Below are positions 1 through 64,000 of a stretch of 64,000 nucleotides of DNA, piece by piece. The position numbers were made by a program, and so were the translations under genes. The number at the start of each line of letters is the position of its first letter. Position 1 is the stretch's first letter. The notes under the pieces were generated by a model. That model saw only the letters and a list, made by a program, of their open reading frames with translations. It ran no database searches and was not told the DNA's origin. This stretch comes from Hymenobacter sp. GOD-10R (lineage in GTDB: Bacteria > Bacteroidota > Bacteroidia > Cytophagales > Hymenobacteraceae), in assembly GCF_035609205.1 (NCBI RefSeq), contig NZ_CP141184.1, positions 4,037,001 to 4,101,000 of the forward strand, read 5' to 3'.

Positions 1-2040
1 CGCGCAGATTGTCTGATCGGCGGCAATGCTACCAGCTAGCAACGTTGGCAATACCGTAAGGGTGGCTGTCGGCGAATACACCGGTCCGCATGGCCCCGAG
101 GTTACTCGGCGTCGGAAGTAAGTCGTCGTCGTGAGCGGGCCGGGGGCATAGTCGGCGCCCGTAGCACCATTGATGGCCGTCCAGGTAGCATTGTCCGTGG
201 AGGATTCCCATTGGTAAGTATACGTGCCAGTGCCGCCGGTTGGACTGGTCGTGTTAGTGAGCTGAGCGGGAGTAGCACCCGCGCATAGCGTTTGGTTGGT
301 GCTAATAACGCCCGCTGTTAGCGCCGGCACCACGCCAATAGTAACAACGTTGGAGTAAGCTGGCGCACAACCGCTACTTGCATTGGCGCGGCGCCGGAAA
401 TACGTAGTGGTGTTTAGTTGACCTGGCACGTACGTTAATCCATTAGCGCTGCCAATGGCCGCCCAAGTAACATTATCCGTGGATAATTCCCATTGGTACG
501 TAATAGTACCTAGGCCACCGGCCGCCGGTGCGCTACTGGTGAGTGAGCTAGGAGTGCCGCCTGTGCATAGCGTCTGGTCGGCCCCTATGGTGCCAGCCGT
601 CAGCGCTGGAGCTATCGTTATAACTACCACGTTAGAAGGCGTAGTGGTGCAGCCCCCCGATGTGACCTGGCGGCGGAAGTAGGTGGTAGCCGTCAACGGC
701 CCAGGTGCGAAGGTTTCGTTTGTCGCTCCGCTAATAGCCGTCCAGGTACTGTTATCAGCGGATAATTCCCATTGATAGCCGTAGGTGCTCGTGCCACCCG
801 TGGGCCCTGCCGTGCTGGTGAGCAAGTTCGGGGTAGCGCCCGCGCACAGGGTTTGGTTGGCGGCAATGCTACCGGCAGTAAGCGCTGGCAATACCGTCAG
901 AGTAACAGCTGGCGAATACACCGGTCCGCACGGCCCCGAGGTCACGCGGCGGCGGAAGTACGTGGTAGTCGTGAGCGGACCAGGAGCTAGGGTCGAGCCG
1001 GTAGCACCCGTTATAGCGGTCCAAGTGCTGTTGTCGGTCGAAAATTCCCACAGGTAGGCGAAGGTACCCGTGCCGCCGCTGGCGTCGGCTGTACTAGTAA
1101 GCGAGGCGGGTGTAGCACCGGGGCACAGGGTTTGGTCGGCGCCAACTGTGCCGGCCGTTAGCGCCGGCGTCACCGTGATGGTAATGACATTGGAGTAAGC
1201 CGGGGCGCAGGCGCTGCTCGAACTGGCCTGGCGGCGGAAGTAGGTAGTGGTGGTTAGGGTACCCGGTGTGATTTCCAGAGTGCCAGAGCCACCGATGTCG
1301 TTCCAGGTACTATTGTCTATCGAATACTGCCACAGATAAACAATAAGACCCGTGCCGCCCGCGGCCGGAGCCACGCTGGTGAGGGCCGCGGGGGCGCTGC
1401 CCGCGCAAATGGTTTGATTGGCGGCAATGCTGCCCGATGTGAGAGCCGGGGATACCGTTATGGTAACAGTGTTTGAAACCTCCGAGCAAGCCCCCGATGT
1501 AACCCGGCGCCGGAAGGAGGTAGTGACCGACAATGTGCCAGGAGCTAGGGTTTCGCCGTTGGCACCCGGCACGTTCGTCCAGGTTACGTTATCAGTTGAG
1601 GATTCCCACTGATAAGCGGGGGTGCCCGTGCCGCCCGAAGCGGGGGCAGTGCTTGTGAGGTTGGCAGCGGCCGCGCCCGAGCAGACGGTTTGGTTGGCCC
1701 CGATGCTGCCCGCTGCTAGGGCCGGGGTTACGGTAACGGAGACAACAGCAGTGAAGCTTGGATCACAGTAGGGACCTGATAGGTCGGGCAGCAGCAGTTG
1801 AACGCGCCGCTGATAATAAGTCGTGCCAGGCGGCAGCGAAGTGGGTAGCTGGTAGCTGGCACTAGTAGCGCCGGGAATCTCTCTAAAGGAGCCAGGGGTA
1901 TTATCCGGTGATGATAGCCACTGGTAAACGGGCGGCAGACCTGCATCACTCGACGCATTAACCGTGCTGGTAATAACCGCCGCGGTTCCCTGACATACCT
2001 GCTGGGGGGCCGCAATGGTGCCTGGTACAGGCAGGCCTGG
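1..2040 (-). repeat. Tandem ~280-bp repeats encoding ~93-residue Ig/PKD-like modules
   Basis: The conserved FRRR-coding segment recurs near 110, 391, 670, 950, 1230 and 1507, with a diverged unit near 1810. Spacing is close to 280 bp. Units three apart resemble each other more than adjacent units do: the 20-mer at 71-90 recurs exactly at 911-930, an offset of 840 bp, and the region around 350-400 matches that around 1190-1240. This suggests duplication of a three-unit block. Confidence 0.85.
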
Positions 2041-3621
2041 TACCTGGATAGTGATTGAGCTTTCGCGGCAGAAGCAGTTGGTTGTGATGCGCAGCGTTAT
2101 GGTATAAGGGCCGGGTGTCGCGTAAGTATGAACAACGACGGAATCCGTTGTAGACTGACTTATTTTAGTGCCATCGCCAAAATCCCAGTCATAAATTTTT
2201 CCGCTAAAATTGATGGACGGGGCCGTAAACGTGATTTGCCGGCAACCCGTAAGCCGCGGAGAGGGGCCGACCCGCAGCAAGGAGCTTTGGTTGAAATTGA
2301 CTAAGCCTAAACCACTACGGCCTGTTCCCAGCTGCAAGCTATCCTCGGCGTAGCCCACGGCCGCCCCCAGCGAGTCGGGGTAGGCAATGAAGCCCAGGGC
2401 GGGCTGGTCGTTGCGGGCCACGTAAATCTTACCATCCGGGGCCACCTGCATGGAACCTAGGTCGGCGGAGGTCTTGAGCGGAATGTTCTGCTTGGGCGGC
2501 GTGCCGGTACTGGTGCCGCTGATGTCAAATTGCAGCAACTTGGGTGGGTTCATCACCGTGGCGTATAGCTTACTACCGGGCACAAACTCCACGCCGTAGT
2601 ATTTGCCCTCGCCACGATCAACGATAAACGGCTTGCTCGGGTCAGCGCTTACCCGACCTATATTAGTATCAAAACTAAATAATTCAACAGTGCTGCTGTT
2701 GTCTCCCGTGGTTTCGCTGTAGCGGGCCAAAGCTAGCTGCTGGCCGTTGGGGGTTATCTTCATCTGTCCCTTGTAACCGACGGGCGATATATTAGGAGCG
2801 TGCAAAGATCCCACGGGCGAGATGACCGGGGCCGTATCGACGCCGGTTGTCCGCACGCGGTAAGCCAGGAAGGCGTCGCCGCGGTTGTCGTTGCCGGCGG
2901 TTGAGTTGCCCCAGCCGTGCACAATTACCCAGATATCGCAGCCATTTTTGTGGAATACACCCGATATTTTTTCGGCGGTACCGCGAGCTAGAGGTGTGTT
3001 TTTCGTAGCGAGTATTACTCTACCTGGCCCTCCACCTGCGGGAATCTCAATTTCAGAGTAGCTCAGACCCACAGTGCTGTTCAGCGTGAAGAGCAAGTAA
3101 CGCGTCGGCTGACCCGGCGCAACAATACCGGGTACCCTGATAGGTAAGGGGCCGTCGGTATTGTTGGCGTTGCCAGCTAAGCCCATACCGTCGGTCATCG
3201 GGGAGCCATCACCGTTCCAGACCCTTTCGCCGTTGCTGTAAAAGAGAATTTTACCGGTACCATCCGACATTACCCCGGCGCCGGCGGGCGCATCCATGCC
3301 GCTGTTGGTCAGTACTGTGGGCGGAATGGAGTCGGTGGCTCGGTTGAAGTCTAGCCCTGCCTTGTAGCCGAAATACCAGGTGTTGGCGAATTTCTCATCC
3401 TGGCTACACTCCGGAGGGGGTGCTGGTGCCGTTTGGGCTAGTATTGTCGTGGCCGCGCCGCTCAGCAGCAGGAGTAGCAGCGTGAGCAGCCAGCTAGCCG
3501 CTCGTAGTGTCGGCTTGATTGGGCGCCGATTGCCGATGCCCACCGGCTGGTCCGGCTCAAATAGCTGTGAAGAGGAAGTGCGGGTACTAGATAAGGTATG
3601 ACAGGGTAGCGTTGCGGGCAT
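1..3621 (-). CDS. Giant secreted PKD/Ig-like repeat protein, partial (C-terminus beyond left edge)
   Basis: An uninterrupted minus-strand frame of 1207 codons runs off the left edge, so the C-terminus is missing. The first ATG gives a long basic leader, then a hydrophobic segment (LLTLLLLLLSGAA) ending near AQTAP at about residue 63. A GTG at 3543 would give a more ordinary signal peptide and is a plausible alternative start. Residues about 70-445 start with NTWYFGYKAGLDF and read like the N-terminal region of Bacteroidota PKD-repeat surface proteins. A PKD domain follows (DWDFGDGT near residue 475). From about residue 530 there are roughly 93-residue repeats with the landmarks GSIxAxQTxCxGxxP, YxWExSTDNxTW, TTTxFRRR and NVVTITVTP, resembling PKD_6/Ig-like modules. 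Such proteins are usually exported adhesins, often type IX cargo with a C-terminal sorting domain; that end is not visible. Function inferred, family confident. Confidence 0.85.
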   Translation of the reverse strand, partial: MPATLPCHTLSSTRTSSSQLFEPDQPVGIGNRRPIKPTLRAASWLLTLLLLLLSGAATTILAQTAPAPPPECSQDEKFANTWYFGYKAGLDFNRATDSIPPTVLTNSGMDAPAGAGVMSDGTGKILFYSNGERVWNGDGSPMTDGMGLAGNANNTDGPLPIRVPGIVAPGQPTRYLLFTLNSTVGLSYSEIEIPAGGGPGRVILATKNTPLARGTAEKISGVFHKNGCDIWVIVHGWGNSTAGNDNRGDAFLAYRVRTTGVDTAPVISPVGSLHAPNISPVGYKGQMKITPNGQQLALARYSETTGDNSSTVELFSFDTNIGRVSADPSKPFIVDRGEGKYYGVEFVPGSKLYATVMNPPKLLQFDISGTSTGTPPKQNIPLKTSADLGSMQVAPDGKIYVARNDQPALGFIAYPDSLGAAVGYAEDSLQLGTGRSGLGLVNFNQSSLLRVGPSPRLTGCRQITFTAPSINFSGKIYDWDFGDGTKISQSTTDSVVVHTYATPGPYTITLRITTNCFCRESSITIQVPGLPVPGTIAAPQQVCQGTAAVITSTVNASSDAGLPPVYQWLSSPDNTPGSFREIPGATSASYQLPTSLPPGTTYYQRRVQLLLPDLSGPYCDPSFTAVVSVTVTPALAAGSIGANQTVCSGAAAANLTSTAPASGGTGTPAYQWESSTDNVTWTNVPGANGETLAPGTLSVTTSFRRRVTSGACSEVSNTVTITVSPALTSGSIAANQTICAGSAPAALTSVAPAAGGTGLIVYLWQYSIDNSTWNDIGGSGTLEITPGTLTTTTYFRRQASSSSACAPAYSNVITITVTPALTAGTVGADQTLCPGATPASLTSTADASGGTGTFAYLWEFSTDNSTWTAITGATGSTLAPGPLTTTTYFRRRVTSGPCGPVYSPAVTLTVLPALTAGSIAANQTLCAGATPNLLTSTAGPTGGTSTYGYQWELSADNSTWTAISGATNETFAPGPLTATTYFRRQVTSGGCTTTPSNVVVITIAPALTAGTIGADQTLCTGGTPSSLTSSAPAAGGLGTITYQWELSTDNVTWAAIGSANGLTYVPGQLNTTTYFRRRANASSGCAPAYSNVVTIGVVPALTAGVISTNQTLCAGATPAQLTNTTSPTGGTGTYTYQWESSTDNATWTAINGATGADYAPGPLTTTTYFRRRVTSGPCGPVYSPTATLTVLPTLLAGSIAADQTICA

Positions 3622-4077
3622 AGTAGGGCAGGTAAGTAGCGGACAGATAAGCGGGCACTCCGAAAGCAGAATACCACTCGCCGCCCTTAGAGAACGAAGC
3701 TAGATGGCTAGCTATTGCTATCGTGCATTGCTAGTCGGTTTCAGTAAAGCTACACACTGCTAGCCAGGTTTATGTACTGTGATGATTGAATAGTGATAAA
3801 GGTCTTGGCTAGTTACCCATTCTGGTCCAGCTTCGTAGAGCCGACATCTTAAGCGGCTCCCTCTCCCCTACTCCCTAGACGAGACCAAGCATCTGTTTTT
3901 CGCACCAAATTCTCACCTAGCACCGCTTGTGCTACCTGCTCCAGCCGTCTTCTTTTTGAAGGCTTCACAATGAACGCTTTACGCCTCATTTGAAAAACCT
4001 AATGGCAAGTAGAAACAGCTAGGTCACCCGCAGCCTACTTATCTTCTCCGCTTGAGTTCTGATTACCCTTCCAACGC
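3622..4077. other. Intergenic stretch, no gene seen
   Basis: No convincing coding frame on either strand. It must hold the promoter of the minus-strand repeat protein, but I could not pick a clear -33/-7 pair. It ends at the terminator downstream of the lactonase gene. Confidence 0.5.
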
Positions 4078-4134
4078 AAAAAGGACCTTCCGAGGCTAGA
4101 ACAATGGTTTGTTCTGACTCCGAAAGGTCCTTTC
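4078..4134 (-). terminator. Hairpin terminator downstream of pgl
   Basis: Outer stem AAAGGACC (4080-4087) pairs with GGTCCTTT (4126-4133), and an inner stem AGAACAA/TTGTTCT surrounds a TGGT loop. An A-run at 4078-4082 becomes a U-run on the minus strand. It lies about 50 bp past the stop of the lactonase gene. Confidence 0.65.
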
Positions 4135-4184
4135 AAACTGACAACAAATACGAGCAAGCAAAGCTAGCTCGTATGATGGGTAAC

Positions 4185-4928
4185 CTAGCTTAGCTCCGAG
4201 GCCGCAGCGCTATCCAGGAACCATTGTAGGTCCCCTTCTTTGGGGGCAATCAGCTGGGCTGGGTACTCCTCAATATTGCGCTCAGCTTCCAAAATCTGCT
4301 GCACGGCCAGGGCTTTGTCTTGGCCATACACCAGAAAAGCCACGGCTTGCGCCTGGTTGATCAGCGGCGCCGTCAGGGTAATGCGGTAGACTTGCTGCTC
4401 GGGCAGAAACGCTTCTTTTACCGTGGAGGCTTGCTCGTGCAGCACGGGCGTGTGCGGGAATAACGACGCGGTGTGCGCGTTATCACCTAGGCCGAGCAAC
4501 ACCAGATCGAACCGAGCCGGTAAGCCGTTGAAGTACGACTGAATGTTGGTGGCATACGCCAAGGCAGCTTGCGCTGGCTCCAGCTCCGTATCGACGGCAA
4601 ACACGTGCGTTGACGGAATTTGTAAGGGGTCGAACAAAGCCGTTTTCGCCATCAGGTAGTTGCTCTCCGGCGCGGTTTGCGGCACGTAGCGCTCATCGCC
4701 GAAGAAGAAATCAACTTTATCCCAATCTACTTGGCCCTTGTAGGTATCGGAGGCTAGGAGTTCGTAGAGCTTCTTCGGGGAGTTGCCGCCCGAAAGCGCT
4801 ACCGCAAATCGGCCTCTCGTTTCAATGTTCTGGTTGGCTAGGTACACGAAGTAGTCGGCGAGGTGCTTGAGGACCTCGTCGGGCGTCGTGAAGACGTTGA
4901 GCTTAATGCCAGACTTATTTTTTTCCAT
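4185..4928 (-). CDS. pgl: 6-phosphogluconolactonase (DevB/Pgl type)
   Basis: Cytosolic enzyme hydrolysing 6-phosphoglucono-delta-lactone to 6-phosphogluconate, step two of the oxidative pentose phosphate pathway. The glucosamine-6-phosphate isomerase/lactonase fold is recognisable from the phosphate-loop region ALSGGNSPKKLYELL, the FFGDERYVP motif followed by ESNYLMAKTALF, and LLGLGDNAHTASLFP, where the family usually has GxDGHTASLFP. The ATG at 4928 (MEKNKSG) is preferred over an upstream ATG at 4967: it gives 247 residues, the normal family length, and overlaps the zwf stop by only 14 bp. That overlap indicates translational coupling with zwf. Third gene of a gnd-zwf-pgl set read on the minus strand. 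Confidence 0.95.
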   Translation of the reverse strand: MEKNKSGIKLNVFTTPDEVLKHLADYFVYLANQNIETRGRFAVALSGGNSPKKLYELLASDTYKGQVDWDKVDFFFGDERYVPQTAPESNYLMAKTALFDPLQIPSTHVFAVDTELEPAQAALAYATNIQSYFNGLPARFDLVLLGLGDNAHTASLFPHTPVLHEQASTVKEAFLPEQQVYRITLTAPLINQAQAVAFLVYGQDKALAVQQILEAERNIEEYPAQLIAPKEGDLQWFLDSAAASELS

Positions 4929-6432
4929 TGAGCGGGAGCGTAAACCAGTGGTACCCGTCGCGGGCAATGAGCGCTTCGGCCGACTCAGGGCCCCACGAAT
5001 CGGCGGAGTAGTTCGGGAAGTTCAGGCTCTTGCGGTTCTGCCAGGTGTTCAGGATGGGCATGATCAGGTCCCAGGCTGCTTCTACCTGGTCGCCGCGCAT
5101 GAACAAGGTCTGGTCACCTAGCATCGTGTCGAGCAGCAGGGTTTCGTAGGCTTCGGGCGCCTGCGTGGTGTAAGTGCCTTTGTAGTCGAACACCATGTCT
5201 ACCGTGTTCAGAATCATCTCCAGACCAGGGCGCTTGGCTTGCATTTGCAAACGGATGCTCATCTCGGGTTGGATGCTGATAATCAAACGGTTTTGGTGCC
5301 CACCGCCTTCCACCGACTCAATGGGGAATACGGAGTGCGGCACATCTTTAAACTGGATGGTGATAACCGACGACGACTGGTGCATGCGCTTGCCGGTACG
5401 TAGGTAGAACGGTACGCCCTGCCAGCGCCAGTTGTCTACGAAGAACTTCACCGCGGCAAAGGTCTCGGTGTTGGACGTTGGGTTAGCGTCATGCTCTTGG
5501 CGATAGCCGGGCACTTCTTTGCCCTCAATCCAGCCCGAAGCGTACTGACCGCGCACCGTCGAAAGGCGCACGTCTTCGGGTGAGAAGCGGCGCATGGCAC
5601 GCAGCACGTCCACTTTACGATTGCGCACCTCATCAGCGTTGAAGTTGATGGGCGGCTCCATCGCCACGAGGCAAAGCAGTTGCAGCAAGTGGTTTTGGAT
5701 CATGTCGCGCAGGGCGCCTGAGCCATCGTAGTAGCCGGCCCGGTCGCCCACCCCTAGCTGCTCAGTCACCGAAATCTGCACGTGGTCGATGTAGTTGCGG
5801 TTCCAGAGCGGCTCTAGCAGCGAGTTGGCGAAGCGGAAGGCCATGATGTTCTGCACCGTTTCCTTACCGAGGTAGTGGTCGATGCGATAGATCTGGCGCT
5901 CTTCGAACAGACGGGTGAGCAGCTGATTCAGGTCTTGCGCCGATTTCAGGTCGTGCCCGATGGGTTTCTCCACCACGATCCGCACGCGGTCGGCGGCGGC
6001 ACCTAGCTTGCTCTTCGCAATATTTTCGGCGATGATGGGAAAGAAATTAGGCGCAACGGCTAGGTAGTAAATGACGTTGGCCTTGGTCTTCCACTCGGCT
6101 TCATGCTGCTGAATGCGAGTACCGAACTCCTTATAGGAGTCGACGTTGTTTACATCAGCTACTTGATAGTAAAGGTTTTTGCTAAACACCTCCCACTTTT
6201 CCGGTACGGCCTTGCCGGTACGCGAAAATTGATCGATATCCTCTAGCAGATTTTGCCGAAACTCCTCATCCGACAGCTTGGTGCGGCCGGTACCAATAAT
6301 GGAAAACTGCTCGGGCAGCCATCCTTCCAGATATAAATTATACAAAGCCGGCGCCAGCTTGCGGGCGTTCAGGTCGCCGGTGCCGCCGAAGATGACGAAG
6401 ACGGTGGGTTGAATGTTATCGTGCGTACTCAT
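4915..6432 (-). CDS. zwf: Glucose-6-phosphate 1-dehydrogenase
   Basis: Oxidises glucose 6-phosphate to 6-phosphogluconolactone with reduction of NADP, entering the oxidative pentose phosphate pathway. Near the N-terminus VFVIFGGTGDL is the GxxGDL nucleotide-binding fingerprint of this family. VEKPIGHDL and RIDHYLGKE hold the substrate-binding lysine and catalytic histidine. The ATG at 6432 (MSTHDN) gives 505 residues, typical for the family; the frame extends upstream to 6516, but that leader (MCRTWAVRR...) has no family support. It lies between gnd and pgl on the same strand. The 14-bp overlap with pgl suggests one transcript for these two, while a long inverted repeat separates it from gnd. 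Confidence 0.97.
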   Translation of the reverse strand: MSTHDNIQPTVFVIFGGTGDLNARKLAPALYNLYLEGWLPEQFSIIGTGRTKLSDEEFRQNLLEDIDQFSRTGKAVPEKWEVFSKNLYYQVADVNNVDSYKEFGTRIQQHEAEWKTKANVIYYLAVAPNFFPIIAENIAKSKLGAAADRVRIVVEKPIGHDLKSAQDLNQLLTRLFEERQIYRIDHYLGKETVQNIMAFRFANSLLEPLWNRNYIDHVQISVTEQLGVGDRAGYYDGSGALRDMIQNHLLQLLCLVAMEPPINFNADEVRNRKVDVLRAMRRFSPEDVRLSTVRGQYASGWIEGKEVPGYRQEHDANPTSNTETFAAVKFFVDNWRWQGVPFYLRTGKRMHQSSSVITIQFKDVPHSVFPIESVEGGGHQNRLIISIQPEMSIRLQMQAKRPGLEMILNTVDMVFDYKGTYTTQAPEAYETLLLDTMLGDQTLFMRGDQVEAAWDLIMPILNTWQNRKSLNFPNYSADSWGPESAEALIARDGYHWFTLPLNGKK

Positions 6433-6517
6433 GCGATGTGAGCTATTAGCGAGTATGATGATGCGTTGATCGACAGGCAGATACCTAGGTCTGCGAACAG
6501 CCCAGGTCCGACACATC

Positions 6518-6593
6518 AGCGTCCGACCGGTATCGTTGCTGCTGTACGTACGACGTGTCCTAACAGCTCGTTCAACGATACCGGTCGGACGCT
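6518..6593. repeat. Perfect 21-bp inverted repeat between gnd and zwf
   Basis: The arms 6518-6538 and 6573-6593 are exact reverse complements (core CCGACCGGTATCGTTG), separated by 34 nt that include the palindrome GTACGTAC. It sits 22 bp past the gnd stop and about 85 bp before the zwf start. It lacks a clear U-run, so it may be a processing or stabilising hairpin or a dispersed palindromic repeat rather than a simple terminator. Confidence 0.8.
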
Positions 6594-6615
6594 AATGCGT
6601 CGGACCGGAAGGCGG

Positions 6616-8118
6616 CTACTTGTTCGGAATAACGGGCTCTTCGTGCTTCACGTAGCCTTCGCCCTCGTGCGTATCCCGCTTGTTAGCAGCATCTTCGTGG
6701 TCGGGCGCCCACTGGGTGTGGAACACGCCTTCGTGGCCGATCAACTCGTAGGTGTGCGCTCCAAAATAGTCGCGCTGGGCCTGAATGAGGTTGGAAGGCA
6801 TACGGCCTGTGCGCAAGGCTTCGAAATAGCTGAGCGAAGCTGCGTAAGCCGGTGTAGCTAGGCCAACCGCCACGGTCTGCGCGAGCAGCGCGCGGGTGCC
6901 TACTACCGATTCTTGAACTTGCTTCTGCACCTCCGCGTCGAGTAGCAGGTGAGCTAGGTCGGGCTGGCGCTTGAAGGCGTTGTAGATGTCATTCAAGAAC
7001 TTCGAGCGGATAATGCAGCCGCCGCGCCAGATCTTGGCGATTTCGGCTAGGTCCAGCTCGTACTTATACTCTACGGAGGCATTTGCCAGCATGTGCATGC
7101 CCTGGGCGTAGCTGATAATCATGCTGAAGTAGAACGCCTGCTCTAGTTGCTCCAGAATCTGCTCCTTGTTTGCGTCGCTTAGGGGCTGGCGCGGACCATA
7201 CAGCCCTTGCATTTGCTCGCGCAGCGCCTTGTACTTCGACATGTCGCGCATCGACACGGCCGTATCAACGGTGCCGAGGGGCGTTTGCAGGTCCATGGCA
7301 ACTTGTGAGGTCCACTTGCCAGTGCCTTTGGCGCGGGCTTCATCCTTGATGTCGTCGAGCAGCAGGTGGTCGGTGTTCGGCGCTATGAAGGCGAAAATAT
7401 CTTTGGTGATGTCAACCAAGAAAGACTGCAAGCGGCCTTCGTTCCACTTGGTGAAGAGCTGCTGAATGGCTTGGTTGTCCATACCTAGGCCATTCTTCAG
7501 AATGTCGTAGGTCTCGGCTAGCAGCTGCATGATGCCGTACTCGATGCCGTTGTGCACCATCTTCACAAAGTGCCCCGAAGCGCCTGGTCCGATGTAAGTT
7601 ACGCATGGCTCACCATCTACTTTGGCCGCTACGGCTTCCAGCACAGGCTTCATTTTCTGATAGGCTTCTTTGTCGCCACCAGGCATCATGCTGGGGCCAA
7701 AGCGGGCGCCTTCTTCCCCACCCGAAACGCCCATGCCAAAGAAGTGCAAGCCTTTGGCTTGCAGATCCGCATCGCGGCGAGTGGTATCCAGGAAGTAAGA
7801 GTTGCCGCCGTCGATAATCATGTCGCCTTTATCGAGCAGCGGGGTTAGTTCCTCAATTACGCTATCCACGATTTTGCCAGCGGGTACTAGCATCATAATG
7901 GCGCGGGGCTTTTCTAAGCTAGCAATGAAATCGGGCAGGGCGGAAAATCCTTCAACGGGTTTGCCTTGCCCCTCTTTGGCGAGCAAGTCAATCTTGCTGG
8001 CATCTTTATCGTACCCGGCTACCCCAAAATTGTGGTCGGCCATGTTCAACAATAGGTTGCGGCCCATGGTACCTAGGCCAATCATGCCGAACGCGTACTT
8101 AGCTGGCTTTTCGCTCAT
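6616..8118 (-). CDS. gnd: 6-phosphogluconate dehydrogenase, decarboxylating
   Basis: Converts 6-phosphogluconate to ribulose 5-phosphate and CO2 with NADP. The N-terminal Rossmann motif GLGTMGRNL is followed by MMLVPAG, the substrate-site signature VSGGEEGARFGPSMMPGG and the catalytic region GHFVKMVHNGIEYG (Lys and Asn). The C-terminal helical domain carries RTGRMPSNLIQAQRDYFGAHTYE. At 500 residues it is slightly longer than the usual 470-480, through a charged tail (HEGEGYVKHEEP). First gene of the minus-strand pentose phosphate set. Confidence 0.97.
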   Translation of the reverse strand: MSEKPAKYAFGMIGLGTMGRNLLLNMADHNFGVAGYDKDASKIDLLAKEGQGKPVEGFSALPDFIASLEKPRAIMMLVPAGKIVDSVIEELTPLLDKGDMIIDGGNSYFLDTTRRDADLQAKGLHFFGMGVSGGEEGARFGPSMMPGGDKEAYQKMKPVLEAVAAKVDGEPCVTYIGPGASGHFVKMVHNGIEYGIMQLLAETYDILKNGLGMDNQAIQQLFTKWNEGRLQSFLVDITKDIFAFIAPNTDHLLLDDIKDEARAKGTGKWTSQVAMDLQTPLGTVDTAVSMRDMSKYKALREQMQGLYGPRQPLSDANKEQILEQLEQAFYFSMIISYAQGMHMLANASVEYKYELDLAEIAKIWRGGCIIRSKFLNDIYNAFKRQPDLAHLLLDAEVQKQVQESVVGTRALLAQTVAVGLATPAYAASLSYFEALRTGRMPSNLIQAQRDYFGAHTYELIGHEGVFHTQWAPDHEDAANKRDTHEGEGYVKHEEPVIPNK

Positions 8119-8710
8119 TAGTGCTACGTGTTTTCGTGGTTATACTTTCTGGAAAGGGAAGGAAAGCAGGTTAACTGAAGCGCGCATGAACGAGCATCGG
8201 ACAGCGCGCAAACCATTGGGTGTACGGAATCTGGCGGCTCCAGATGCTGCAAGGAAGTAAATCGCAGCGTACCGCCCTACTAACAGGATAAAGCGGAGAC
8301 AGTTTTGGACTAAGCTGCAAAGCGCCGCTGACCGCAACTCTGCCGTTGTGCGCTTGCTAGGTTGATCGAGGAGATAGCTACACTGAAGCTAGCCTATAAA
8401 GTGTCCGTTAGTCTGCGCTATGCTCCCCTGCGCCGCTTCCTACTAGCTAGGTACTCTATTAAAAATCAATAGATAACAGGCGGCCATCCGCACATCCGCA
8501 CCCCTAACCCAGAATAAATACGGAGAACTTCAGGTATAAATACGTAATTATTTTCTCCCGAATCAGTACTCGCAACCTTGCTTGTAGGAATAGCAGTACT
8601 CCCTACTTCCGCAGAGGAGTTTTTGCGCCTGAGAGTCTGATGATTCTTTCGCGGCGCTTTTCGAACCGGACTAGAACCTTCCCACCTCACCACCTTCAAA
8701 ACCAACGTAT
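8119..8710. other. Divergent intergenic region between gnd and the alcohol dehydrogenase
   Basis: This 592-bp stretch lies between two outward-reading genes and must hold both promoters. No protein-like frame was found; the short ORFs here have compositions unlike a real gene. No hairpin or clear TAnnTTTG box could be singled out. Confidence 0.45.
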
Positions 8711-9868
8711 ATGCTCGCCATGGATTATCGGGGCCCCAAAAGGGTCCGTGCCAGTCAGAAGCCAATGCCGGAGATAAAGCACCCGCAGGATGCCATTGTC
8801 CGGGTTACTCGCACCTGCATTTGCGGTTCCGACCTGCACTTATATAACGGCAACGTGCCAGATACCCGCGTGGGCTCCACTTTTGGCCACGAGTTTACGG
8901 GCGTTGTCGTAGAAGTCGGCCCCGACGTGACCAAGGTAAAAGTGGGTGACCACGTCATTGTGCCGTTCAACGTGGCCTGCGGCGAGTGTCACTTCTGTAA
9001 GCAAGGCATGTTTGGTAACTGCCACGAATCGAATACCCAAGCTAGCGCCGTAGGCGGCATCTTCGGCTACTCGCATACAGCTGGTGGCTTCAACGGCGGC
9101 CAGGCCGAGTACGCTCGGGTACCCTATGCCAACGTGGGCCCTACGGTCATTCCCGAAGGCATGGACCCGGATGATGCCGTACTGCTAACCGACGTCGTAC
9201 CAACGGGTTATCAGGCCGCTGAAATGGCTGGCATCCAGCCCGGCGACACGGTTGTCGTGTTTGGTGCTGGGCCGGTTGGTATTATGGCGGCGCGCTGCTG
9301 CTGGCTGTTTGGCGCCGGCCGCGTGATCATCATCGATAAGGAAGATTACCGCTTAGAATTCGCGAAGAACTACGCCAATTGCGAAGCCTACAACTTCGAG
9401 AAGGACATGGACGATCCGGTGGTATTCATCAAGAAAGCCACTGACTTCATGGGTGCCGACTGCGTGATTGACGCAGTAGGCGCCGAAGCCGCCGGCAACG
9501 TGGCGCAAACTATCACGGGCCGCAAGCTGCTGCTCCAAGCTGGCTCGACTACTGCCCTGCACTGGGCTATCAACTCAGTGAAAAAAGGCGGCGTGGTATC
9601 GATTGTGGGCGTATATGGTCCTACCGACAACCTAGTGCCGATTGGTAACGTGCTGAATAAGGGCTTGACCATTCGGGCTAACCAAGCTTCGGTGAAGCGC
9701 CTGCTACCTAGGTTGATTGACCACATCCAGAACGGCATTATCAACCCGAAAGCGCTTATCACGCACCGCATTCCGCTGGAGGATGTGGCTGATGGCTACC
9801 GCATGTTCTCGGCCAAGCTGAACAACTGCATCAAGCCCATTCTCATTTCTCCCTCCGCTAACATCTAA
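8711..9868 (+). CDS. Zinc-dependent alcohol dehydrogenase (formaldehyde-dehydrogenase-like MDR family)
   Basis: 385-residue medium-chain dehydrogenase with a GroES-like N-terminal domain. Catalytic zinc ligands are in TCICGSDLHLY (Cys) and GHEFTGVV (His-Glu). The structural zinc loop is CGECHFCKQGMFGNC (four Cys). The Rossmann domain has VVVFGAGPVGIMAARC with the coenzyme-specifying acid in VIIIDKEDYRLEFA. The overall pattern fits the glutathione-independent formaldehyde/threonine dehydrogenase-like group (COG1063), but the substrate cannot be read from sequence. The start is the ATG giving MLAMDYRG; the ATG three codons later is possible. The next gene begins 12 bp after the stop, so they are probably co-transcribed. 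Confidence 0.9.
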   Translation: MLAMDYRGPKRVRASQKPMPEIKHPQDAIVRVTRTCICGSDLHLYNGNVPDTRVGSTFGHEFTGVVVEVGPDVTKVKVGDHVIVPFNVACGECHFCKQGMFGNCHESNTQASAVGGIFGYSHTAGGFNGGQAEYARVPYANVGPTVIPEGMDPDDAVLLTDVVPTGYQAAEMAGIQPGDTVVVFGAGPVGIMAARCCWLFGAGRVIIIDKEDYRLEFAKNYANCEAYNFEKDMDDPVVFIKKATDFMGADCVIDAVGAEAAGNVAQTITGRKLLLQAGSTTALHWAINSVKKGGVVSIVGVYGPTDNLVPIGNVLNKGLTIRANQASVKRLLPRLIDHIQNGIINPKALITHRIPLEDVADGYRMFSAKLNNCIKPILISPSANI

Positions 9869-9880
9869 CGCGAACTGACC

Positions 9881-10435
9881 ATGGAAAACACGGTGCTAGA
9901 TCCTCAGAAACTACCCGGTTGGGGCATAGATGCGAACCCCGAAAACGACCCTACGTACCCCATGCGCGAGCCGCGCCTGAACGTAACGCAGGACCCCGAC
10001 AGCAAACAGCGGCCCTCACAGCAGCCAGTTGATATTGAACTCCTGAAATCCATCGAGCGCGACCACATCTCCTCGGTATTTGGGGAAGCAGCGCCGCCAA
10101 GCGGACTCAGCGGCATGATCCGGCGCTGGGCGTTCAAATACAGCGAATCGAACTACGCCCACTGGCTGCCGCTCATTATGGCTGACCGTGTGAACGTGGT
10201 GGAAGGCGTGCTAAGCGACCTAGCTCACGGCAAGGTTCCCAACATCTTCGCCGAGAAAGGCTACAAGATGGAGTGGAAATACAACCGCGGACCCTTTGTG
10301 CTCAAGATGGCAACTATTGCCGCCGTAACTACTGGCGCCATCCTGTTGTTCACTTCCAAGGACAAGGATAAGCCGAGCAAGAGAGACAAGTACCGGTCGA
10401 GAGGTGGGCGTTCCTCACACTTTCCGTACGAGTAA
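9881..10435 (+). CDS. Unknown protein with one C-terminal membrane segment, paired with the dehydrogenase
   Basis: 184 residues; I do not recognise a named family. The N-terminal 60 residues are polar and proline-rich (LPGWGIDANPEND, QRPSQQPVDIE). The middle is predicted helical (WAFKYSESNYAHWLPLIMADRVNVVEG). Near residue 145 there is a single hydrophobic stretch, MATIAAVTTGAILLF, followed by a strongly basic tail (KDKDKPSKRDKYRSRGG). This suggests a tail-anchored inner-membrane protein with a positive cytoplasmic end. It starts 12 bp after the dehydrogenase stop and is followed by a terminator, so the two form a compact transcription unit. A supporting role for the dehydrogenase is only an inference. 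Confidence 0.75.
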   Translation: MENTVLDPQKLPGWGIDANPENDPTYPMREPRLNVTQDPDSKQRPSQQPVDIELLKSIERDHISSVFGEAAPPSGLSGMIRRWAFKYSESNYAHWLPLIMADRVNVVEGVLSDLAHGKVPNIFAEKGYKMEWKYNRGPFVLKMATIAAVTTGAILLFTSKDKDKPSKRDKYRSRGGRSSHFPYE

Positions 10436-10451
10436 TCGTTGCTAACTCCTC

Positions 10452-10488
10452 AAAAGGCCCCACTGAACCTAGGTTCGGTGGGCCTTTT
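10452..10488. terminator. Bidirectional terminator between convergent genes
   Basis: AAAAGGCCC...CACTGAACC and GGTTCGGTGGGCCTTTT form a strong stem centred on CCTAGG with A/T runs on both sides. It lies between the unknown membrane protein (plus) and the serine hydrolase (minus). Confidence 0.85.
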
Positions 10489-10517
10489 GCTTTTGGACTC
10501 GATGGCAAGGCAGCCAT

Positions 10518-12395
10518 TTACCACGTCCAGACGCGCACCCCAATCAGGCCGTGCATCAACAGCCAGCTTGCTAAGTAACCTAGGCCTAGCGTCATGAAAA
10601 CAAGTACGCTTTTGGTCCAGCGGCTGGATAGCGTTGACCACTGCCGCCACAGGAGCAGGACCTCTACTCCGGCCAGTCCAGCAAACAACAAAGTACCTAG
10701 GTAGATAGCGAGCGTCGTCGCGTTGACGGTGGCAAAAGCAAAGAAGTCTTCCTCGGGCCGCAACAATCGGCTGAGCGCCACCACCAAGGTCAGCGTAGCT
10801 AGCAGTGGCACCAAACGCACTGGAAGCTCCTGCCAACGAAGCTGCCTACACGCCGCCTGCCCTAGCCACCAGATTCCTGCTAGCACGGCACCCAACAGCG
10901 CTGATGCTCCTAGCAGCAGTAACCCTTGCTGCAAGCGCAAGCTTGCCAACGAAGCTTGTTGGTAGTAGGCGCCATCTTCCAGTATGATCGTTTTAACGCC
11001 TTCTGCATCAGTGCCTAGAGTTACGACTGGCGATGCTTGTTGCGGATTGCGGAACAAGCTGCTGCTCATCTGTACCAGCGTATCAAGCCGGCCACGGCCC
11101 CTTGTCAGCACGAGGGCATTGCCGGCTTGCGCGAGCTGCGCCCCACCCAGCAGGCGCTCTAGGAAGGCAAACCGCTGTTGTATTGGGTTGCTAGGTTGAT
11201 AAAAACCTAGGTACGGAGCCACGGCTTCGCTCGCCAACGGCACGACGGCAGGCAGCGTTGGTGCAGGCGCGTTGCGGGTCACGTACTCAGCTACTAGTTG
11301 CTCAATGCGGGCGCCGTTAAAGCCTCCATTCACCGCCAGCGCATAACCTACCCCTAGCTTCCGGCTGTATTGAAAGGCAGCATTGAAGCCGACCACCGCC
11401 CCGCGGTGACCATGAAAGATAAGATTGTGTGGAAGCGGGCTGGTATGGTTGCCGAAACCGTAGCCGGTGCGCATGCCAAGGCGGGAAGCCAGGGTGCTGT
11501 GCACCGTTTCCATATCTTGCAAATACGAGCTAGGTAGCCAAGGCGCACCATTGATCTGCCAGTCGTTCAGGTAAAAACGAATGAAGCGGGCCATGTCCTC
11601 AGCGGTAGAATTCAGGGCGCCATCAGCCCCATTACCTAGCATCACGAAGAGAGGCACCGGCACGGCTCTACCCTGCTTCATCACGTAGCCTTGGGCCTGC
11701 GGCGCAGATGCCTTGAGATGCAACGCGAAGTTGGTGCGCGCCATGCCCAAGGGTTGCAAAAGCTGCTGGCTGAGGTACGTATCCCAGGACTGCTTTGCTA
11801 GCTTTTCAATCAGATAGCCGAGCACGATGTAATCCGCGTTGGAATACGCCATTCGCTCGCCGGGCCGCCACCGGCTGACAAGTTGCTTTTGGAACGGCTG
11901 CACGGCAGCTAGGCCGTGCAGGTCTTGGCCCGAGAAGTTGAAGGCTTTGTTTAAGTACACGTCCTCAAAGCCAGCGGTGTGCTCCAGCAGATGCACCACA
12001 CGCACCGGGTTGGTTCCTTCCCATGCATTCTGAAACGGCACCTCGGGCGCTAGGTCATGAAGCTTATCGGAGAGACGAAGTTTGCCAGCGTGTACCAGGT
12101 GAAGGATGCCCAACGCCGTAAAGTTTTTGGTGATAGAGCCAAGCCGAAACTGCGTTTGCGCCGTGACCTTGACACGCGTTTGAAGGTTGGCCTCGCCAAA
12201 CCCACCGGCAAACAGCACGGAGTCCTTGGTGGCAATAGCGAGCATCAATCCCGGAATCTGCTCTTGCTCCATCACTTCCTGGATTCGGGCCTTGAGTTCA
12301 GGCAGATCTTTCGGCGCTTCCGCTGGCTGTGCTCGTTGGGCCAAGGAGCAGAAGCTAGCGCCAAGCAGTAAGAACAAGACGAACAAGTGTTTCAT
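10518..12395 (-). CDS. Serine hydrolase (class C beta-lactamase fold) fused to a C-terminal membrane domain
   Basis: 625 residues. A signal peptide (MKHLFVLFLLLGASFCSLAQ) is followed by a beta-lactamase-like domain at about residues 30-370. The nucleophile motif SxxK is in LGSITKNFT, the YxN motif in MAYSNADYIVLGY, and the third motif is HGHRGAVVGF. After a linker, the last 140 residues carry about four hydrophobic segments (LLLLGASALLGAVLAG, LLATLTLVVALS, LAIYLGTLLFAGLAG, VFMTLGLGYLASWLLM). The hydrolase is therefore probably periplasmic and tethered to the membrane. Family members include D-peptidases, esterases and penicillin-binding-like proteins; the substrate cannot be assigned and true beta-lactamase activity is unlikely. 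Confidence 0.88.
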   Translation of the reverse strand: MKHLFVLFLLLGASFCSLAQRAQPAEAPKDLPELKARIQEVMEQEQIPGLMLAIATKDSVLFAGGFGEANLQTRVKVTAQTQFRLGSITKNFTALGILHLVHAGKLRLSDKLHDLAPEVPFQNAWEGTNPVRVVHLLEHTAGFEDVYLNKAFNFSGQDLHGLAAVQPFQKQLVSRWRPGERMAYSNADYIVLGYLIEKLAKQSWDTYLSQQLLQPLGMARTNFALHLKASAPQAQGYVMKQGRAVPVPLFVMLGNGADGALNSTAEDMARFIRFYLNDWQINGAPWLPSSYLQDMETVHSTLASRLGMRTGYGFGNHTSPLPHNLIFHGHRGAVVGFNAAFQYSRKLGVGYALAVNGGFNGARIEQLVAEYVTRNAPAPTLPAVVPLASEAVAPYLGFYQPSNPIQQRFAFLERLLGGAQLAQAGNALVLTRGRGRLDTLVQMSSSLFRNPQQASPVVTLGTDAEGVKTIILEDGAYYQQASLASLRLQQGLLLLGASALLGAVLAGIWWLGQAACRQLRWQELPVRLVPLLATLTLVVALSRLLRPEEDFFAFATVNATTLAIYLGTLLFAGLAGVEVLLLWRQWSTLSSRWTKSVLVFMTLGLGYLASWLLMHGLIGVRVWTW

Positions 12396-12591
12396 AGCGG
12401 TTGAGGACGAAGAGGTTGAATCACAGCCGGAAAGTAGCCAGGCAGCATTCCTACCTAGCCCCGAAATGCGCCAACGGGGTCTTTTCAGCCGCCAGCGCTT
12501 CTACTCCCGCCTAAGCGCGACTTGCAGCGGCGTTGGCGGCTCTTTTGCGAGCGTTGACGGAAATCCAGCGCAGCATTTGAGCTGATTTCGA

Positions 12592-12599
12592 TAGTTTGC
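12592..12599 (+). promoter_or_regulatory. Possible -7 box upstream of the histidine kinase
   Basis: TAGTTTGC, close to the Bacteroidota -7 consensus TAnnTTTG, lies 33 bp before the proposed kinase start. No clear -33 box was found at the usual spacing. Confidence 0.3.
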
Positions 12600-12631
12600 C
12601 AGGGCAACCTTCCTCCTGGTTTTGCGCACTC

Positions 12632-13657
12632 ATGGCCCGTTACCGCACCCTGCTCAACCACCTAGCTTTCTGGACTCTATTTCTGGGCGTAGCGGTTGTG
12701 TTCGACACCATTGCGCGAAACCAGGGCGCGTTCAGTGCTTGGCTGTATTTGCGCCAGTTTACGGATCTTTTCACCCTAGCCCGACTGGGGCGCGTTATGT
12801 TCACCTTCTACCTGAGTTTGTGGGTGTTCACGCGGTTCTTCTTCCCCCGCCAGGTGGTCGTTATTCTCTTGCAGATCTTGCTACTCGGCGTTTTCGATTC
12901 GGTGCTGGGGTATGTTCTAGAGCAGAAAATAATTGGGCCGCTCACCGGCCAATGGTTCTCGCCGCCGGGTACGCCGGTGCTAGGGTTCACCCTGCGCGAC
13001 CTGACTACCAGCTGGTTGTATGTGCTACTAGCCTTTCTGTTCAAGCACTTGCGCGACCAGCGGCGTACCGAAGCCTTGCAGAACGAGAAGAACGCATTGG
13101 AGCTAGCTTACCTGAAATCGCAACTCAACCCGCATTTCCTGTTCAACACCCTCAACAACCTCTACGGCCTAGCCCTCACCGAGCCCGAGCGCACGCCCGA
13201 CGTAGTGCTGAAGCTAGCCGAGCTAATGCGCTACGTGCTGTATGAGTCGAACGAGCACTACGTGCCGCTCACGAAGGAAATTGACTACCTAACTAGCTAC
13301 ATCGGCCTGGAAAAGCTGCGGCACGAAGGTGAGGTTCATGTTGATTTCAGGGTAACAGGGGCCGTCAGCCACCTTCGCATTGCCCCGCTCCTGCTAATCT
13401 GCTTTGTGGAGAATGCCTTCAAGCACGGCACCGTCACCGATGCCACTTACCCCGTTGCATTGCACCTGACGGCCTCCGGAGACACGCTCACCTTCACGAC
13501 GCGCAACCGCATCGTACCCAAACAAAAAGACCCGGTGGGAGGCATTGGTCTACCTAGCGTGCGGCGCCGACTAGCCCTGCTCTACCCTGACCAGCACAAG
13601 CTAGCTACTGGCCAAGAAAACGATATTTTCCGGTGCCATTTGGAGCTAACTACCTAG
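12632..13657 (+). CDS. LytS/YehU-type sensor histidine kinase
   Basis: Membrane sensor kinase of the His_kinase (PF06580) class. The ATG at 12632 (MARYRTLL) is preferred over one at 12596 because it removes a leader without family character. The N-terminal 130 residues carry about four hydrophobic segments (LAFWTLFLGVAVVF, MFTFYLSLWVFTRFF, VVILLQILLLGVF, WLYVLLAFLF). A coiled linker leads to the phosphoacceptor motif QLNPHFLFNTLNNLYGLAL (His-Phe). The ATP-binding region has LLLICFVENAFKHG and GGIGLPSVRRRLALLYP. The LytTR response regulator follows 28 bp downstream on the same strand. The stimulus is unknown. Confidence 0.93.
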   Translation: MARYRTLLNHLAFWTLFLGVAVVFDTIARNQGAFSAWLYLRQFTDLFTLARLGRVMFTFYLSLWVFTRFFFPRQVVVILLQILLLGVFDSVLGYVLEQKIIGPLTGQWFSPPGTPVLGFTLRDLTTSWLYVLLAFLFKHLRDQRRTEALQNEKNALELAYLKSQLNPHFLFNTLNNLYGLALTEPERTPDVVLKLAELMRYVLYESNEHYVPLTKEIDYLTSYIGLEKLRHEGEVHVDFRVTGAVSHLRIAPLLLICFVENAFKHGTVTDATYPVALHLTASGDTLTFTTRNRIVPKQKDPVGGIGLPSVRRRLALLYPDQHKLATGQENDIFRCHLELTT

Positions 13658-13685
13658 CTAGCTGTCCATCTTTCTTGATTAGGTT

Positions 13686-14387
13686 ATGCTGAAACTGAAT
13701 GTCTTAGCCATCGATGACGAGCCCCTTGCCCTGCGCGTCATCACGAGCCACGTGCGGCAAATTCCGTTTTTGCACTTGGTAGGCACCACGACGCAGCCTT
13801 TAGACGGGCTCATGCGCGTGCAGCAAGGCGGCATCGATTTGGTATTTCTTGATATTCAGATGGCTACGCTCACCGGACTACAGTTTCTCCACCTCCTGCA
13901 AGGCAAATGTGCCGTCATTCTCACCACCGCCTACCCGCAATATGCCCTTGATGGCTATGAGTATGCCGTGGCCGATTACCTGCTCAAGCCCATTGCGTTC
14001 GACCGTTTGCTGAAAGCCGCGCAACGCGTATATGCCCAAGCTGCCACTCGGCCAACACCTAGCCCGCCGGAGCTGCCCAAGTGCTTGTTCGTGAAGACCG
14101 ACCACCGTTTGGTAAAGGTTGATTACGCTGACCTCTGGCACATTGAGGGTGGCAAGGACTACGCTACCGTTGTTACCAGCACCGAAAAGCTCCTGACGCT
14201 GATCAGCTTAAATCAGCTCGCCGAGCAGCTGCCGCACCCGCAGTTCTTGCGCGTGCATAAGTCGTACATCGTGGCCTTGGACAAGATCAGCGTGGTAGAG
14301 CGCCAACGCATTTACACCGACAAGGCTGTGATACCCATCGGTGACACGTACCGGGCGGCATTTACCAGAGTGGTAGAGGGGCGCTAA
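13686..14387 (+). CDS. LytTR-family response regulator
   Basis: 233 residues. The receiver domain spans residues 1-120: the acidic pocket is AIDDEP, the phosphoacceptor Asp is in DLVFLDIQM, the switch Thr in ILTTAYPQYALDGY and the conserved Lys in YLLKPIAFDRL. A LytTR DNA-binding domain follows at about residues 135-230 (DLWHIEGGKDYATVV, FLRVHKSYIVALDKI, IPIGDTYR). It is paired with the upstream kinase and probably controls a few promoters with paired LytTR sites. Its targets are not evident; the adjacent S41 peptidase is a candidate only by position. Confidence 0.95.
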   Translation: MLKLNVLAIDDEPLALRVITSHVRQIPFLHLVGTTTQPLDGLMRVQQGGIDLVFLDIQMATLTGLQFLHLLQGKCAVILTTAYPQYALDGYEYAVADYLLKPIAFDRLLKAAQRVYAQAATRPTPSPPELPKCLFVKTDHRLVKVDYADLWHIEGGKDYATVVTSTEKLLTLISLNQLAEQLPHPQFLRVHKSYIVALDKISVVERQRIYTDKAVIPIGDTYRAAFTRVVEGR

Positions 14388-14600
14388 GCAAACCTAGCTT
14401 CCGGTAGGACGAAGTGCGACATGCCTTATCCGTTGGAAGTTGGCTTTAATCTGCTGTGTCAACAGCTAGCTTCATAATAGCTGCTGCTTGGCTGATAGAG
14501 TCCTGATAGCCTATGTGTTGCCTTACGCTTCTATGCGGATTGATAAGAAAGCAACGCTATATTGACCGGCCAATAGCTCCTCTCAGACGTTCTTTTTGCT

Positions 14601-15965
14601 ATGAAGCCTCTTGCTTTGCTGCCTTTGCTAGCCTTGTCCTACCTATCGCACGCCCAAGCGCCACAGCCCTTATTCGCCCAACCTACTCCGGCTCAGGCGA
14701 AAGCCGATGAAAAGCTCTTCAACAGCAAGGCGTGGAACACGCCTTACAAAACCAACCTGAGCGAAGACGAGAAAGTAGCTGGCTTGTCGAAGTTTTGGGC
14801 AGAGGCCAAGTACAATTTTGCCTTCTTCGACAAGGTTCCGACCCTCTCATGGGATAGTCTTTATCTAGCTTACCTGCCCAAGGTGCGCGCTACCACTTCC
14901 ATGCTGCGCTATTATGAAGTGTTGCAGGAAATGTGCGCTCAGCTTCACGATGGGCATAGCAATGTGTACCCGCCCGAGGAGCTTTTTGCGGAAGCCTTCG
15001 AAGCACCACCCGTTCGTACGGCCCTTATTGAAGGCAAAGTAGTTCTAACTGAGGTCCGTAGCCCTAGCTTGCGCCAACAGGGCGTGGTACCAGGGGTAGA
15101 AGTGCTAGCCATCGATGGCGTGCCTGTACGAACATACGCTCAGCAGCGGATAGCGCCTTACCAAAGCGCTTCTACGTCGCAAGACCGCGAGATGCGGACC
15201 TATTCCGCGCGCCTTTTAGCGGGTGCCGCCAACCAGCCCGTCACGCTGTCATTGCAAGATGCGAAAGGCCGCCAGTTTACCCGAACCCTAGCCCGCAGCG
15301 GCTACTCGGATGCCCAGAGCAACCAGCCGCCGCTGTTAGAAGTCAAGGTTCTGAAGGGCAACATTGGCTACGTAGCACTCAACTCTTTTGCCGACAAGGC
15401 CTTGCTGACCCAGTTCGCGGATGCCTACCCACAACTAAAACAAACCAAAGCCCTTATCCTCGATGTGCGCCGCAATGGCGGCGGCAACAGCGACATCGGC
15501 TTTAGTATTCTGAAGTATTTGCTCGACAAGCCTTTCCAAACCACCGTGTGGCACACTCGCGACTATCGGCCTTCGTACCGACCTTGGGAACTGCCCGAGC
15601 TATGGTACGGGGAAGCCGAAGCGCCCGTATCACCCCAGGGTGCCACTCCCTACGCCGGAAAAGTAGTGGTGCTGACTAGCGCCCGCACGTTCTCGGCCGC
15701 CGAGGACTTTGCCGTGGCCTTCGATTACGCGAAGCGTGGCCTCATCATCGGCGAGCCTACGGGCGGCAGCACCGGTCAGCCATTGTCCTTTAGCTTGCCC
15801 GGTGGCGGCTCAGCCCGTGTGTGCACCAAGCGCGACACCTACCCTGACGGGAAGGAGTTCGTCGGGGTAGGCGTGCAACCCCAGCGCGTGGTGCATCCTA
15901 CCATCAGCGATGTGCGCGCTGGGCGTGATACCGTGTTGGAATCAGCCCTACACGAAATTCACTAG
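14601..15965 (+). CDS. S41-family (tail-specific-like) serine peptidase, secreted
   Basis: 454 residues with a signal peptide (MKPLALLPLLALSYLSHAQA). An N-terminal helical region (FWAEAKYNFAFFDKVP, LHDGHSNVYPP) resembles S41 proteins of the tricorn-core/IRBP type. A PDZ-like segment follows (VVPGVEVLAIDGVPV). The catalytic domain contains ALILDVRRNGGGNSDIGF and VVLTSARTFSAAEDFAVAF, where the Ser of FSAAEDF is the expected nucleophile, then GEPTGGSTGQPLSFSLPGGG. Probable role is periplasmic or extracellular peptide degradation. It begins 213 bp after the response regulator, so it may be a separate transcript. Confidence 0.88.
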   Translation: MKPLALLPLLALSYLSHAQAPQPLFAQPTPAQAKADEKLFNSKAWNTPYKTNLSEDEKVAGLSKFWAEAKYNFAFFDKVPTLSWDSLYLAYLPKVRATTSMLRYYEVLQEMCAQLHDGHSNVYPPEELFAEAFEAPPVRTALIEGKVVLTEVRSPSLRQQGVVPGVEVLAIDGVPVRTYAQQRIAPYQSASTSQDREMRTYSARLLAGAANQPVTLSLQDAKGRQFTRTLARSGYSDAQSNQPPLLEVKVLKGNIGYVALNSFADKALLTQFADAYPQLKQTKALILDVRRNGGGNSDIGFSILKYLLDKPFQTTVWHTRDYRPSYRPWELPELWYGEAEAPVSPQGATPYAGKVVVLTSARTFSAAEDFAVAFDYAKRGLIIGEPTGGSTGQPLSFSLPGGGSARVCTKRDTYPDGKEFVGVGVQPQRVVHPTISDVRAGRDTVLESALHEIH

Positions 15966-16113
15966 TAGTGTAAACCTAGGTTGCTTAGGCTACTCTAGTG
16001 CCTGTTAGCTAGACACTTGCAGGTGCATTGAGCGTTGCTTAGGAAACAACAAAATACTTGAATAAGACTGCTCATTTGCTTAAAAGCGCCTAATGGGCGC
16101 CAGAACGGCATCC

Positions 16114-16473
16114 CTACACCGACACCGCATTGCCCGCTTCTAAGCGCTGCTGATGCTGCAGGCCCCACGCTTTCAGGACCTCAATGACGGGGTCGAGCGT
16201 GCGCGCATAGGGTAGCGCGTGGTATTCGACCAGCACCGGCGGACCGGGGTGCACCGTGCGAGCAATGAACTGGTGAGCTTCTAAATCCTTCAACTCCTTG
16301 GCCAGCACTTTGGTGGAGATACCCGGCACGCTGCGCTCCAAGCCGCGGAAATGCCGGGTGCCGGCATTGAGCGCCACAATGATTTGCAGCTTCCACTTGC
16401 CATTCACGACCAGCAGCGCGTTGCGCAAGGCCTGCATCGTTTGGACACATTCAGAGATTTCGGGTTTAGTCAT
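16114..16473 (-). CDS. HxlR-family winged-helix transcriptional regulator
   Basis: 119 residues from the ATG at 16473 (MTKPEI); an upstream ATG at 16500 is possible. It shows the HxlR pattern: a single N-terminal Cys (SECVQTMQALRNAL), GKWKLQIIVALNAGTRHFRGLER, then ISTKVLAKELKDLEAHQFIAR and a wing region ending in a short helix (VIEVLKAWG). Members such as YodB use the N-terminal Cys to sense quinones or diamide and repress azoreductase or nitroreductase genes. The divergently transcribed neighbour here is an azoreductase, and two palindromes lie between them, so a redox-responsive repressor of that gene is the likely role. Confidence 0.9.
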   Translation of the reverse strand: MTKPEISECVQTMQALRNALLVVNGKWKLQIIVALNAGTRHFRGLERSVPGISTKVLAKELKDLEAHQFIARTVHPGPPVLVEYHALPYARTLDPVIEVLKAWGLQHQQRLEAGNAVSV

Positions 16474-16508
16474 GGAAGTAGAGGGAAGGTTACAAGGCAT
16501 TACTAGGT

Positions 16509-16530
16509 CTGATTACCTGCTGGTAATCAG
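16509..16530. promoter_or_regulatory. Palindromic operator candidate 1 (HxlR/azoreductase)
   Basis: CTGATTACC (16509-16517), 4-nt spacer, GGTAATCAG (16522-16530): a perfect inverted repeat 36 bp upstream of the HxlR start, in the divergent intergenic region. The half-site GTAATC is shared with the second palindrome and recurs alone at 16542-16547. Confidence 0.65.
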
Positions 16531-16580
16531 GCTACCAGGGCGTAATCTGAAGTGGCGGCAAGGTACAAACAAACGTTTGA

Positions 16581-16602
16581 CTGATTACTTGAGGTAATCT
16601 GA
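16581..16602. promoter_or_regulatory. Palindromic operator candidate 2 (HxlR/azoreductase)
   Basis: CTGATTAC, spacer TTGAG, GTAATCTG: the same GATTAC/GTAATC half-sites as operator candidate 1, with centres about 71 bp apart. It lies about 105 bp before the azoreductase start. Repetition of the half-sites in a short divergent region supports regulator binding. Confidence 0.6.
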
Positions 16603-16707
16603 GTACCAAACTACACGCTTGGCTACTCAGTGGGTGGGCAGTCGTTCGTGGTCGGTAGGCCACGGGCAGCTAGCTCGCAGTGTATCACCTCTTTTACTCC
16701 CTTTTTT

Positions 16708-17304
16708 ATGCAGATTCTGCAAATCATTTCCAGCGCCCGTGGTGCTGAGTCGTACAGCACGCAACTCAGCCAGGGCATCATCGACAAGCTGTTGGCCGCC
16801 CAGCCCGGCAGCAGTGTCGTCGTGCGCGACGTGGCCAAGGCCCCATTCCCACACCTTGAAGAGGCGCACCTCCAAGCCTACTTCACGCCCGCCGAGGGCC
16901 GCTCGCCCGAGCAACAGGAAGCCGTGCGTCACTCCGACGAGGCCATTGCACAAGTCATGGCCGCTGATGTTCTGGTCATTGGAGTACCGTTCTACAACTT
17001 CAGCATTGCCTCCTCGCTCAAGTCGTGGCTCGACCATCTCACGCGGGCGAACATCACCTTCCGCTACACGCCCACCGGCCCGGAGGGGCTTATCAAAGGC
17101 AAGAAGGTATACCTAGCCCTGGCCAGCGGCGGCATCTACTCCGAAGGGCCGATGCAACCTTATGATTTTGCCACACCTTACCTGCGCTGGATGCTCGCCT
17201 TCCTTGGTCTGACCGACGTAACCGTGGCCAGGGCCGAAGGGGTTAAGCTGCCCGAGTTTCAACCTACTGCCTTGCAAAAGGGCATTGACAGCGTAGCCGT
17301 ATAA
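16708..17304 (+). CDS. azoR: FMN-dependent NADH-azoreductase
   Basis: 198 residues from the ATG at 16708 (MQILQIISSARG); the frame extends upstream to 16630, but the leader has no flavodoxin-like character and would cover an operator-containing region. The flavodoxin-like fold shows the FMN phosphate loop SSARGAESYSTQLS, the flavin-contact motif VPFYNFSIASSLKSWLDH and the conserved VYLALASGGIYSEG. AzoR enzymes reduce azo compounds and quinones with NADH and protect against quinone stress. Divergent to an HxlR regulator and followed by a strong hairpin terminator, so probably a monocistronic inducible gene. Confidence 0.93.
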   Translation: MQILQIISSARGAESYSTQLSQGIIDKLLAAQPGSSVVVRDVAKAPFPHLEEAHLQAYFTPAEGRSPEQQEAVRHSDEAIAQVMAADVLVIGVPFYNFSIASSLKSWLDHLTRANITFRYTPTGPEGLIKGKKVYLALASGGIYSEGPMQPYDFATPYLRWMLAFLGLTDVTVARAEGVKLPEFQPTALQKGIDSVAV

Positions 17305-17343
17305 AGGAGCAATAAAGCAGCGCTGAAGAAGCGTTCTGCCAAT

Positions 17344-17394
17344 AATTGGTCCCAGTCGTTGCTCTCTCAACCGGAGCAATGGCTGGGACCAATT
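17344..17394 (+). terminator. Hairpin terminator after azoR
   Basis: AATTGGTCCCAG (17344-17355) pairs perfectly with CTGGGACCAATT (17383-17394), with a second helix inside (GTTGCTC/GGAGCAAT). It is 40 bp past the azoR stop. A weak T-rich stretch follows. Confidence 0.75.
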
Positions 17395-17523
17395 CGTTCT
17401 ATTAAGAGGCCACTACTGCCCTCATAAGTTCAGGTGTTATGGAGGTGCAAACAACTAGCGCAAATCGTTGGCCGATGCCTTGACAGCGCCCATAATACCG
17501 CCCGCGTGTCTACTGCTTGCTCC

Positions 17524-19593
17524 TTATTTTTCTGCCTGCCCCGTGGCAATCCACGGCTGCTGCGTGCCCCACGTGCGGTTAGGCTCGTCGGCGGCCACGA
17601 ATACCAGCGTGCCACCAGCCGCCAGCTCTTGGTGCGTGAGCCAGTTGCGGTTCAGAGGCTTGCCATTCAGGCGAGCGGCTTGGATGTAGCGGCGGGCCGG
17701 CGCGTAGTTTTCCACCTCGATGACCAGGGGCTGCTTTGCCGCTACTTGTAGCTTGATCTGCCGGAACAAGGGCAGGTTCAGGTAGTACACAGGTTGGCCC
17801 ACGCAGGCCGGCATCAGGCCGCAAGCCGTTAGCACGTACCACGCCGACATGGCGCCTGCATCGTCGTCCATGGTGCGCAGGTAAGCTTGGGGCTGGTTCT
17901 GGTAGATGCGCCCGATGTAGGGGTCGATGCCGCGGCTGTTATCGTTGAAGTAGTGCTGCACCACCGTGTCGGCGGCGAGTTGGTGCATGAGTGCCTGCGA
18001 CTTCCACGGCTGCTGCGTAGCGTTATAGAGCGTGGGGGCTTGCAGGTCCGTTTCGTTGGCGTGGTTGTAGTAGTCGCCGGCAAAAAACGCGTCGAGCTGT
18101 TGACGAAACGCCTCCTCACCGCCCATCATTTGCTGCAAGCCCTTGATGTCGAAGGGCACATTCCAGCGGTACTGCCAGATGGTGCCCTGGTACAGCCCCC
18201 GAGTTGGCAGGCGGTCCACGTCGGGGCGCGTCATGTCCTGAAAGTCCTTGCGCCAGTAGTCTTGGTACTGCAACGCCTTTTGCCGGTACTTGGCGCTCAA
18301 GGATTTGTCCTTCAGAATACCTAGGATTTCGGACAGCGCCCATGCGTCGTACGACGACTCTAGCGCCTTGTCGGGGTGGGAGTAGTCGAGCCGCTCGACT
18401 TCGCTGATGAGCGAGTCGCGAATGCCGCGCAGGTCGACGGCGTACCCTTTGCGCACCGCGTCCAGCAGCACCACAATGGCGTGCTCGGTGCGCACCGTGG
18501 GAGAAGGCTCGTGCTGCGTAGCAAAGTTCTTTTTGCCGTAGCGGTACAGGTTGGCCAGCGAGGGCGCAATATCCTGAAACTCGTTGGGGTAAGCCAGCGA
18601 GAACAGCGGCAGTTGCGTGTGGTAGTTGTCCCAGATGGCCCATCCGTTATACACCGGCCGCTTCGACTTTTGCAGCGATCCATCGATGGCCCGGTACCGC
18701 CCGTCTGGCTCCGACACGAGGTAGGGCGACTGCAAGGTGCGGTAGAGCAACGAGTAGAACAGCCCTTGGCGGTCCGCTTCGCCCTGCACCTGCACGCGAG
18801 CGAGCTGGGCATTCCAGGCTAGGCTGGCTGCCCGGCGCACCTCCTCGAACGAGGTATGGGCCTGCCGCTGCACCGTAGCTTGCGCATCGGCAACACTCAC
18901 GGAGGAGAAAGCCACGCGCACCTCCACCTCGGCGGCACCTGTGGCGGGCAGGCGGACCAGCAACTGGTGCGCCCCGGCCGCCGTCCACTGCGCCGGCTGA
19001 TTGAGTTCGAGGTAGTAATAAAGTCGGTACGTACCCGCGCTGCACGTCGTGCCGGCTTCAATCCAGCCGCTGAGGGCAGCATCTTGCGTGGCGTGTTCTT
19101 CCTGCTTAAAGCCGTTGGCCAAGGAGTGCGCTAGGTCGAGGTACAGCGTCCGCTCAGCGCCAGCGGGGAAGTGGTAGCGGTGCAAGCCAAAGCGCTGGCC
19201 TACGGTTAGCTCGGCGCCTATGCCGTTGGCAAACGTGACACTGTAGTAGCCAGGTTCGGCTTGTTCGCTCTTTTTGAGCAGTTGCGTTTGTTGCGGGTCA
19301 GGACCTAGGCAAGGCTTTACGAGCAGGTTACCGCCCGCGCCTTGGCAGCCCACCCCTTCGAAGCGCGTGTGCGTGAACCCTAGGAAAGTACGGGCTAGGT
19401 GCTCGTAGCCGGTGTGCGTGTTGGGGTACGTCTGCGGCCCCAGGCTGAGCATCGAGAACGGGTAAGAAGCCGCCGGCGAAAGCTGCCCGTGGTCACCAGA
19501 CGTCCCCAGAAAAACATTGACTTGCTGGGTGGGTGTTTGAGCTAGGGTAGGAAAACAGATCAGCAGGAAAAAGAGCCGGAGTAAATAGCGCAT
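17524..19593 (-). CDS. GH92-family alpha-mannosidase
   Basis: 689 residues with a signal peptide (MRYLLRLFFLLICFPTLAQ). GH92 landmarks in order: NVFLGTSGDHGQLSPAASYPFSM, NTHTGYEH and GFTHTRFEGVGCQGAGG in the N-terminal beta-sandwich; then WDNYHTQLPLFSLAYP, QGTIWQYRWNVPFD, NDNSRGIDPYIG and DDDAGAMSAWYVLTACGL in the (alpha/alpha)6 barrel, with the expected acidic residues. GH92 enzymes are calcium-dependent exo-alpha-mannosidases acting on N-glycans or yeast mannan in the periplasm. It is the last gene of the long minus-strand run that starts with susC. A palindromic repeat lies between it and the esterase, so co-transcription is uncertain. Confidence 0.93.
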   Translation of the reverse strand: MRYLLRLFFLLICFPTLAQTPTQQVNVFLGTSGDHGQLSPAASYPFSMLSLGPQTYPNTHTGYEHLARTFLGFTHTRFEGVGCQGAGGNLLVKPCLGPDPQQTQLLKKSEQAEPGYYSVTFANGIGAELTVGQRFGLHRYHFPAGAERTLYLDLAHSLANGFKQEEHATQDAALSGWIEAGTTCSAGTYRLYYYLELNQPAQWTAAGAHQLLVRLPATGAAEVEVRVAFSSVSVADAQATVQRQAHTSFEEVRRAASLAWNAQLARVQVQGEADRQGLFYSLLYRTLQSPYLVSEPDGRYRAIDGSLQKSKRPVYNGWAIWDNYHTQLPLFSLAYPNEFQDIAPSLANLYRYGKKNFATQHEPSPTVRTEHAIVVLLDAVRKGYAVDLRGIRDSLISEVERLDYSHPDKALESSYDAWALSEILGILKDKSLSAKYRQKALQYQDYWRKDFQDMTRPDVDRLPTRGLYQGTIWQYRWNVPFDIKGLQQMMGGEEAFRQQLDAFFAGDYYNHANETDLQAPTLYNATQQPWKSQALMHQLAADTVVQHYFNDNSRGIDPYIGRIYQNQPQAYLRTMDDDAGAMSAWYVLTACGLMPACVGQPVYYLNLPLFRQIKLQVAAKQPLVIEVENYAPARRYIQAARLNGKPLNRNWLTHQELAAGGTLVFVAADEPNRTWGTQQPWIATGQAEK

Positions 19594-19694
19594 GAAACGG
19601 CAGGGTAAAAAGAGAGTCGAACGGGCAGGGAGGACAACGATAAGTGGATGGCCGTGCCAGCAAGTACCAGCCAGACTAATGCTAAAGCTAGTAG

Positions 19695-19821
19695 CTAGTT
19701 CCCCTCCTTTTTTAAGGAGGGGTTCAGGATGGTCTGGCTAGGGCTAGAAAGCTAGCTTCTACTCATTGTTCAACGACAAGGAACCACCCCTAGCCCCTCC
19801 TTAAAAAAGGAGGGGAACTAG
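19695..19821. repeat. Palindromic repeat element, copy 1
   Basis: The ends are inverted copies of CTAGTTCCCCTCCTTTTTT followed by AAGGAGGGG, and each end is itself a hairpin (CCCCTCCTT...AAGGAGGGG). The centre contains GTTCAACGAC. A related element occurs at 24086-24221. The layout resembles a MITE-like or REP-type dispersed palindrome with no coding capacity. Outside the core, AAAGCTAG-type sequence extends the inverted symmetry. Confidence 0.85.
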
Positions 19822-19862
19822 CTTTAGCTTTTAGCTTTAAACTTCTTTGTCACTTGTGGTAG

Positions 19863-20591
19863 CTACAAGTACCAATTGACCATTTGCTTCCAGGCTGCCG
19901 GGTTATGAGCCTCCCCTTCCCACACATGCAGCTCATGGTCGATATGCTTGGTTTGGAGCTGCTGGCTCAGGAAGAAGTTATCTGCCAAGAACGCATCTTC
20001 CGCCCCGATAGCGAAGGTGATATCTAGGCGGCGGAGGTGCTGCAAGTAGAAGTCGTCGCTGAGCTGCGGGATGTAGCGGTTGGGCGTGTTCAGGTACACG
20101 TCATCATCTACATAGCCTTGGAATAAATCGGCGAACGTGGCCATGGACTGGGTCAGGTCGTAGCGGCCACTCATGCCCACTACCCGGCCGAAGCGCTGCG
20201 GATGCCGAAAAGCTAGGTTCACGGCGTGAAAAGCGCCCATGCTACAGCCCGCAGCTATCAGAAACATGTTGGGGTTGAGGCTTTTTGAGAACGGCAGCAC
20301 CTCGTCCAGAATGTAGCGCTCGTACTGCAAGTGGCGCTGAATCCGCTCGGCCGGGTGCTTGGCTTTGCAATACAGGCTTTCCGCGTCGATGCTATCCACG
20401 CAGTAGAGCTGCAAGAACCCGCTTTCGATCTTAGGCCGCAGAGCTTCCACCACGCCCCAGTTCTCATAATCGTAGAAATGCGCCTTCCGCGTAGGAAAGA
20501 ACAAGACCCGCGCACCCGCCGTCCCGAAGACGAGCAGCTCCATGCGCCGATTCAAAGCCGAACTGAACCATTCGTGGTACTCGCGGTGCAT
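19863..20591 (-). CDS. Alpha/beta-hydrolase esterase (esterase D/PF00756-like)
   Basis: 242 residues from the ATG at 20591 (MHREYHEWFSSAL), the usual start of this family; an ATG at 20621 is upstream. The nucleophile elbow is IAAGCSMGAFHAVNLAF (GxSxG). The acid is probably in ITFAIGAEDAFLADN and the catalytic His in HELHVWEGEAHNPAAWK. No signal peptide is visible, so it is probably cytosolic. Related proteins are small esterases or acyl hydrolases of unknown substrate. It follows the GDSL hydrolase by about 50 bp on the same strand, suggesting joint transcription and ester removal from the same substrate. Confidence 0.85.
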   Translation of the reverse strand: MHREYHEWFSSALNRRMELLVFGTAGARVLFFPTRKAHFYDYENWGVVEALRPKIESGFLQLYCVDSIDAESLYCKAKHPAERIQRHLQYERYILDEVLPFSKSLNPNMFLIAAGCSMGAFHAVNLAFRHPQRFGRVVGMSGRYDLTQSMATFADLFQGYVDDDVYLNTPNRYIPQLSDDFYLQHLRRLDITFAIGAEDAFLADNFFLSQQLQTKHIDHELHVWEGEAHNPAAWKQMVNWYL

Positions 20592-20642
20592 ACGGGTAGG
20601 CGAACTACAAGTGGAGAGCATATCGGATCCGGAAAGTGGTGC

Positions 20643-21260
20643 CTAGGTCTGCCCAGGCGGGGGCAGCATACGCGCTAGCTGCGCCCCGATTTCTCGCTGC
20701 CACAGCGCGTAGCCTTGCGGCGAGAGGTGCAAGCCATCGGGGTCAAAGAGCGCGGATTGGGGCTGGCCTCGTTCGTCCAGCATGTGGTGGTAGAGGTCGA
20801 GGTAATAGAGCGGGGTGCCCTGCTGCTCGATCAACTGCCCGATGCAGTAGTTGGCGTACTCGATGTTGCCGCGCAGGTGCTGGCGGGCGATGCTAGGCTT
20901 AATGGAAATAAAGCACACGGGGATTTTGCCTAGCGCTGCCTGCACGCGCGCCAACAGCTGCTCAAAAAACAGCACCACTTCCTCGGGGTTGCGGCCGTCA
21001 CCCAGGTCGTTGTCGCCGGCGTACACGAAGAGGTAATCGGGTTGTTGGCGCGGCACAACCCGGGCGAAAAACCAGGCGCAGGCCGCCAACGTCGACCCGC
21101 CAAACCCTAGGTTAACGGCCTCAATCTGCGGGAAGCACCGCTCCAGTTCCTCCCCCCAGCGGGTGAAGGTGGAACTGCCATAAAACACCACTTTCGGCCG
21201 ATCGGACTTGGTTGCTGGCTTCTGCTCCAGGCGTCGGATATCGTCTTGGTACCACTGCAT
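20643..21260 (-). CDS. SGNH/GDSL-family hydrolase
   Basis: 205 residues, no signal peptide. Block I is VVFYGSSTFTRW with the nucleophilic Ser, block II is NLGFGGSTL (Gly), block III is YAGDNDLGDG (Asn), and block V is DGLHLSPQGYALW (Asp-x-x-His). These four blocks define SGNH esterases, which remove acyl or acetyl groups from lipids or carbohydrates. It lies between the PHP-domain gene and the alpha/beta esterase on the same strand. Substrate unknown; a deacylating role fits the neighbouring phospholipase-like gene but is an inference. Confidence 0.88.
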   Translation of the reverse strand: MQWYQDDIRRLEQKPATKSDRPKVVFYGSSTFTRWGEELERCFPQIEAVNLGFGGSTLAACAWFFARVVPRQQPDYLFVYAGDNDLGDGRNPEEVVLFFEQLLARVQAALGKIPVCFISIKPSIARQHLRGNIEYANYCIGQLIEQQGTPLYYLDLYHHMLDERGQPQSALFDPDGLHLSPQGYALWQREIGAQLARMLPPPGQT

Positions 21261-21503
21261 TTGTTCTGGGAAAGCGCTGAGCGCCGGCTAGCCGCTCGGG
21301 CTCAGGAAGAAGATCTTTCGGCGGCGACAAAGCAACCTTCTTCTTCGGCAAAGGTCGGCCGGAAAGAAGGGCTTCGTCATTACGCCATCATTACGAGTAG
21401 ATGACGTTTGAGCTAACGGACGATCATTATGGCCCTGAGTTGCACAGCCGTGGTGGGTTTAAGGGAGTGCGCCGCATAGAATACTCGATTCATTAAGCCA
21501 GGG

Positions 21504-22937
21504 CTAGCCCAACCAGATCGGGTTTGTTAAGGCTAGCATCTCGCCCTGAGGCGTGCGCACTTCCACCCGCACGTACTTCGTCGCACCGGCCGGAACGGTC
21601 CAGTGCCAAGTGGCAGCTTTGCCGATGGCAGCTTGCTCCGTGAACAGAACGCCCTTCTCCCCGTGCAGCGTCACGACTGCCTGAGCGGGTATTTGCTGCA
21701 AGGTAAAAGCTACTTGGACCTTTTTCCCAACCACAGCAGGCAGCCGGTCACCTAGGTTGGCGGTAGCGGCGCCGGCAGTAGCCGTTAGGGTCAACCTCAG
21801 CTTGTTATCGGCACTCAGGTAGGCATTGCCCTTCCGCAACCCTTGCATGATCCCGCTGCGCGACAAGCTTTTAGCCTTCACCACGGTTTGGGGTCGACCG
21901 AGCTGGTTGGGAGAAGGCGCCGCTGTGTGCGTGTCACTATCGGCCACGGCCAGCTTAGCCGTGCCGGCACGCAAGAGGTCGTCCCACCACTTCAGCGCGA
22001 GTTCGTCGAGGGCATCCCACTGACCGTTCCAGACTTCGATGCCATCAAAGTCCTTGACATCAAACCCGAAGCCGTTGATGCACTCCTTGGTGTAAAAAGC
22101 GTGGTTGATGATAGCCAGGCCGCTATCGGCGTGCACTTGGGCTAGGTATTTTGTTACGGCTTTATCCTGGGAGGTGTAGCGCCACTCGATGAGCGTGGTG
22201 GGCGACAGGCCCATGGCATTCCAGTGCCCGAAGGCCGTGGTGGTCACTTCCTCCCCGTTAATAATGAGCAGGTTCTTAGGCGCGTACTTGCCCCAGCTCA
22301 GGTTGGCGCTGTTAGTGTTGTGCTCGGTCGAGACGATGAAGTCTAGGCCTTGGGCCACGGCTTCGTTCACTAGCTCTTGCGGGGTGCGCTTGCCGTCAGA
22401 GTGCAGCGTGTGCATGTGCAAATCGCCGCGGTACCAGCCGGGTTGATTGTTTACCGAAGCCGGCGCGGGCATTAGTTGGAATGCCGGTTTATCGGGGCCG
22501 GGCACTAGCGATACGGCTAGCTCCCAGTCAATTCCCTCCGGCAAAATCGTGGAAGGATAAATTAGAATGTGCCAGCGGCCGGGCTTGATCTTGCCGGGTA
22601 TGTACCCCGTGGAGGCCTCCTGCGCATTGAGAAAGAACTCCGTCTTCGCCCCACCCGACCAGCCCCGGAAACCCGCCGTATTACCCATCTGGTAGCCCTC
22701 TGGCCCGTAAATACCTAGGTTCAGAACGTTCTTTCCTTGCTGCGAGTAGATTTCCTTCACCCGCAGCTCCGCAATGCCCGTCGGCACGTCGATGGGCACG
22801 TACACCAGCTTGAACAGGCTATCCGCGGGGATGTGCCCCTTCTTGCTGATACTAGTAACAGACTGAGCTGTTGCTAGGTGCGCTAGCGCGAAGCTCAGCA
22901 CACCTAGCAACAGCAGGAAACGCTTCGTAACTCGCAT
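21504..22937 (-). CDS. CehA/McbA-family metallohydrolase with PHP domain
   Basis: 477 residues with a signal peptide (MRVTKRFLLLLGVLSFALAHLATAQ). An N-terminal beta-rich domain (about 35-160) precedes a PHP metallo-phosphoesterase domain starting near residue 168 with YRGDLHMHTLHSDGK, followed by VSTEHNTNS, INGEEVTT, IINHAF and AVADSDTHT. These supply the His/Asp/Glu ligands for two or three metals. CehA/McbA proteins are exported hydrolases of phosphoesters, carbamates or related bonds. The start is only 6 bp past the stop of the PI-PLC-like gene, so the two are almost certainly co-transcribed. Confidence 0.9.
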   Translation of the reverse strand: MRVTKRFLLLLGVLSFALAHLATAQSVTSISKKGHIPADSLFKLVYVPIDVPTGIAELRVKEIYSQQGKNVLNLGIYGPEGYQMGNTAGFRGWSGGAKTEFFLNAQEASTGYIPGKIKPGRWHILIYPSTILPEGIDWELAVSLVPGPDKPAFQLMPAPASVNNQPGWYRGDLHMHTLHSDGKRTPQELVNEAVAQGLDFIVSTEHNTNSANLSWGKYAPKNLLIINGEEVTTTAFGHWNAMGLSPTTLIEWRYTSQDKAVTKYLAQVHADSGLAIINHAFYTKECINGFGFDVKDFDGIEVWNGQWDALDELALKWWDDLLRAGTAKLAVADSDTHTAAPSPNQLGRPQTVVKAKSLSRSGIMQGLRKGNAYLSADNKLRLTLTATAGAATANLGDRLPAVVGKKVQVAFTLQQIPAQAVVTLHGEKGVLFTEQAAIGKAATWHWTVPAGATKYVRVEVRTPQGEMLALTNPIWLG

Positions 22938-22943
22938 GCTCTC

Positions 22944-24026
22944 CTACTTGCCGGCTGTATTCTTAGCAAATACCGGATCGGGCCGGAAATACTTGCCGTC
23001 GGAGAAACTGATGACGTAGTCGGATTTGAAGTGCGTGCTCTTCTGGTAAAAATCGGTGCTGATGATCTGCGCACCCGATTTCATAGCCGCTTCAAAGCTG
23101 CTCTTATCATTCTTGCGCGCTTCCTGCGTATCGCTGTCGGCCCGCGTCCGGATGATGTAGCCTTTTTGGACTAGCGCCTGAATGGCAGCTAGGTCCTTTT
23201 TGGCGTTGTTCATGATGTGAATCGCGGCCTCGGGCGTGCCCGGCTCGGCATCGGCGAACAGCACCCGGCCTTTCAAGGAAGGATGGCCGGCGATGTACGT
23301 CGCGCGCTTCTCGCCTATTTCATCCAGAATAAAAATGTACTTGCCCCGCGCTTGCTTCAACGTTGGCCAATTCTGGTGCAGCACGGCGCTTTCCAGCGTC
23401 TCGTATTTTCCCCGCACCTGATCGGGCGTAATGATGTTTTCCCGACCTAGGTTATCGATGATTTCCTTGTCCAATTGGTCGAATACGGCGGCGGTAAAGG
23501 GCTCCGGCACCGTAAAGCCCGGCCGGCTCATGGCCTCCGATTTGGCGTTCATGGTAATGAACACGGGCGGGTGGTCCGGGTGTGCTGCCGAAAAGCGCTT
23601 GAGCTCCTGCAAGCACATTTTGAACGTAGGGCAGTTGCTGCGGAAGTCAATATCTTGAATGTGGAACACCTTGAAGCCCGGCTGCTTCATCACGCCTTCC
23701 GTGTCGTAGGCCGGCTGGCCAGGAGCTAGGTCTAGACCTTTAGGGTGGGCGTATTTGCCGCCTTGCTGGTCGGCATACACGTCAATTTCCAGAGCGGACA
23801 GTCCCATACCTAGCTGCTCGCTCAGCGACAAATGGCTGTAATCAATCTTGCTCATGCTCACTGAGTCATTCTTCTGGAGCATACGAAACAGCTTCGGGTC
23901 AATGGCTTGCTTGTAGCTGTTGTGCGAGCCAATCACCTGTATTTTGTTGATCGGCAACTCATCATCCTTAGCAGGTGACAGAAAGGAGGAAATCAGGAGA
24001 AGACTGGACAGTGAAATGACCTTCAT
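22944..24026 (-). CDS. Phosphatidylinositol-specific phospholipase C-like protein (Ca2+-dependent PI-PLC-C1 type)
   Basis: 360 residues with a signal peptide (MKVISLSSLLLISSFLSPA). The TIM-barrel PLC fold is recognised from IQVIGSHNSYKQ with the first catalytic His, LSEQLGMGLSALEIDVYAD with the metal-binding acidic pair, GFKVFHIQDIDFRSNC with the second His, and C-terminal IRTRADSDTQEARKND. These match the Ca2+-dependent PI-PLC-C1 family. Such enzymes cleave phosphodiester bonds of phosphatidylinositol or similar lipids outside the cell or in the periplasm. It lies downstream of susCD across a palindromic repeat and directly upstream of the PHP-domain gene. Confidence 0.9.
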   Translation of the reverse strand: MKVISLSSLLLISSFLSPAKDDELPINKIQVIGSHNSYKQAIDPKLFRMLQKNDSVSMSKIDYSHLSLSEQLGMGLSALEIDVYADQQGGKYAHPKGLDLAPGQPAYDTEGVMKQPGFKVFHIQDIDFRSNCPTFKMCLQELKRFSAAHPDHPPVFITMNAKSEAMSRPGFTVPEPFTAAVFDQLDKEIIDNLGRENIITPDQVRGKYETLESAVLHQNWPTLKQARGKYIFILDEIGEKRATYIAGHPSLKGRVLFADAEPGTPEAAIHIMNNAKKDLAAIQALVQKGYIIRTRADSDTQEARKNDKSSFEAAMKSGAQIISTDFYQKSTHFKSDYVISFSDGKYFRPDPVFAKNTAGK

Positions 24027-24085
24027 GTTGGCTGAGTTATTTGATACCAGAGCTAAAAAGCTAAGGTTAGAAAACTAAAGCTAAG

Positions 24086-24221
24086 CTCCCCTCCTTTTTT
24101 AAGGAGGGGTTGGGGTGGTCCAGTTAGAGCTAGAAAATAGAGCTAGGTTTTAGCCCTGATATCGTTCAACGACCTTAACCACCCCGCCCTTCGGGCACCC
24201 CTCCTTAAAAAAGGAGGGGAG
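24086..24221. repeat. Palindromic repeat element, copy 2
   Basis: The ends CTCCCCTCCTTTTTTAAGG and its inverted counterpart CCTTAAAAAAGGAGGGGAG bound a 136-bp element. The inner symmetry GGGTTGGGGTGGTC/ACCACCCC and the central CGTTCAACGAC match the element at 19695-19821. No coding capacity. It lies between susD and the PI-PLC-like gene and would form a strong hairpin if transcribed. Confidence 0.85.
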
Positions 24222-24243
24222 TTGAGAACCCTAGACCTAGCTT

Positions 24244-25833
24244 TTAGTATCCCTCGTTCTGCTTCAGATTGGGGTTGAGCTTCAGCTCGTTGGTGGGCAC
24301 CGGGTACAGGCGGCGGAAGGTGCTCTTGTCCATTTTCAGGTTGTCATTCGGCAGTGGATATTCTACCTCAAACTGCCCGAACCGGATCAGGTCGTTGCGG
24401 CGCCACCCTTCCCAGTACAGCTCACGGGCTCGCTCGTCGGGGATGCCGTTTAGGGTGATGGAACCAGCCGTTTGGGCCCCGGAACGCGCCCGGATTTTGT
24501 TGACTAGCACCAAGGGCGTTTGCAGCTCGCCGTTGATGGAGGTGGCGGAGGCACCACGCAGGATGGCTTCCGCTTTCATCAGCATCACGTCGGCGAGGCG
24601 GAACACGGGTACGTCATTGCTATTCAGGCGGGTAGCTTGGATGATAGTCGGATCGGGATAGTACTTGATGGAGCGCACACCTTCCGACTGGCTGGTGAGG
24701 GTGTTGCCTAGGTCCATGGGCTTGGGCGGCACCAGCGTCAGCACCGGATCAATCACGATTTGCGTGGTCGTGCCGGGGTAGTACACCGGCGTATTGGTGA
24801 AGCCACCGTTGCCGTCGGGCACGAACTGCGGGCCGGCTAGCCACGTTTTGGTGCGGAAGTCGCCCAGCAGATTGAAGCGGTTGTAGAACTCGGGCGTGGT
24901 GCTCATGGCAATGCTCAGGCCCACGTTGAAGCCATAGGCCTGCGTGAGATAGTAGAAGAAGCCAAAGCGCGTGAACTGGTTACCAGGGATTTGCTGATCG
25001 TAGGGAATGGCGAAAATTGTCTCGTTGATCTGCGGGCCGTTGTTGGGCAGGAAGATGTCCCGGTACTTGGCATCGAGGCTGTAGTTGCGATTAGTCTGCA
25101 CGCTGTCGGCCATGCGCACCACGTCGGGGTAGCGCGGTGTGCCCACGTACACCTCCGAGTTGAGGTACATCTTTGCCAGCAGCGCAAACACCATCCCCTT
25201 GGTCGGGCGACCGTATTGCTGGGTGTTCGTGGAGAGTGAGTTCGTTTTGGCCGGCAGCTGCTTCACTACGTCAAGCAGTTCCGTTTCGATGAACTTGTAC
25301 ACTTCCGACCTAGGTTGGGTGGCCGGCGGGTCGTTCACGGGGTACTCCGTCACGATGGGCACGTTGCCGTACAAGTCCATCAGGAAGAAGTAGTACAAGG
25401 CGCGCATGGCCCGGATTTCAGCCAACTTGGTGTTCAGTTCGGTCGCGTTGAAGCCGAAGTTGTTCGTAATCGGCAGCAGGCGGTTGCAGGTCAGAATGCC
25501 GCTGTAGGCCCACTGCCAAATGCCGAGCACGTTGGGGTGGTCGGGCGTCCAGGTGTGGTAGTGCAACTGCCGGTACTGCCCGCCATCGTCGAAGTTGCCG
25601 TCGCGGGCCGGGATGATGGCCGCGTCGGTCGACATTTCCTGCATGCGCCAGTACGGCACGGCGTAGCTCGACGACAGGTTGGCGTAAATGGCTCCTACCG
25701 AGGCGTTGTAATCGGACAAGGTTTTGGGGAAGTTGGACTCCACAAATTGCGACTCGACGGGCACATCTAGTTCGCAGGAGCTGGTGAACAAGGCCAGCAG
25801 GCCACTAATGAGCAGTAATGCTTTATTTTTCAT
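24244..25833 (-). CDS. SusD/RagB-family nutrient-binding outer-membrane lipoprotein
   Basis: 529 residues from the ATG at 25833 (MKNKALLL); an upstream ATG at 25854 is less likely. The lipoprotein signal ends in LFTSSCELDVP, with the Cys as lipidation site. SusD features include the N-terminal SusD-like region (YANLSSSYAVPYW), the TPR-like helices with AEIRAMRALYYFFLMDLYGNVPIVTE, and the C-terminal signature ARELYWEGWRRNDLIRFGQF ending in YPVPTNELKLNPNLKQNEGY. It caps the SusC porin and binds oligomeric ligands at the cell surface. It lies 33 bp downstream of susC. The ligand is not evident from sequence. Confidence 0.97.
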   Translation of the reverse strand: MKNKALLLISGLLALFTSSCELDVPVESQFVESNFPKTLSDYNASVGAIYANLSSSYAVPYWRMQEMSTDAAIIPARDGNFDDGGQYRQLHYHTWTPDHPNVLGIWQWAYSGILTCNRLLPITNNFGFNATELNTKLAEIRAMRALYYFFLMDLYGNVPIVTEYPVNDPPATQPRSEVYKFIETELLDVVKQLPAKTNSLSTNTQQYGRPTKGMVFALLAKMYLNSEVYVGTPRYPDVVRMADSVQTNRNYSLDAKYRDIFLPNNGPQINETIFAIPYDQQIPGNQFTRFGFFYYLTQAYGFNVGLSIAMSTTPEFYNRFNLLGDFRTKTWLAGPQFVPDGNGGFTNTPVYYPGTTTQIVIDPVLTLVPPKPMDLGNTLTSQSEGVRSIKYYPDPTIIQATRLNSNDVPVFRLADVMLMKAEAILRGASATSINGELQTPLVLVNKIRARSGAQTAGSITLNGIPDERARELYWEGWRRNDLIRFGQFEVEYPLPNDNLKMDKSTFRRLYPVPTNELKLNPNLKQNEGY

Positions 25834-25866
25834 ACAAGTACTTTCAGCAAGCAAGAAGCTAGGTTC

Positions 25867-28800
25867 TTAAAACGAGGCGTTTAGCCCCAGAATCAGCGTG
25901 CGCGTTTTCGGGTAGAAGTTATTGTTGTCGATACCCGGGGTCAGACCGCCGATGTTGATTTCGGGGTCGATGCCACGATACTTGGTGATAATGAACAGGT
26001 TGTTGCCGGTCACGTAGAGGCGGATAGCTTTCACCGCGGGCACTTTCGGACGAATCGTGTAGCCGAGCGTGGCGTTGTCGAGGCGCAGGTAGGAGCCGTC
26101 TTCCAGGAAGCGGTCGGAGATGAGGTAGCCGTTGATGTCGTTGAACGATTCGCCCAGCGTGAAGCGCGGAATGTTCTGGAGCTTCGAGTCGGCGGGGTTA
26201 TTCAGGGAAGCTAGGGTGGCGTTCAGGATCTTATTGCCGGTTACCCCGCGCACCAAGAAGTTCAGATCGAAGCCCTTGTAGCTGAAGCTGTTGTTCCAAC
26301 CGTAAATCAACGTCGGCTGGGCGCTGCCGGCGAGGCGCTGATCAGTCGTGAGGGGCTGCGTGGCCGTGATGCTGCCGTCGGCTTTCTGGTAGGTGCTCAC
26401 GCCCGCTTCGTTTTTGCCCATGTAGTGCCACAGCATGAACGTGCCGAGCGGAGAGCCGGGCTGCACAATCTGGCTGTAGTTGCCCGACTGGCCCTTCCCC
26501 CCTAGCTGCGCCGTCTGGATGTAGGGAATGGTAAACTGCCCCGCCGACAGGTTGTCGATGTTGTTTTTGTTATGCGAGAAGTTGAGCGAGGACGTCCAGC
26601 GGAAGTTATTCGTGCGAACCGGCACCACGTTCAAGGCCACTTCGATGCCTTTGTTGGTCATGCGGCCCACGTTGGCGGTGTAGGTGGTGTACTGAAACTG
26701 CGTGGAAGACACCGGCAGCGCATCGTTGATCAAGTCGCTGGTTTTCTTGATGTAGTAGTCAACCGAACCCGTGATACGGTTATCCAAGGCGCCGAAATCA
26801 ATACCGATGTTGGTGGTAGCGGTGCTTTCCCACTTCAGGTCGGGATTTTCATTGCGCACGGCGTTCACCACGTTGGCGATGGTGCCGTTATTCAGGTATT
26901 TGCTGCTGCCCGGCGGCGTGCCGTAGATCAGGATGGACGAGAAGGCGTCGAAGCCTTGGCTGTTACCCGATACCCCGTAGCCCGCCCGGATTTTCAAATC
27001 GGTCAGAGCCGGCAAATCCTGCATGAACTTCTCGTTGATCACGCGCCAGCCTAGGGCCACCGTGGGGAAGTAGCCGTAGCGGTTGTTCTTACCGAAGGCC
27101 GAAGAACCGTCGCGGCGGATCGAGGCCTGGGCTAGGTACCGGTCGCCGTACTGGTATTGCACGCGGCCGTACTGCGAGATGAGGCGAAGCGTGGAAATGG
27201 GGTTGTTAGTAAAGGCAATCTGCGAAAGCGAAGCCGGGTTCGACAGGTACAAGTTGTTGTAGCTGAGGGCGTCGTTGGCGAAGTTCTGGGTCGTGATGCC
27301 GAAGCCGTCGTTGGTGCGGTCTTGCTGATAGGAGTAGCCAGCCAGCAACTTGAAGCTATGCAGCCCTAGGTCGCGGTCGTAGTTGAAGTACGACTCCACC
27401 ACGTCGTTCGTGTTGAGGTATTGGTTGCGGCGAGCCACCCCACCTAGGTTTACCGCCAGCCCCGACTTGCTATTCAGGTAGCTGCTGAAGTTGTTTTGCG
27501 TTTTCTGCGTAGCACCCGTCAGCGTGAATTTTAGGCCTTTCAGAATATCGACCTGCACCACCCCATTGATTAAGGATTTATTATCCTTGGTCACATACGT
27601 ATTATTATCAACGAGCGAAAGTGGATTAAGCGGGCCGCTACCCGTGCGGGTATAGTTTTCTTTGTAACTACCATCCGGATTAAAAGGGCTTACCGTTGGC
27701 AGATAAAATAGCATTCCGGATAACACGTTGGTTTGCGGAATATCATTTTGATTGGTGGTACTATTAATAAAATTAATACCTAGCTTCAGCCGGTTATTAA
27801 AGAAACGTTGATTAACGTAGCCGCGCAGAATAATACGCTCTAGCGAAGTGCGGCGCAAAATACCGTTATTCTTGAGGTAATTGGCACTAGCGCCGTAGTC
27901 CGTATTATTAGCAGCGGCGCCAAACGACAGATTGTGGTTGGTAGAATAGCTGGTGCGCTCTACTAAGTCCTGCCAATTGGTGTTCGAGCCATCGTCGTCA
28001 GCCGGATTAGCTAGCGGTTTTACCTTGTTATCGGCTAGGTATTTCCGCAACTCATCTGCGGTTAGCATGTTGATGCGCTTGGACACTTTCTCGACCGCGC
28101 CGTACGTGCTGTAGGTCAGCCTAGCTTGACCGGCCTTCGACTTTTTGGTGGTAATGATAATGACCCCATTGGCCGCTCTTGCGCCGTAAATAGCTGTGGA
28201 AGAAGCATCTTTCAAGACCTCAATGCTGGCAATATCATCAGGAGCTAGCAGGTCGATAGAGGCGCCGGGCACGCCGTCAATCACGTAGAAGGGCTCCGTG
28301 ACGCCGCCATTTACCGTGCGAATGGTAGAAGGGCCGCGCAACACGACGGAAGGCCGCTGGTTGGGGTCACCGCTCTTAGTGATGTTCAGGCCAGCAACTT
28401 TGCCTTGAAGCAGCTGCGCTGGGGTCGTCAGCACCCCTTGGTTGAAATCCTCGGACTTGATGGTGGTTACCGAGCCGGTGATATCCTGCCTCGTTGACGT
28501 ACCGTAACCAATTACGACTACGTCACTTAGCTGCTTGGCATCGCTGGCTAGGGCAACGTTGATAACGGTTTGCGCGCCTACTGTTACTTCTTTGGCTACC
28601 GTTCCGATGGCGGAGAACACCAAAACGTCGGTGGGCGCAGCAACTTCAATTGTATAAGTACCATCACCGCCAGCGGCCACGGCTTTGTTGGAGTCTTTCA
28701 ATCGGATGGTAGCACCCGGTAGCGCCGTATTCTTCTCGTCGGTTATCGTGCCTTTGACGGTTTGTTGCGCGAATGCAACTGTTGACAACGTCAGAAATAT

Positions 28801-28875
28801 CAGCAGTACGAATGCCCGCTGATGCAATTTCTTTAGAACAATTGTCGAGTGTTTTGGAGGGTAGTATTTTTTCAT
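25867..28875 (-). CDS. SusC/RagA-family TonB-linked outer-membrane transporter
   Basis: 1002 residues. After a signal region (AFVLLIFLTLSTVAFAQ) comes a carboxypeptidase-D-like domain (VKGTITDEKNTALPGATI), the TonB-dependent plug with DVVVIGYGTSTRQDITGSV and VLRGPSTI, the motif ASIEVLKDASSTAIYGARAANGVIII, and a long beta-barrel ending in TRTLILGLNASF with a terminal Phe. It is the TonB-powered importer partner of the SusD protein immediately downstream. No sigma/anti-sigma or hybrid two-component regulator is adjacent, so its control is not visible here. An AT-rich upstream region holds a candidate promoter. Confidence 0.97.
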   Translation of the reverse strand: MKKYYPPKHSTIVLKKLHQRAFVLLIFLTLSTVAFAQQTVKGTITDEKNTALPGATIRLKDSNKAVAAGGDGTYTIEVAAPTDVLVFSAIGTVAKEVTVGAQTVINVALASDAKQLSDVVVIGYGTSTRQDITGSVTTIKSEDFNQGVLTTPAQLLQGKVAGLNITKSGDPNQRPSVVLRGPSTIRTVNGGVTEPFYVIDGVPGASIDLLAPDDIASIEVLKDASSTAIYGARAANGVIIITTKKSKAGQARLTYSTYGAVEKVSKRINMLTADELRKYLADNKVKPLANPADDDGSNTNWQDLVERTSYSTNHNLSFGAAANNTDYGASANYLKNNGILRRTSLERIILRGYVNQRFFNNRLKLGINFINSTTNQNDIPQTNVLSGMLFYLPTVSPFNPDGSYKENYTRTGSGPLNPLSLVDNNTYVTKDNKSLINGVVQVDILKGLKFTLTGATQKTQNNFSSYLNSKSGLAVNLGGVARRNQYLNTNDVVESYFNYDRDLGLHSFKLLAGYSYQQDRTNDGFGITTQNFANDALSYNNLYLSNPASLSQIAFTNNPISTLRLISQYGRVQYQYGDRYLAQASIRRDGSSAFGKNNRYGYFPTVALGWRVINEKFMQDLPALTDLKIRAGYGVSGNSQGFDAFSSILIYGTPPGSSKYLNNGTIANVVNAVRNENPDLKWESTATTNIGIDFGALDNRITGSVDYYIKKTSDLINDALPVSSTQFQYTTYTANVGRMTNKGIEVALNVVPVRTNNFRWTSSLNFSHNKNNIDNLSAGQFTIPYIQTAQLGGKGQSGNYSQIVQPGSPLGTFMLWHYMGKNEAGVSTYQKADGSITATQPLTTDQRLAGSAQPTLIYGWNNSFSYKGFDLNFLVRGVTGNKILNATLASLNNPADSKLQNIPRFTLGESFNDINGYLISDRFLEDGSYLRLDNATLGYTIRPKVPAVKAIRLYVTGNNLFIITKYRGIDPEINIGGLTPGIDNNNFYPKTRTLILGLNASF

Positions 28876-29071
28876 TGGCCCTTGCTTAGTCTTTTAAAAC
28901 TTCTGCAAAGCAATGGCCTAGCTATTACCTTAAGGTTAACGGTAGATTACCAATCTACTTGAAGTAATAATCATTTGGATTATTCTACTAATGCCTACAT
29001 ACGGCAATTTTTCTTTTAAATAAATTTACCTTATTCATTAGACACGGATCAAAGATTAACTTAGTATTAAG

Positions 29072-29079
29072 CAAATATA
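29072..29079 (-). promoter_or_regulatory. Candidate -7 box for susC
   Basis: On the minus strand the sequence reads TATATTTG, a full match to TAnnTTTG. A TTG lies about 23 bp further upstream, slightly beyond the usual spacing. The leader to the susC start would be about 190 nt. Confidence 0.4.
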
Positions 29080-29180
29080 TTTATCTCATGAACTTTGTTT
29101 TACACAAGCGCATCTAAATTCTTATAAGTATTTAGTAAAACAATAATACCGCAGTAATAATTACGGAACCCAGCAACCAG

Positions 29181-29188
29181 TACCTTCG
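29181..29188 (+). promoter_or_regulatory. Candidate -7 box for the phosphoesterase lipoprotein
   Basis: TACCTTCG fits TAnnTTTG with one mismatch and lies 44 bp before the proposed ATG at 29232. No strong -33 box is visible. Confidence 0.35.
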
Positions 29189-29231
29189 CGTCTTTGTAGC
29201 GTAAATTTTGGCCTTACCTGAAGCGCAGCTC

Positions 29232-31967
29232 ATGAAGTGTACCCGCCTTTTTACCCATCTTATCTTGTTCGGTTTCTGGGTTGTCTTTACGAGTTGCTCT
29301 ACCCAAAAACCTCCGCAGACATCGGTAAGCGCGGAGCAGGCACGGATGCACAGCCCGTACGACGACAGCACTCTGAACAACAATGTGTTGCCCGTACTCA
29401 TGCCGTACAACCGGTTGATTTCGCCAGCGGGCAAAACCATCGTGTACGGCAGCTCGAACCTAGAAAACCATAGCCTGGACGTGCGGCTGGTGCCGCAAAT
29501 GCCTTTGCTGGCCGTGGAAGACCGCTACGGCGTGGCCCTGCTTGACACGGTCAAGCGCAACGTGGCAGCCCGCTGGACTTACCTCGACGATGCCCGCTAC
29601 AAAGGATTTATGAGCACGTACTCAGGCCTGAAAGTGCAGCCGCAAGCCGATGGCGTTCACCTCTTCTGGAGCGCAGCCAACGGCCAGACGCACGAGTCCT
29701 ACGTGCTGGAGGCCGTGTACACGGGGGGCAAGATCAAGACCCGGCGGCACTTCTCTTTTGCGCCGGTTGCCTCTCCTCTCGCCCTGCCCAATGACCTAGC
29801 TCTCACGACGGAGAACGGCCAGAACTACCTCTACGTGGTGCTCAATGGCAACAATCAACTCGTGAAGCTGGACCTCGCTACGGAGCAAGTTGTGTGGACC
29901 AAGCCCACGGGCGTCGCGCCCTACGGCATCACGATAGCCGGGCAAAAAGCCTTTGTCAGCAACTGGGCTGGCCCCGTCCCGACCGATACGGTGCGCCGCG
30001 AGGTAGCCGGCGTGCCCTACGGCAGCGCGTACATCGAGCCCCGCACTGGTGCCATTGCCCAAGGCACCATCACGGTTCTGAACCTAGCCGATGGTCAATT
30101 AGTAAAAGAGCTGCCGGTTGGGCTCCACCCCAACGCGCTTATTACCAGCCCCGACGAGCAGTTTGTGTATGTAGCCAACGGTAACAGTGACCAGGTTTCG
30201 GCCATTGCCGTGGGCAGCTTGCAGGTGAGCGAAAGCATAACGGTGCAGCTCATGCCGGGACAACAAGGCTTCGTAGGCGACACGCCCAACGCCCTAGCCC
30301 TCGACCCCACGGGCACTACTCTGTACGTAGCCAATGGCCTCGACAATGCCGTGGCGGTTGTGAAGCTAGGTCGTCAAGCTTCGCGGGCGGGCGCTGAAGG
30401 CGCAAGCCAAGTGCAGGGCTTTATTCCGACGGAAGCGTATCCCGGCGGTTTGGCGCTTGGCACGAACTCCTTGTTCGTCACGAACATAGAAGGGGAAGGC
30501 GCACGCGTCAGCAACCAGGACATGCTGCGCGAAAGAGTTGATTTGGAAACTGCGCTGCGTGGTAGCGCCACCATCTACAACTCCCACCACCAGAAAGCGA
30601 CCGTTTCGCTGATTCCGCTGCCAACCGCTGCCCAACTGGTGAGCCATTCGGAGAAGGTGCAAAAGCTCAACTTAACGTTTCGTAAAGACCTAGCTCGCCT
30701 CCTGCCCCGCGAGAACGTGGCACCTAGGCCCATGCCCGAGCGCATTGGGGAGCCGTCGGTGTTCAAGCACGTTATCTACATTATCAAGGAGAATCGCACC
30801 TACGACCAAGTGCTGGGCGACATGCCCGAGGGCAAGGGCATGAAGTCGCTATGCATATTCGGGGACAGCATCACGCCCAACCAGCACCAGCTAGCCCGCG
30901 ACTTCTTGCTGCTGGACAACTACTATGTATCCGGTAAATCGTCGGCGGAGGGGCACCAGTGGACGGATGCCGCAATGGTGACGGATTACGTGGAGAAGAG
31001 TGTGCGAGCCTGGTTTCGGAGCTACCCGCACGTGCAGGAAGACGCGCTGGTGTACAGCACCAACGGCTTTATCTGGAACAACGCCGCCGACCACGGCAAG
31101 ACCGTCCGGATCTATGGGGAAGCCAGCAAGCCGCACTACGACAACAGCTTAACCTGGACCGACATCTACAACAACCGCAAAGCCGGCAAGCCGTTCGTAT
31201 TCACGAACACTAGCACTATTTCCCGGGTGCGCCCCCTCCTCTCCCCCCTCTATCCTGGCTCCGACGATTTAAAAATCACGGACCAAATTCGGGCCGACGC
31301 CTTTATTAAAGAGCTGGAAGAATACGAAAAGCAACCCGGCGACGCTTTCCCGGAGCTGACGGTTATGGCCCTTTCCACCGATCATACGGTGGGCACCCGG
31401 CCCGGCTTCCCGACGCCCAACGCCATGGTCGCCGACAACGACCTAGCCCTTGGCCGAATGATTGAAGCCCTGACCAAGAGCCGCTTTTGGAAGAACACCG
31501 TGGTATTTGTGACTGAGGACGACTCCCAAGCTGGCTGGGACCATGTGTCGGCTTACCGCACCACGGGGTTTGTGGTGAGCCCCTACAGCCGCTTGCAGAA
31601 AACCGTTTCGACGAACTACAACCAGACGTGCATTGTGCGCTCGATTGAGCAGATCCTAGGTATTCCGCCCATGAACATCATGGATGCCACGGCGTTGCCC
31701 ATGTTCGACTGCTTTGCCGATAAGCCAACGGCCAAACCCTTCCGCAGCCTGAGCAACCGCGTGCCCATCGACCAAATCAACCCGCCACTTTCCAAGCTAA
31801 CGGGCGCAGCGCTCCGGTTCGGCCGCCTTTCCCTGCGACCTGAGTTCGACCACATCGACAGCGGGCACGACGATCTGATGAATCGCATTATCTGGTTTGC
31901 CACCAAAGGCAAGCAGCGCTACCCCGCGTCTATGGCCGGCAAGGACGAAGACGATGATGACGACTAA
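29232..31967 (+). CDS. Lipoprotein with YncE-like beta-propeller and C-terminal phosphoesterase domain
   Basis: 911 residues from the ATG at 29232 (MKCTRLFTH); the frame opens at 29208. The lipoprotein signal ends in VVFTSCSTQ. Residues about 40-430 form a beta-propeller of YVTN/YncE type (LYVVLNGNNQLVKLDL, VVWTKPTGVAPYGIT, FVYVANGNSDQVSAI, TLYVANGLDNAVAVV). From about residue 510 comes a phosphoesterase domain (PF04185-like): KHVIYIIKENRTYDQVLGD, LLDNYYVSGKSSAEGHQW, ALSTDHTVGT and VTEDDSQAGWDHVSAYRT, supplying metal ligands of the phospholipase C/alkaline phosphatase superfamily. The tail is Asp-rich (DEDDDDD). Probably a surface or periplasmic phosphodiesterase, divergent from the susC run. 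Confidence 0.88.
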   Translation: MKCTRLFTHLILFGFWVVFTSCSTQKPPQTSVSAEQARMHSPYDDSTLNNNVLPVLMPYNRLISPAGKTIVYGSSNLENHSLDVRLVPQMPLLAVEDRYGVALLDTVKRNVAARWTYLDDARYKGFMSTYSGLKVQPQADGVHLFWSAANGQTHESYVLEAVYTGGKIKTRRHFSFAPVASPLALPNDLALTTENGQNYLYVVLNGNNQLVKLDLATEQVVWTKPTGVAPYGITIAGQKAFVSNWAGPVPTDTVRREVAGVPYGSAYIEPRTGAIAQGTITVLNLADGQLVKELPVGLHPNALITSPDEQFVYVANGNSDQVSAIAVGSLQVSESITVQLMPGQQGFVGDTPNALALDPTGTTLYVANGLDNAVAVVKLGRQASRAGAEGASQVQGFIPTEAYPGGLALGTNSLFVTNIEGEGARVSNQDMLRERVDLETALRGSATIYNSHHQKATVSLIPLPTAAQLVSHSEKVQKLNLTFRKDLARLLPRENVAPRPMPERIGEPSVFKHVIYIIKENRTYDQVLGDMPEGKGMKSLCIFGDSITPNQHQLARDFLLLDNYYVSGKSSAEGHQWTDAAMVTDYVEKSVRAWFRSYPHVQEDALVYSTNGFIWNNAADHGKTVRIYGEASKPHYDNSLTWTDIYNNRKAGKPFVFTNTSTISRVRPLLSPLYPGSDDLKITDQIRADAFIKELEEYEKQPGDAFPELTVMALSTDHTVGTRPGFPTPNAMVADNDLALGRMIEALTKSRFWKNTVVFVTEDDSQAGWDHVSAYRTTGFVVSPYSRLQKTVSTNYNQTCIVRSIEQILGIPPMNIMDATALPMFDCFADKPTAKPFRSLSNRVPIDQINPPLSKLTGAALRFGRLSLRPEFDHIDSGHDDLMNRIIWFATKGKQRYPASMAGKDEDDDDD

Positions 31968-32083
31968 GGCGCGCTATACCATCCTAGATTCCTGCAGATA
32001 AATTTCGCGCATCAAGCCGTGTGGTTTAGGGTGGTTGATCACTTGTCGAATAACGACTAAATCTCGTTTTCTAGCTTCCAAGC

Positions 32084-32120
32084 AAAAGCCCCCGGCTGCT
32101 CAGCAACCGGGGGCTTTTTG
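32084..32120. terminator. Strong bidirectional terminator
   Basis: AAAAGCCCCCGG (32084-32095) and CCGGGGGCTTTT (32107-32118) form a 12-bp stem with an 11-nt loop and A/T runs on both sides. It is 117 bp past the phosphoesterase stop. Confidence 0.9.
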
Positions 32121-32148
32121 GTTCTTCTCGTAACCTAGACTTCTCTCC

Positions 32149-32370
32149 TTAGCCTTGCAGCAGAGTGGGCATGATGGCAGCTAGAGGAACGCGACCAGCG
32201 ACATAACGGGCCAGCAAAATATTCGCCGTTGTGCTCAACGGTGGCACCCCACAGAGTTCCAGAGCAATTCGGATGCTCAATAACCGGCGGCTTGTGGAGG
32301 GCACTGCCGGAGCTGATACGGGTGTGTCGGAAGGCGACAAGTGGCAATGGTTGAATAAGATGTTGGTCAT
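32149..32370 (-). CDS. Possible small protein, unknown
   Basis: 73 residues from the ATG at 32370 (MTNILFNH); the frame also has an ATG at 32397. No family recognised. The C-terminal half looks protein-like, with amphipathic helices (LLSIRIALELCGV, ILLARYVAGRVPLAAIMPTLL). The strong terminator at 32084-32120 lies directly downstream in this orientation, a modest point in its favour. It is divergent from another small ORF starting at 32435. It could be a chance frame in GC-rich DNA. Confidence 0.3.
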   Translation of the reverse strand: MTNILFNHCHLSPSDTPVSAPAVPSTSRRLLSIRIALELCGVPPLSTTANILLARYVAGRVPLAAIMPTLLQG

Positions 32371-32434
32371 GGTTGCGCGATAAGTGACGAGAGCCAAGCA
32401 CCTGTTGAAGTACCCAGGGCAGTGTGCTGCTCAG

Positions 32435-32566
32435 ATGAAGAAAAAAGCTAGGCGGCCTTGTCCCAAGCGAACTGCTTGGAGGAAGCACCTAGCTCCCGGG
32501 TTTGCCGTGAAGGCGCCGGAAACGCTAGCTCCGTTGTGGGCGGCGCTACAGGACTTGCCTGGGTAG
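32435..32566 (+). CDS. Possible small basic protein, unknown
   Basis: 43 residues from the internal ATG (MKKKARRPCPKRTAWRKHLA); the frame opens at 32384. The N-terminal half is strongly basic, then GFAVKAPETLAPLWAALQDLPG. No family recognised. A hairpin with a T-run 26 bp past the stop is the only contextual support. A chance ORF remains likely. Confidence 0.27.
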   Translation: MKKKARRPCPKRTAWRKHLAPGFAVKAPETLAPLWAALQDLPG

Positions 32567-32591
32567 TGAGGTGCCGTTTCTGGCGATAGTT

Positions 32592-32625
32592 GAAACGACC
32601 GTTCCGGTACTGAAAGGTCGTTTTC
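32592..32625 (+). terminator. Hairpin terminator candidate
   Basis: GAAACGACC (32592-32600) pairs with GGTCGTTTTC (32616-32625) around a 15-nt loop, ending in a short T-run. It lies downstream of the small basic ORF. Confidence 0.5.
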
Positions 32626-32919
32626 ATATGAAAAGGCTGGGCGCGGTGCTAGTCGGAGTAGCTGTTTGCGCCGGGCGGATGAGAGCCGCTAAACGGAGAA
32701 GCCAATGGGCGCGCGAGGTTTGCTTGCGGTTGTTCATAGCGTAGAACGATTGTCGCGACAAAATTCGGCGTCTTAGATTACCTCAATGTGCCGATGCTGT
32801 AACGGTTTGGTGAAGCTTGCTGGCCACTTGCCTTGCCGCGGCCGAACATCAAACCCTAGGCTGCCTCGTACGGCCCTTCAAGCACTCTTCCGTTACCTAG
32901 CTCACCAACACAGTCCTGC
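32626..32919. other. Intergenic stretch, nothing recognised
   Basis: No gene, repeat or hairpin was recognised here. It lies between the terminator candidate and the small minus-strand ORF. Confidence 0.4.
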
Positions 32920-33195
32920 TCAACGCACATCGAGGTAATGATTGAGGAGTTGTAGTAGCAGGCCACGGCCTTCCTGAACCTGATAAGTTTCGCCGGAGTT
33001 GTAATCTACTTGGATGAGCGGATCTACCAGATGCAGCAGGCGGAGCCATTCCGTGGTGGGCACTTGCAAAAAGACACCTTCCGCGAAAACCGTCCACCGT
33101 AACGCCTGCAGAATAGCATATTGCGCCGGAACCGGAAAAGCCAAGAACCGTTTGGACACGACAGAAAAAGGAGCAGCAGGTTCTACAAGCAGCAC
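32920..33195 (-). CDS. Hypothetical small protein, unknown
   Basis: 91 residues, no family recognised. Its composition is that of a real folded protein rather than a shadow frame: LVEPAAPFSVVSKRFLAF, AQYAILQALRWTVFAEGVF, TTEWLRLLHLVDPLIQVDY, then GLLLQLLNHYLDVR. Leucine-rich with balanced charges, suggesting a small soluble helical protein. It stands alone on the minus strand in a gene-poor region. Start choice is uncertain. Confidence 0.45.
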   Translation of the reverse strand: MLLVEPAAPFSVVSKRFLAFPVPAQYAILQALRWTVFAEGVFLQVPTTEWLRLLHLVDPLIQVDYNSGETYQVQEGRGLLLQLLNHYLDVR

Positions 33196-33693
33196 GATAC
33201 GCGTTTAAGTGGATCTGGCGACAAATGCGGCGACAAATCTACCACTCGTGGCCGTTGAGCTTATCGGGCAGAGGTTATCATTCCATTATGCCTGCATAGC
33301 AAGGCACTGCCACTATCTAGGTAGGTAAAACGTGGAAACTAGCGGTACGAAACGTATACCGGCGTGTAGCGGAACGGCGACCCGCACTTGGCGCAGTCCT
33401 TTAGTAGCCTGGTGCTCTTCGCAACCTTTCGCAAACAGCACGTGACAGGTAAGGCCTTCTCACTGTTGGCAGTCGGGAGGCATGGGCTACCCTTGTGGCG
33501 GCGAATCACGTAGATTTGTTTGCGTAAGGCTACCTTTCGTCATCAAAAGTGTTTAAAGGTGGCTTCCCTCATCTACTTGGCAAGGATATGCTCTTACGCT
33601 CGTGCGGGGTATTCAGAGACTAGATGAAGGAGCCCGCACTGATTTCTCATTCGAAAACCGCTTCCAGACGCTGGAAACTTAGATTACACGCTT
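33196..33693. other. Gene-poor stretch upstream of ybaB
   Basis: No complete gene. On the minus strand around 33340-33480 there is a short open stretch without a start codon ending DCAKCGSPFRYTPVYVSYR, with a CxxC pair suggestive of a zinc-ribbon fragment; it is too short to call. The short direct repeat GGCGACAAAT occurs twice near 33218-33238. The ybaB promoter must be near 33600-33690. Confidence 0.4.
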
Positions 33694-34023
33694 ATGTTTG
33701 ATATGATGGGCATGATGGGCAAGGTGAAAGAGCTGCAAGAGAAAATGCAGCAGGCCCAGAGCGAAATGCAATACATTACCGCCACCGCGGAGTCGGGGGG
33801 CGGCTTGGTGAAAGCAACAGCCAACGGCGAACGGCTCCTGCTAAAGCTGGAAATCGACGAAACGCTGCTCACCGACCGCGACATGCTCGCCGACTTGGTA
33901 GTAGCCGCCGTGAACAAGGCCATACAGGAAGCCGGCGAACAAGCTCGCGAATCGTTGAAAAGCAAAACAGCTGGCCTGATGCCCAATCTGCCGGGCCTCG
34001 ACCTAGGCAACTTTGGCCTCTAA
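33694..34023 (+). CDS. ybaB: YbaB/EbfC family nucleoid-associated protein
   Basis: 109 residues, the normal family length. N-terminal MMGMMGKVKELQEKMQQAQ coiled coil, then the central sheet with ESGGGLVKATANGERLLLKLEID and a C-terminal helix with DLVVAAVNKAIQEAGEQAR. YbaB dimers bind DNA with little sequence preference and influence nucleoid structure. In many bacteria it lies next to dnaX or recR; here it is followed by a glycosyltransferase with overlapping or immediately adjacent start. Confidence 0.95.
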   Translation: MFDMMGMMGKVKELQEKMQQAQSEMQYITATAESGGGLVKATANGERLLLKLEIDETLLTDRDMLADLVVAAVNKAIQEAGEQARESLKSKTAGLMPNLPGLDLGNFGL

Positions 34024-35101
34024 TACCCGCGCGGTGGATTGCACCGATATTGCCATTGTCATTATGAACTGGAACGGCCAGGAGCTGCTGCGACAGTTCC
34101 TGCCTTCCGTGCTTGCTTACGCCGATGGCGCCCGCGTCATCGTCGCCGATAATGCCTCCACGGATGATTCGGTGGGCGTGCTGCGCCGAGAGTTTCCAAC
34201 GGTAGAACTGATTCAGCACCCCGAAAACCTAGGTTTTTGCGAGGGCTACAACCAAGCGTTGCGCCAGGTAGACGCCGCATTTTACGTGCTGCTCAACTCC
34301 GACGTGGCCGTGACGCCGGGCTGGTTGCAACCCATCCGCGCACTGTTTGCGGAGCGCCCTACCCTAGCGGCCTGCCAGCCCAAAATCCGTTCGTACGCTG
34401 CTCCCGAGCAGTTTGAGTACGCTGGCGCGGGCGGGGGCTACCTCGACAAGCTAGGTTACCCCTTTTGCCGCGGCCGCCTCTTCGATACGATCGAAACCGA
34501 CACCGGCCAGTACGACGATGCCCGGCCGGTGGCGTGGGCTACGGGTGCGTGCATGATGGTGCAGGCGGCGGCCTGGCACGCCATGGGCGGGCTGGAAAAG
34601 GCATTCTTTGCCCACATGGAAGAAATCGACCTGTGTTGGCGCCTGTGGAATGCCGGCTACGAAGTCTGGTACCAAGGAAGCAGCACGGTGTATCACGTTG
34701 GGGGCGGCACGCTGCACAAGTCCAATCCGCGCAAGACCTACCTGAACTTTCGCAACGGGCTAGCACTAGTGTACAAAAACCTACCAGAGCCGGAGTTGCG
34801 TAGCGTTTTAGCTACGCGGATATTACTGGATTGGGTAGCAGCCGCGCGGTTTCTGGCGCAGGGAGCTATTGCCGACGCACGCGCCATCCTGCGGGCCCAT
34901 CGTGATTTTCTAAAAGACCGATCTTACTGGAAAAAACGGCGGCAAGAAGCGCAACCTAGGTTGCGCTTGGCCGAACGGCCAGGAACGTATCCCGGAAGCC
35001 TCGTATGGGCCTACTTCGTGCAGAGCAAGCGTACGTTCTTGGAGCTGGCTATTCAGCCGACTACACAACAGGAAAGCTACAAGCTAGTAGCCAACAGCTA
35101 A
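34013..35101 (+). CDS. Family 2 glycosyltransferase (rhamnosyltransferase-like)
   Basis: About 362 residues from a TTG start that overlaps ybaB by 11 bp; a GTG at 34034 (VDCTDIAIVIMNWNG) is an equally plausible start without overlap. The GT-A core has VIMNWNGQELL, VIVADNASTDDS for the nucleotide-sugar pocket, YVLLNSDVAV as the DxD-like site (NSD), ATGACMMVQAAAW, and the catalytic-loop region FFAHMEEIDLCWRLWNAGY followed by YHVGGGTLHK, typical of WbbL-like rhamnosyl- and glycosyltransferases. Acts at the cytosolic membrane face on cell-surface polysaccharide. The sugar is unknown. Confidence 0.93.
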   Translation: MASNTRAVDCTDIAIVIMNWNGQELLRQFLPSVLAYADGARVIVADNASTDDSVGVLRREFPTVELIQHPENLGFCEGYNQALRQVDAAFYVLLNSDVAVTPGWLQPIRALFAERPTLAACQPKIRSYAAPEQFEYAGAGGGYLDKLGYPFCRGRLFDTIETDTGQYDDARPVAWATGACMMVQAAAWHAMGGLEKAFFAHMEEIDLCWRLWNAGYEVWYQGSSTVYHVGGGTLHKSNPRKTYLNFRNGLALVYKNLPEPELRSVLATRILLDWVAAARFLAQGAIADARAILRAHRDFLKDRSYWKKRRQEAQPRLRLAERPGTYPGSLVWAYFVQSKRTFLELAIQPTTQQESYKLVANS

Positions 35102-35105
35102 TAGC

Positions 35106-35324
35106 TTACAAATCCCAAACGGTGCTCCGCTGTCGGCGCATGGCTCGGCGCACGTTTAACCAGAATGCCAGGGCAAAGTATAATACCACCGGCGAGCCAA
35201 ACGTGAAAAAAGAGGCATAAATGAAGGAAAGCCGCACACTGCTGGTGGAGAACCCCAACCGGTTTCCCAGAGCATTGCAGACTCCAAAGCTCTGCTTCTC
35301 GATGAAATCAGTTATCCGCTTCAT
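35106..35324 (-). CDS. PspC-domain small membrane protein
   Basis: 72 residues. The PspC pattern is clear: MKRITDFIEKQSFGVCNALGNRLG, then a helix, then the hydrophobic segment FFTFGSPVVLYFALAFWLNV, followed by a basic tail. PspC-like proteins sit in the inner membrane and in some bacteria sense envelope stress. No other psp gene is nearby. It is convergent with the glycosyltransferase gene, whose stop is 4 bp away. Confidence 0.8.
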   Translation of the reverse strand: MKRITDFIEKQSFGVCNALGNRLGFSTSSVRLSFIYASFFTFGSPVVLYFALAFWLNVRRAMRRQRSTVWDL

Positions 35325-35503
35325 ACTTATCTCCTTTACACTCCTTTACAGATAATTAGCGTAGCTAACACTCCTTAAAATAAAACGAAACCTAGCAGCT
35401 TACAAGCACATCGGTAGCAAATCACGCTAATTTTCGTTTCTGCAATGCAGCTTTGCATTTGTTCTTCCGATATTCCGCGCCGCCTTTCGCCTGTTTGTTC
35501 CTT

Positions 35504-37312
35504 ATGAAAAGTGTTTTGTGCCGGTGGTCATCGGCGCTGGTTTTACTAGCTACAAGTACACTTACTAGTTGTACGTTGCCGCGCATGCTTAAGGTTGCGG
35601 AGGCCGGACGTCAAGTAAGTGTGCAACCGTCGGTACTGGACAGCAACGGCGAAAATGTGCTGTTTGAAGTGACCGCGCGCGTACCTGTAAAACACTTGCA
35701 CCGCGGCAAAGCCTACCGCCTCAACCTGCGCTACCGCTACAACAACGGTTTGAGCGAAGACACCGTGGGTCGTCTTGCATTCCTTTCCGGCGAGTACGTG
35801 TACGACCCCGAGCACAAAAACCAGCTCGTCATTACCAAGCAGTTTTCCTTTCCCTACGTAGCCACTAAAAACCCCGGCTTTCTGGTAGCTACGCCTGAAG
35901 TGTATGAGCTAGGGCAGGAAAGCCAGCGGCGCCGGGCGCCAGAAATTACCCTAGCCCGCGGCATCGTGACGACGGGGCGCTTGGTGGTGCGGCAGGATAC
36001 CGCTATTCAGATTGTGCCCATCAGCGTTAGCAACGTTATGAGTGGCACGCGCGTGTTGCCGTTTTTCTTCGACGCGGGACAGTCGGCCATCCGCAACTAC
36101 CTAGGTACCAACGTGGCCGCGCTAGAAGATTTCATCGACGCCAACCAACACACCGAAAAGGTGATGGTAGTGGCTGGCCACTCCCCCGACTCGCTCGATA
36201 TGCGCGACCCGCGGCTAGCAGACAAGCGCGTGCAGGCCCTGCTGCGCTACTACAAGAAGCGCGTAGATGGCTACTCGTATCTTAACTCGGTGCGCAGCAT
36301 CAAGTTCGAAACTGCTGCCTACCACCGTCGCTGGGACTTGTTTTTGAACAAAGTACAAGCCTCCGCACTAAAACCCGATCAGATTGACTCCGTGTTGTTT
36401 ATCATCAACGACACCCCAGGCACCTTTGCTGAGAAAGAGCGTCGCCTGCGCACCCTCTCCTTCTACGACTACCTAGAGCAATATGTCTACCCAGTCATGC
36501 GCTTCGGCACGGTGGCTGTGAAGTACACCGCGCCCAAACGCTACGACTCGGAGATTTATCTACTCTCCAAGAAGATTGTGGAGAAGCAAACGGAAGCCGA
36601 CGCCCTCACGCCGGAAGAGCTCCGCTACTCGGCCCAGCTCACACCGCTACTAGCCGAAAAGCAGCGCATCTACGAAACCTCGGTTGCTACCACTGGTCGT
36701 TGGGAGGCCTACTACAACCTAGGGGTCGTGTTGCAGCTCCGCTCGGAGAAAGAGGTGAATGCCAAAGTGGAACGCGCTTACCTACGTCGCGCCGCGACCA
36801 ACTTCGTGCTGGCCGCGCACCGCAACCCCACGGCTGCCCTCTTCTACCGTGCCGCCAGCGCCTACCACCGCGCCGGCGACCGGCTCGAAGCCCTGCAGAG
36901 CTACGACTACGCTATCAAGCTAGGAGGCGCCCGCCAGATGCTCTACAAAGTATTTGCCGACAAAGCCGCGCTCGAAATTGAAATCGGTCAACTCGACGAT
37001 GCGCTCGGCAGCCTCAGCTACAGCAACAAAACCTACCAAAACTTAATGAACCGGGCGCTAATTCACCTGCTAAAAGGTGACCACGCTGGCGCTACGGTGC
37101 TCTACTACGAGGCGTTGCAGCTGAAACCCAACGATGCCCTCTCCTATTACTGCCAGGCCGTGGTAGCGGCCCGCACCAAGAACGAAACGTTGCTAGGTCA
37201 ACAGCTGCGCCGCGCCGTGGAGCTAGACCGAAGCTTTGCCAACCGCGCCGTAGAAGACCTAGAGTTTCAGGAATACGCGGGGAGTAAGACGTTTGTGGAG
37301 GCGCTGCGGTAA
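35504..37312 (+). CDS. Lipoprotein with OmpA-like domain and C-terminal TPR repeats
   Basis: 602 residues from the ATG at 35504 (MKSVLCRW); an ATG at 35453 adds an implausible leader. The lipoprotein signal ends in STLTSCTLPRM. A beta-rich region (about 25-185) precedes an OmpA-like segment (VLPFFFDAGQSAIRN, VMVVAGHSPDSLDMRDPRLADKRVQALLRYYKK), though the usual NxxLSxxRA core is altered. From about residue 400 there are TPR-like helices (AYYNLGVVLQLR, ALFYRAASAYHRAGDRLEALQSYDYAIKLG, ALIHLLKGDHAGATVLYYEALQLKPNDALSYY). It is probably an outer-membrane lipoprotein contacting peptidoglycan and assembling a partner complex. Function unknown. Confidence 0.82.
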   Translation: MKSVLCRWSSALVLLATSTLTSCTLPRMLKVAEAGRQVSVQPSVLDSNGENVLFEVTARVPVKHLHRGKAYRLNLRYRYNNGLSEDTVGRLAFLSGEYVYDPEHKNQLVITKQFSFPYVATKNPGFLVATPEVYELGQESQRRRAPEITLARGIVTTGRLVVRQDTAIQIVPISVSNVMSGTRVLPFFFDAGQSAIRNYLGTNVAALEDFIDANQHTEKVMVVAGHSPDSLDMRDPRLADKRVQALLRYYKKRVDGYSYLNSVRSIKFETAAYHRRWDLFLNKVQASALKPDQIDSVLFIINDTPGTFAEKERRLRTLSFYDYLEQYVYPVMRFGTVAVKYTAPKRYDSEIYLLSKKIVEKQTEADALTPEELRYSAQLTPLLAEKQRIYETSVATTGRWEAYYNLGVVLQLRSEKEVNAKVERAYLRRAATNFVLAAHRNPTAALFYRAASAYHRAGDRLEALQSYDYAIKLGGARQMLYKVFADKAALEIEIGQLDDALGSLSYSNKTYQNLMNRALIHLLKGDHAGATVLYYEALQLKPNDALSYYCQAVVAARTKNETLLGQQLRRAVELDRSFANRAVEDLEFQEYAGSKTFVEALR

Positions 37313-37428
37313 GGATACTTACTCAGACTTCCTAAACCCCTTCTGGCGATTAGACCGCTTTTGAAAAAGCTTGCATGTCAAGCCATCTGAATTATTCTGT
37401 CCACTAGTTTACCAAATTACTACCTAGG

Positions 37429-37851
37429 CTATTCTTTATAAGCTCGCGAAGCACCATGATACAACCAGCCGTAAACAAGCCCAACGAATCCATAAATACA
37501 TAGCACAGTTCCTATCGAACCACGAATATCCAAATGGTACACAATCAGGGTTGTTAGGAATGACCAGACAATGCCATGAGTCAGCCCAACAAGTAAGGCG
37601 GTTAGTTGTGTAAACTGCTTACCTAAAAATGTCATCACGAGCTTAAAGCTGAAGCTAGCAATCAAATAGGCAATGCCGTAGTATGCTAGTTCAATAATAG
37701 GCGCAACGAAGAAAGCAATAGCCAACCGCCATAATGGGGTGTGCCATAAGCTGAGTCTATCAAACCAGGACAGTTGCGGAAAAAACATACGCACAGAACC
37801 GGCCATTAAGGCGCAACCATATAGGATTGTGAGTTGACGTCCTAATGACAT
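37429..37851 (-). CDS. Hypothetical integral membrane protein
   Basis: 140 residues, no family recognised. Four hydrophobic segments are visible: QLTILYGCALMAGSV, LAIAFFVAPIIELAYYGIAYLI, LTALLVGLTHGIVWSFLTTLI and VLCIYGFVGLVYGWLYHGA. Base composition is more AT-rich than the neighbours. It stands alone on the minus strand between two plus-strand genes. Confidence 0.7.
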   Translation of the reverse strand: MSLGRQLTILYGCALMAGSVRMFFPQLSWFDRLSLWHTPLWRLAIAFFVAPIIELAYYGIAYLIASFSFKLVMTFLGKQFTQLTALLVGLTHGIVWSFLTTLIVYHLDIRGSIGTVLCIYGFVGLVYGWLYHGASRAYKE

Positions 37852-38178
37852 TAGATGAGGGACAGGAGAGAAGGCATCTGAATTTTCAACATTAACCGAA
37901 CGCCACAGATACTAATCTGCACCATTTAGCTGCGCTCACAAGGTAGAAAATCTAACCTAGCTCGGCCGGATTTATAATCCGGCTGTCGTGAGCCGGGGAT
38001 TTGCAATCTCCTATGGCACAGCCACACGCCTCGCCAGAACAACTTCGGCACCCTAGCTTTACCAACCAGCCGCCACGAACTGCAATAACCTCTAATGCCG
38101 CTCATCTTTGTACGCTGGCTGTCGTGAGCCGGGAATTTCTCCCCACTTTTACCCGATAGTTCTACTTCATATTACTTC
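37852..38178. other. Intergenic region with alternative hairpins and a direct repeat
   Basis: GCCGGATT/AATCCGGC (37965-37983) forms one hairpin, and the overlapping CCGGCT/AGCCGG (37979-37996) forms another, so the two are mutually exclusive. GGCTGTCGTGAGCCGGG followed by RATTT occurs at 37981-38002 and again at 38117-38138. No coding frame. It lies directly upstream of the polytopic membrane protein. Confidence 0.6.
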
Positions 38179-40125
38179 ATGGTTCTTTTATTATTATCGT
38201 GTTTGTGGATGTTGCTGGTGCCATTATCATTTGGGAGCTGGTTTTTGGACCAACTTCGGCGGTGGAGCAAAACCTATCTTTCTTCTAATGACACTGAATC
38301 CGTATCAGTGCTGGTAATATGGTGGCTGGGCATCGCGCTACTCACAGCCCTGCTCGAAACTTGGGCTCTGTTTGGCCCTTTGCGCGGCCCGACCTTTTTA
38401 ACTGTTGGGCTTCTGTCAGTGGGCTTACCTCTGCTCAGTCGCAGCGGCTGGCAGCAGGTAGTAGGAAGCCTCCGTTTGCAGTTCGCGCACTGGAGTCCCC
38501 TTGCCTGGGTGACCATGGTATTGGTAGGATTGAATTTGCTTGTTTTAGGCACGCTACCACCACTTGATGGGGACACAGCCGTTTACCACGCTCCATTCGT
38601 GCGCTGGCTGGAAGAAATGGGAACTGTGCCGGGCTTAGCAAACCTGGATTTGCATCTGGGTTACAACTCGTCCTGGTTTGCTACGGAGGTGCTTAGCAGT
38701 TGGGGGCAATGGTTAGGTAGCCCTGTGCAAAGCCTGATGCCGCTCACGTTGATACTCTTCACTGGCTATGCGCTGGCTCCTCTCACTCGCAAACAAACTG
38801 GTTTGCTCTCCTACACGGCTCTATTTAGGCTTTTGCTTGGGTTCGTTCTACTCTTTTGGGGTAGCTACGGCATCTTATCGCTGGGAGCCGACTCAGCCTC
38901 CATCGTATTAACGTTCACAATACTTAGCCAAACGGCAGAATTGGGTGTTCCTAGTAGAAGCCAACCGTTGGCCCTAGGTCACTTAGCTGTAGTACTACTT
39001 ATTCTGTACGCTATAACCATTAAGCTGACGGTGGTTCCCTTAGTGCTGATTCCTTTGTTCTGGTTTTGGCATTACCCTAGGCCAGGCCGCATCAAAGTAA
39101 ATTTGCTTATCCGTATGGTGAGCTTTGGCTTGATCCTAACCCTTCCTTGGCTCCTTAACACGGTTACGTTAACGGGATACTTGTTCTTTCCTTTTCCAGC
39201 CCTGGACCTCTTAACGGTTGATTGGAAAGTTCCTGCAACAAGTGTAGCTGACCACGTCTCGTACATCCGCAACTTTGCCCGCAATCCGGCGCTGACCCAG
39301 TACAATGTATATGGAAAGCCTGTAAGCTACTGGTTGCCAATCTGGTGGCAGCAGCAGCAACCGTATGATCGTTTTATAACGCTCTTGTTGCCGGGTTTAG
39401 CACTAATTAACCTAGGAATATTTATACGCTGCCGCACTTGGCAAAGTCAGCACCGCACAAAATGGAGCTTGCTGATCGGCGTGACTTTACTCGGCATTGT
39501 CTTCTGGTTTAATTCCGCGCCGGCTTACCGATTTGGTTACGCCTTCGTCCTGCCGTTGTTCTGCTTACTGCTCATTCCGCTTCTGGCGGTGTGTAGTCGT
39601 AAGCTGCACTTAAATCTTAGACCTTGGCTTGCATTGAGCATGGTAGCCGCTTTGCTAGCCACTACAACGTTGATCGAGCTGCGCTCCTTTGGCGTGCCCC
39701 GTCAACTGACTCCGACCGAGTTTAGCTCCTTGCTAGCTCACCTACCTGCGGAAGATACGCGCGTTATGGTAGCAGCCTGCTACCCAATCGACTCTACAGG
39801 TTACTATTCACTGCGCGCCTACTTACCGGGTACGACCAAGCTAAAGCTCGTGTACACACTCACGCGACATGGCCAGCTGCAGGCCAACGGCTTGGTTGCC
39901 ACTACGCAACGGTGGCTGCTACCGGCTCCGTACCCAGTCAACACGTTTGAGGTATTCCGGGTTAAACAGGTTAAGTTCCTGCGCCCCGCTGCTCACCCGG
40001 CGCATCCCGAGTACGGGTACTGGTATGCGCCATTTCCGGCGACCAGCACCAGTCCCTCGTCTATTTGCCTGCGTTCTGACCAGCTCCGCGAGGGTTTTCT
40101 GCCTTGCCAAGCCGCTTCTCGCTAG
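38179..40125 (+). CDS. Polytopic membrane protein, LIC_10190-like
   Basis: 648 residues with about a dozen hydrophobic segments. Features shared with LIC_10190-type proteins and other GT-C-like polytopic transferases: an early luminal acidic motif PPLDGDTAVYHAPFVRWLEE followed by VPGLANLDLHLGYNSSWF. The last 130 residues form a soluble domain (LAHLPAEDTRVMVAACYPIDS). Such proteins may transfer sugars from lipid carriers to envelope polymers or proteins, but this is inferred from the fold pattern. More AT-rich than its neighbours, and preceded by a region of repeated hairpins. Confidence 0.7.
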   Translation: MVLLLLSCLWMLLVPLSFGSWFLDQLRRWSKTYLSSNDTESVSVLVIWWLGIALLTALLETWALFGPLRGPTFLTVGLLSVGLPLLSRSGWQQVVGSLRLQFAHWSPLAWVTMVLVGLNLLVLGTLPPLDGDTAVYHAPFVRWLEEMGTVPGLANLDLHLGYNSSWFATEVLSSWGQWLGSPVQSLMPLTLILFTGYALAPLTRKQTGLLSYTALFRLLLGFVLLFWGSYGILSLGADSASIVLTFTILSQTAELGVPSRSQPLALGHLAVVLLILYAITIKLTVVPLVLIPLFWFWHYPRPGRIKVNLLIRMVSFGLILTLPWLLNTVTLTGYLFFPFPALDLLTVDWKVPATSVADHVSYIRNFARNPALTQYNVYGKPVSYWLPIWWQQQQPYDRFITLLLPGLALINLGIFIRCRTWQSQHRTKWSLLIGVTLLGIVFWFNSAPAYRFGYAFVLPLFCLLLIPLLAVCSRKLHLNLRPWLALSMVAALLATTTLIELRSFGVPRQLTPTEFSSLLAHLPAEDTRVMVAACYPIDSTGYYSLRAYLPGTTKLKLVYTLTRHGQLQANGLVATTQRWLLPAPYPVNTFEVFRVKQVKFLRPAAHPAHPEYGYWYAPFPATSTSPSSICLRSDQLREGFLPCQAASR

Positions 40126-40370
40126 GAACACTCAGCTTAGGCACAGCAGAAAGCAGCCGGCGCTATTAGTACCCTAGGTGGCGTGGTACATCTCGCTCGT
40201 TTGGCCGAACGGCTAGCTCTGTCACTGCCCGTAGGCAGCCTTTGTTAGTTTGCGGCGCCGAAGATGTCCGGCGAGTTTGCCCATCCGCCCCAAGCGTTGT
40301 AGCTTTACGGGCCGGTTTGCGCCGGCTTTTCTTCTTTTGAGTTTATCGATTTCTCTGTCAACCAATACCT

Positions 40371-41354
40371 ATGCGGACCATCCAATTCCGGGAAGCCCTG
40401 CGTGAAGCCCTGTCCGAAGAAATGCGGCGCGATGAGCGCGTGTTCCTGATGGGCGAAGAAGTGGCCGAGTACAACGGCGCCTACAAAGTAAGCCAGGGCA
40501 TGCTCGACGAGTTCGGCGCGAAGCGCGTGATTGATACACCGATTGCGGAGCTAGGCTTCGCGGGCATCGGCGTAGGCGCGGCTATGAACGGCCTGATTCC
40601 GATCATCGAATTCATGACCTTCAACTTCTCGCTGGTAGCCATCGACCAGGTAATCAACGCTGCCGCCAAGACGTACTCCATGTCGGGTGGTCAGTACTCT
40701 TGCCCGATCGTCTTCCGTGGCCCAACCGGCAACGCGGGTATGCTCTCCTCGCAGCACTCCCAGAACTTTGAAAATTGGTACGCCAACTGCCCTGGTCTGA
40801 AAGTAGTTGTTCCTTCTAACCCCTACGACGCCAAAGGCTTGCTGAAGAGCGCCATCCGTGACCCCGATCCGGTGATCTTCATGGAGTCGGAGCTGATGTA
40901 CGGCGACAAAGGAGAAGTACCAGAGGAAGAGTACTTGCTGGAAATTGGCAAAGCCAACGTGGTGCGCCAAGGCAAAGACGTAACACTGGTGAGCTTCGGC
41001 AAGATGATGAAGGTAGTGTACGCTGCCGCCGACGAGTTAGCCAAGGAAGGCATCGAAGCCGAAGTAATCGACCTGCGCTCAGTGCGCCCAATCGACTACG
41101 ATACGCTGGTGGAGTCGGTGAAGAAAACCAACCGCATCGTGATTGTAGAAGAAGCTTGGCCGCTGGCTAGCATCAGCTCGGAGCTAGGCTACATCATCCA
41201 GCGCCGCGCATTCGACTACCTCGACGCCCCCGTGGAGCGCATTACCTGCGCCGACGTGCCGTTACCCTACGCGCCTACCCTCATCGAAGCATCGCTGCCG
41301 AACGTAGCTCGCACGGTGAAGGCAGTGAAGAACGTACTGTACAAGACTGCCTAA
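40371..41354 (+). CDS. pdhB: Pyruvate dehydrogenase E1 component, beta subunit
   Basis: 327 residues. The transketolase-like pyrimidine-binding domain opens with [25 protein letters not shown], with [25 protein letters not shown] and the thiamine-diphosphate contact region [52 protein letters not shown] and the C-terminal domain [19 protein letters not shown] fit E1-beta. The partner E1-alpha and E2 genes are not adjacent, as is common in Cytophagales. Cytosolic enzyme linking glycolysis to acetyl-CoA. A terminator directly follows, so it is probably monocistronic. Confidence 0.95.
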
Positions 41355-41374
41355 GATCAGTTTTCCTAGCTTCC

Positions 41375-41411
41375 AGAAGAGCCGCCCCGCACAAGGGCGG
41401 CTCTTCTTGTT
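41375..41411 (+). terminator. Terminator after pdhB
   Basis: AGAAGAGCCGCCC and GGGCGGCTCTTCT form a 13-bp stem with a 6-7 nt loop followed by a T-rich tract, 20 bp past the pdhB stop. Confidence 0.9.
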
Positions 41412-41653
41412 TGTGGCCCGCTGGTTATTTTAGCCTGCGCACAACATGAAAACCAATTGGTAAACTGATTGTCGTCGGACCGGCAGCCGCCCGCAGCCAC
41501 ACCAGCCTAGCACCTGCGGCGTGGGGTTGGCAGATGGGCGCTTATCAACCTAGGTTTTTTAGGATAAAACCTGCTTCATTTGAGCCAGAACGGCTTGGTT
41601 TTTCGTATCTGCTGTTGAGTTGCTCCTTTCCCACTCTACTCCGCTCTGCACGT

Positions 41654-42196
41654 ATGAATCACCGTTTGCACATCCGTTTTGAACAGCTCGAACGGGCCAC
41701 AGAACAGCTGCTAAGCACAGCTACCGCACTTGGCGCCAAAGACCATCAGGTACCGGGGCCGGAGCAATGGTCAGCGGCGCACGTCGTGCAACATTTGTTA
41801 CTAGCTGAAGCTAGCATCGGGCAATACTTGGAGAAGAAAGTTATGCAGGAAGACGGGCATGCTCACGCGGGGATTGGGTCTTTCTTCCGATCTAGTTTGC
41901 TCCGCGTATTACTACGTCTGCCCTTTCTGCGCTTCAAAGCGCCGGACCGCTTAGCGCGAATGATGCCCGCCGAAATCCCACCCATCAGCCAACTTCAAAC
42001 GGAGTGGGCTAGCGTGCGCCGTCGCCTCGAACAACTTCTGAATGAATTTCCGTCGAAGCTATTGGGCCGGGCTATCTTCCGTCACCCACGCTCCGGCATG
42101 CTCAATATTTATCAGACGCTCGACTTTATGATCGACCACGTGCTGCGCCACCAACGCCAAGTGGAGCGAATTGCACGGGCTGTGCAAGGCGCATAG
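41654..42196 (+). CDS. DinB-superfamily protein
   Basis: 180 residues from the ATG at 41654 (MNHRLHIRFEQLERATEQL); the frame opens at 41534 but the leader is not family-like. The four-helix DinB/YfiT-like pattern is seen: EQWSAAHVVQHLLLAEASIGQYL with the first metal His, and LDFMIDHVLRHQRQVERI with the other two in an HxxxH arrangement. Family members are metal-dependent, some acting as thiol (bacillithiol or mycothiol) transferases. Substrate unknown. Confidence 0.82.
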   Translation: MNHRLHIRFEQLERATEQLLSTATALGAKDHQVPGPEQWSAAHVVQHLLLAEASIGQYLEKKVMQEDGHAHAGIGSFFRSSLLRVLLRLPFLRFKAPDRLARMMPAEIPPISQLQTEWASVRRRLEQLLNEFPSKLLGRAIFRHPRSGMLNIYQTLDFMIDHVLRHQRQVERIARAVQGA

Positions 42197-42283
42197 AAAA
42201 GCCCTACAGCGCGTTCAACTGCAGGACGTAACCATCCTCAACGAGTTGCCCGACTGTTAAACTTAAACACGTCGGGCGCGCTC

Positions 42284-42736
42284 CTACGAGCTTTTAACAA
42301 TATCCGCGTACGTCTCGTGGCGCGGCAGCTGCTTCATAGCTTCCACCAAATCGTCGGGGGGCAGCGTTAGCTTGCGCAGACGTAGATCCATCCAAGCTCC
42401 GTCCACCGTAATCGTGGCGGCCGGACGGCCATCGGCTTTGAAGATGGTGTGCACAATGCGCCACCGCGAACCATCTTCGCTCAACCCAGCCAGTTCGCCC
42501 CTGACCCGTATCACTTCGCTTAGCCCAATCTCCTTCAGAAAGCGCGTATCCTCGCGGAACAGGATGGGACCAATAGCTAGCTTGGCAAATGTCTGCATGG
42601 GGAACCCGTGCTCAGCTAGGTACTCTAGGCGAAGCTGCGCAGCATAGTCGGTGTAAGCAGAATGGCGCATGTGCACATTCGGGTCCATATCGGCCCAGCG
42701 CGCGGTGTACGTTTTCTCGAAAGGTTGCGGCTGCAT
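42284..42736 (-). CDS. Acyl-CoA thioesterase (4HBT hotdog fold)
   Basis: 150 residues, the normal size of single-hotdog thioesterases. RWADMDPNVHMRHSAYTDYAAQ carries the catalytic Asp and the loop before the hot-dog helix, followed by FREDTRFLKEIGLSEVIRV and WRIVHTIFKADGRPAATITVDGAWMDL strands. Similar to FadM/YbgC-type thioesterases that release free acids from acyl-CoA in the cytosol. Divergent from anmK across about 250 bp. Confidence 0.9.
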   Translation of the reverse strand: MQPQPFEKTYTARWADMDPNVHMRHSAYTDYAAQLRLEYLAEHGFPMQTFAKLAIGPILFREDTRFLKEIGLSEVIRVRGELAGLSEDGSRWRIVHTIFKADGRPAATITVDGAWMDLRLRKLTLPPDDLVEAMKQLPRHETYADIVKSS

Positions 42737-42989
42737 TCAGGAAGTAAAGGAGGATAAGTGGGTGTACACAACTTGCTATAAGCAACCATATCGCTGCTTG
42801 TACCATGTACTGTTTTGTGCCTTTTTATTACTCAGAGCTGACTCCGGTATACTTATTTTCCGATCAAAAATAGGGATATGGCGCCGTACGGCCACAAATA
42901 AAGCGATTCGGTTGATACAAATGCCGCTGCAGTTTACAAAATCGGGGTCCTCTTTTGCAACTTGTCGGCTCATTGTTGTAGCGCTGTTT

Positions 42990-44195
42990 ATGAACCCCAA
43001 CCTGCACCACCTTTTTACCATTGCGCAAAAGCCTGCTCGACGGATCATTGGCCTTATGTCGGGCACTTCGCTCGATGGCCTAGATGTAGCGCTATGCCGC
43101 TTTCAGGGCAATGGAACGACCACACAAGTGCAGGTAGAGCGATTCGCTACGGTGCCTTACACCGAGGAAGTAAAAGCAGAAATCCGCCGCGTATTTGCCA
43201 AGTCTGAAATTGACTTCGAGCACCTCTGCTTATTGAACCCATGGATTGGGCTGCTGCACGCCGACATGGTGCTGGCCTGCTTGCGTGATTGGCAAATTGA
43301 GCCTACCGAAGTAGACTGCATTGCGAGCCACGGGCAAACTGTTTTTCATGCGCCGCAACGCCAACACGGTCACGTTAGCTTTCCGAATGCAACCTTACAA
43401 ATTGGCGACGGCGACCATGTTGCGGTGCGCTCCGGGATTCTGACGATCAGTGACTTTCGCCAGAAACATATTGCCGCTGGCGGCGAGGGAGCTCCGTTGG
43501 CTGCTTACGGCGATTACCTACTGCTTTCGAAAGCCGGTGAAGACCGCATCTTGCTGAACATGGGGGGCATTGCCAACTTTACCTACTTACCTGGCTCCCT
43601 CGATCCGGCTAAGGTATTTGCCACCGATGTGGGCACCGGCAACACTTTACTCGACGCCTTCACCCGGCACTTCTTTCCCGAAAAAAGCTTCGATGCCAAC
43701 GGCGACCTAGCTGCGCAAGGGCAGGTACACCAACCGCTGCTCGCCGCGCTGCTGGCGAATCCTTTCTTTGCCGCCGACTTTCCCAAGACGACCGGCCCGG
43801 AGCTATTCAGCATGGCTTACGTGGCTACCGCGCAACAGCGCGCCCAGGCTACCAACCTGTCTCCAGTCGATCTGCTCGCCACGCTCACGCAGTTTAGTGC
43901 CGAAGGAATTATCCAGGCTATTGAGCGGTGCGCCCCCACGGCATCGACTGCCAACCTAGCTATTTACGCCAGCGGCGGCGGCACTTACAACACGGTTTTG
44001 ATGAATACGCTGCGTGAGCGGCTGCCGCGCTTCGCTTTCCACACCACGGCCGACCTAGGTATCCACCCCGACGCGAAAGAAGCAGTCCTATTTGCTACGC
44101 TGGCAAACGAATGCTTGGTCGGGAACCCAGCGGCTCAGCCTAGTCAACCGGGCAGCCCTGCTATTTCGATGGGTAAAATTTCGTTTGCGCAGTAA
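42990..44195 (+). CDS. anmK: Anhydro-N-acetylmuramic acid kinase
   Basis: 401 residues from the ATG at 42990 (MNPNLHH); the frame extends upstream to 42669, but that stretch overlaps the divergent thioesterase and is not family-like. IIGLMSGTSLDGLDVALC is the phosphate-1 loop, IASHGQTVFH and GDGDHVAVRSGILTISDFR the substrate region with catalytic Asp, and NMGGIANFTYLP plus FATDVGTGNTLLDAF complete the AnmK signature. It cleaves and phosphorylates 1,6-anhydroMurNAc to MurNAc-6-P in cytosolic peptidoglycan recycling. No other recycling gene is adjacent. Confidence 0.96.
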   Translation: MNPNLHHLFTIAQKPARRIIGLMSGTSLDGLDVALCRFQGNGTTTQVQVERFATVPYTEEVKAEIRRVFAKSEIDFEHLCLLNPWIGLLHADMVLACLRDWQIEPTEVDCIASHGQTVFHAPQRQHGHVSFPNATLQIGDGDHVAVRSGILTISDFRQKHIAAGGEGAPLAAYGDYLLLSKAGEDRILLNMGGIANFTYLPGSLDPAKVFATDVGTGNTLLDAFTRHFFPEKSFDANGDLAAQGQVHQPLLAALLANPFFAADFPKTTGPELFSMAYVATAQQRAQATNLSPVDLLATLTQFSAEGIIQAIERCAPTASTANLAIYASGGGTYNTVLMNTLRERLPRFAFHTTADLGIHPDAKEAVLFATLANECLVGNPAAQPSQPGSPAISMGKISFAQ

Positions 44196-44263
44196 TGAGT
44201 GACTGAGTGGCTTCGCACTGAGTGACTGAGTAAAAAATGACGTTCAACAACCTGCTCAGCCAC

Positions 44264-44992
44264 TCAACTACGGAGCGTCAGGCGGGCTAGATATTGCTGC
44301 TGATCGTCTTCGTCTACGAACTCCACTTCATACCCGGCGGCTTCGGCGTAATCCTGCAAGATCGTTGGGTCGGCAAAGAGCCACGGGAAGCTAGGCCCGG
44401 TTTCGTCTTTGTAGGTCATGGTGTACTCTACCTCGCCGTAATAAGGCCCGTTAAGATTAAGCACCAGGGCACCTTCTTCGTCTTCGTAGAGGTAGCTGAT
44501 ATCAGAGGAAGTAGCCAGAATCTGGCCGCCGGGCGCCAGCAAAGAGCGCGCATGCACCAGAAATTTCTCCAGCCCTTCCAGGTTTCCAACTAGTCCTAGG
44601 CCATTCATGAGCATCAGAATGGTATCGAAATGCTCTTGGGTGGCGGGCGCGTCGAAGATGTCGTGACGGGCTACTTCCCGCACGCCCCTAGCTTGCATGA
44701 CTTCTATGGCTCCCGCTGATACGTCGATGGCTTTCACCTCGAAGCCACGGCTTTGCAGCTCTAGCGCGTGTGCCCCGGCCCCGGCACCAGCATCAAGAAT
44801 ACGGCCGCGGCATTCTTCCAACGCGGTGCGCTCTAGCTCAGGCATTTCCCATAGCGTGCGAAATAAGTAGCTGGCGGGCAGCTTATCCTCTTCCGTAACA
44901 TTGGAATGCACGATGACAGTGGCGCGCTTGTCGCCGTGTTGATACGCAAGCAGCGCCTGACCAATTGGGTCAGCAATGGGTGAATGTGACAT
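44264..44992 (-). CDS. Class I SAM-dependent methyltransferase
   Basis: 242 residues. Motif I is RILDAGAGAGAHALELQSRG, followed by VKAIDVSAGAIEVMQARGV (acidic residue of motif II) and FDTILMLMNGLGLVGNLEGLEKFL (motif IV/V), then LLAPGGQILATSSDISYLY. The Rossmann methyltransferase fold is clear; the C-terminal part with acidic stretches is not diagnostic. Cytosolic, substrate unknown. Convergent with anmK. Confidence 0.9.
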   Translation of the reverse strand: MSHSPIADPIGQALLAYQHGDKRATVIVHSNVTEEDKLPASYLFRTLWEMPELERTALEECRGRILDAGAGAGAHALELQSRGFEVKAIDVSAGAIEVMQARGVREVARHDIFDAPATQEHFDTILMLMNGLGLVGNLEGLEKFLVHARSLLAPGGQILATSSDISYLYEDEEGALVLNLNGPYYGEVEYTMTYKDETGPSFPWLFADPTILQDYAEAAGYEVEFVDEDDQQQYLARLTLRS

Positions 44993-45122
44993 AGGGCAAA
45001 GATAGGTGGACGTAGCCAGCGGGTAGGCATTTGTAACTAATACGTAAGCCTAGCGGTTTTGAGCAGTGACGAGAAAATGCGTTGGCCTGAGGCCACCAGC
45101 AGCTAGCCAACACCTGATTCTT

Positions 45123-45317
45123 ATGCCCCACGCCAAGCCAGACGGCACGCCCCACTTCACGAAGTCGACCCTACCCACCAAGATCTGCCTGACCTGCGGC
45201 CGGCCTTTTGCCTACCGCAAGAAGTGGCGCAACTGCTGGGAAGAAGTGAAGTATTGCGGCGAAAAGTGCCAGCGCAACAAGCCTCGGGCGCAAGACGCAA
45301 TGACTGCCGCGAGCTAG
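45123..45317 (+). CDS. DUF2256-family small zinc-binding protein
   Basis: 64 residues from the ATG at 45123 (MPHAKPDG). ICLTCGRPFAYRKKWRNCWEEVKYCGEKCQRNK shows the DUF2256 pattern, with CxxC near the start and a second Cys pair (YCGEKC), a compact treble-clef-like zinc site. Function unknown; in other bacteria the family is often found near photolyase or cryptochrome genes, which are not seen here. An ATG at 45066 is less likely. Confidence 0.85.
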   Translation: MPHAKPDGTPHFTKSTLPTKICLTCGRPFAYRKKWRNCWEEVKYCGEKCQRNKPRAQDAMTAAS

Positions 45318-45404
45318 GCTCCAGCGATTCCGCGGGGTGGTGCATCCTTGCTAGGCTTGTTTGCGTTGTTGGGCTGACCACTTACTCTTTTCCGCCTCTC
45401 CCCC

Positions 45405-45794
45405 ATGGCCAGTAACCTCGATTACCTCGATCCTTCTCTGTTGCCGCTCGAAGAAAAAGTCACGGCTTACCTCGCAGCCGAAGAAGAGCTGCGCAAAGCA
45501 TCCATCACGGCCCGTAACCTGCCCGTGATGGATGCCGAAGTAACTGAATCGGAGCAGGAATTCGATCAACGCCCTGCCACCGGCAGCTTCGATCAACAAG
45601 CCGACGAAGTGCAGCTCAAGCTCCAGAACATGCAGGAGGACCTAGCTAGCTTACGCCAGGAAATTCTAGAGCTACTGCCCGTGCGCGACGAATTTGTGAA
45701 AGTAAACCTAGGGTACGGCCCCAGCCGCGTGGGAGCCTTTGCCATCAAAGCGCTCGACGGCGGCACCGACTACGAGCTGCGCATTGTGCATTAA
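45405..45794 (+). CDS. Hypothetical coiled-coil protein
   Basis: 129 residues, no family recognised. The N-terminal half is acidic and helical (LLPLEEKVTAYLAAEEELRKA), and residues about 65-92 form a coiled coil (QQADEVQLKLQNMQEDLASLRQEILELL). The C-terminal segment (VKVNLGYGPSRVGAFAIKALDGGTDYELRIVH) looks like a small beta structure. Probably soluble and oligomeric. It follows the DUF2256 gene by 87 bp and ends at a strong bidirectional terminator. Confidence 0.7.
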   Translation: MASNLDYLDPSLLPLEEKVTAYLAAEEELRKASITARNLPVMDAEVTESEQEFDQRPATGSFDQQADEVQLKLQNMQEDLASLRQEILELLPVRDEFVKVNLGYGPSRVGAFAIKALDGGTDYELRIVH

Positions 45795-45806
45795 GCTTTA
45801 GTTGCC

Positions 45807-45862
45807 TTAAGCAGTAGCCCGTAGCGTGGAAATTCGTCCCGTGCTACGGGCTACTGCTTTAA
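45807..45862. terminator. Bidirectional terminator between convergent genes
   Basis: AAGCAGTAGCCCGTAGC and GCTACGGGCTACTGCTT form a perfect 17-bp stem around a 17-nt loop, flanked by TTAA/TTTAA. It lies just past the coiled-coil gene and overlaps the last codon of the DUF294 gene on the other strand. Confidence 0.85.
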
Positions 45863-47766
45863 TAAAGCGACTTGGTAAAGCCAACCTTGATGCGCACCTG
45901 AAAGTCGGAAATCACCTTGAATATTTCCTTGAGCGTCACCTGCTCTACTTTCGTTAGCTTGTTGGGGTCTAGGTAGTTGTCAGGCATGGTGCGGTCGTTG
46001 ATGATCTGCACAGCTTGTTTCTTCAGGCGCATACCCATCAGGTAATAATACGCGTGCAGCAATTCATGGTACTCCTTCTCGGTGAACACTTGCTCGTGCC
46101 ACAGCGCCTCTAGCCGTTCGCCGGTGTTTGTGAGAAAGATGCGGTGCTTAAGGGCATACACCCGCACCAAGTCCACGATGGGCGTCATGGTTTTCTTCAG
46201 GTTGAACACCTGCTGATTGCCCCTAGCAAACGTGCGGATGTTGCGGAAGAACGTCAATGATGGCTCGTATTGCAGCGCATTTTTGGTCATGTGGAAGAAG
46301 AAGCTATCCAAGGGACCTTGCAGCTCTTGGTTCATAAACTCCTTCAACTCGGCCATGATGCTTGGCTCGCCGTAGAGGTAGCGGCAGTCGAAAAAGGCCG
46401 AAAACTTCATCACCGTATCCGGGTTAGATTCGGCCATCCACTCCTGGTAGTTGCGCTTCCAGTGCGACAGTGAGTGCGTCCACTTATGGTTTTTTGCCAT
46501 GTAGCCACCCTCGCAGAAGCTAAACCCAATGGAGTTGAGGCGGTCGGAAATGATTTCGGCGAAGCGCAGGAAGTACTCGCGCACCTCCTCGCGGTGTTCG
46601 TTGGCTTTGTCTTCGTAGATAATGGCGTTGTCTTGGTCGGTAAGCAGGGTTTGCTCCTTGCGCCCTTCGCTACCTAGCACCATAAACACGAACTTGGCCG
46701 GCGGCGGGCCCATCTCCACTACCACGCCTTCAATGACGCGCAAGGCAATGGTGTCAGCCACGGCCGTAATAACTTGGTTGACGATTTCAGCCCGCACACC
46801 GCGGTTTAGCAGTTGGTACACCATCTTGGGCACCTCTTCCCAGCGGCGCTTCAGCTCATTGACCGACAGCGCCTGCCGCACCGATTGAATAAACACAAAC
46901 GGCGACTGTCCTTGGTCGCTCAACAGCTTGTTCCGACTGATAAAGCCGATGTACTCGCCGTTGCGGCTGATCAGCAGGTAGCGCGTTTTGGTACGGAACA
47001 TCAGCAACAGCGCCTCGTACACGTACGCCGTACTTTCGATGGACAGCACCGGCGCATCCATAATGCTCGCCACCGGCGAATCAGTGGGCGCTTGCTGGGC
47101 CACCACATTGTCACGCAGTGTGATATCCGTCACGTACCCGATAACGTTCGATTGCGCATCAGTTACAAACAAGCAGCTGGTTTTGCCTTCCGCCATGGCG
47201 CGGGCCGCTTCGTACACGGGGGCATCCTGCGGGCAAGTCACCAAATCGCGGAATTCGATGGCTTCGATACGGCGCGAGTAGAACTGGTCGGCGGCAATGG
47301 CATTTTCTTCCGGAGCCCGCGACGGTTTCACGAAATGCGCGTACTCATCATCGAGCATGCGCTGCCCATAACGGGCGGTGAAATAATGGAAGAAGTTCTC
47401 GTACGCTTGGCACAAGGCCTTGAAGTCGTGGCGGTGCAGGAAGTACACCAGCGTGCCTTTCTTGGCAATGACTGTGCGAATCGACCGTTTTTTGTTCAGC
47501 AGAATAGATACGCCGCCGTAGCAAGAACCTCGGCGGTAATACTCAATTACGCGCTTGTTCTGCTCACTATCGTAGAAAAACGTTTCGTACTCGCCTTCGA
47601 CCACAATCTCTACCCCGCGCATTTTCGACTCGTCCTGCAAGTGAATCACGGCTTCTTTCGGGTGCCGTATCTCTTGCAACAGATCTACTACCCCCCGCAG
47701 CACATCCTCGGACAGCACGTTGAAGGGCGTTACAGTTTTCAGAAAAGCTAAGCGTTCCTCGTTCAT
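45859..47766 (-). CDS. DUF294 nucleotidyltransferase-like protein with cNMP-binding and CBS domains
   Basis: 635 residues from the ATG at 47766 (MNEERLAFL); upstream in-frame codons to 47850 are unlikely. A cyclic-nucleotide-binding-like domain (about 10-130; VEIVVEGEYETFFY, YRRGSCYGGVSILLNK) is followed by two CBS domains (about 170-295; TSCLFVTDAQSNVIGYVTD and TKTRYLLISRNGEYIGFIS), then a DUF294 GlnD-like nucleotidyltransferase domain with VLGSEGRKEQTLLTDQDNAI (the DxD metal site) and a C-terminal helical DUF294_C domain. Presumed signal-responsive nucleotidyltransferase of unknown target. The adjacent exonuclease on the same strand is a known recurrent neighbour. Confidence 0.92.
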   Translation of the reverse strand: MNEERLAFLKTVTPFNVLSEDVLRGVVDLLQEIRHPKEAVIHLQDESKMRGVEIVVEGEYETFFYDSEQNKRVIEYYRRGSCYGGVSILLNKKRSIRTVIAKKGTLVYFLHRHDFKALCQAYENFFHYFTARYGQRMLDDEYAHFVKPSRAPEENAIAADQFYSRRIEAIEFRDLVTCPQDAPVYEAARAMAEGKTSCLFVTDAQSNVIGYVTDITLRDNVVAQQAPTDSPVASIMDAPVLSIESTAYVYEALLLMFRTKTRYLLISRNGEYIGFISRNKLLSDQGQSPFVFIQSVRQALSVNELKRRWEEVPKMVYQLLNRGVRAEIVNQVITAVADTIALRVIEGVVVEMGPPPAKFVFMVLGSEGRKEQTLLTDQDNAIIYEDKANEHREEVREYFLRFAEIISDRLNSIGFSFCEGGYMAKNHKWTHSLSHWKRNYQEWMAESNPDTVMKFSAFFDCRYLYGEPSIMAELKEFMNQELQGPLDSFFFHMTKNALQYEPSLTFFRNIRTFARGNQQVFNLKKTMTPIVDLVRVYALKHRIFLTNTGERLEALWHEQVFTEKEYHELLHAYYYLMGMRLKKQAVQIINDRTMPDNYLDPNKLTKVEQVTLKEIFKVISDFQVRIKVGFTKSLY

Positions 47767-47912
47767 AGAGCGGGCATCATAAAAAGAAGTGCGTAAGGTA
47801 GCTAGGCACATAATACAATACGGAGTCGCAATTTCAGCAATAAGCGGCAAGCTACCTGCCTCGGATGATGGCTACCAGGGCCGCAAGTCAGCTTTGCAAA
47901 GGCTCGCAACTC

Positions 47913-48593
47913 CTACAGTTGCCACCAACGACGGCGTTGCACCGCAATTTCTTTCGGTAGCTGCTGGTGCGCAATCGTTTGCTCGTTTATGTCGCCTTTG
48001 CGTAGTAATTCGAAAAAACAACGGGCCGCTGCTTGGGCATCTACCCGGGCATCATGCTGGTGCAGCAAGGGCTCGTGGAAAAGCCGTTTGTACAAATCAC
48101 CCAGTGATAAGTATCGCTGTTGCGCCGGCCGCACGAATCGTTCGGTCAGCTTCATGGTGCAAAAAGTGGGTAAGCTTTGTAAAGGGTTGTCGATTTGGGC
48201 GCGGTAGAACCCAGCCCCGAGCATATGCAGATCCAATTCCATGAAGTGCGCTACTACGAGCGGCTGGTACTGGGATAGGTCATCGTGTAAGCGCTGCATT
48301 ACCAAGCTTCTACTTTGACCATGTGCTTGCAAAAACGCAGAGGTCAGCCCGTGAACCTTGCCAGACGACGGGCTAATCGCGACATCCTCTGGCAGCGACA
48401 AGTAGTGATTTTCGGCCTTTACCTGCTCTCCTTCCTTGGTATAAATCACCCAAGCTAGCTGCACGATGTAGGGCCAGTTCTGCTCGGCCGCATACGGTTG
48501 GCTCCAGTCGGTAGGCAGTCCTGACGTTTCCGTATCAACGAATAGCAAAAACTCTCTCACAACCCTTAAATCTTGGATACGCCGCCGGAACAA
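47913..48593 (-). CDS. DEDDh-type 3'-5' exonuclease (DnaQ-like)
   Basis: 226 residues. Exo I is FLLFVDTETSGLP with the catalytic Asp and Glu, Exo II is LVVAHFMELDLHMLG and Exo III is HQHDARVDAQAAARCF with the catalytic His-x4-Asp. VIYTKEGEQV and VHGLTSAFLQAHG are usual DnaQ-fold elements. It may act in DNA proofreading or in RNA/oligonucleotide trimming. A GTG at 48560 gives a more compact start than the ATG at 48593. It lies upstream of the DUF294 gene on the same strand, about 145 bp apart. Confidence 0.9.
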   Translation of the reverse strand: MFRRRIQDLRVVREFLLFVDTETSGLPTDWSQPYAAEQNWPYIVQLAWVIYTKEGEQVKAENHYLSLPEDVAISPSSGKVHGLTSAFLQAHGQSRSLVMQRLHDDLSQYQPLVVAHFMELDLHMLGAGFYRAQIDNPLQSLPTFCTMKLTERFVRPAQQRYLSLGDLYKRLFHEPLLHQHDARVDAQAAARCFFELLRKGDINEQTIAHQQLPKEIAVQRRRWWQL

Positions 48594-48925
48594 CTGCGGC
48601 TGATGGTAGCTAGGTGCTTCCGTTGGTGAAGGTAGCAGCCCCCAATTTTTTCACCTATTGACGGAGCTAGTTGACTCCGCGTTCTAGTAATTAACACAAA
48701 ACTGCACATTTATTCACTCAATTAGCACAAACGATTGTGTAGTTTCGCCCCAAATCGTTGTGCTACTTCCCAAGAATGCCTACTTTGCCGGCCTGAATCC
48801 GGTTTTCAGCCGGTGCTTGTGTCCGTACGTAAGCATTCTATAGACAAGCGTAGTCTCTTCCGTCCCGATTCGGCTGCACATTCTTCTCGTCCAAACGCCT
48901 TTTCAATTTATCCCATTTTCTTTTC
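48594..48925. other. Divergent promoter region between exonuclease and transketolase
   Basis: A 332-bp non-coding stretch. It contains the small palindrome CACAA-ACGA-TTGTG (48726-48739) immediately before a -7-like box. No other gene was found. Confidence 0.5.
48740..48747 (+). promoter_or_regulatory. Candidate -7 box for transketolase
   Basis: TAGTTTCG matches TAnnTTTG with one mismatch and abuts the palindrome CACAAACGATTGTG, which could be an operator. The leader to the tkt start would be about 175 nt. Confidence 0.4.
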
Positions 48926-50980
48926 ATGGCATCAACAACCACCTCCCTGGAACAGCTTAGCGTCGATACAATCCGACTTCTATCGGTAGATATGGTGCAA
49001 AAAGCCAACTCGGGTCACCCTGGTCTGCCGCTGGGCGCTGCCCCGATGGCGTACGTATTGTGGTCACGCTTCTTGCGTTTCAACCCACAAGACCCCAAAT
49101 GGCCCAACCGGGACCGGTTTGTGCTGTCGGCTGGCCACGGATCGGCCCTGCTTTATAGCCTGCTCCATCTTTATGGCTACGACCTGACTATGGATGAGCT
49201 GAAGCAGTTCCGCCAAGCAGGCGCCCGCACTCCCGGCCACCCCGAGTCGAACGTGACGCCCGGTGTAGAGGTAACCACGGGGCCCCTCGGTCAGGGCTTC
49301 GCTAACGGAGTGGGTATGGCCATGGCAGAGGCGCACCTAGCTGCTACCTACAATAAGCCTGGCCACGAAGGCATTCAGGACCACTACACCTACTCCATCG
49401 TCAGCGACGGCGACTTGATGGAAGGTGTCGCTTCAGAAGCAGCTTCGCTGGCTGGTCACTTGCAGCTAGGTAAGCTCATCTACCTCTACGACGACAACAA
49501 TATCTCGCTCGACGGCCCCACGAGCCTAGCTTATACCGAAGACGCCATGAAGCGCTTCGACGCGTACGGCTGGCACACTCAACACGTAGCGGACGGCAAC
49601 AACCTCGACGAGATTGAAGCCGCTATCAAGGCCGCTCAAGAAGTAAAAGACAAGCCGTCGATTATTGCGGTGAAAACCATTATCGGCTTCGGTTCGCCGC
49701 TGGCTGGCACCAGCAAGTCACACGGCAGCCCACTTGGCCCCGACAACGTAAAGAAAACCAAGGAGTTCTACGGCTGGGACCCCGAAGCAACGTTCGTAGT
49801 ACCCGACGAAGTGTACGAGCACTTGCGCGCACCCGGCCAACAAGGCGCCGAGTTGCAAAAAGAATGGGATGCCAAGTTCCAGCAGTATGAGCAGGAGTTC
49901 AAAGCGGAAGCCGACCAGTTCCACGTTTCCTTCAACGGCGACCTGCCCGAAGGTTGGGACAAAGACCTACCGGTGTACACGCCCGCCGATGGTGAGCTAG
50001 CTACCCGCCAAGCCTCAGGTAAGGCGCTGGTGGCTATTAAGAAAGCTGTGCCCTTTATGTTCGGTGGTTCGGCTGACCTAGCTTCGTCGAACGAAATGGA
50101 CAAGTCGGGCGACGACTCGTTTCAGCCCGGCCACTACGAGCGCAGCAACATCTGGTTTGGGGTGCGTGAGCACGCCATGGGCGGCATCATGAATGGCATT
50201 GCCCACCATGCTGGCCTGCGAACCTACGGCGGTACCTTCCTCACCTTCTCCGATTACATGCGCGGCGCTATCCGCCTCACGGCCCTGGCCGAGTCGGCTT
50301 CGACGTTCGTGTTCACCCACGACAGCATTGGCCTCGGCGAAGACGGCCCTACGCACCAGCCCATCGAGCAAATCGTGTCGCTGCGTACGCTGCCCAACGT
50401 GGTAGTATTGCGCCCCGGCGACGCTAACGAAACGACTGAAGCGTGGCGCATTGCCATGAACACGCCGAAGTCGCCGGTCTGCCTCATTTTGTCGCGCCAG
50501 AAACTGCCGATCTTCGACCAGAGCACCATGGGTTCGGCCCGCGAAGGTGTTGCCAAAGGCGCTTACATCCTGAGCGAAGCCGACGGTGGCACGCCCAAGC
50601 TTATCCTCATCGCAACGGGTTCGGAAGTGAGCCTAGCCTTGGCCTCGCAGAAGGCGCTGCAAGAAGAAGGTATTGCTACCCGCGTGGTGAGCATGCCGTC
50701 GTGGGAGCTGTTTGAGCACCAAGACAAAGCCTACAAAGAGCAAGTGTTGCCGCCTTCCGTGCGCAAGCGTGTAACCATTGAGGCGGGTTCGCCGATCGGT
50801 TGGGCCAAGTACGCTACCGACGAGGGCACCAGCATCAGCATGAACCGCTTCGGCGAGTCGGCTCCGGCTGAGCACCTGTTCGAAGAGTTCGGCTTCACAG
50901 TGGAGAATGTGGTGAAAACCGCGCACACTGTATTGCAAGAGCAACCTGCCGAAGAAGACAAGAAGCAAGTCGTTTCGTAA
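48926..50980 (+). CDS. tkt: Transketolase
   Basis: 684 residues, full length. The thiamine-diphosphate domain has [38 protein letters not shown] and [18 protein letters not shown] (GDG...N motif, with DDNNISLDG). The pyrimidine domain has [21 protein letters not shown] and [18 protein letters not shown], and the C-terminal domain is complete. It transfers two-carbon ketol units in the non-oxidative pentose phosphate pathway in the cytosol. The transaldolase-isomerase fusion follows on the same strand after a terminator-like hairpin, so both may be regulated in parallel rather than strictly as one operon. Confidence 0.97.
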
Positions 50981-50987
50981 GGCCTCG

Positions 50988-51052
50988 CGCGAGGCTTTTG
51001 CTTGGTGCCCGGGTGAGTAACTTTCACCTAGGCACCAAGTAAAAGCCTCGCG
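50988..51052 (+). terminator. Long hairpin terminator after tkt
   Basis: CGCGAGGCTTTTGCTTGGTGCC pairs over its length with GGCACCAAGTAAAAGCCTCGCG, with one mismatch, and an inner GGGTGA/TTCACC stem. It starts 8 bp past the tkt stop. The hairpin is followed by TTATTGTTCTTATT. Confidence 0.8.
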
Positions 51053-51209
51053 TTATTGTTCTTATTAAATCGTAGAACGTATGCGCTGTTAGCATTGCTG
51101 ATGTCAGGACCTAGCCTGCAAACGCAGTTAGACTTCCTTGCTTGAGGCGGCATCGGCCCCTCCGCTCAGCACGCGCCATTCATAAAACGGTTCTTTCAAC
51201 CCCACTTTC

Positions 51210-54047
51210 ATGAACCCATTAGTTGCTATTCGCGAGTTCAACCAAAGCATTTGGTTGGACTTTATTCGCCGCAAAATCCTCATCAACAGGGAGTTGCAGA
51301 AGCTTATCAAAGAGGACAGCTTGCGCGGCGTGACCTCAAACCCGGCTATTTTCGAGAAAGCCATCGGCGGCAGTGACGACTACGACGCGGTTATCCGCTC
51401 GCTGGCCCTGCAAAACAAGCCCGCCGAAGAAATCTATACCGAGCTAGCTATCGGCGACGTACAGCAAGCCTGCGACCTGTTCCGCGAGCTTTACGACAGC
51501 AACGACAACTCCGGCGACGGCTACGTAAGCCTGGAAGTTTCGCCCGAGCTGGTGAACGACACCGAAGGAACCATCGAAGAAGGCATGCGCTTCTGGAAGG
51601 CCGTTGATCGTCCGAACGTGATGATCAAGGTGCCCGCTACGCTGGAAGGTTTGCCCGCTATTCGCCGCCTCATTTCGGAGGGTATTAACGTCAACGTGAC
51701 GCTGATTTTCGGTTTGGAGCGATACCGCTTAGTGGCCGAGGCTTACCTAGCTGGTTTGGAAGACCGCGTAGCGGCTGGCAAGCCCATCGACAACATCGGT
51801 TCGGTAGCTAGCTTCTTCCTCAGCCGTATCGACGTACTGATTGACCCCATGCTGGAAAAGCTGGTAGCAGAAGGTGGCGAAAATGGCAAAATTGCCGAAG
51901 GGCTGGTAGGCGAAGTCGCTATTGCTAGCGCCAAGAAAGCCTATCAGATCTACAAGGAAATCTTCTCGGGTCCGCGTTGGGAAGCGTTGCAGGCCAAAGA
52001 CGCCAGTTCGCAGCGCTTGCTGTGGGCTAGCACCGGCAACAAAAACCCTAAGTACGACGACCTGAAGTACGTGGAGACGCTCATCGGGCCGCACACGGTG
52101 AACACCATTCCGCTGGAAACACTGGATATCTTCCGCGAAAAAGGCAAGCCCGCCGTGCGTCTGGAAGACAACCTCGATAAAGTAGAGCAGGTTCTCAACG
52201 ACCTGCCCAAGCTAGGTATCGACCTGGAAACCCTCACGAACCAACTCGAAGTAGAAGGCGCCCAGAAGTTCAAAGACCCCTTCGGCAAGCTGATGGCTTC
52301 GTTGGAAAAGAAACGCCAGCTAGCTTTCGAAGAGAAAGTTGTGCCGGCTGATTTTCAGCTAGGTCCGTATCAGAGCGCCATTGACTCGAAGAAGCAAGAG
52401 TACCAGTCGAGCAACTTCATCGACGGTTTCTGGCAGAAAGAAGCCACGCTGTGGACCCAGAACGCCGAGGCGCAGGAGAGCATCCGCAGCTTCATGGGTT
52501 GGTTGCGCGTCGCTGAAACGATGGTGCCCGCTGCCCCAGCATTGGAGCAGTTTGCCCACGACATGAAAGCCGCTGGCTATACGCACGTGGTGGTAATGGG
52601 TATGGGTGGCAGCACCATGGCCCCAATCGTGTTCGAGAAGTCGTTCCAGAAAGGTGAAGGATTCCTCGAAATGCTCATCCTGGACACGACCGACCCCGGC
52701 ACCGTGCGCCACATCGAAGAAAGCGTACCGCTGGAAACGACGCTGTTCATTGTGGCCAGCAAATCGGGCACCACGGCCGAGCCGTTGGCGTTCGGCGACT
52801 ACTTCTACGACAAGCTGAAGGCTATCAAAGGCGACAAAGCCGGCGAGAACTTCATTGCCATTACGGACCCAGGTTCCAAGTTCATCAAGACGGCTGAGGA
52901 GCTAGGCTACCGTCGTACCTTCTTGAACTTCACGGAAGTAGGCGGCCGTTTCTCGGCTCTCACCTACTTCGGTTTGGTGCCGGCCGCGCTCTACGGCTTG
53001 AACGTAGGCGAGCTGCTGGAGCGTGCTATTCGCATGATGCGTGCTTGTGGTGCTTATGGCGCTACCGAGCAGAACCCGGGCCTAGACCTAGGTGTAGCCC
53101 TCGGCGTATTGGCTCAGCAAGGCCGCGATAAGATGACGCTCATCACGCCTCCGTCGCTCAGCGACCTAGGATTGTGGCTGGAACAGTTGCTGGCCGAAAG
53201 CACTGGCAAAGAAGGCAAAGGCATTCTGCCGGTAGCCGGTGAGCCACTAGCTGAGCCTGCCATCTACGGCAACGACCGGGTGTTTGTGTACGTCGGCTAC
53301 CAGAACGAAGCCGACGAGGACAACAAGCAGAAGCTACAAGCCTTGGCCGCCGCTGGTCACCCGGTTATCACCATCCTAATGGAAGATACCCTCGACCTAG
53401 GTCAGGAGTTCTTCCGCTGGGAAGTGGCCACCTCCATCGTGGGTGCGGTGCTCGGCATCAACCCCTTCGACCAGCCCAACGTGCAAGCCGCCAAAACGGC
53501 CACCGACCGCCTGATGAAGGAAGTAACCGAGAAAGGCAGCCTGCCCGAAGAAACGCCTGCCCTCGAAGCTGATGGCGTGAAATACTTCACTACGGCCACT
53601 GGCAATGACGCGACGAGCCTCCTGAGCCAGTTCTTCCAGGCGCACCCCAGCGACTACGTAGCGGTTCAGGCCTACCTGACTGAAACGCCAGCGTTGAGCA
53701 ATGCCTTGGAGCAGCTGCGCGAGTACATCCAGCAGCACCTACACGTGGCTACCACCTTCGGCTATGGCCCGCGCTTCCTGCACTCGACTGGTCAGTACCA
53801 CAAAGGTGGTCCTAACACGGGCTTGTTCTTGCAGCTCACAGCCGATAACCCGAACGACTTGCCGCTGCCCGGCCGCTCCTACACCTTTGGCACGCTCAAG
53901 AACGCCCAAGCCCAAGGTGACCTAGTGGCCCTGCGCGACAATGATCGTCGGACGCTGCACGTGCAGCTAGGTGCCGATGCTTCTGCCGGTCTGCACACGT
54001 TGCTTAAGGCACTGCAAGCCGCCACGCTAAACGCGGCGCGTGCCTAA
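51210..54047 (+). CDS. tal-pgi: Bifunctional transaldolase/glucose-6-phosphate isomerase
   Basis: 945 residues formed by two enzymes. Residues 1-370 are a transaldolase: SIWLDFIRRKI, GVTSNPAIFEKAI, and PNVMIKVPATLEGLPAI with the Schiff-base Lys. Residues about 400-930 are a phosphoglucose isomerase: VVMGMGGSTMAPIVFEKSF, FIVASKSGTTAEPLAFGDYFYDKL, and the C-terminal region VATTFGYGPRFLHSTGQYHKGG. The fusion couples F6P formation by transaldolase to isomerisation to G6P, feeding zwf. Such fusions are known in Bacteroidota and some other phyla. It follows tkt on the same strand. Confidence 0.96.
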   Translation: MNPLVAIREFNQSIWLDFIRRKILINRELQKLIKEDSLRGVTSNPAIFEKAIGGSDDYDAVIRSLALQNKPAEEIYTELAIGDVQQACDLFRELYDSNDNSGDGYVSLEVSPELVNDTEGTIEEGMRFWKAVDRPNVMIKVPATLEGLPAIRRLISEGINVNVTLIFGLERYRLVAEAYLAGLEDRVAAGKPIDNIGSVASFFLSRIDVLIDPMLEKLVAEGGENGKIAEGLVGEVAIASAKKAYQIYKEIFSGPRWEALQAKDASSQRLLWASTGNKNPKYDDLKYVETLIGPHTVNTIPLETLDIFREKGKPAVRLEDNLDKVEQVLNDLPKLGIDLETLTNQLEVEGAQKFKDPFGKLMASLEKKRQLAFEEKVVPADFQLGPYQSAIDSKKQEYQSSNFIDGFWQKEATLWTQNAEAQESIRSFMGWLRVAETMVPAAPALEQFAHDMKAAGYTHVVVMGMGGSTMAPIVFEKSFQKGEGFLEMLILDTTDPGTVRHIEESVPLETTLFIVASKSGTTAEPLAFGDYFYDKLKAIKGDKAGENFIAITDPGSKFIKTAEELGYRRTFLNFTEVGGRFSALTYFGLVPAALYGLNVGELLERAIRMMRACGAYGATEQNPGLDLGVALGVLAQQGRDKMTLITPPSLSDLGLWLEQLLAESTGKEGKGILPVAGEPLAEPAIYGNDRVFVYVGYQNEADEDNKQKLQALAAAGHPVITILMEDTLDLGQEFFRWEVATSIVGAVLGINPFDQPNVQAAKTATDRLMKEVTEKGSLPEETPALEADGVKYFTTATGNDATSLLSQFFQAHPSDYVAVQAYLTETPALSNALEQLREYIQQHLHVATTFGYGPRFLHSTGQYHKGGPNTGLFLQLTADNPNDLPLPGRSYTFGTLKNAQAQGDLVALRDNDRRTLHVQLGADASAGLHTLLKALQAATLNAARA

Positions 54048-54061
54048 ACCCACGTAAGATC

Positions 54062-54100
54062 AACGGCCTTGCTGATACTCATCAGCAAGGCCGTTTTCTT
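54062..54100 (+). terminator. Terminator after tal-pgi
   Basis: AACGGCCTTGCTGAT and ATCAGCAAGGCCGTT form a 15-bp perfect stem with an ACTC loop and T-run, 15 bp past the stop. Confidence 0.9.
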
Positions 54101-54224
54101 ATCTGACTTTTCCTATTGTTCAGCCCTAAGCCCTTGCTGAATCACCAGTACCGCTAACGTTTGCGGTCTGCTGCCTAGAGTCATCTTTTCATTTCTCGAC
54201 AGCTTTCTACCTCTAACCCATCCT

Positions 54225-55775
54225 ATGAAATTCAAAAAACTACTCGCCTTAGCTGGTCTGGGCCTCTCCTCTTCTTTTTCCTCCTTTGCACAATCGATTG
54301 TGATGAACGTGCAGGCGGGCGACCCCAAGCTCCAGATCAGCAAGCACATTTATGGTCAATTTGCTGAGCACCTAGGTCGTTGCATCTACGGTGGCTTCTG
54401 GGTTGATGAAAATCTGAACGTGCCGAAGAAAGACCGCCTTCGCCTTGATATCATCGAGGCTCTCAACAAAATCAAAATCCCCAACCTGCGTTGGCCTGGC
54501 GGCTGCTTCGCCGACACCTATCATTGGCGCGACGGCATTGGCCCACGCAACCAGCGCCCAAAGATGCTCAATGGCACTTGGGGCGACGTGGTAGAAGACA
54601 ATAGCTTCGGCACACACGAGTTCTTGGAGCTGTGCAGCATGCTGAAATGCGAGCCTTACCTAGCTGGCAACGTGGGTAGTGGCACCGTAGAGGAAATGTC
54701 GAACTGGATTGAATATCTGAACCTGAATGGCGACACCCCGCTAGCTAAGTTGCGCGCCCAGAATGGCCACCCCGATCCGTTTAAGGTGAGCTTCTGGGGA
54801 GTGGGCAATGAGAGTTGGGGCTGCGGTGGCAACATGACTCCGGAGTACTACTCCGACCAGTATAAGCAATACGCGACGTTTGCAAAAAGCTACCCCGGTG
54901 CCCCCTTGCGCAAGATTGCCAGCGGTGCCAATGGCGACGACCGTAACTGGACGGAAGTCTGCATGAAGAAGATCCCGGTAGATCAGCTGTGGGGCATTTC
55001 GTTGCACTACTACACACTGCCCACTGGCAACTGGGGCAAAAAGGGTCCCGCTACTGGCTTCGATGAGCAGGCTTACTTCAGCACGGTGAAAAACTGCCTG
55101 AAGATGGATGAAATCGTAGCGGCGCACTCGGCCATTATGGATAAGTATGACCCCAACAAGAAAGTAGCTTTGGTAGTAGATGAGTGGGGCGTGTGGACGG
55201 ATGTGGAGCCTGGCACTAACCCAGCCTTTCTTTACCAGCAAAATACCCTCCGCGACGCATTGGTAGCGGGTACCACGCTCAACATCTTCAACAATCACTG
55301 CGACCGGGTGAAGATGGCTGAGTTAGCCCAAGCCATCAACGTACTACAATCATTAGTGCTCACTGATAAGGAAAAGATGCTGCTCACACCTACCTACCAT
55401 GTGTTCGACCTCTACCAGGTGCACCAAGACGCGCAATATCTGCCCCTCAAATTTGCCAGCCCCGACTACGTGCTAGGGAACGACAAAATTCCGGCACTTA
55501 ATGCTTCCGCCTCCAAGGATAAAGATGGCGTCGTGCATATTTCCCTCGTAAACCTAGATCCGAAAAAATCTATCAAGGTGGAATCGGGCATTGATGGTGT
55601 AACCTGGAAGAATGCTACAGGCCAAATCTTGACTTCGGCGAAATTCAATGACTACAACTCTTTCGATAACCCAAATAAGGTGAAGCTAGCCCTCTTTAAA
55701 GGCGCGAAAAAGCGTGGGAATAAGCTTGAGGTCGAAATACCTGCGCAGTCAGTTGTAGTATTAGCCTTGAAATAA
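54225..55775 (+). CDS. GH51 alpha-L-arabinofuranosidase, secreted
   Basis: 516 residues with a signal peptide (LALAGLGLSSSFSSFAQ). GH51 landmarks: ISKHIYGQFAEHLGRCIYGGFWV, LRWPGGCFADTYHWRDGIGP, the acid/base Glu in FWGVGNESWGCGG and the nucleophile Glu in LVVDEWGVW, then a C-terminal beta domain. It removes terminal arabinofuranose from arabinan, arabinoxylan or rhamnogalacturonan side chains in the periplasm. The signal peptide and the nearby rhamnogalacturonan-type genes suggest pectin side chains. Flanked by terminators on both sides, so monocistronic. Confidence 0.96.
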   Translation: MKFKKLLALAGLGLSSSFSSFAQSIVMNVQAGDPKLQISKHIYGQFAEHLGRCIYGGFWVDENLNVPKKDRLRLDIIEALNKIKIPNLRWPGGCFADTYHWRDGIGPRNQRPKMLNGTWGDVVEDNSFGTHEFLELCSMLKCEPYLAGNVGSGTVEEMSNWIEYLNLNGDTPLAKLRAQNGHPDPFKVSFWGVGNESWGCGGNMTPEYYSDQYKQYATFAKSYPGAPLRKIASGANGDDRNWTEVCMKKIPVDQLWGISLHYYTLPTGNWGKKGPATGFDEQAYFSTVKNCLKMDEIVAAHSAIMDKYDPNKKVALVVDEWGVWTDVEPGTNPAFLYQQNTLRDALVAGTTLNIFNNHCDRVKMAELAQAINVLQSLVLTDKEKMLLTPTYHVFDLYQVHQDAQYLPLKFASPDYVLGNDKIPALNASASKDKDGVVHISLVNLDPKKSIKVESGIDGVTWKNATGQILTSAKFNDYNSFDNPNKVKLALFKGAKKRGNKLEVEIPAQSVVVLALK

Positions 55776-55834
55776 CCGCACCCTATCCATCGTCTGCTAT
55801 CGATAATTAGTAGATGGACACTACTTAACGCGAA

Positions 55835-55868
55835 AGGAGAGCATACAGAAATGTATGCTCTCCTTGTT
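55835..55868 (+). terminator. Terminator after the arabinofuranosidase
   Basis: GGAGAGCATACA and TGTATGCTCTCC form a 12-bp perfect stem with a GAAA loop followed by TTGTTT, about 60 bp past the stop. Confidence 0.9.
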
Positions 55869-56011
55869 TATAAACAACTCACAAAAGGCTATTTACAGAA
55901 TACTCGTAATGACATATACAAGAAGCTAGCTAGTAGCATCTCGTTAATATCAGCTTACTTTCGAGCATGATAACGCAAACTCACCTTCCTGTTTTTGCGG
56001 TAGCGACAAAG

Positions 56012-56046
56012 AAAAACTCCTGCTCTTTCGGGCAGGAGTTTTTCTT
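56012..56046 (-). terminator. Terminator for the AT-hook-like small protein gene
   Basis: AAAAACTCCTGC and GCAGGAGTTTTT form a strong stem with A/T runs on both sides, 18 bp past the minus-strand stop at 56064. Confidence 0.85.
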
Positions 56047-56063
56047 TGTGAAGGTTATTATGA

Positions 56064-56291
56064 CTAACCTTGGTTTTCTACCTTCTTCGGGCGGCCTGGA
56101 CGCTTAGCACCTTCTGCGCGAGGCTTACGCTCTTTTTTTGCAGGCTGATAATCAGATTGGAACACAACAGAGAATTCATCAAAGGCAGCTTGCAATTTGC
56201 TGTATGCCTTCCGCATCTCGCCAAGCAGCTGCTCATTATTAGAAGCATTTGCAATAGCTTCCTGTATTTTGCTTAAATCCATATTTGCCAC
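56064..56291 (-). CDS. Small protein with AT-hook-like basic tail
   Basis: 75 residues. The N-terminal two thirds are helical (LSKIQEAIANASNNEQLLGEMRKAYSKLQAAFDEFSVVF) and the tail is basic with KRPGRPKK, an AT-hook-like GRP core for minor-groove binding. The combination of an oligomerising helix and an AT-hook-like tail suggests a small nucleoid-associated protein, but no named family is recognised. An ATG three codons later (MDLSK) is possible. It borders a long AT-rich stretch upstream, where such a protein could bind; this is conjecture. Confidence 0.75.
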   Translation of the reverse strand: MANMDLSKIQEAIANASNNEQLLGEMRKAYSKLQAAFDEFSVVFQSDYQPAKKERKPRAEGAKRPGRPKKVENQG

Positions 56292-57086
56292 TTTCGTACG
56301 TTTTTAGGGTTGGCGGTTAAGTAGATTAAATTTACGTTGGCAAAGAAAAAAAGATTTTACCAATAAACAATAACTATAATTTTCACTTGCTGCATTTACC
56401 CCTACTATATAGAACTAAATTCTTGCACAAATAATATGCTAGTAGCCTAGCCAATATTCATATTGGGAAGAGGCAGTCAATACTTCGTCGATCAGCTGCG
56501 AAAGGCCATATAACCACGTAACTATCAATAAGTCTTTTATTTAACATAAAAGCAGAAAGCTTTAATAGCTATTCTAAGTTGTTTATTATCAATATTTCTG
56601 CAATTATTATTATCAGAAATACACAGTTACTAGCTAGCATTCCTACAATCAGTAAGGACCATTTTACGATTGTTTTTAGCGCATAAATGCCAAGAAATTA
56701 TGCCTAGCCGCTGTGTGACACGGTACCATTGCCTCGCGATAACCAAAATCTTTTGCTAGCTATTAGCAAGAGGACCTCTCAACTATCTAGACACTGCTCG
56801 GCTCCTTTGTTAAGCTAGCGCAAATTTGTCATCAGGACGCTAGCAATCTTTATTCTCCGCAGCACTCGTTAGTGGTTACTCAATAAACTTATGACTCGAA
56901 CTCCGAAGCCGATGTTTAATGTTCTGTATTCCTATAGCTGATTTTAAGAGAGATTGGTTAAAACAGTCACTTATAATTTATACTTAGCCTGGCATGCATT
57001 ACATTCCGGGCAGCTAACGAAAACCAAGAGCCTCGTTTAGCAGTACTTACTCCATTGTAGAGCTTTGTGCAACTTATTTCAGTATC
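56292..57086. other. AT-rich non-coding stretch
   Basis: About 0.8 kb with clearly lower GC than the rest of the window and no protein-like frame on either strand. It contains many A/T runs and short CTAG-containing words. No RNA gene or repeat was recognised. It lies upstream of both the AT-hook-like gene and the 92-residue unknown gene. Confidence 0.5.
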
Positions 57087-57365
57087 ATGACCGACCAAAT
57101 AGAAAAGTTTCCTGGTTCTCTCGCTAGCAAAGGTTTACCTACACCTGTTTTAAATGAATTAGAACGGCTTGTAGATGAAATGCATATCACGGAAGCTACT
57201 GTAACAGAACACGTCCATGCGCTTTCTGAAAAGCTCATGAAGTTTTACGAGCAAGAGTATAATGCTCCCGTCGACAACGTAGCAGAGTTTACTGCACTCG
57301 TAAATTCCGAAACGTGGAATTACCTCTATCAAATGCGCGATGGAGAGGCTGCAAAGAATAGCTAA
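57087..57365 (+). CDS. Hypothetical small acidic protein
   Basis: 92 residues, no family recognised. Predominantly helical and acidic (PTPVLNELERLVDEMHITEATVTEHVHALSEKLMKFYEQEY), with a second helix (VAEFTALVNSETWNYLYQM). No signal peptide or membrane segment. AT-richer than most genes here. A hairpin terminator follows 21 bp after the stop, supporting a real transcription unit. Confidence 0.65.
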   Translation: MTDQIEKFPGSLASKGLPTPVLNELERLVDEMHITEATVTEHVHALSEKLMKFYEQEYNAPVDNVAEFTALVNSETWNYLYQMRDGEAAKNS

Positions 57366-57386
57366 TTCTTCCGCTTTGTTTCTTCT

Positions 57387-57423
57387 AATTGAGCTTGTCA
57401 CCGCTAGTGTAACAAGCTCAATT
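57387..57423 (+). terminator. Terminator after the 92-residue unknown gene
   Basis: AATTGAGCTTGT (57387-57398) and ACAAGCTCAATT (57412-57423) form a perfect 12-bp stem with a 13-nt loop. Confidence 0.85.
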
Positions 57424-57614
57424 ATATTGTACGGAAGCTAGCTTCAGACAGCATTTTCCTGGGGCTAGCTTTATTACTTACGACACACAACGGCTATTTC
57501 TAGTTTTGTCAGGTTCAGCAGGTTACTCTCTTATAACCTTCGCTCGCAAACAACTATTTGGTTTTAGCTACCAGATGCCTTTACCTTTAGGGCACCAATT
57601 CTTTCCGACAAAAG

Positions 57615-57714
57615 GATTGTTTTTATACAGAGGCGTGGAGAGACAGGCTCAACGAAACGCCGGCAACCCCTGCAAGTGCAGAACGGTGCCAAGTCCTGAT
57701 CATATAAAAACAAG
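57615..57714 (+). ncRNA. SAM-I riboswitch (S-box)
   Basis: P1 is an 11-bp perfect helix, TTGTTTTTATA (57617-57627) with TATAAAAACAA (57703-57713). Inside are AGAGGCGTGGAGAGACAGGCTC, split here as AGAGGCGTGG then AGAGACAGGCTC, then the family core GAAACGCCGGCAACC, a P3 hairpin CTGCA-AG-TGCAG, and GGTGCCAAGTCC, matching the conserved GGUGCnAAnUCC. GGCG pairs with CGCC to close P2. S-box elements bind S-adenosylmethionine and normally switch off methionine genes. No such gene follows: only short ORFs lie in the next 600 bp. Confidence 0.88.
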
Positions 57715-57778
57715 TTGCCGTGAATTCCTCGCACAACCCATTTTCTTTTCTCTCCGCTGCTCTTGAGCTACCTTCTGC

Positions 57779-57877
57779 ATGCTGCTGTCGCATGTGTCTG
57801 AACGAGCTTATGCGGTGTTGTTGCGCGTGCTAGCTGTTTCCTTAGCAGCAAAAGTACTCTTGTATTTGCGCGGTTAG
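57779..57877 (+). CDS. Possible short leader peptide after the SAM riboswitch
   Basis: 32 codons starting ATG-CTG-CTG, predicted MLLSHVSERAYAVLLRVLAV and so on; one hydrophobic helix with Arg residues, no family recognised. It is the first ORF after the riboswitch, about 65 bp downstream. It may be a chance frame. Confidence 0.25.
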   Translation: MLLSHVSERAYAVLLRVLAVSLAAKVLLYLRG

Positions 57878-57959
57878 TTACGCCTAGTGCTTACTGGTTT
57901 TCGCACCGGTAGTGCGACCTAGGTTACCGTTCCAGTCTACAAACAAGGTGGACTGCTTT

Positions 57960-57981
57960 GCAGCCTTTGCGCTGCTTTTTC
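57960..57981 (+). terminator. Weak hairpin with T-run downstream of the riboswitch
   Basis: GCAGC-CTTTGC-GCTGC followed by TTTTTCT. The stem is only 5 bp. It could end the riboswitch transcript. Confidence 0.35.
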
Positions 57982-58065
57982 TACTCGCATTTTGTATTTA
58001 ACTCATTGGGTAAGGCGCAGATGGCCAGTTAAGCCGGGCGCACTCCCCTCCTCTTTTCCTCGATC

Positions 58066-58209
58066 ATGAAAAAGTATTATGGCTCTTTGTGGCTGTTCCT
58101 ACTGCTATTACTAGTAAGCGTGGTGTCCTTTTTTTCCCAACAAGAACCTGCAGAGCGTCCAGACCGAGAGTTTGCACAGACTCAGCAATCTTGGCTGCGC
58201 CAGCGCTAA
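58066..58209 (+). CDS. Possible small membrane protein
   Basis: 47 codons: MKKYYGSLWLFLLLLLVSVV then a polar tail (SFFSQQEPAERPDREFAQ...LRQR). A positive start followed by one hydrophobic segment is the pattern of a small inner-membrane protein or a signal-like leader. No family recognised. It lies 352 bp past the riboswitch, with a weak hairpin between, so control by SAM is uncertain. Confidence 0.4.
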   Translation: MKKYYGSLWLFLLLLLVSVVSFFSQQEPAERPDREFAQTQQSWLRQR

Positions 58210-58350
58210 GCTAGGGTCGCTGGCACTACGTTCCCCCGCTAGATCTCATTTTTAATTACTTCCTACTTCTGAGGCCTTTGTGTCGTACGGCCACCAGCCA
58301 CGTATCCCCGTTCATTTCTCCGCTTTAGAACAAACTGCTTTTTGCAACTC

Positions 58351-59109
58351 ATGATTTTAGAAAAGGGCTCGTACTGCAAGCTATTGGTTGCGCTGACAAC
58401 AGTTTCGTTATCAACGCTGCTCGGGGCCGCCACCTTCTCAAGCGGAAAAGAGCGCAAACCTAGCGCGGCGGTATCACCCAAACCAGCTAAGAAGAAGCTG
58501 CTTTTCTCCGATGATTTTCAAATCCTTGATACTCTCAAGTGGCGCCCCGAAATCGAGCCGAAGCCCAATTCAACGGTGTATGCGAAGCAAGGTAAGCTCG
58601 TGCTAGATACGCAAGGCGGCGTAACGGTGTGGTTGAAGCAGCCGTTGCACGGCAACATCCAGATTGAATATACTCGGAAGATACCCGTGGCGGGCAACCC
58701 CAACGACCGCCTCTCCGATTTGAACCAGTTCTGGATGGCTAGTGAGCCTACCAGTGATGGTACGGCGCTAGTTACTCGTAGCGGTAAGCTGGAAGGGTAC
58801 GACAACCTCCGCCTTTATTACGTAGGAATGGGTGGCAATACCAACACGACTACGCGCTTCCGCAAGTACCAGGGAAACGGCGAACGAACGCTACTTCAGG
58901 AGTACAGCGACCCCGCGCATCTGCTCCAACCCAACAAAGAGTACAAGATCAAAACTATCGTGCAAAACGGTACGACTAGCTTCTGGGTCGATGGTACGTG
59001 CTTTTTTACCTACACAGATCCGACACCGTTTAAGACTGGCTATTTCGGTATCCGCTCCACGAAGTCGCGCCAGGAAATAGCGAACTTCCGGGTGTACCAG
59101 CTAAACTAA
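58351..59109 (+). CDS. DUF6250-like secreted protein (concanavalin-like fold)
   Basis: 252 residues from the ATG at 58351 (MILEKGSYCK), preferred over a TTG at 58342. A hydrophobic segment (LLVALTTVSLSTLLGAA) acts as signal or anchor. The body has LLFSDDFQILDTLKWRPEIEP, LVLDTQGGVTVWLKQPL, LNQFWMASEP, YYVGMGGNTNTTTRFRKY and GYFGIRSTKSRQEIANFRVY, a beta-jelly-roll pattern of the DUF6250/DUF1961 type found in rhamnogalacturonan loci. Probably binds or cleaves plant polysaccharide in the periplasm. The Tat-exported gene starts 51 bp downstream, so the two are likely co-transcribed. Confidence 0.8.
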   Translation: MILEKGSYCKLLVALTTVSLSTLLGAATFSSGKERKPSAAVSPKPAKKKLLFSDDFQILDTLKWRPEIEPKPNSTVYAKQGKLVLDTQGGVTVWLKQPLHGNIQIEYTRKIPVAGNPNDRLSDLNQFWMASEPTSDGTALVTRSGKLEGYDNLRLYYVGMGGNTNTTTRFRKYQGNGERTLLQEYSDPAHLLQPNKEYKIKTIVQNGTTSFWVDGTCFFTYTDPTPFKTGYFGIRSTKSRQEIANFRVYQLN

Positions 59110-59160
59110 AATCTTAGCTACCTAGGTCGTAATACGTTGATTCATTAGAAAATAATTCGA

Positions 59161-61902
59161 GTGAAGTTGTTTGATTCCTCTCGTCGCGCCTTTGTCAAAA
59201 AATCGTTGGTAATGGGTGCCGCGCTGCCTTTCGTACCTGTACTGGCCGCCGGTGTAGAAAGCGGCGAGGCTGTTGCCGCCAGCTCCGATACCCCTGTTCC
59301 TCTACATTGGCTAGAGGATACGACTAGCACCAAAGCGGTTGGGGTAACCTGGGGAGTGCCGTGGCCCAAGAGCAAGCACAAGAAGGGAACTGCCTTTTCA
59401 CTACGCAACCAGCAAGGCAACTCGTTTGCCGTTCAAAGCTGGCCCCTCGCTTATTGGCCAGATGGCTCGCTCAAGTGGACTGCTCACGCTGCCTACCTAG
59501 CTCCGGTACAGGCGCAAGGCTTGGTACTCAGCCCAGTAAAAGCAGCCAACCCTACCAAGGGCTTAACTGTCATAGAAGCAGCAAACGCCATTACAGTAGA
59601 TACCGGCGCCATTCGGTGCCAGATCAATAAACAAGGTTCGACGCTCATCACGGCTATCACCAGGGATGGCCGGGCAGTTGCTGCCGCTGGCCGTTTGGTG
59701 CTACTAACGCAAGACCGTGTTGATGCGGAAGACGAAGGGGTAACACGTACGCAGGAGTTTACGGGCGAAATTAGTCAGGTAACAGTCGAGCAGTCGGGGC
59801 CGGTGCGCGCCGTAATAAAGCTAGAAGGCAAGCACCAGCAAGCGAAGGCAAGTCGGGCGTGGCTGCCTTTCGTGGTGCGCCTGTACTTCTATGCTGGCAG
59901 CGAGGCCGTGCGCGTGCTACACACCATCACCTACGATGGCGATGAAAACCATGATTTTATCAAAGGCATTGGTATTCGCTTCGCGGTGCCACTGCACGCA
60001 CCTCTCCACGACCGGCACGTTCGGTTTGTGGGTGAAGACCAAGGTGTTTTCGTGGAGGCGGTGCGGGGGCTGACGGGCTTGCGGCGGGACCCCGGCGCCA
60101 CGATCACCAAGGCTCAAGTGGCCGGACAAGCCACCGACGAAAAAAGCTTCCCGGCCGAAGTAGCGGGCCACCTTGACCTGATTCCAGCGTTCGGCGACTA
60201 TATCTTGCTGCAGCCCTCCGCCGATTCATTTGCTATTCGCAAGCGCACTCGGAAAGGCTTTACATGGCTTAACTCGGCCACTGGCAAACGCTCTGCGGGC
60301 CTGGCCTACCTAGGTACCCCGACCGGAGGGCTAGCTTTTGGCATCAAGAACTTCTGGCAGAGTCACCCCGCCCAGCTCGATATTCGCAATGCCGTGACCG
60401 ATGAGGCTGACGTTACGCTGTGGCTGTGGGCACCCGAAGCACCGCCCATGGACCTGCGCTTCTACCACGATGGACTGGGGCAGGATACCTTTGCCAAGCA
60501 GCGAGAAGGCCTCGACATTACGTACGAAGACTATGAGCCGGGCTTTGGCACCCCCAAGGGTGTAGCGCGCACCAGTGAGCTGATGCTGTGGGCTTTGCCT
60601 GCTACACCATCGGCGCCTGAGCTATCCTCCCTTGCCACTGCCTTGCAAACGCCACCGGTGCTAGCTTGCACGCCGGTTTACTTGCAAGATAGGGCGGTGT
60701 TCGGGAACAACTGGAGTGTGCTTAATCCAGTGTTGCCGGCTAGGGCCAAAATCGAAAAGCAGCTAGCCTGGTACTTTGACTTTTATAAAAATCAAGTCGA
60801 TCAGCGCTCCTGGTACGGGTTCTGGAACTATGGCGACGTGATGCATAGCTATGATGCGAGCCGCCACGTGTGGAAGTACGACATCGGCGGCTTTGCCTGG
60901 GACAACTCGGAGCTTTCGACTGATATGTGGCTGTGGTACTACTTCTTAAGCACAGGCCGCGCCGATGTGTTCCGCATGGCGGAAGCCATGACGCGCCACA
61001 CCGGAGAGGTTGATGTTCACCACCTAGGTCCGTTTGCGCCTCTCGGCTCGCGCCACAACGTGCTACACTGGGGCGACAGCGCCAAGCAGTTGCGCATCAG
61101 CACAGCTGCTAATCGCCGATTCTATTATTATCTCACCGGTGATGAACGCGTAGGCGACTTGCTGCGCGAGCAAGTACCCGCCGCTAAAGCGCTGCTTACT
61201 ATTCAACCCGGCCGCAAGCTTCCCCAAGACGACCCGCGCAAATCGGGCGTAACCAAAACAGAAGCCTACTGCTCCTTCGGCACCGATTGGGGAGCTATTG
61301 CCGCCGCGTGGCTCATGGAATGGGAACGCACCGGTGACGCGCAGATCAAGCAGAAGCTATTGAACAGCATGCAGACGATTGCCGCGCAGCCGCACGGCTT
61401 TTTCACCGGCAGCGCTCTGCTGGATGTGGAAACGGGAAAGTTTCGCCTTTCGACGGATACCAAACCGTATGCTCAGCACCTGAACGCAGTATTTGGCCTG
61501 CCAGAAGTTTGTGCGGAGCTAATTACTCTGGTAAATATGCCGGAGTTTGAACGTGCGTGGCTAGCCTACTGCGAGTTGTATAATGCTCCCGAAGCCGAAC
61601 AAGCCGCCCGGCTTGGCCAATCGTTGGGCAAGCTTAACCTTCGCCAGGGCCACTCCCGCCTCACCGCCTTTGCCGCTAATCGTAAGAAAGACAAGAGGTT
61701 AGCCCAGCGCGCCTGGGACGAATTTTATCACGCGTCGGGAGGACTCACAACGCACCCGCAAGCGCACCTTCTGAAAGGCCCTGAGGTACTAACCCCAATT
61801 GACGAGGTGCCAGACATCTCCACGAATTCGGTGGCGCAATGGGGGCTAGCCGCCATCCAATGCCTAGCTCTGGTGGGTAACGAAATTCCAAATGGGCTAT
61901 AA
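59161..61902 (+). CDS. Tat-exported PcRGLX/YetA-like protein (putative exo-rhamnogalacturonan lyase, PL26-like)
   Basis: 913 residues from a GTG start. The N-terminus has a twin-arginine signal, SSRRAFVKKSLVMGAALPFVPVLAAG. The N-terminal RIFT-barrel-like domain shows VGVTWGVPWPKSKHKKGTAF and QSWPLAYWPDGSLKWTAHAAY, typical of YetA/PcRGLX proteins. A central beta region is followed by an (alpha/alpha)-barrel-like domain with WYGFWNYGDVMHSYD, WDNSELSTDMWLWYYFL and HHLGPFAPLGSRHNVLHWGD. Characterised fungal PcRGLX (PL26) is an exo-rhamnogalacturonan lyase, so rhamnogalacturonan-I backbone degradation is likely but inferred. It follows the DUF6250-like gene. Confidence 0.82.
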   Translation: MKLFDSSRRAFVKKSLVMGAALPFVPVLAAGVESGEAVAASSDTPVPLHWLEDTTSTKAVGVTWGVPWPKSKHKKGTAFSLRNQQGNSFAVQSWPLAYWPDGSLKWTAHAAYLAPVQAQGLVLSPVKAANPTKGLTVIEAANAITVDTGAIRCQINKQGSTLITAITRDGRAVAAAGRLVLLTQDRVDAEDEGVTRTQEFTGEISQVTVEQSGPVRAVIKLEGKHQQAKASRAWLPFVVRLYFYAGSEAVRVLHTITYDGDENHDFIKGIGIRFAVPLHAPLHDRHVRFVGEDQGVFVEAVRGLTGLRRDPGATITKAQVAGQATDEKSFPAEVAGHLDLIPAFGDYILLQPSADSFAIRKRTRKGFTWLNSATGKRSAGLAYLGTPTGGLAFGIKNFWQSHPAQLDIRNAVTDEADVTLWLWAPEAPPMDLRFYHDGLGQDTFAKQREGLDITYEDYEPGFGTPKGVARTSELMLWALPATPSAPELSSLATALQTPPVLACTPVYLQDRAVFGNNWSVLNPVLPARAKIEKQLAWYFDFYKNQVDQRSWYGFWNYGDVMHSYDASRHVWKYDIGGFAWDNSELSTDMWLWYYFLSTGRADVFRMAEAMTRHTGEVDVHHLGPFAPLGSRHNVLHWGDSAKQLRISTAANRRFYYYLTGDERVGDLLREQVPAAKALLTIQPGRKLPQDDPRKSGVTKTEAYCSFGTDWGAIAAAWLMEWERTGDAQIKQKLLNSMQTIAAQPHGFFTGSALLDVETGKFRLSTDTKPYAQHLNAVFGLPEVCAELITLVNMPEFERAWLAYCELYNAPEAEQAARLGQSLGKLNLRQGHSRLTAFAANRKKDKRLAQRAWDEFYHASGGLTTHPQAHLLKGPEVLTPIDEVPDISTNSVAQWGLAAIQCLALVGNEIPNGL

Positions 61903-61930
61903 AAGCAAAAGCCGGTCAATGACCGGCTCC
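61901..61930 (+). terminator. Terminator candidate after the lyase-like gene
   Basis: AGCCGGTCA and TGACCGGCT form a near-palindromic stem immediately past the stop. The T-run is weak. Confidence 0.5.
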
Positions 61931-62154
61931 TGTTCCACAACCAAAACACCTAAAAAACTATTCTTTCGTATTAGCTTCTTACAAGTGTCGTGCCAAGAAT
62001 AAATCAGCAGTTTGAAAAAAGTAGAATTTAGTTCATCTTCTCGCAAGTGAGTTCCGGTGATGCGGCGGAGTGAGGGATAGCAAATGGCCTTTTCCTCGTA
62101 AATTGCCCAGTTGCTACTGCTTTTTCTATTCTCTCATTCTTATCAACTCTCTTG

Positions 62155-62631
62155 ATGGAAGCTCCTCACGACGACTTTATGCGCGAAGCCATTCGCCTTT
62201 CAATTGAAAAGATGCAGGCCGGTCACGGTGGGCCATTCGGGGCAGTTGTCGTGAAGGATGGCGAAATCATCGCACGTGGCTTCAACCAAGTTACGAGCAC
62301 CCACGACCCCACTTGCCACGCTGAAGTTGATGCTATTCGCAAGGCCTGTGCTGCACTTGGCACATTCCAACTAACTGATTGTGACCTATATACATCCTGC
62401 GAGCCGTGCCCAATGTGCCTAGGTGCAATTTACTGGGCTCGTCCGCGCCGCGTGTTTTATGGTAACACGAAGCAAGATGCTGCCGCCATTGGCTTCGACG
62501 ACCATTTCATCTACGATGAGATTGAAAAGCCTCTTAGCGAGCGGACCATCCCCATGCACGAATTATTGCGTGAAGAAGCCCGCGCCGGATTTCGCGCGTG
62601 GGAGGAGCATGAGAGCCGCAAAGAATATTAG
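62155..62631 (+). CDS. Nucleoside deaminase (guanine deaminase-like)
   Basis: 158 residues from the ATG at 62155 (MEAPHDDF); an adjacent TTG precedes it. The cytidine-deaminase fold motifs are DPTCHAEVDAIRKAC with the zinc His and catalytic Glu, and SCEPCPMCLGAIYWAR with the PCxxC zinc pair. GGPFGAVVVKDGEIIARGFN and the C-terminal FDDHFIYDEIEKPLSERTIP fit bacterial guanine deaminase (GuaD), which converts guanine to xanthine, better than TadA. Cytosolic. A terminator follows. Confidence 0.9.
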   Translation: MEAPHDDFMREAIRLSIEKMQAGHGGPFGAVVVKDGEIIARGFNQVTSTHDPTCHAEVDAIRKACAALGTFQLTDCDLYTSCEPCPMCLGAIYWARPRRVFYGNTKQDAAAIGFDDHFIYDEIEKPLSERTIPMHELLREEARAGFRAWEEHESRKEY

Positions 62632-62680
62632 GAGCTAGGCAGCTTAGCTCCCTAGCGAAAAAAATTTTCTCTTACTACCC

Positions 62681-62729
62681 AAAACGAAGGAAGCCCGGAC
62701 GCTACTAGCATCCGGGCTTCCTTCGTTTT
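62681..62729. terminator. Bidirectional terminator between deaminase and ffh
   Basis: AAAACGAAGGAAGCCCGGA and TCCGGGCTTCCTTCGTTTT form a long perfect stem with A/T tails, between two convergent genes. Confidence 0.93.
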
Positions 62730-62783
62730 GACCTGCCCACAAGATTCGTGCAGTAATTGAACTCAGGCAATTATTTCTTGGAT

Positions 62784-64000
62784 TTATTTTCCGCGCATGC
62801 CCATCATCTTGGCCATTTGCGCCATACCGCCTTTCGTTTGGCTCATTTTGTTCATGGTGCGCATCATTTTGCGCATGTCCTCAAATTGCTTCATCAGGTT
62901 GTTCACCTGCTGAATATCCGTGCCGCTACCTTTTGCCAAACGCTTGCGGCGTGAGCCATTCAGCAACTCTGGCTGGGCGCGCTCCTGTGGGGTCATGCTC
63001 TTGATGATGGCCTCGATCGGTTTGAACGCATCATCATCAATATCAATGTCTTTGATGGCTTTGCTCATGCCGGGGATCATGCCTACCAAGTCCTTCAAGT
63101 TACCCATCTTCTTGATCTGCTCTAGCTGCGAGAGGAAGTCGTCAAAGTTGAACTGGTTCTTGCGGATCTTCTGGTTGATGCGCTTGGCCTCGTCTTCGTC
63201 GAACTGCTGCTGCGCACGTTCTACGAGCGAGATGACGTCACCCATACCGAGAATACGCTGGGCCATCCGGTCTGGATAGAACATATCCAGCGCCTCCATC
63301 TTCTCACCCGTCGAGATGAATTTGATGGGCTTCTCTACCACCGCCCGAATGGAGAGGGCCGCACCACCGCGGGAGTCACCATCAAGCTTGGTGAGCACCA
63401 CGCCGTCAAAATTTAGACGGTCGTTGAAGGTCTTGGCCGTGTTCACCGCGTCTTGGCCCGTCATGGAGTCCACCACAAACAGGGTCTCCGACGGGTTAAT
63501 GGCGCGCTTTACCTGCTCAATTTCCGCCATCATCTGCTCATCCACGGCCAAGCGGCCGGCGGTGTCAATGATGACTACTTTCTTGTTGTTTTTGCGCGCG
63601 TACTCAATAGCATTCTGCGAAATCTGAACGGGATTCTTATTATCCGGCTCCGAGTACACCTCCACACCCACTTGCTCGCCGAGCACCTTCAACTGGTCGA
63701 TAGCGGCGGGACGGTACACGTCGCAGGCCACAAGCAGCACGTTGCGGTTTTGCTTCTTGATAAAGCTAGCTAGCTTGCCCGCAAAAGTCGTTTTGCCCGA
63801 ACCTTGCAGACCCGACAACAACACAACGGCCGGCTCGCCTTTGATAATAATATCCTGCTTTTCACCGCCCATGAGCTCGGTGAGCTCATCATAGACGATT
63901 TTAACCATCAACTGGCCGGGCGAAACGGTGGTTAACACGTCGCGGCCCATGGCCTCGTCCTTGATCTTGTCGGTTACTTCTTTGGCAACCTTATAGTTTA
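62784..64000 (-). CDS. ffh: Signal recognition particle protein Ffh, partial (N-terminus beyond right edge)
   Basis: The frame stays open to the right edge (residues ...NYKVAKEVTDKIKDEAMGRD), so the start is missing. The G domain shows VLLSGLQGSGKTTFAGKLA (P-loop), VACDVYRPAAIDQLK, VIIDTAGRLAVDEQMM and VLTKLDGDSRGGAALS. The M domain ends with methionine-rich helices (MKQFEDMRKMMRTMNKMSQTKGGMAQMAKMMG) that bind signal peptides and 4.5S RNA. It targets membrane proteins co-translationally together with FtsY. No other SRP component is in the window. Confidence 0.96.
   Translation of the reverse strand, partial: NYKVAKEVTDKIKDEAMGRDVLTTVSPGQLMVKIVYDELTELMGGEKQDIIIKGEPAVVLLSGLQGSGKTTFAGKLASFIKKQNRNVLLVACDVYRPAAIDQLKVLGEQVGVEVYSEPDNKNPVQISQNAIEYARKNNKKVVIIDTAGRLAVDEQMMAEIEQVKRAINPSETLFVVDSMTGQDAVNTAKTFNDRLNFDGVVLTKLDGDSRGGAALSIRAVVEKPIKFISTGEKMEALDMFYPDRMAQRILGMGDVISLVERAQQQFDEDEAKRINQKIRKNQFNFDDFLSQLEQIKKMGNLKDLVGMIPGMSKAIKDIDIDDDAFKPIEAIIKSMTPQERAQPELLNGSRRKRLAKGSGTDIQQVNNLMKQFEDMRKMMRTMNKMSQTKGGMAQMAKMMGMRGK

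Follow-up and report, generated by a model that had tools for sequence, protein, structure and literature searches.

A SusC-SusD-phospholipase C block in Hymenobacter sp. GOD-10R as a probable organic-phosphate uptake module beside a separate GH92 group

Seven consecutive minus-strand genes of Hymenobacter sp. GOD-10R, with an eighth gene running divergently, raise the question of whether a SusC/SusD importer, a phospholipase C (PLC), a PHP-type metallohydrolase, two ester hydrolases and a GH92 mannosidase work together, and on what substrate. The window analysed here is a stretch of 64,000 nucleotides, and all positions refer to it. An initial annotation had read the genes as one system for a mannose-containing, phosphodiester-linked substrate. 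All eight open reading frames (ORFs) were found at the coordinates and in the Pfam/NCBIfam families that it had given, including the divergent propeller/phosphoesterase gene and the PHP gene that starts 6 bp after the PLC gene (Table 1).

Table 1. Features of the locus, with positions in the window.
Feature	Position	Strand	Evidence	Assignment
GH92	17524..19593	-	292 bits	neighbouring module, outside block
Esterase PF00756	19863..20621	-		neighbouring module
GDSL hydrolase PF13472	20643..21260	-		neighbouring module
Block	21446..32076		blastn, L231 against window	present here, missing from nearest relative's orthologous site
CehA/McbA-type PHP metallohydrolase	21504..22937	-	NF038032, 225.8 bits
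PF16670 PI-PLC-C1 phospholipase C (Ca2+-dependent)	22944..24026	-	Pfam, 430 bits (430.2)	core
SusD surface lipoprotein	24244..25854	-	PF07980 and PF14322, lipobox	core
SusC TonB-dependent outer-membrane importer	25867..28875	-	TIGR04056, 723 bits	core
Candidate regulatory element, 11-bp-period repeats TAAY-N18-TAAY-N14-TTTG	28906..28949	-	12/12 match
Propeller and PF04185 phosphoesterase lipoprotein	29208..31967	+	lipobox	divergent, within block

The protein described at first as PI-PLC-like belongs to the PF16670 PI-PLC-C1 family, far above the Pfam cut-off of 29.9 bits, and is encoded once in the genome; the PF00388 profile had 0 matches there and likewise 0 in every control genome, so that its silence carries no information. 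Columns that are invariant among 12 aligned sequences include GSHN and ExD, and the PLC profile found only weak relatives in the PDB, the bacterial PI-PLCs 3h4w and 5fyo. The PHP protein scored 23.9 bits with the Pfam PHP profile, under its cut-off of 26.4, and exceeded the cut-off of 80 for the CehA/McbA profile NF038032. Signal-peptide-like N-termini were seen in the GH92, PHP and PLC proteins, and lipoboxes in SusD and the propeller/PF04185 protein. The window PLC has 0 Cys among its first 45 residues and is predicted not to be a lipoprotein; because of this and its signal-peptide-like start it is probably located in the periplasm, as the PUSI enzymes of Flavobacterium johnsoniae are likewise predicted to be in the available text of PMC8115612. 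A wider claim, that the PLC lipobox is absent across all relatives, was withdrawn, since the lipobox rule, positive for 0/79 PLCs, recognised only 26/63 SusDs, and 28/78 related PLCs carry a Cys ahead of the conserved motif; the window PLC is the one clear case. By eye, the GDSL hydrolase and the esterase have no signal peptide (a crude signal rule agrees for the first but flags the second as hydrophobic), and for this reason the idea that they are outer lipases was dropped.

PF16670 is patchy: with the window's genome counted, it occurs in 12 of 150 genomes from the family and in 29 of 395 from the phylum. We surveyed the best 80 of 572 confirmed PLC relatives, a sample hence biased to close ones. 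In 59 of the 73 testable loci, which are those with at least 4.9 kb of upstream sequence, the gene immediately upstream of the PLC encodes SusD, and SusC-SusD-PLC is present in all seven other same-genus loci. Of these seven, four have a full-length PHP gene behind the PLC and a fifth (L016) has a fragment of one; in four, the propeller/phosphoesterase gene is no more than 10 kb away. Several kinds of phosphoesterase interchange beside the core: among the 80 loci we counted a second PHP (17), a metallophosphatase of the PF00149 family (9), the window-type PHP (7), the propeller/PF04185 protein (7), an alkaline phosphatase (6), an alkaline phosphatase with GDPD_2 (2) and PF01663 (2). Because none of these seven families was found near 34 of the 60 SusD-PLC loci in the same sample, the conserved, obligatory part is SusC-SusD-PLC.

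In a quick SusD tree, which came with long-branch warnings, a clade of 58 with an SH-aLRT of 100 unites the window SusD with PLC-linked SusDs from Hymenobacter, Mucilaginibacter, Pedobacter and Chitinophaga; the label 'other' on one of its rows (L056) arose solely because ORF calling overlooked the PLC there. Another six PLC-linked SusDs, from Pontibacter, Telluribacter, Spirosomataceae and others, group instead with PUSI-like SusDs, and the window's clade and the PUSI-like group share one side of a branch with an SH-aLRT of 99, to which the long-branch warnings also apply. The Hymenobacter SusD branch is nested among Sphingobacteriaceae, a sign of possible transfer.

The extent of the unit was read from the nearest relative found, a genome inferred to be Hymenobacter crusticola (G570) that has the closest GH92 (95%). 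Its GH92 locus (L231), at the orthologous place, reads GDSL-esterase-GH92-flavodoxin and is without the PHP, PLC, SusD, SusC and propeller/phosphoesterase genes. With blastn, L231 aligned to the window up to 21445 and again from 32077, the two parts being separated in L231 by 93 bases, so that the 10.6-kb stretch PHP-PLC-SusD-SusC-propeller came or went as one unit. The same relative keeps SusC-SusD-PLC-PHP at another site, which falls in the range of the H. crusticola locus L053 with its order PF01663-SusC-SusD-PLC-PHP-second PHP. Elsewhere in the window, 10496-16113 is a second segment missing from the otherwise colinear L231; it holds a serine beta-lactamase-family protein, a histidine kinase with a LytTR regulator and an S41 peptidase. 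Relatives of the GDSL hydrolase and esterase were found in one of 91 PLC neighbourhoods (L103, where they are adjacent too), a set made of the best 80 of 572 relatives and 11 others, with several genomes in both. The genes thus seem to belong to two adjacent but distinct modules, a widespread, putative unit for uptake and breakdown of inositol-phosphate compounds and a neighbouring group with an unusual GH92. The single seven-gene system of the initial annotation does not survive this comparison, as relatives split it and the nearest one has GDSL-esterase-GH92 at this site but not the block; conservation of the gene set held for SusC-SusD-PLC, often with PHP in Hymenobacter, and failed for the GDSL hydrolase, the esterase and the window GH92.

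The region before susC points to how the block may be controlled. A perfect TAAY-N18-TAAY-N13-15-TTTG pattern was found in 30 of 58 susC promoters versus 1 of 634 other promoters from the same loci, the 58 being related and so not 58 independent events; other repeat distances (15 to 30) gave 0-5 of 58. The element before susC is real. Direct repeats with an 11-bp period are characteristic of sites for OmpR/PhoB-family regulators, and the TTTG 14 bp past the repeats corresponds to the Bacteroidota -7 box. Of 16 phoX or propeller promoters outside the set used to build the motif, four matched at 11/12 or better versus 17/634 controls (p = 0.0011); two of these are phoX hits, one of them in L208, where the protein matches its family weakly (32.8 bits). 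Ranked by score, the phoX group lies above controls (p = 0.024, n = 4), and no such excess was seen for the propeller group (p = 0.19, n = 12). In the window itself both kinds of promoter, phoX and propeller, reach 10/12, as do 144/634 controls, and the sequences before the GDSL and GH92 genes reach 10/12 and 8/12. No convincing element was seen at pstS-like PF12849 genes, taken as a Pho reference (12 loci, 8 genomes), and no clear copy before the PLC genes of PUSI-like loci. Nor is the element specific to Pho genes, because in the window's genome the pattern has 11 matches and its reversed form 6, and some of its sites precede efflux genes; as a Pho box it is a candidate of moderate strength. 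Among the matches listed, including the available part of PMC3547664, no published Pho-type promoter consensus for this group of Bacteroidota was found.

Other copies of the N14 form in this genome precede a TonB-dependent receptor, two outer-membrane efflux proteins, whose genes adjoin sensor kinases, and a choice-of-anchor-I protein (L154, L156, L157 and L162). Ahead of the GDSL gene, two TAAT units 11 bp apart (21359-21404; 10/12) may be due to chance. The propeller/PF04185 protein had been considered as the low-phosphate-induced Fjoh_3414, which was dropped since the Fjoh_3414 entry has propeller signatures without PF04185; at a guess, the choice-of-anchor-I protein (L157) might be a better counterpart.

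Taken together, block 21446-32076 is probably an organic-phosphate uptake module, a variant of PUSI. This reading draws on the PUSI precedent, the SusD-PLC adjacency, the single SusD clade, the phosphoesterase partners, the element and the block boundary. The sequence itself gives the gene families, the conserved core, the boundary and the promoter element; phosphate control, the substrate, and the place and order of the enzymatic steps are inferred, as follows. On phosphate shortage an OmpR/PhoB-type regulator would act at the 11-bp repeats before susC; a soluble diester of inositol phosphate, for instance the head group of a lipid or glycolipid, would be captured by SusD and imported by SusC; once in the periplasm it would be split at the phosphodiester by the PF16670 PLC, and the PHP enzyme and PF04185 phosphoesterase would release phosphate. 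The GDSL hydrolase, the esterase and the CcMan5-like GH92 would form a neighbouring module. Phosphate scavenging is made less certain by the 34/60 loci with none of the tallied phosphoesterase families, by the element not being Pho-specific, by the lack in the window of PF00149 and of an ECF sigma/FecR pair, and by GH92 operons in relatives that point to a sugar in the substrate.

These GH92 operons involve an enzyme of another kind than the window's, here called type A, which keeps the general-acid glutamate. Within the best 80 of 572 relatives, type A GH92 follows the PLC at a distance of 4-43 bp in eight loci of Chitinophagaceae/Sphingobacteriaceae and comes after PLC-PHP in two. In all ten (L055, L056, L097, L111, L114, L115, L117, L118, L127 and L131) it is followed by a secreted protein of ~186 aa with no Pfam match, its obvious partner. 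A further locus (L144) holds a second PLC with two GH92 genes nearby, of which one shares 68% identity with type A, along with a gene for a relative of the ~186-aa protein. Counting every type of GH92, six of the eight Hymenobacter genomes with a PLC have such a gene no more than 10 kb from it, one of the six being on the opposite strand and one broken by stops; random placement would give ~0.03 per genome, though GH92 genes favour SusCD loci anyway, and these genomes have 5-10 GH92 matches each, with some genes split over several rows. The broken copy is a type A GH92 behind PLC-PHP in a Hymenobacter (L021, G100:C2:5123066-5124477), and its stop codons suggest a recent loss of the mannosidase.

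Because GH92 recurs beside the PLC in relatives, a substrate that carries mannose as well as inositol phosphate has to be considered seriously for part of the SusCD-PLC family. It is possible, if well short of an even chance, that SusCD-PLC operons import mannosylated inositol-phosphate glycans (GPI cores, or plant or fungal GIPC head groups) and, regulated by phosphate, remove mannose, inositol and phosphate from them, with type A GH92 and its ~186-aa partner performing the mannose step and the window holding a stripped-down copy that has come to lie next to a CcMan5-like enzyme for mannosyl phosphodiesters. A touch more doubtful is the initial reading cut down to the genes that stay together, in which the family at large takes up such glycans, with GPI cores, plant GIPC heads and fungal mannosyl-inositol-phosphoceramide as candidates, and gains both carbon and phosphate once GH92 has removed the mannose. 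The type A operons, L144 and the Hymenobacter neighbourhoods favour it, as do the GIPC-splitting PLCs of a fungus that, in the available text of PMC11496612, release inositol phosphate glycans, the mannosylated series of which derives from plant mannosyl-GIPC. Against it, GH92 is near only 12-13 of the 80 loci (best of 572), the window GH92 lies outside the block, and phosphoesterases are commoner partners than CAZymes. Phosphate scavenging and the use of glycolipid head groups overlap. Of the substrate proposed at the outset, a phosphodiester remains plausible, and GH92 does recur beside the PLC elsewhere; glycan foraging as the main role finds no support, because the swapping partners are phosphoesterases and the element recurs at some phoX genes.

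The window GH92 itself has Gln469 at the general-acid position, in LYQGTIWQY, located along 6f8z by counting from Cys399; the general-acid glutamate is Glu535 in BT3130 and Glu533 in BT3990, according to the available text of PMC5930347. CcMan5, a GH92 of Cellulosimicrobium cellulans, cleaves mannose-phosphate-mannose diesters. Along 2xsg, CcMan5 reads LYQGTLWQY with Tyr535-Gln536, and the two enzymes, though distant (2.1e-62), have PTVR and ANE-DLQAP segments in common. The CcMan5 glutamine reportedly (Tiels et al. 2012) fits a leaving group that needs no proton. By its own glutamine at this position the window GH92 is CcMan5-like and a candidate for activity on mannose-1-phosphate diesters; together with the type A operons, this leaves the idea of a mannose-containing substrate some room. 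Counting the window's own, 19 of 200 genomes from the family have the window type (YQG, without the general-acid Glu), and YQG is kept in 18/18 genomes whose gene was inspected (of the 19, G578 was left out). It lies directly beside another SusC-SusD pair in 10 of 16 loci (L231-L246), which speaks against its place in the system first proposed; eight of the ten have an adjacent DUF218-type gene, with DUF218 and SusD profile scans made for L232. With its SusC-SusD(-DUF218) locus, apart from the PLC block in most cases, this YQG clade is a candidate for a phosphomannan-type system.

That the seven genes are nevertheless one operon in this species, with the GH92 acting on mannose-1-phosphate diesters such as fungal phosphomannan while the block harvests phosphate, seems unlikely. 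The genes do share a strand, the GH92 is CcMan5-like, and a GH92 of the same type lies upstream of SusC-SusD-PLC in H. setariae (L063) and Hymenobacter sp. BT559 (L059). The nearest relative, by contrast, has GDSL-esterase-GH92 cleanly without the block, and neither the GDSL nor the GH92 gene has a good element at 10/12 and 8/12. Gaps of 243 bp (PHP-GDSL) and 269 bp (esterase-GH92) also stand against it; the others are 12 bp (SusC-SusD), 217 bp (SusD-PLC), 6 bp (PLC-PHP) and 21 bp (GDSL-esterase). Turnover of the cell's own inositol lipids, which some Bacteroidota make according to the available text of PMC9246714 and PMC8791184, is highly improbable given the patchy occurrence of the PLC and its coupling to an outer-membrane importer.

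If the organic-phosphate reading is right, SusCD and PI-PLC loci would represent widespread, modular phosphate acquisition in soil and plant Bacteroidota beyond Flavobacterium, with a concrete candidate for a Pho-type promoter element in this group. Two GH92 types would be tied to phosphodiesters in a directly testable way, and phosphorus cycling would be connected with plant and fungal membranes if bacteria draw phosphate from mannosylated inositol-phosphate glycans. Were the mannose-stripping operons to hold as well, glycolipid head groups would be a source of both phosphate and carbon.

Among known systems, the starch Sus-type polysaccharide utilisation locus has, like the window, SusC/SusD and secreted hydrolases, but the block, unlike a classical locus of this kind, holds no CAZyme; a CAZyme in the same unit as SusCD, the type A GH92, is found in ten relatives (best 80 of 572). 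SusCD, PI-PLC and GH92 together were not found described among the matches listed from the open-licence literature. Streptomyces PI-PLC C1 (3h4w/3h4x) is the best PDB match to the PLC profile, at only 33 bits, so its substrate may differ. PUSII of F. johnsoniae, whose enzyme PhoA1 is an alkaline phosphatase with PF13653 (available text of PMC8115612), has no PLC, and the block has no PUSII-type phosphatase; a PUSII-like alkaline phosphatase with GDPD_2 is present at two PLC loci (L092 and L103). The closest precedent is PUSI, which in the same text comprises PusD1/PusC1 (Fjoh_4168/9), an ECF sigma factor (4171) and two phosphodiesterases, 4172/4173, whose listed families are PF00149 and PF16670, and is induced as Fjoh_4168-4173 by log2 about 6-11 on phosphate depletion. 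The initial view that no locus with this set had been described is not right, because PUSI combines SusCD, PF16670 and a phosphodiesterase under phosphate depletion, though without GH92; the available sections of Lidbury et al. (PMC8115612) draw no link from PUSI to mannosidases. The PUSI-like order SusD-SusC-FecR-small regulator with a divergent PLC occurs in 8 of 20 phylum loci, where FecR was identified by profile and the small regulator by position, and the large neighbour in the one scanned (L136) is PF00149. PUSI has an ECF sigma/FecR pair, whereas the window has none next to SusC and none among ORFs of at least 100 aa from 17524 to 31967, and its gene order and SusD clade differ as well. 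Where PUSI has PF00149, the window has a CehA/McbA-type PHP enzyme and PF04185; in both, SusC/SusD is accompanied by a PF16670 PLC and another phosphoesterase.
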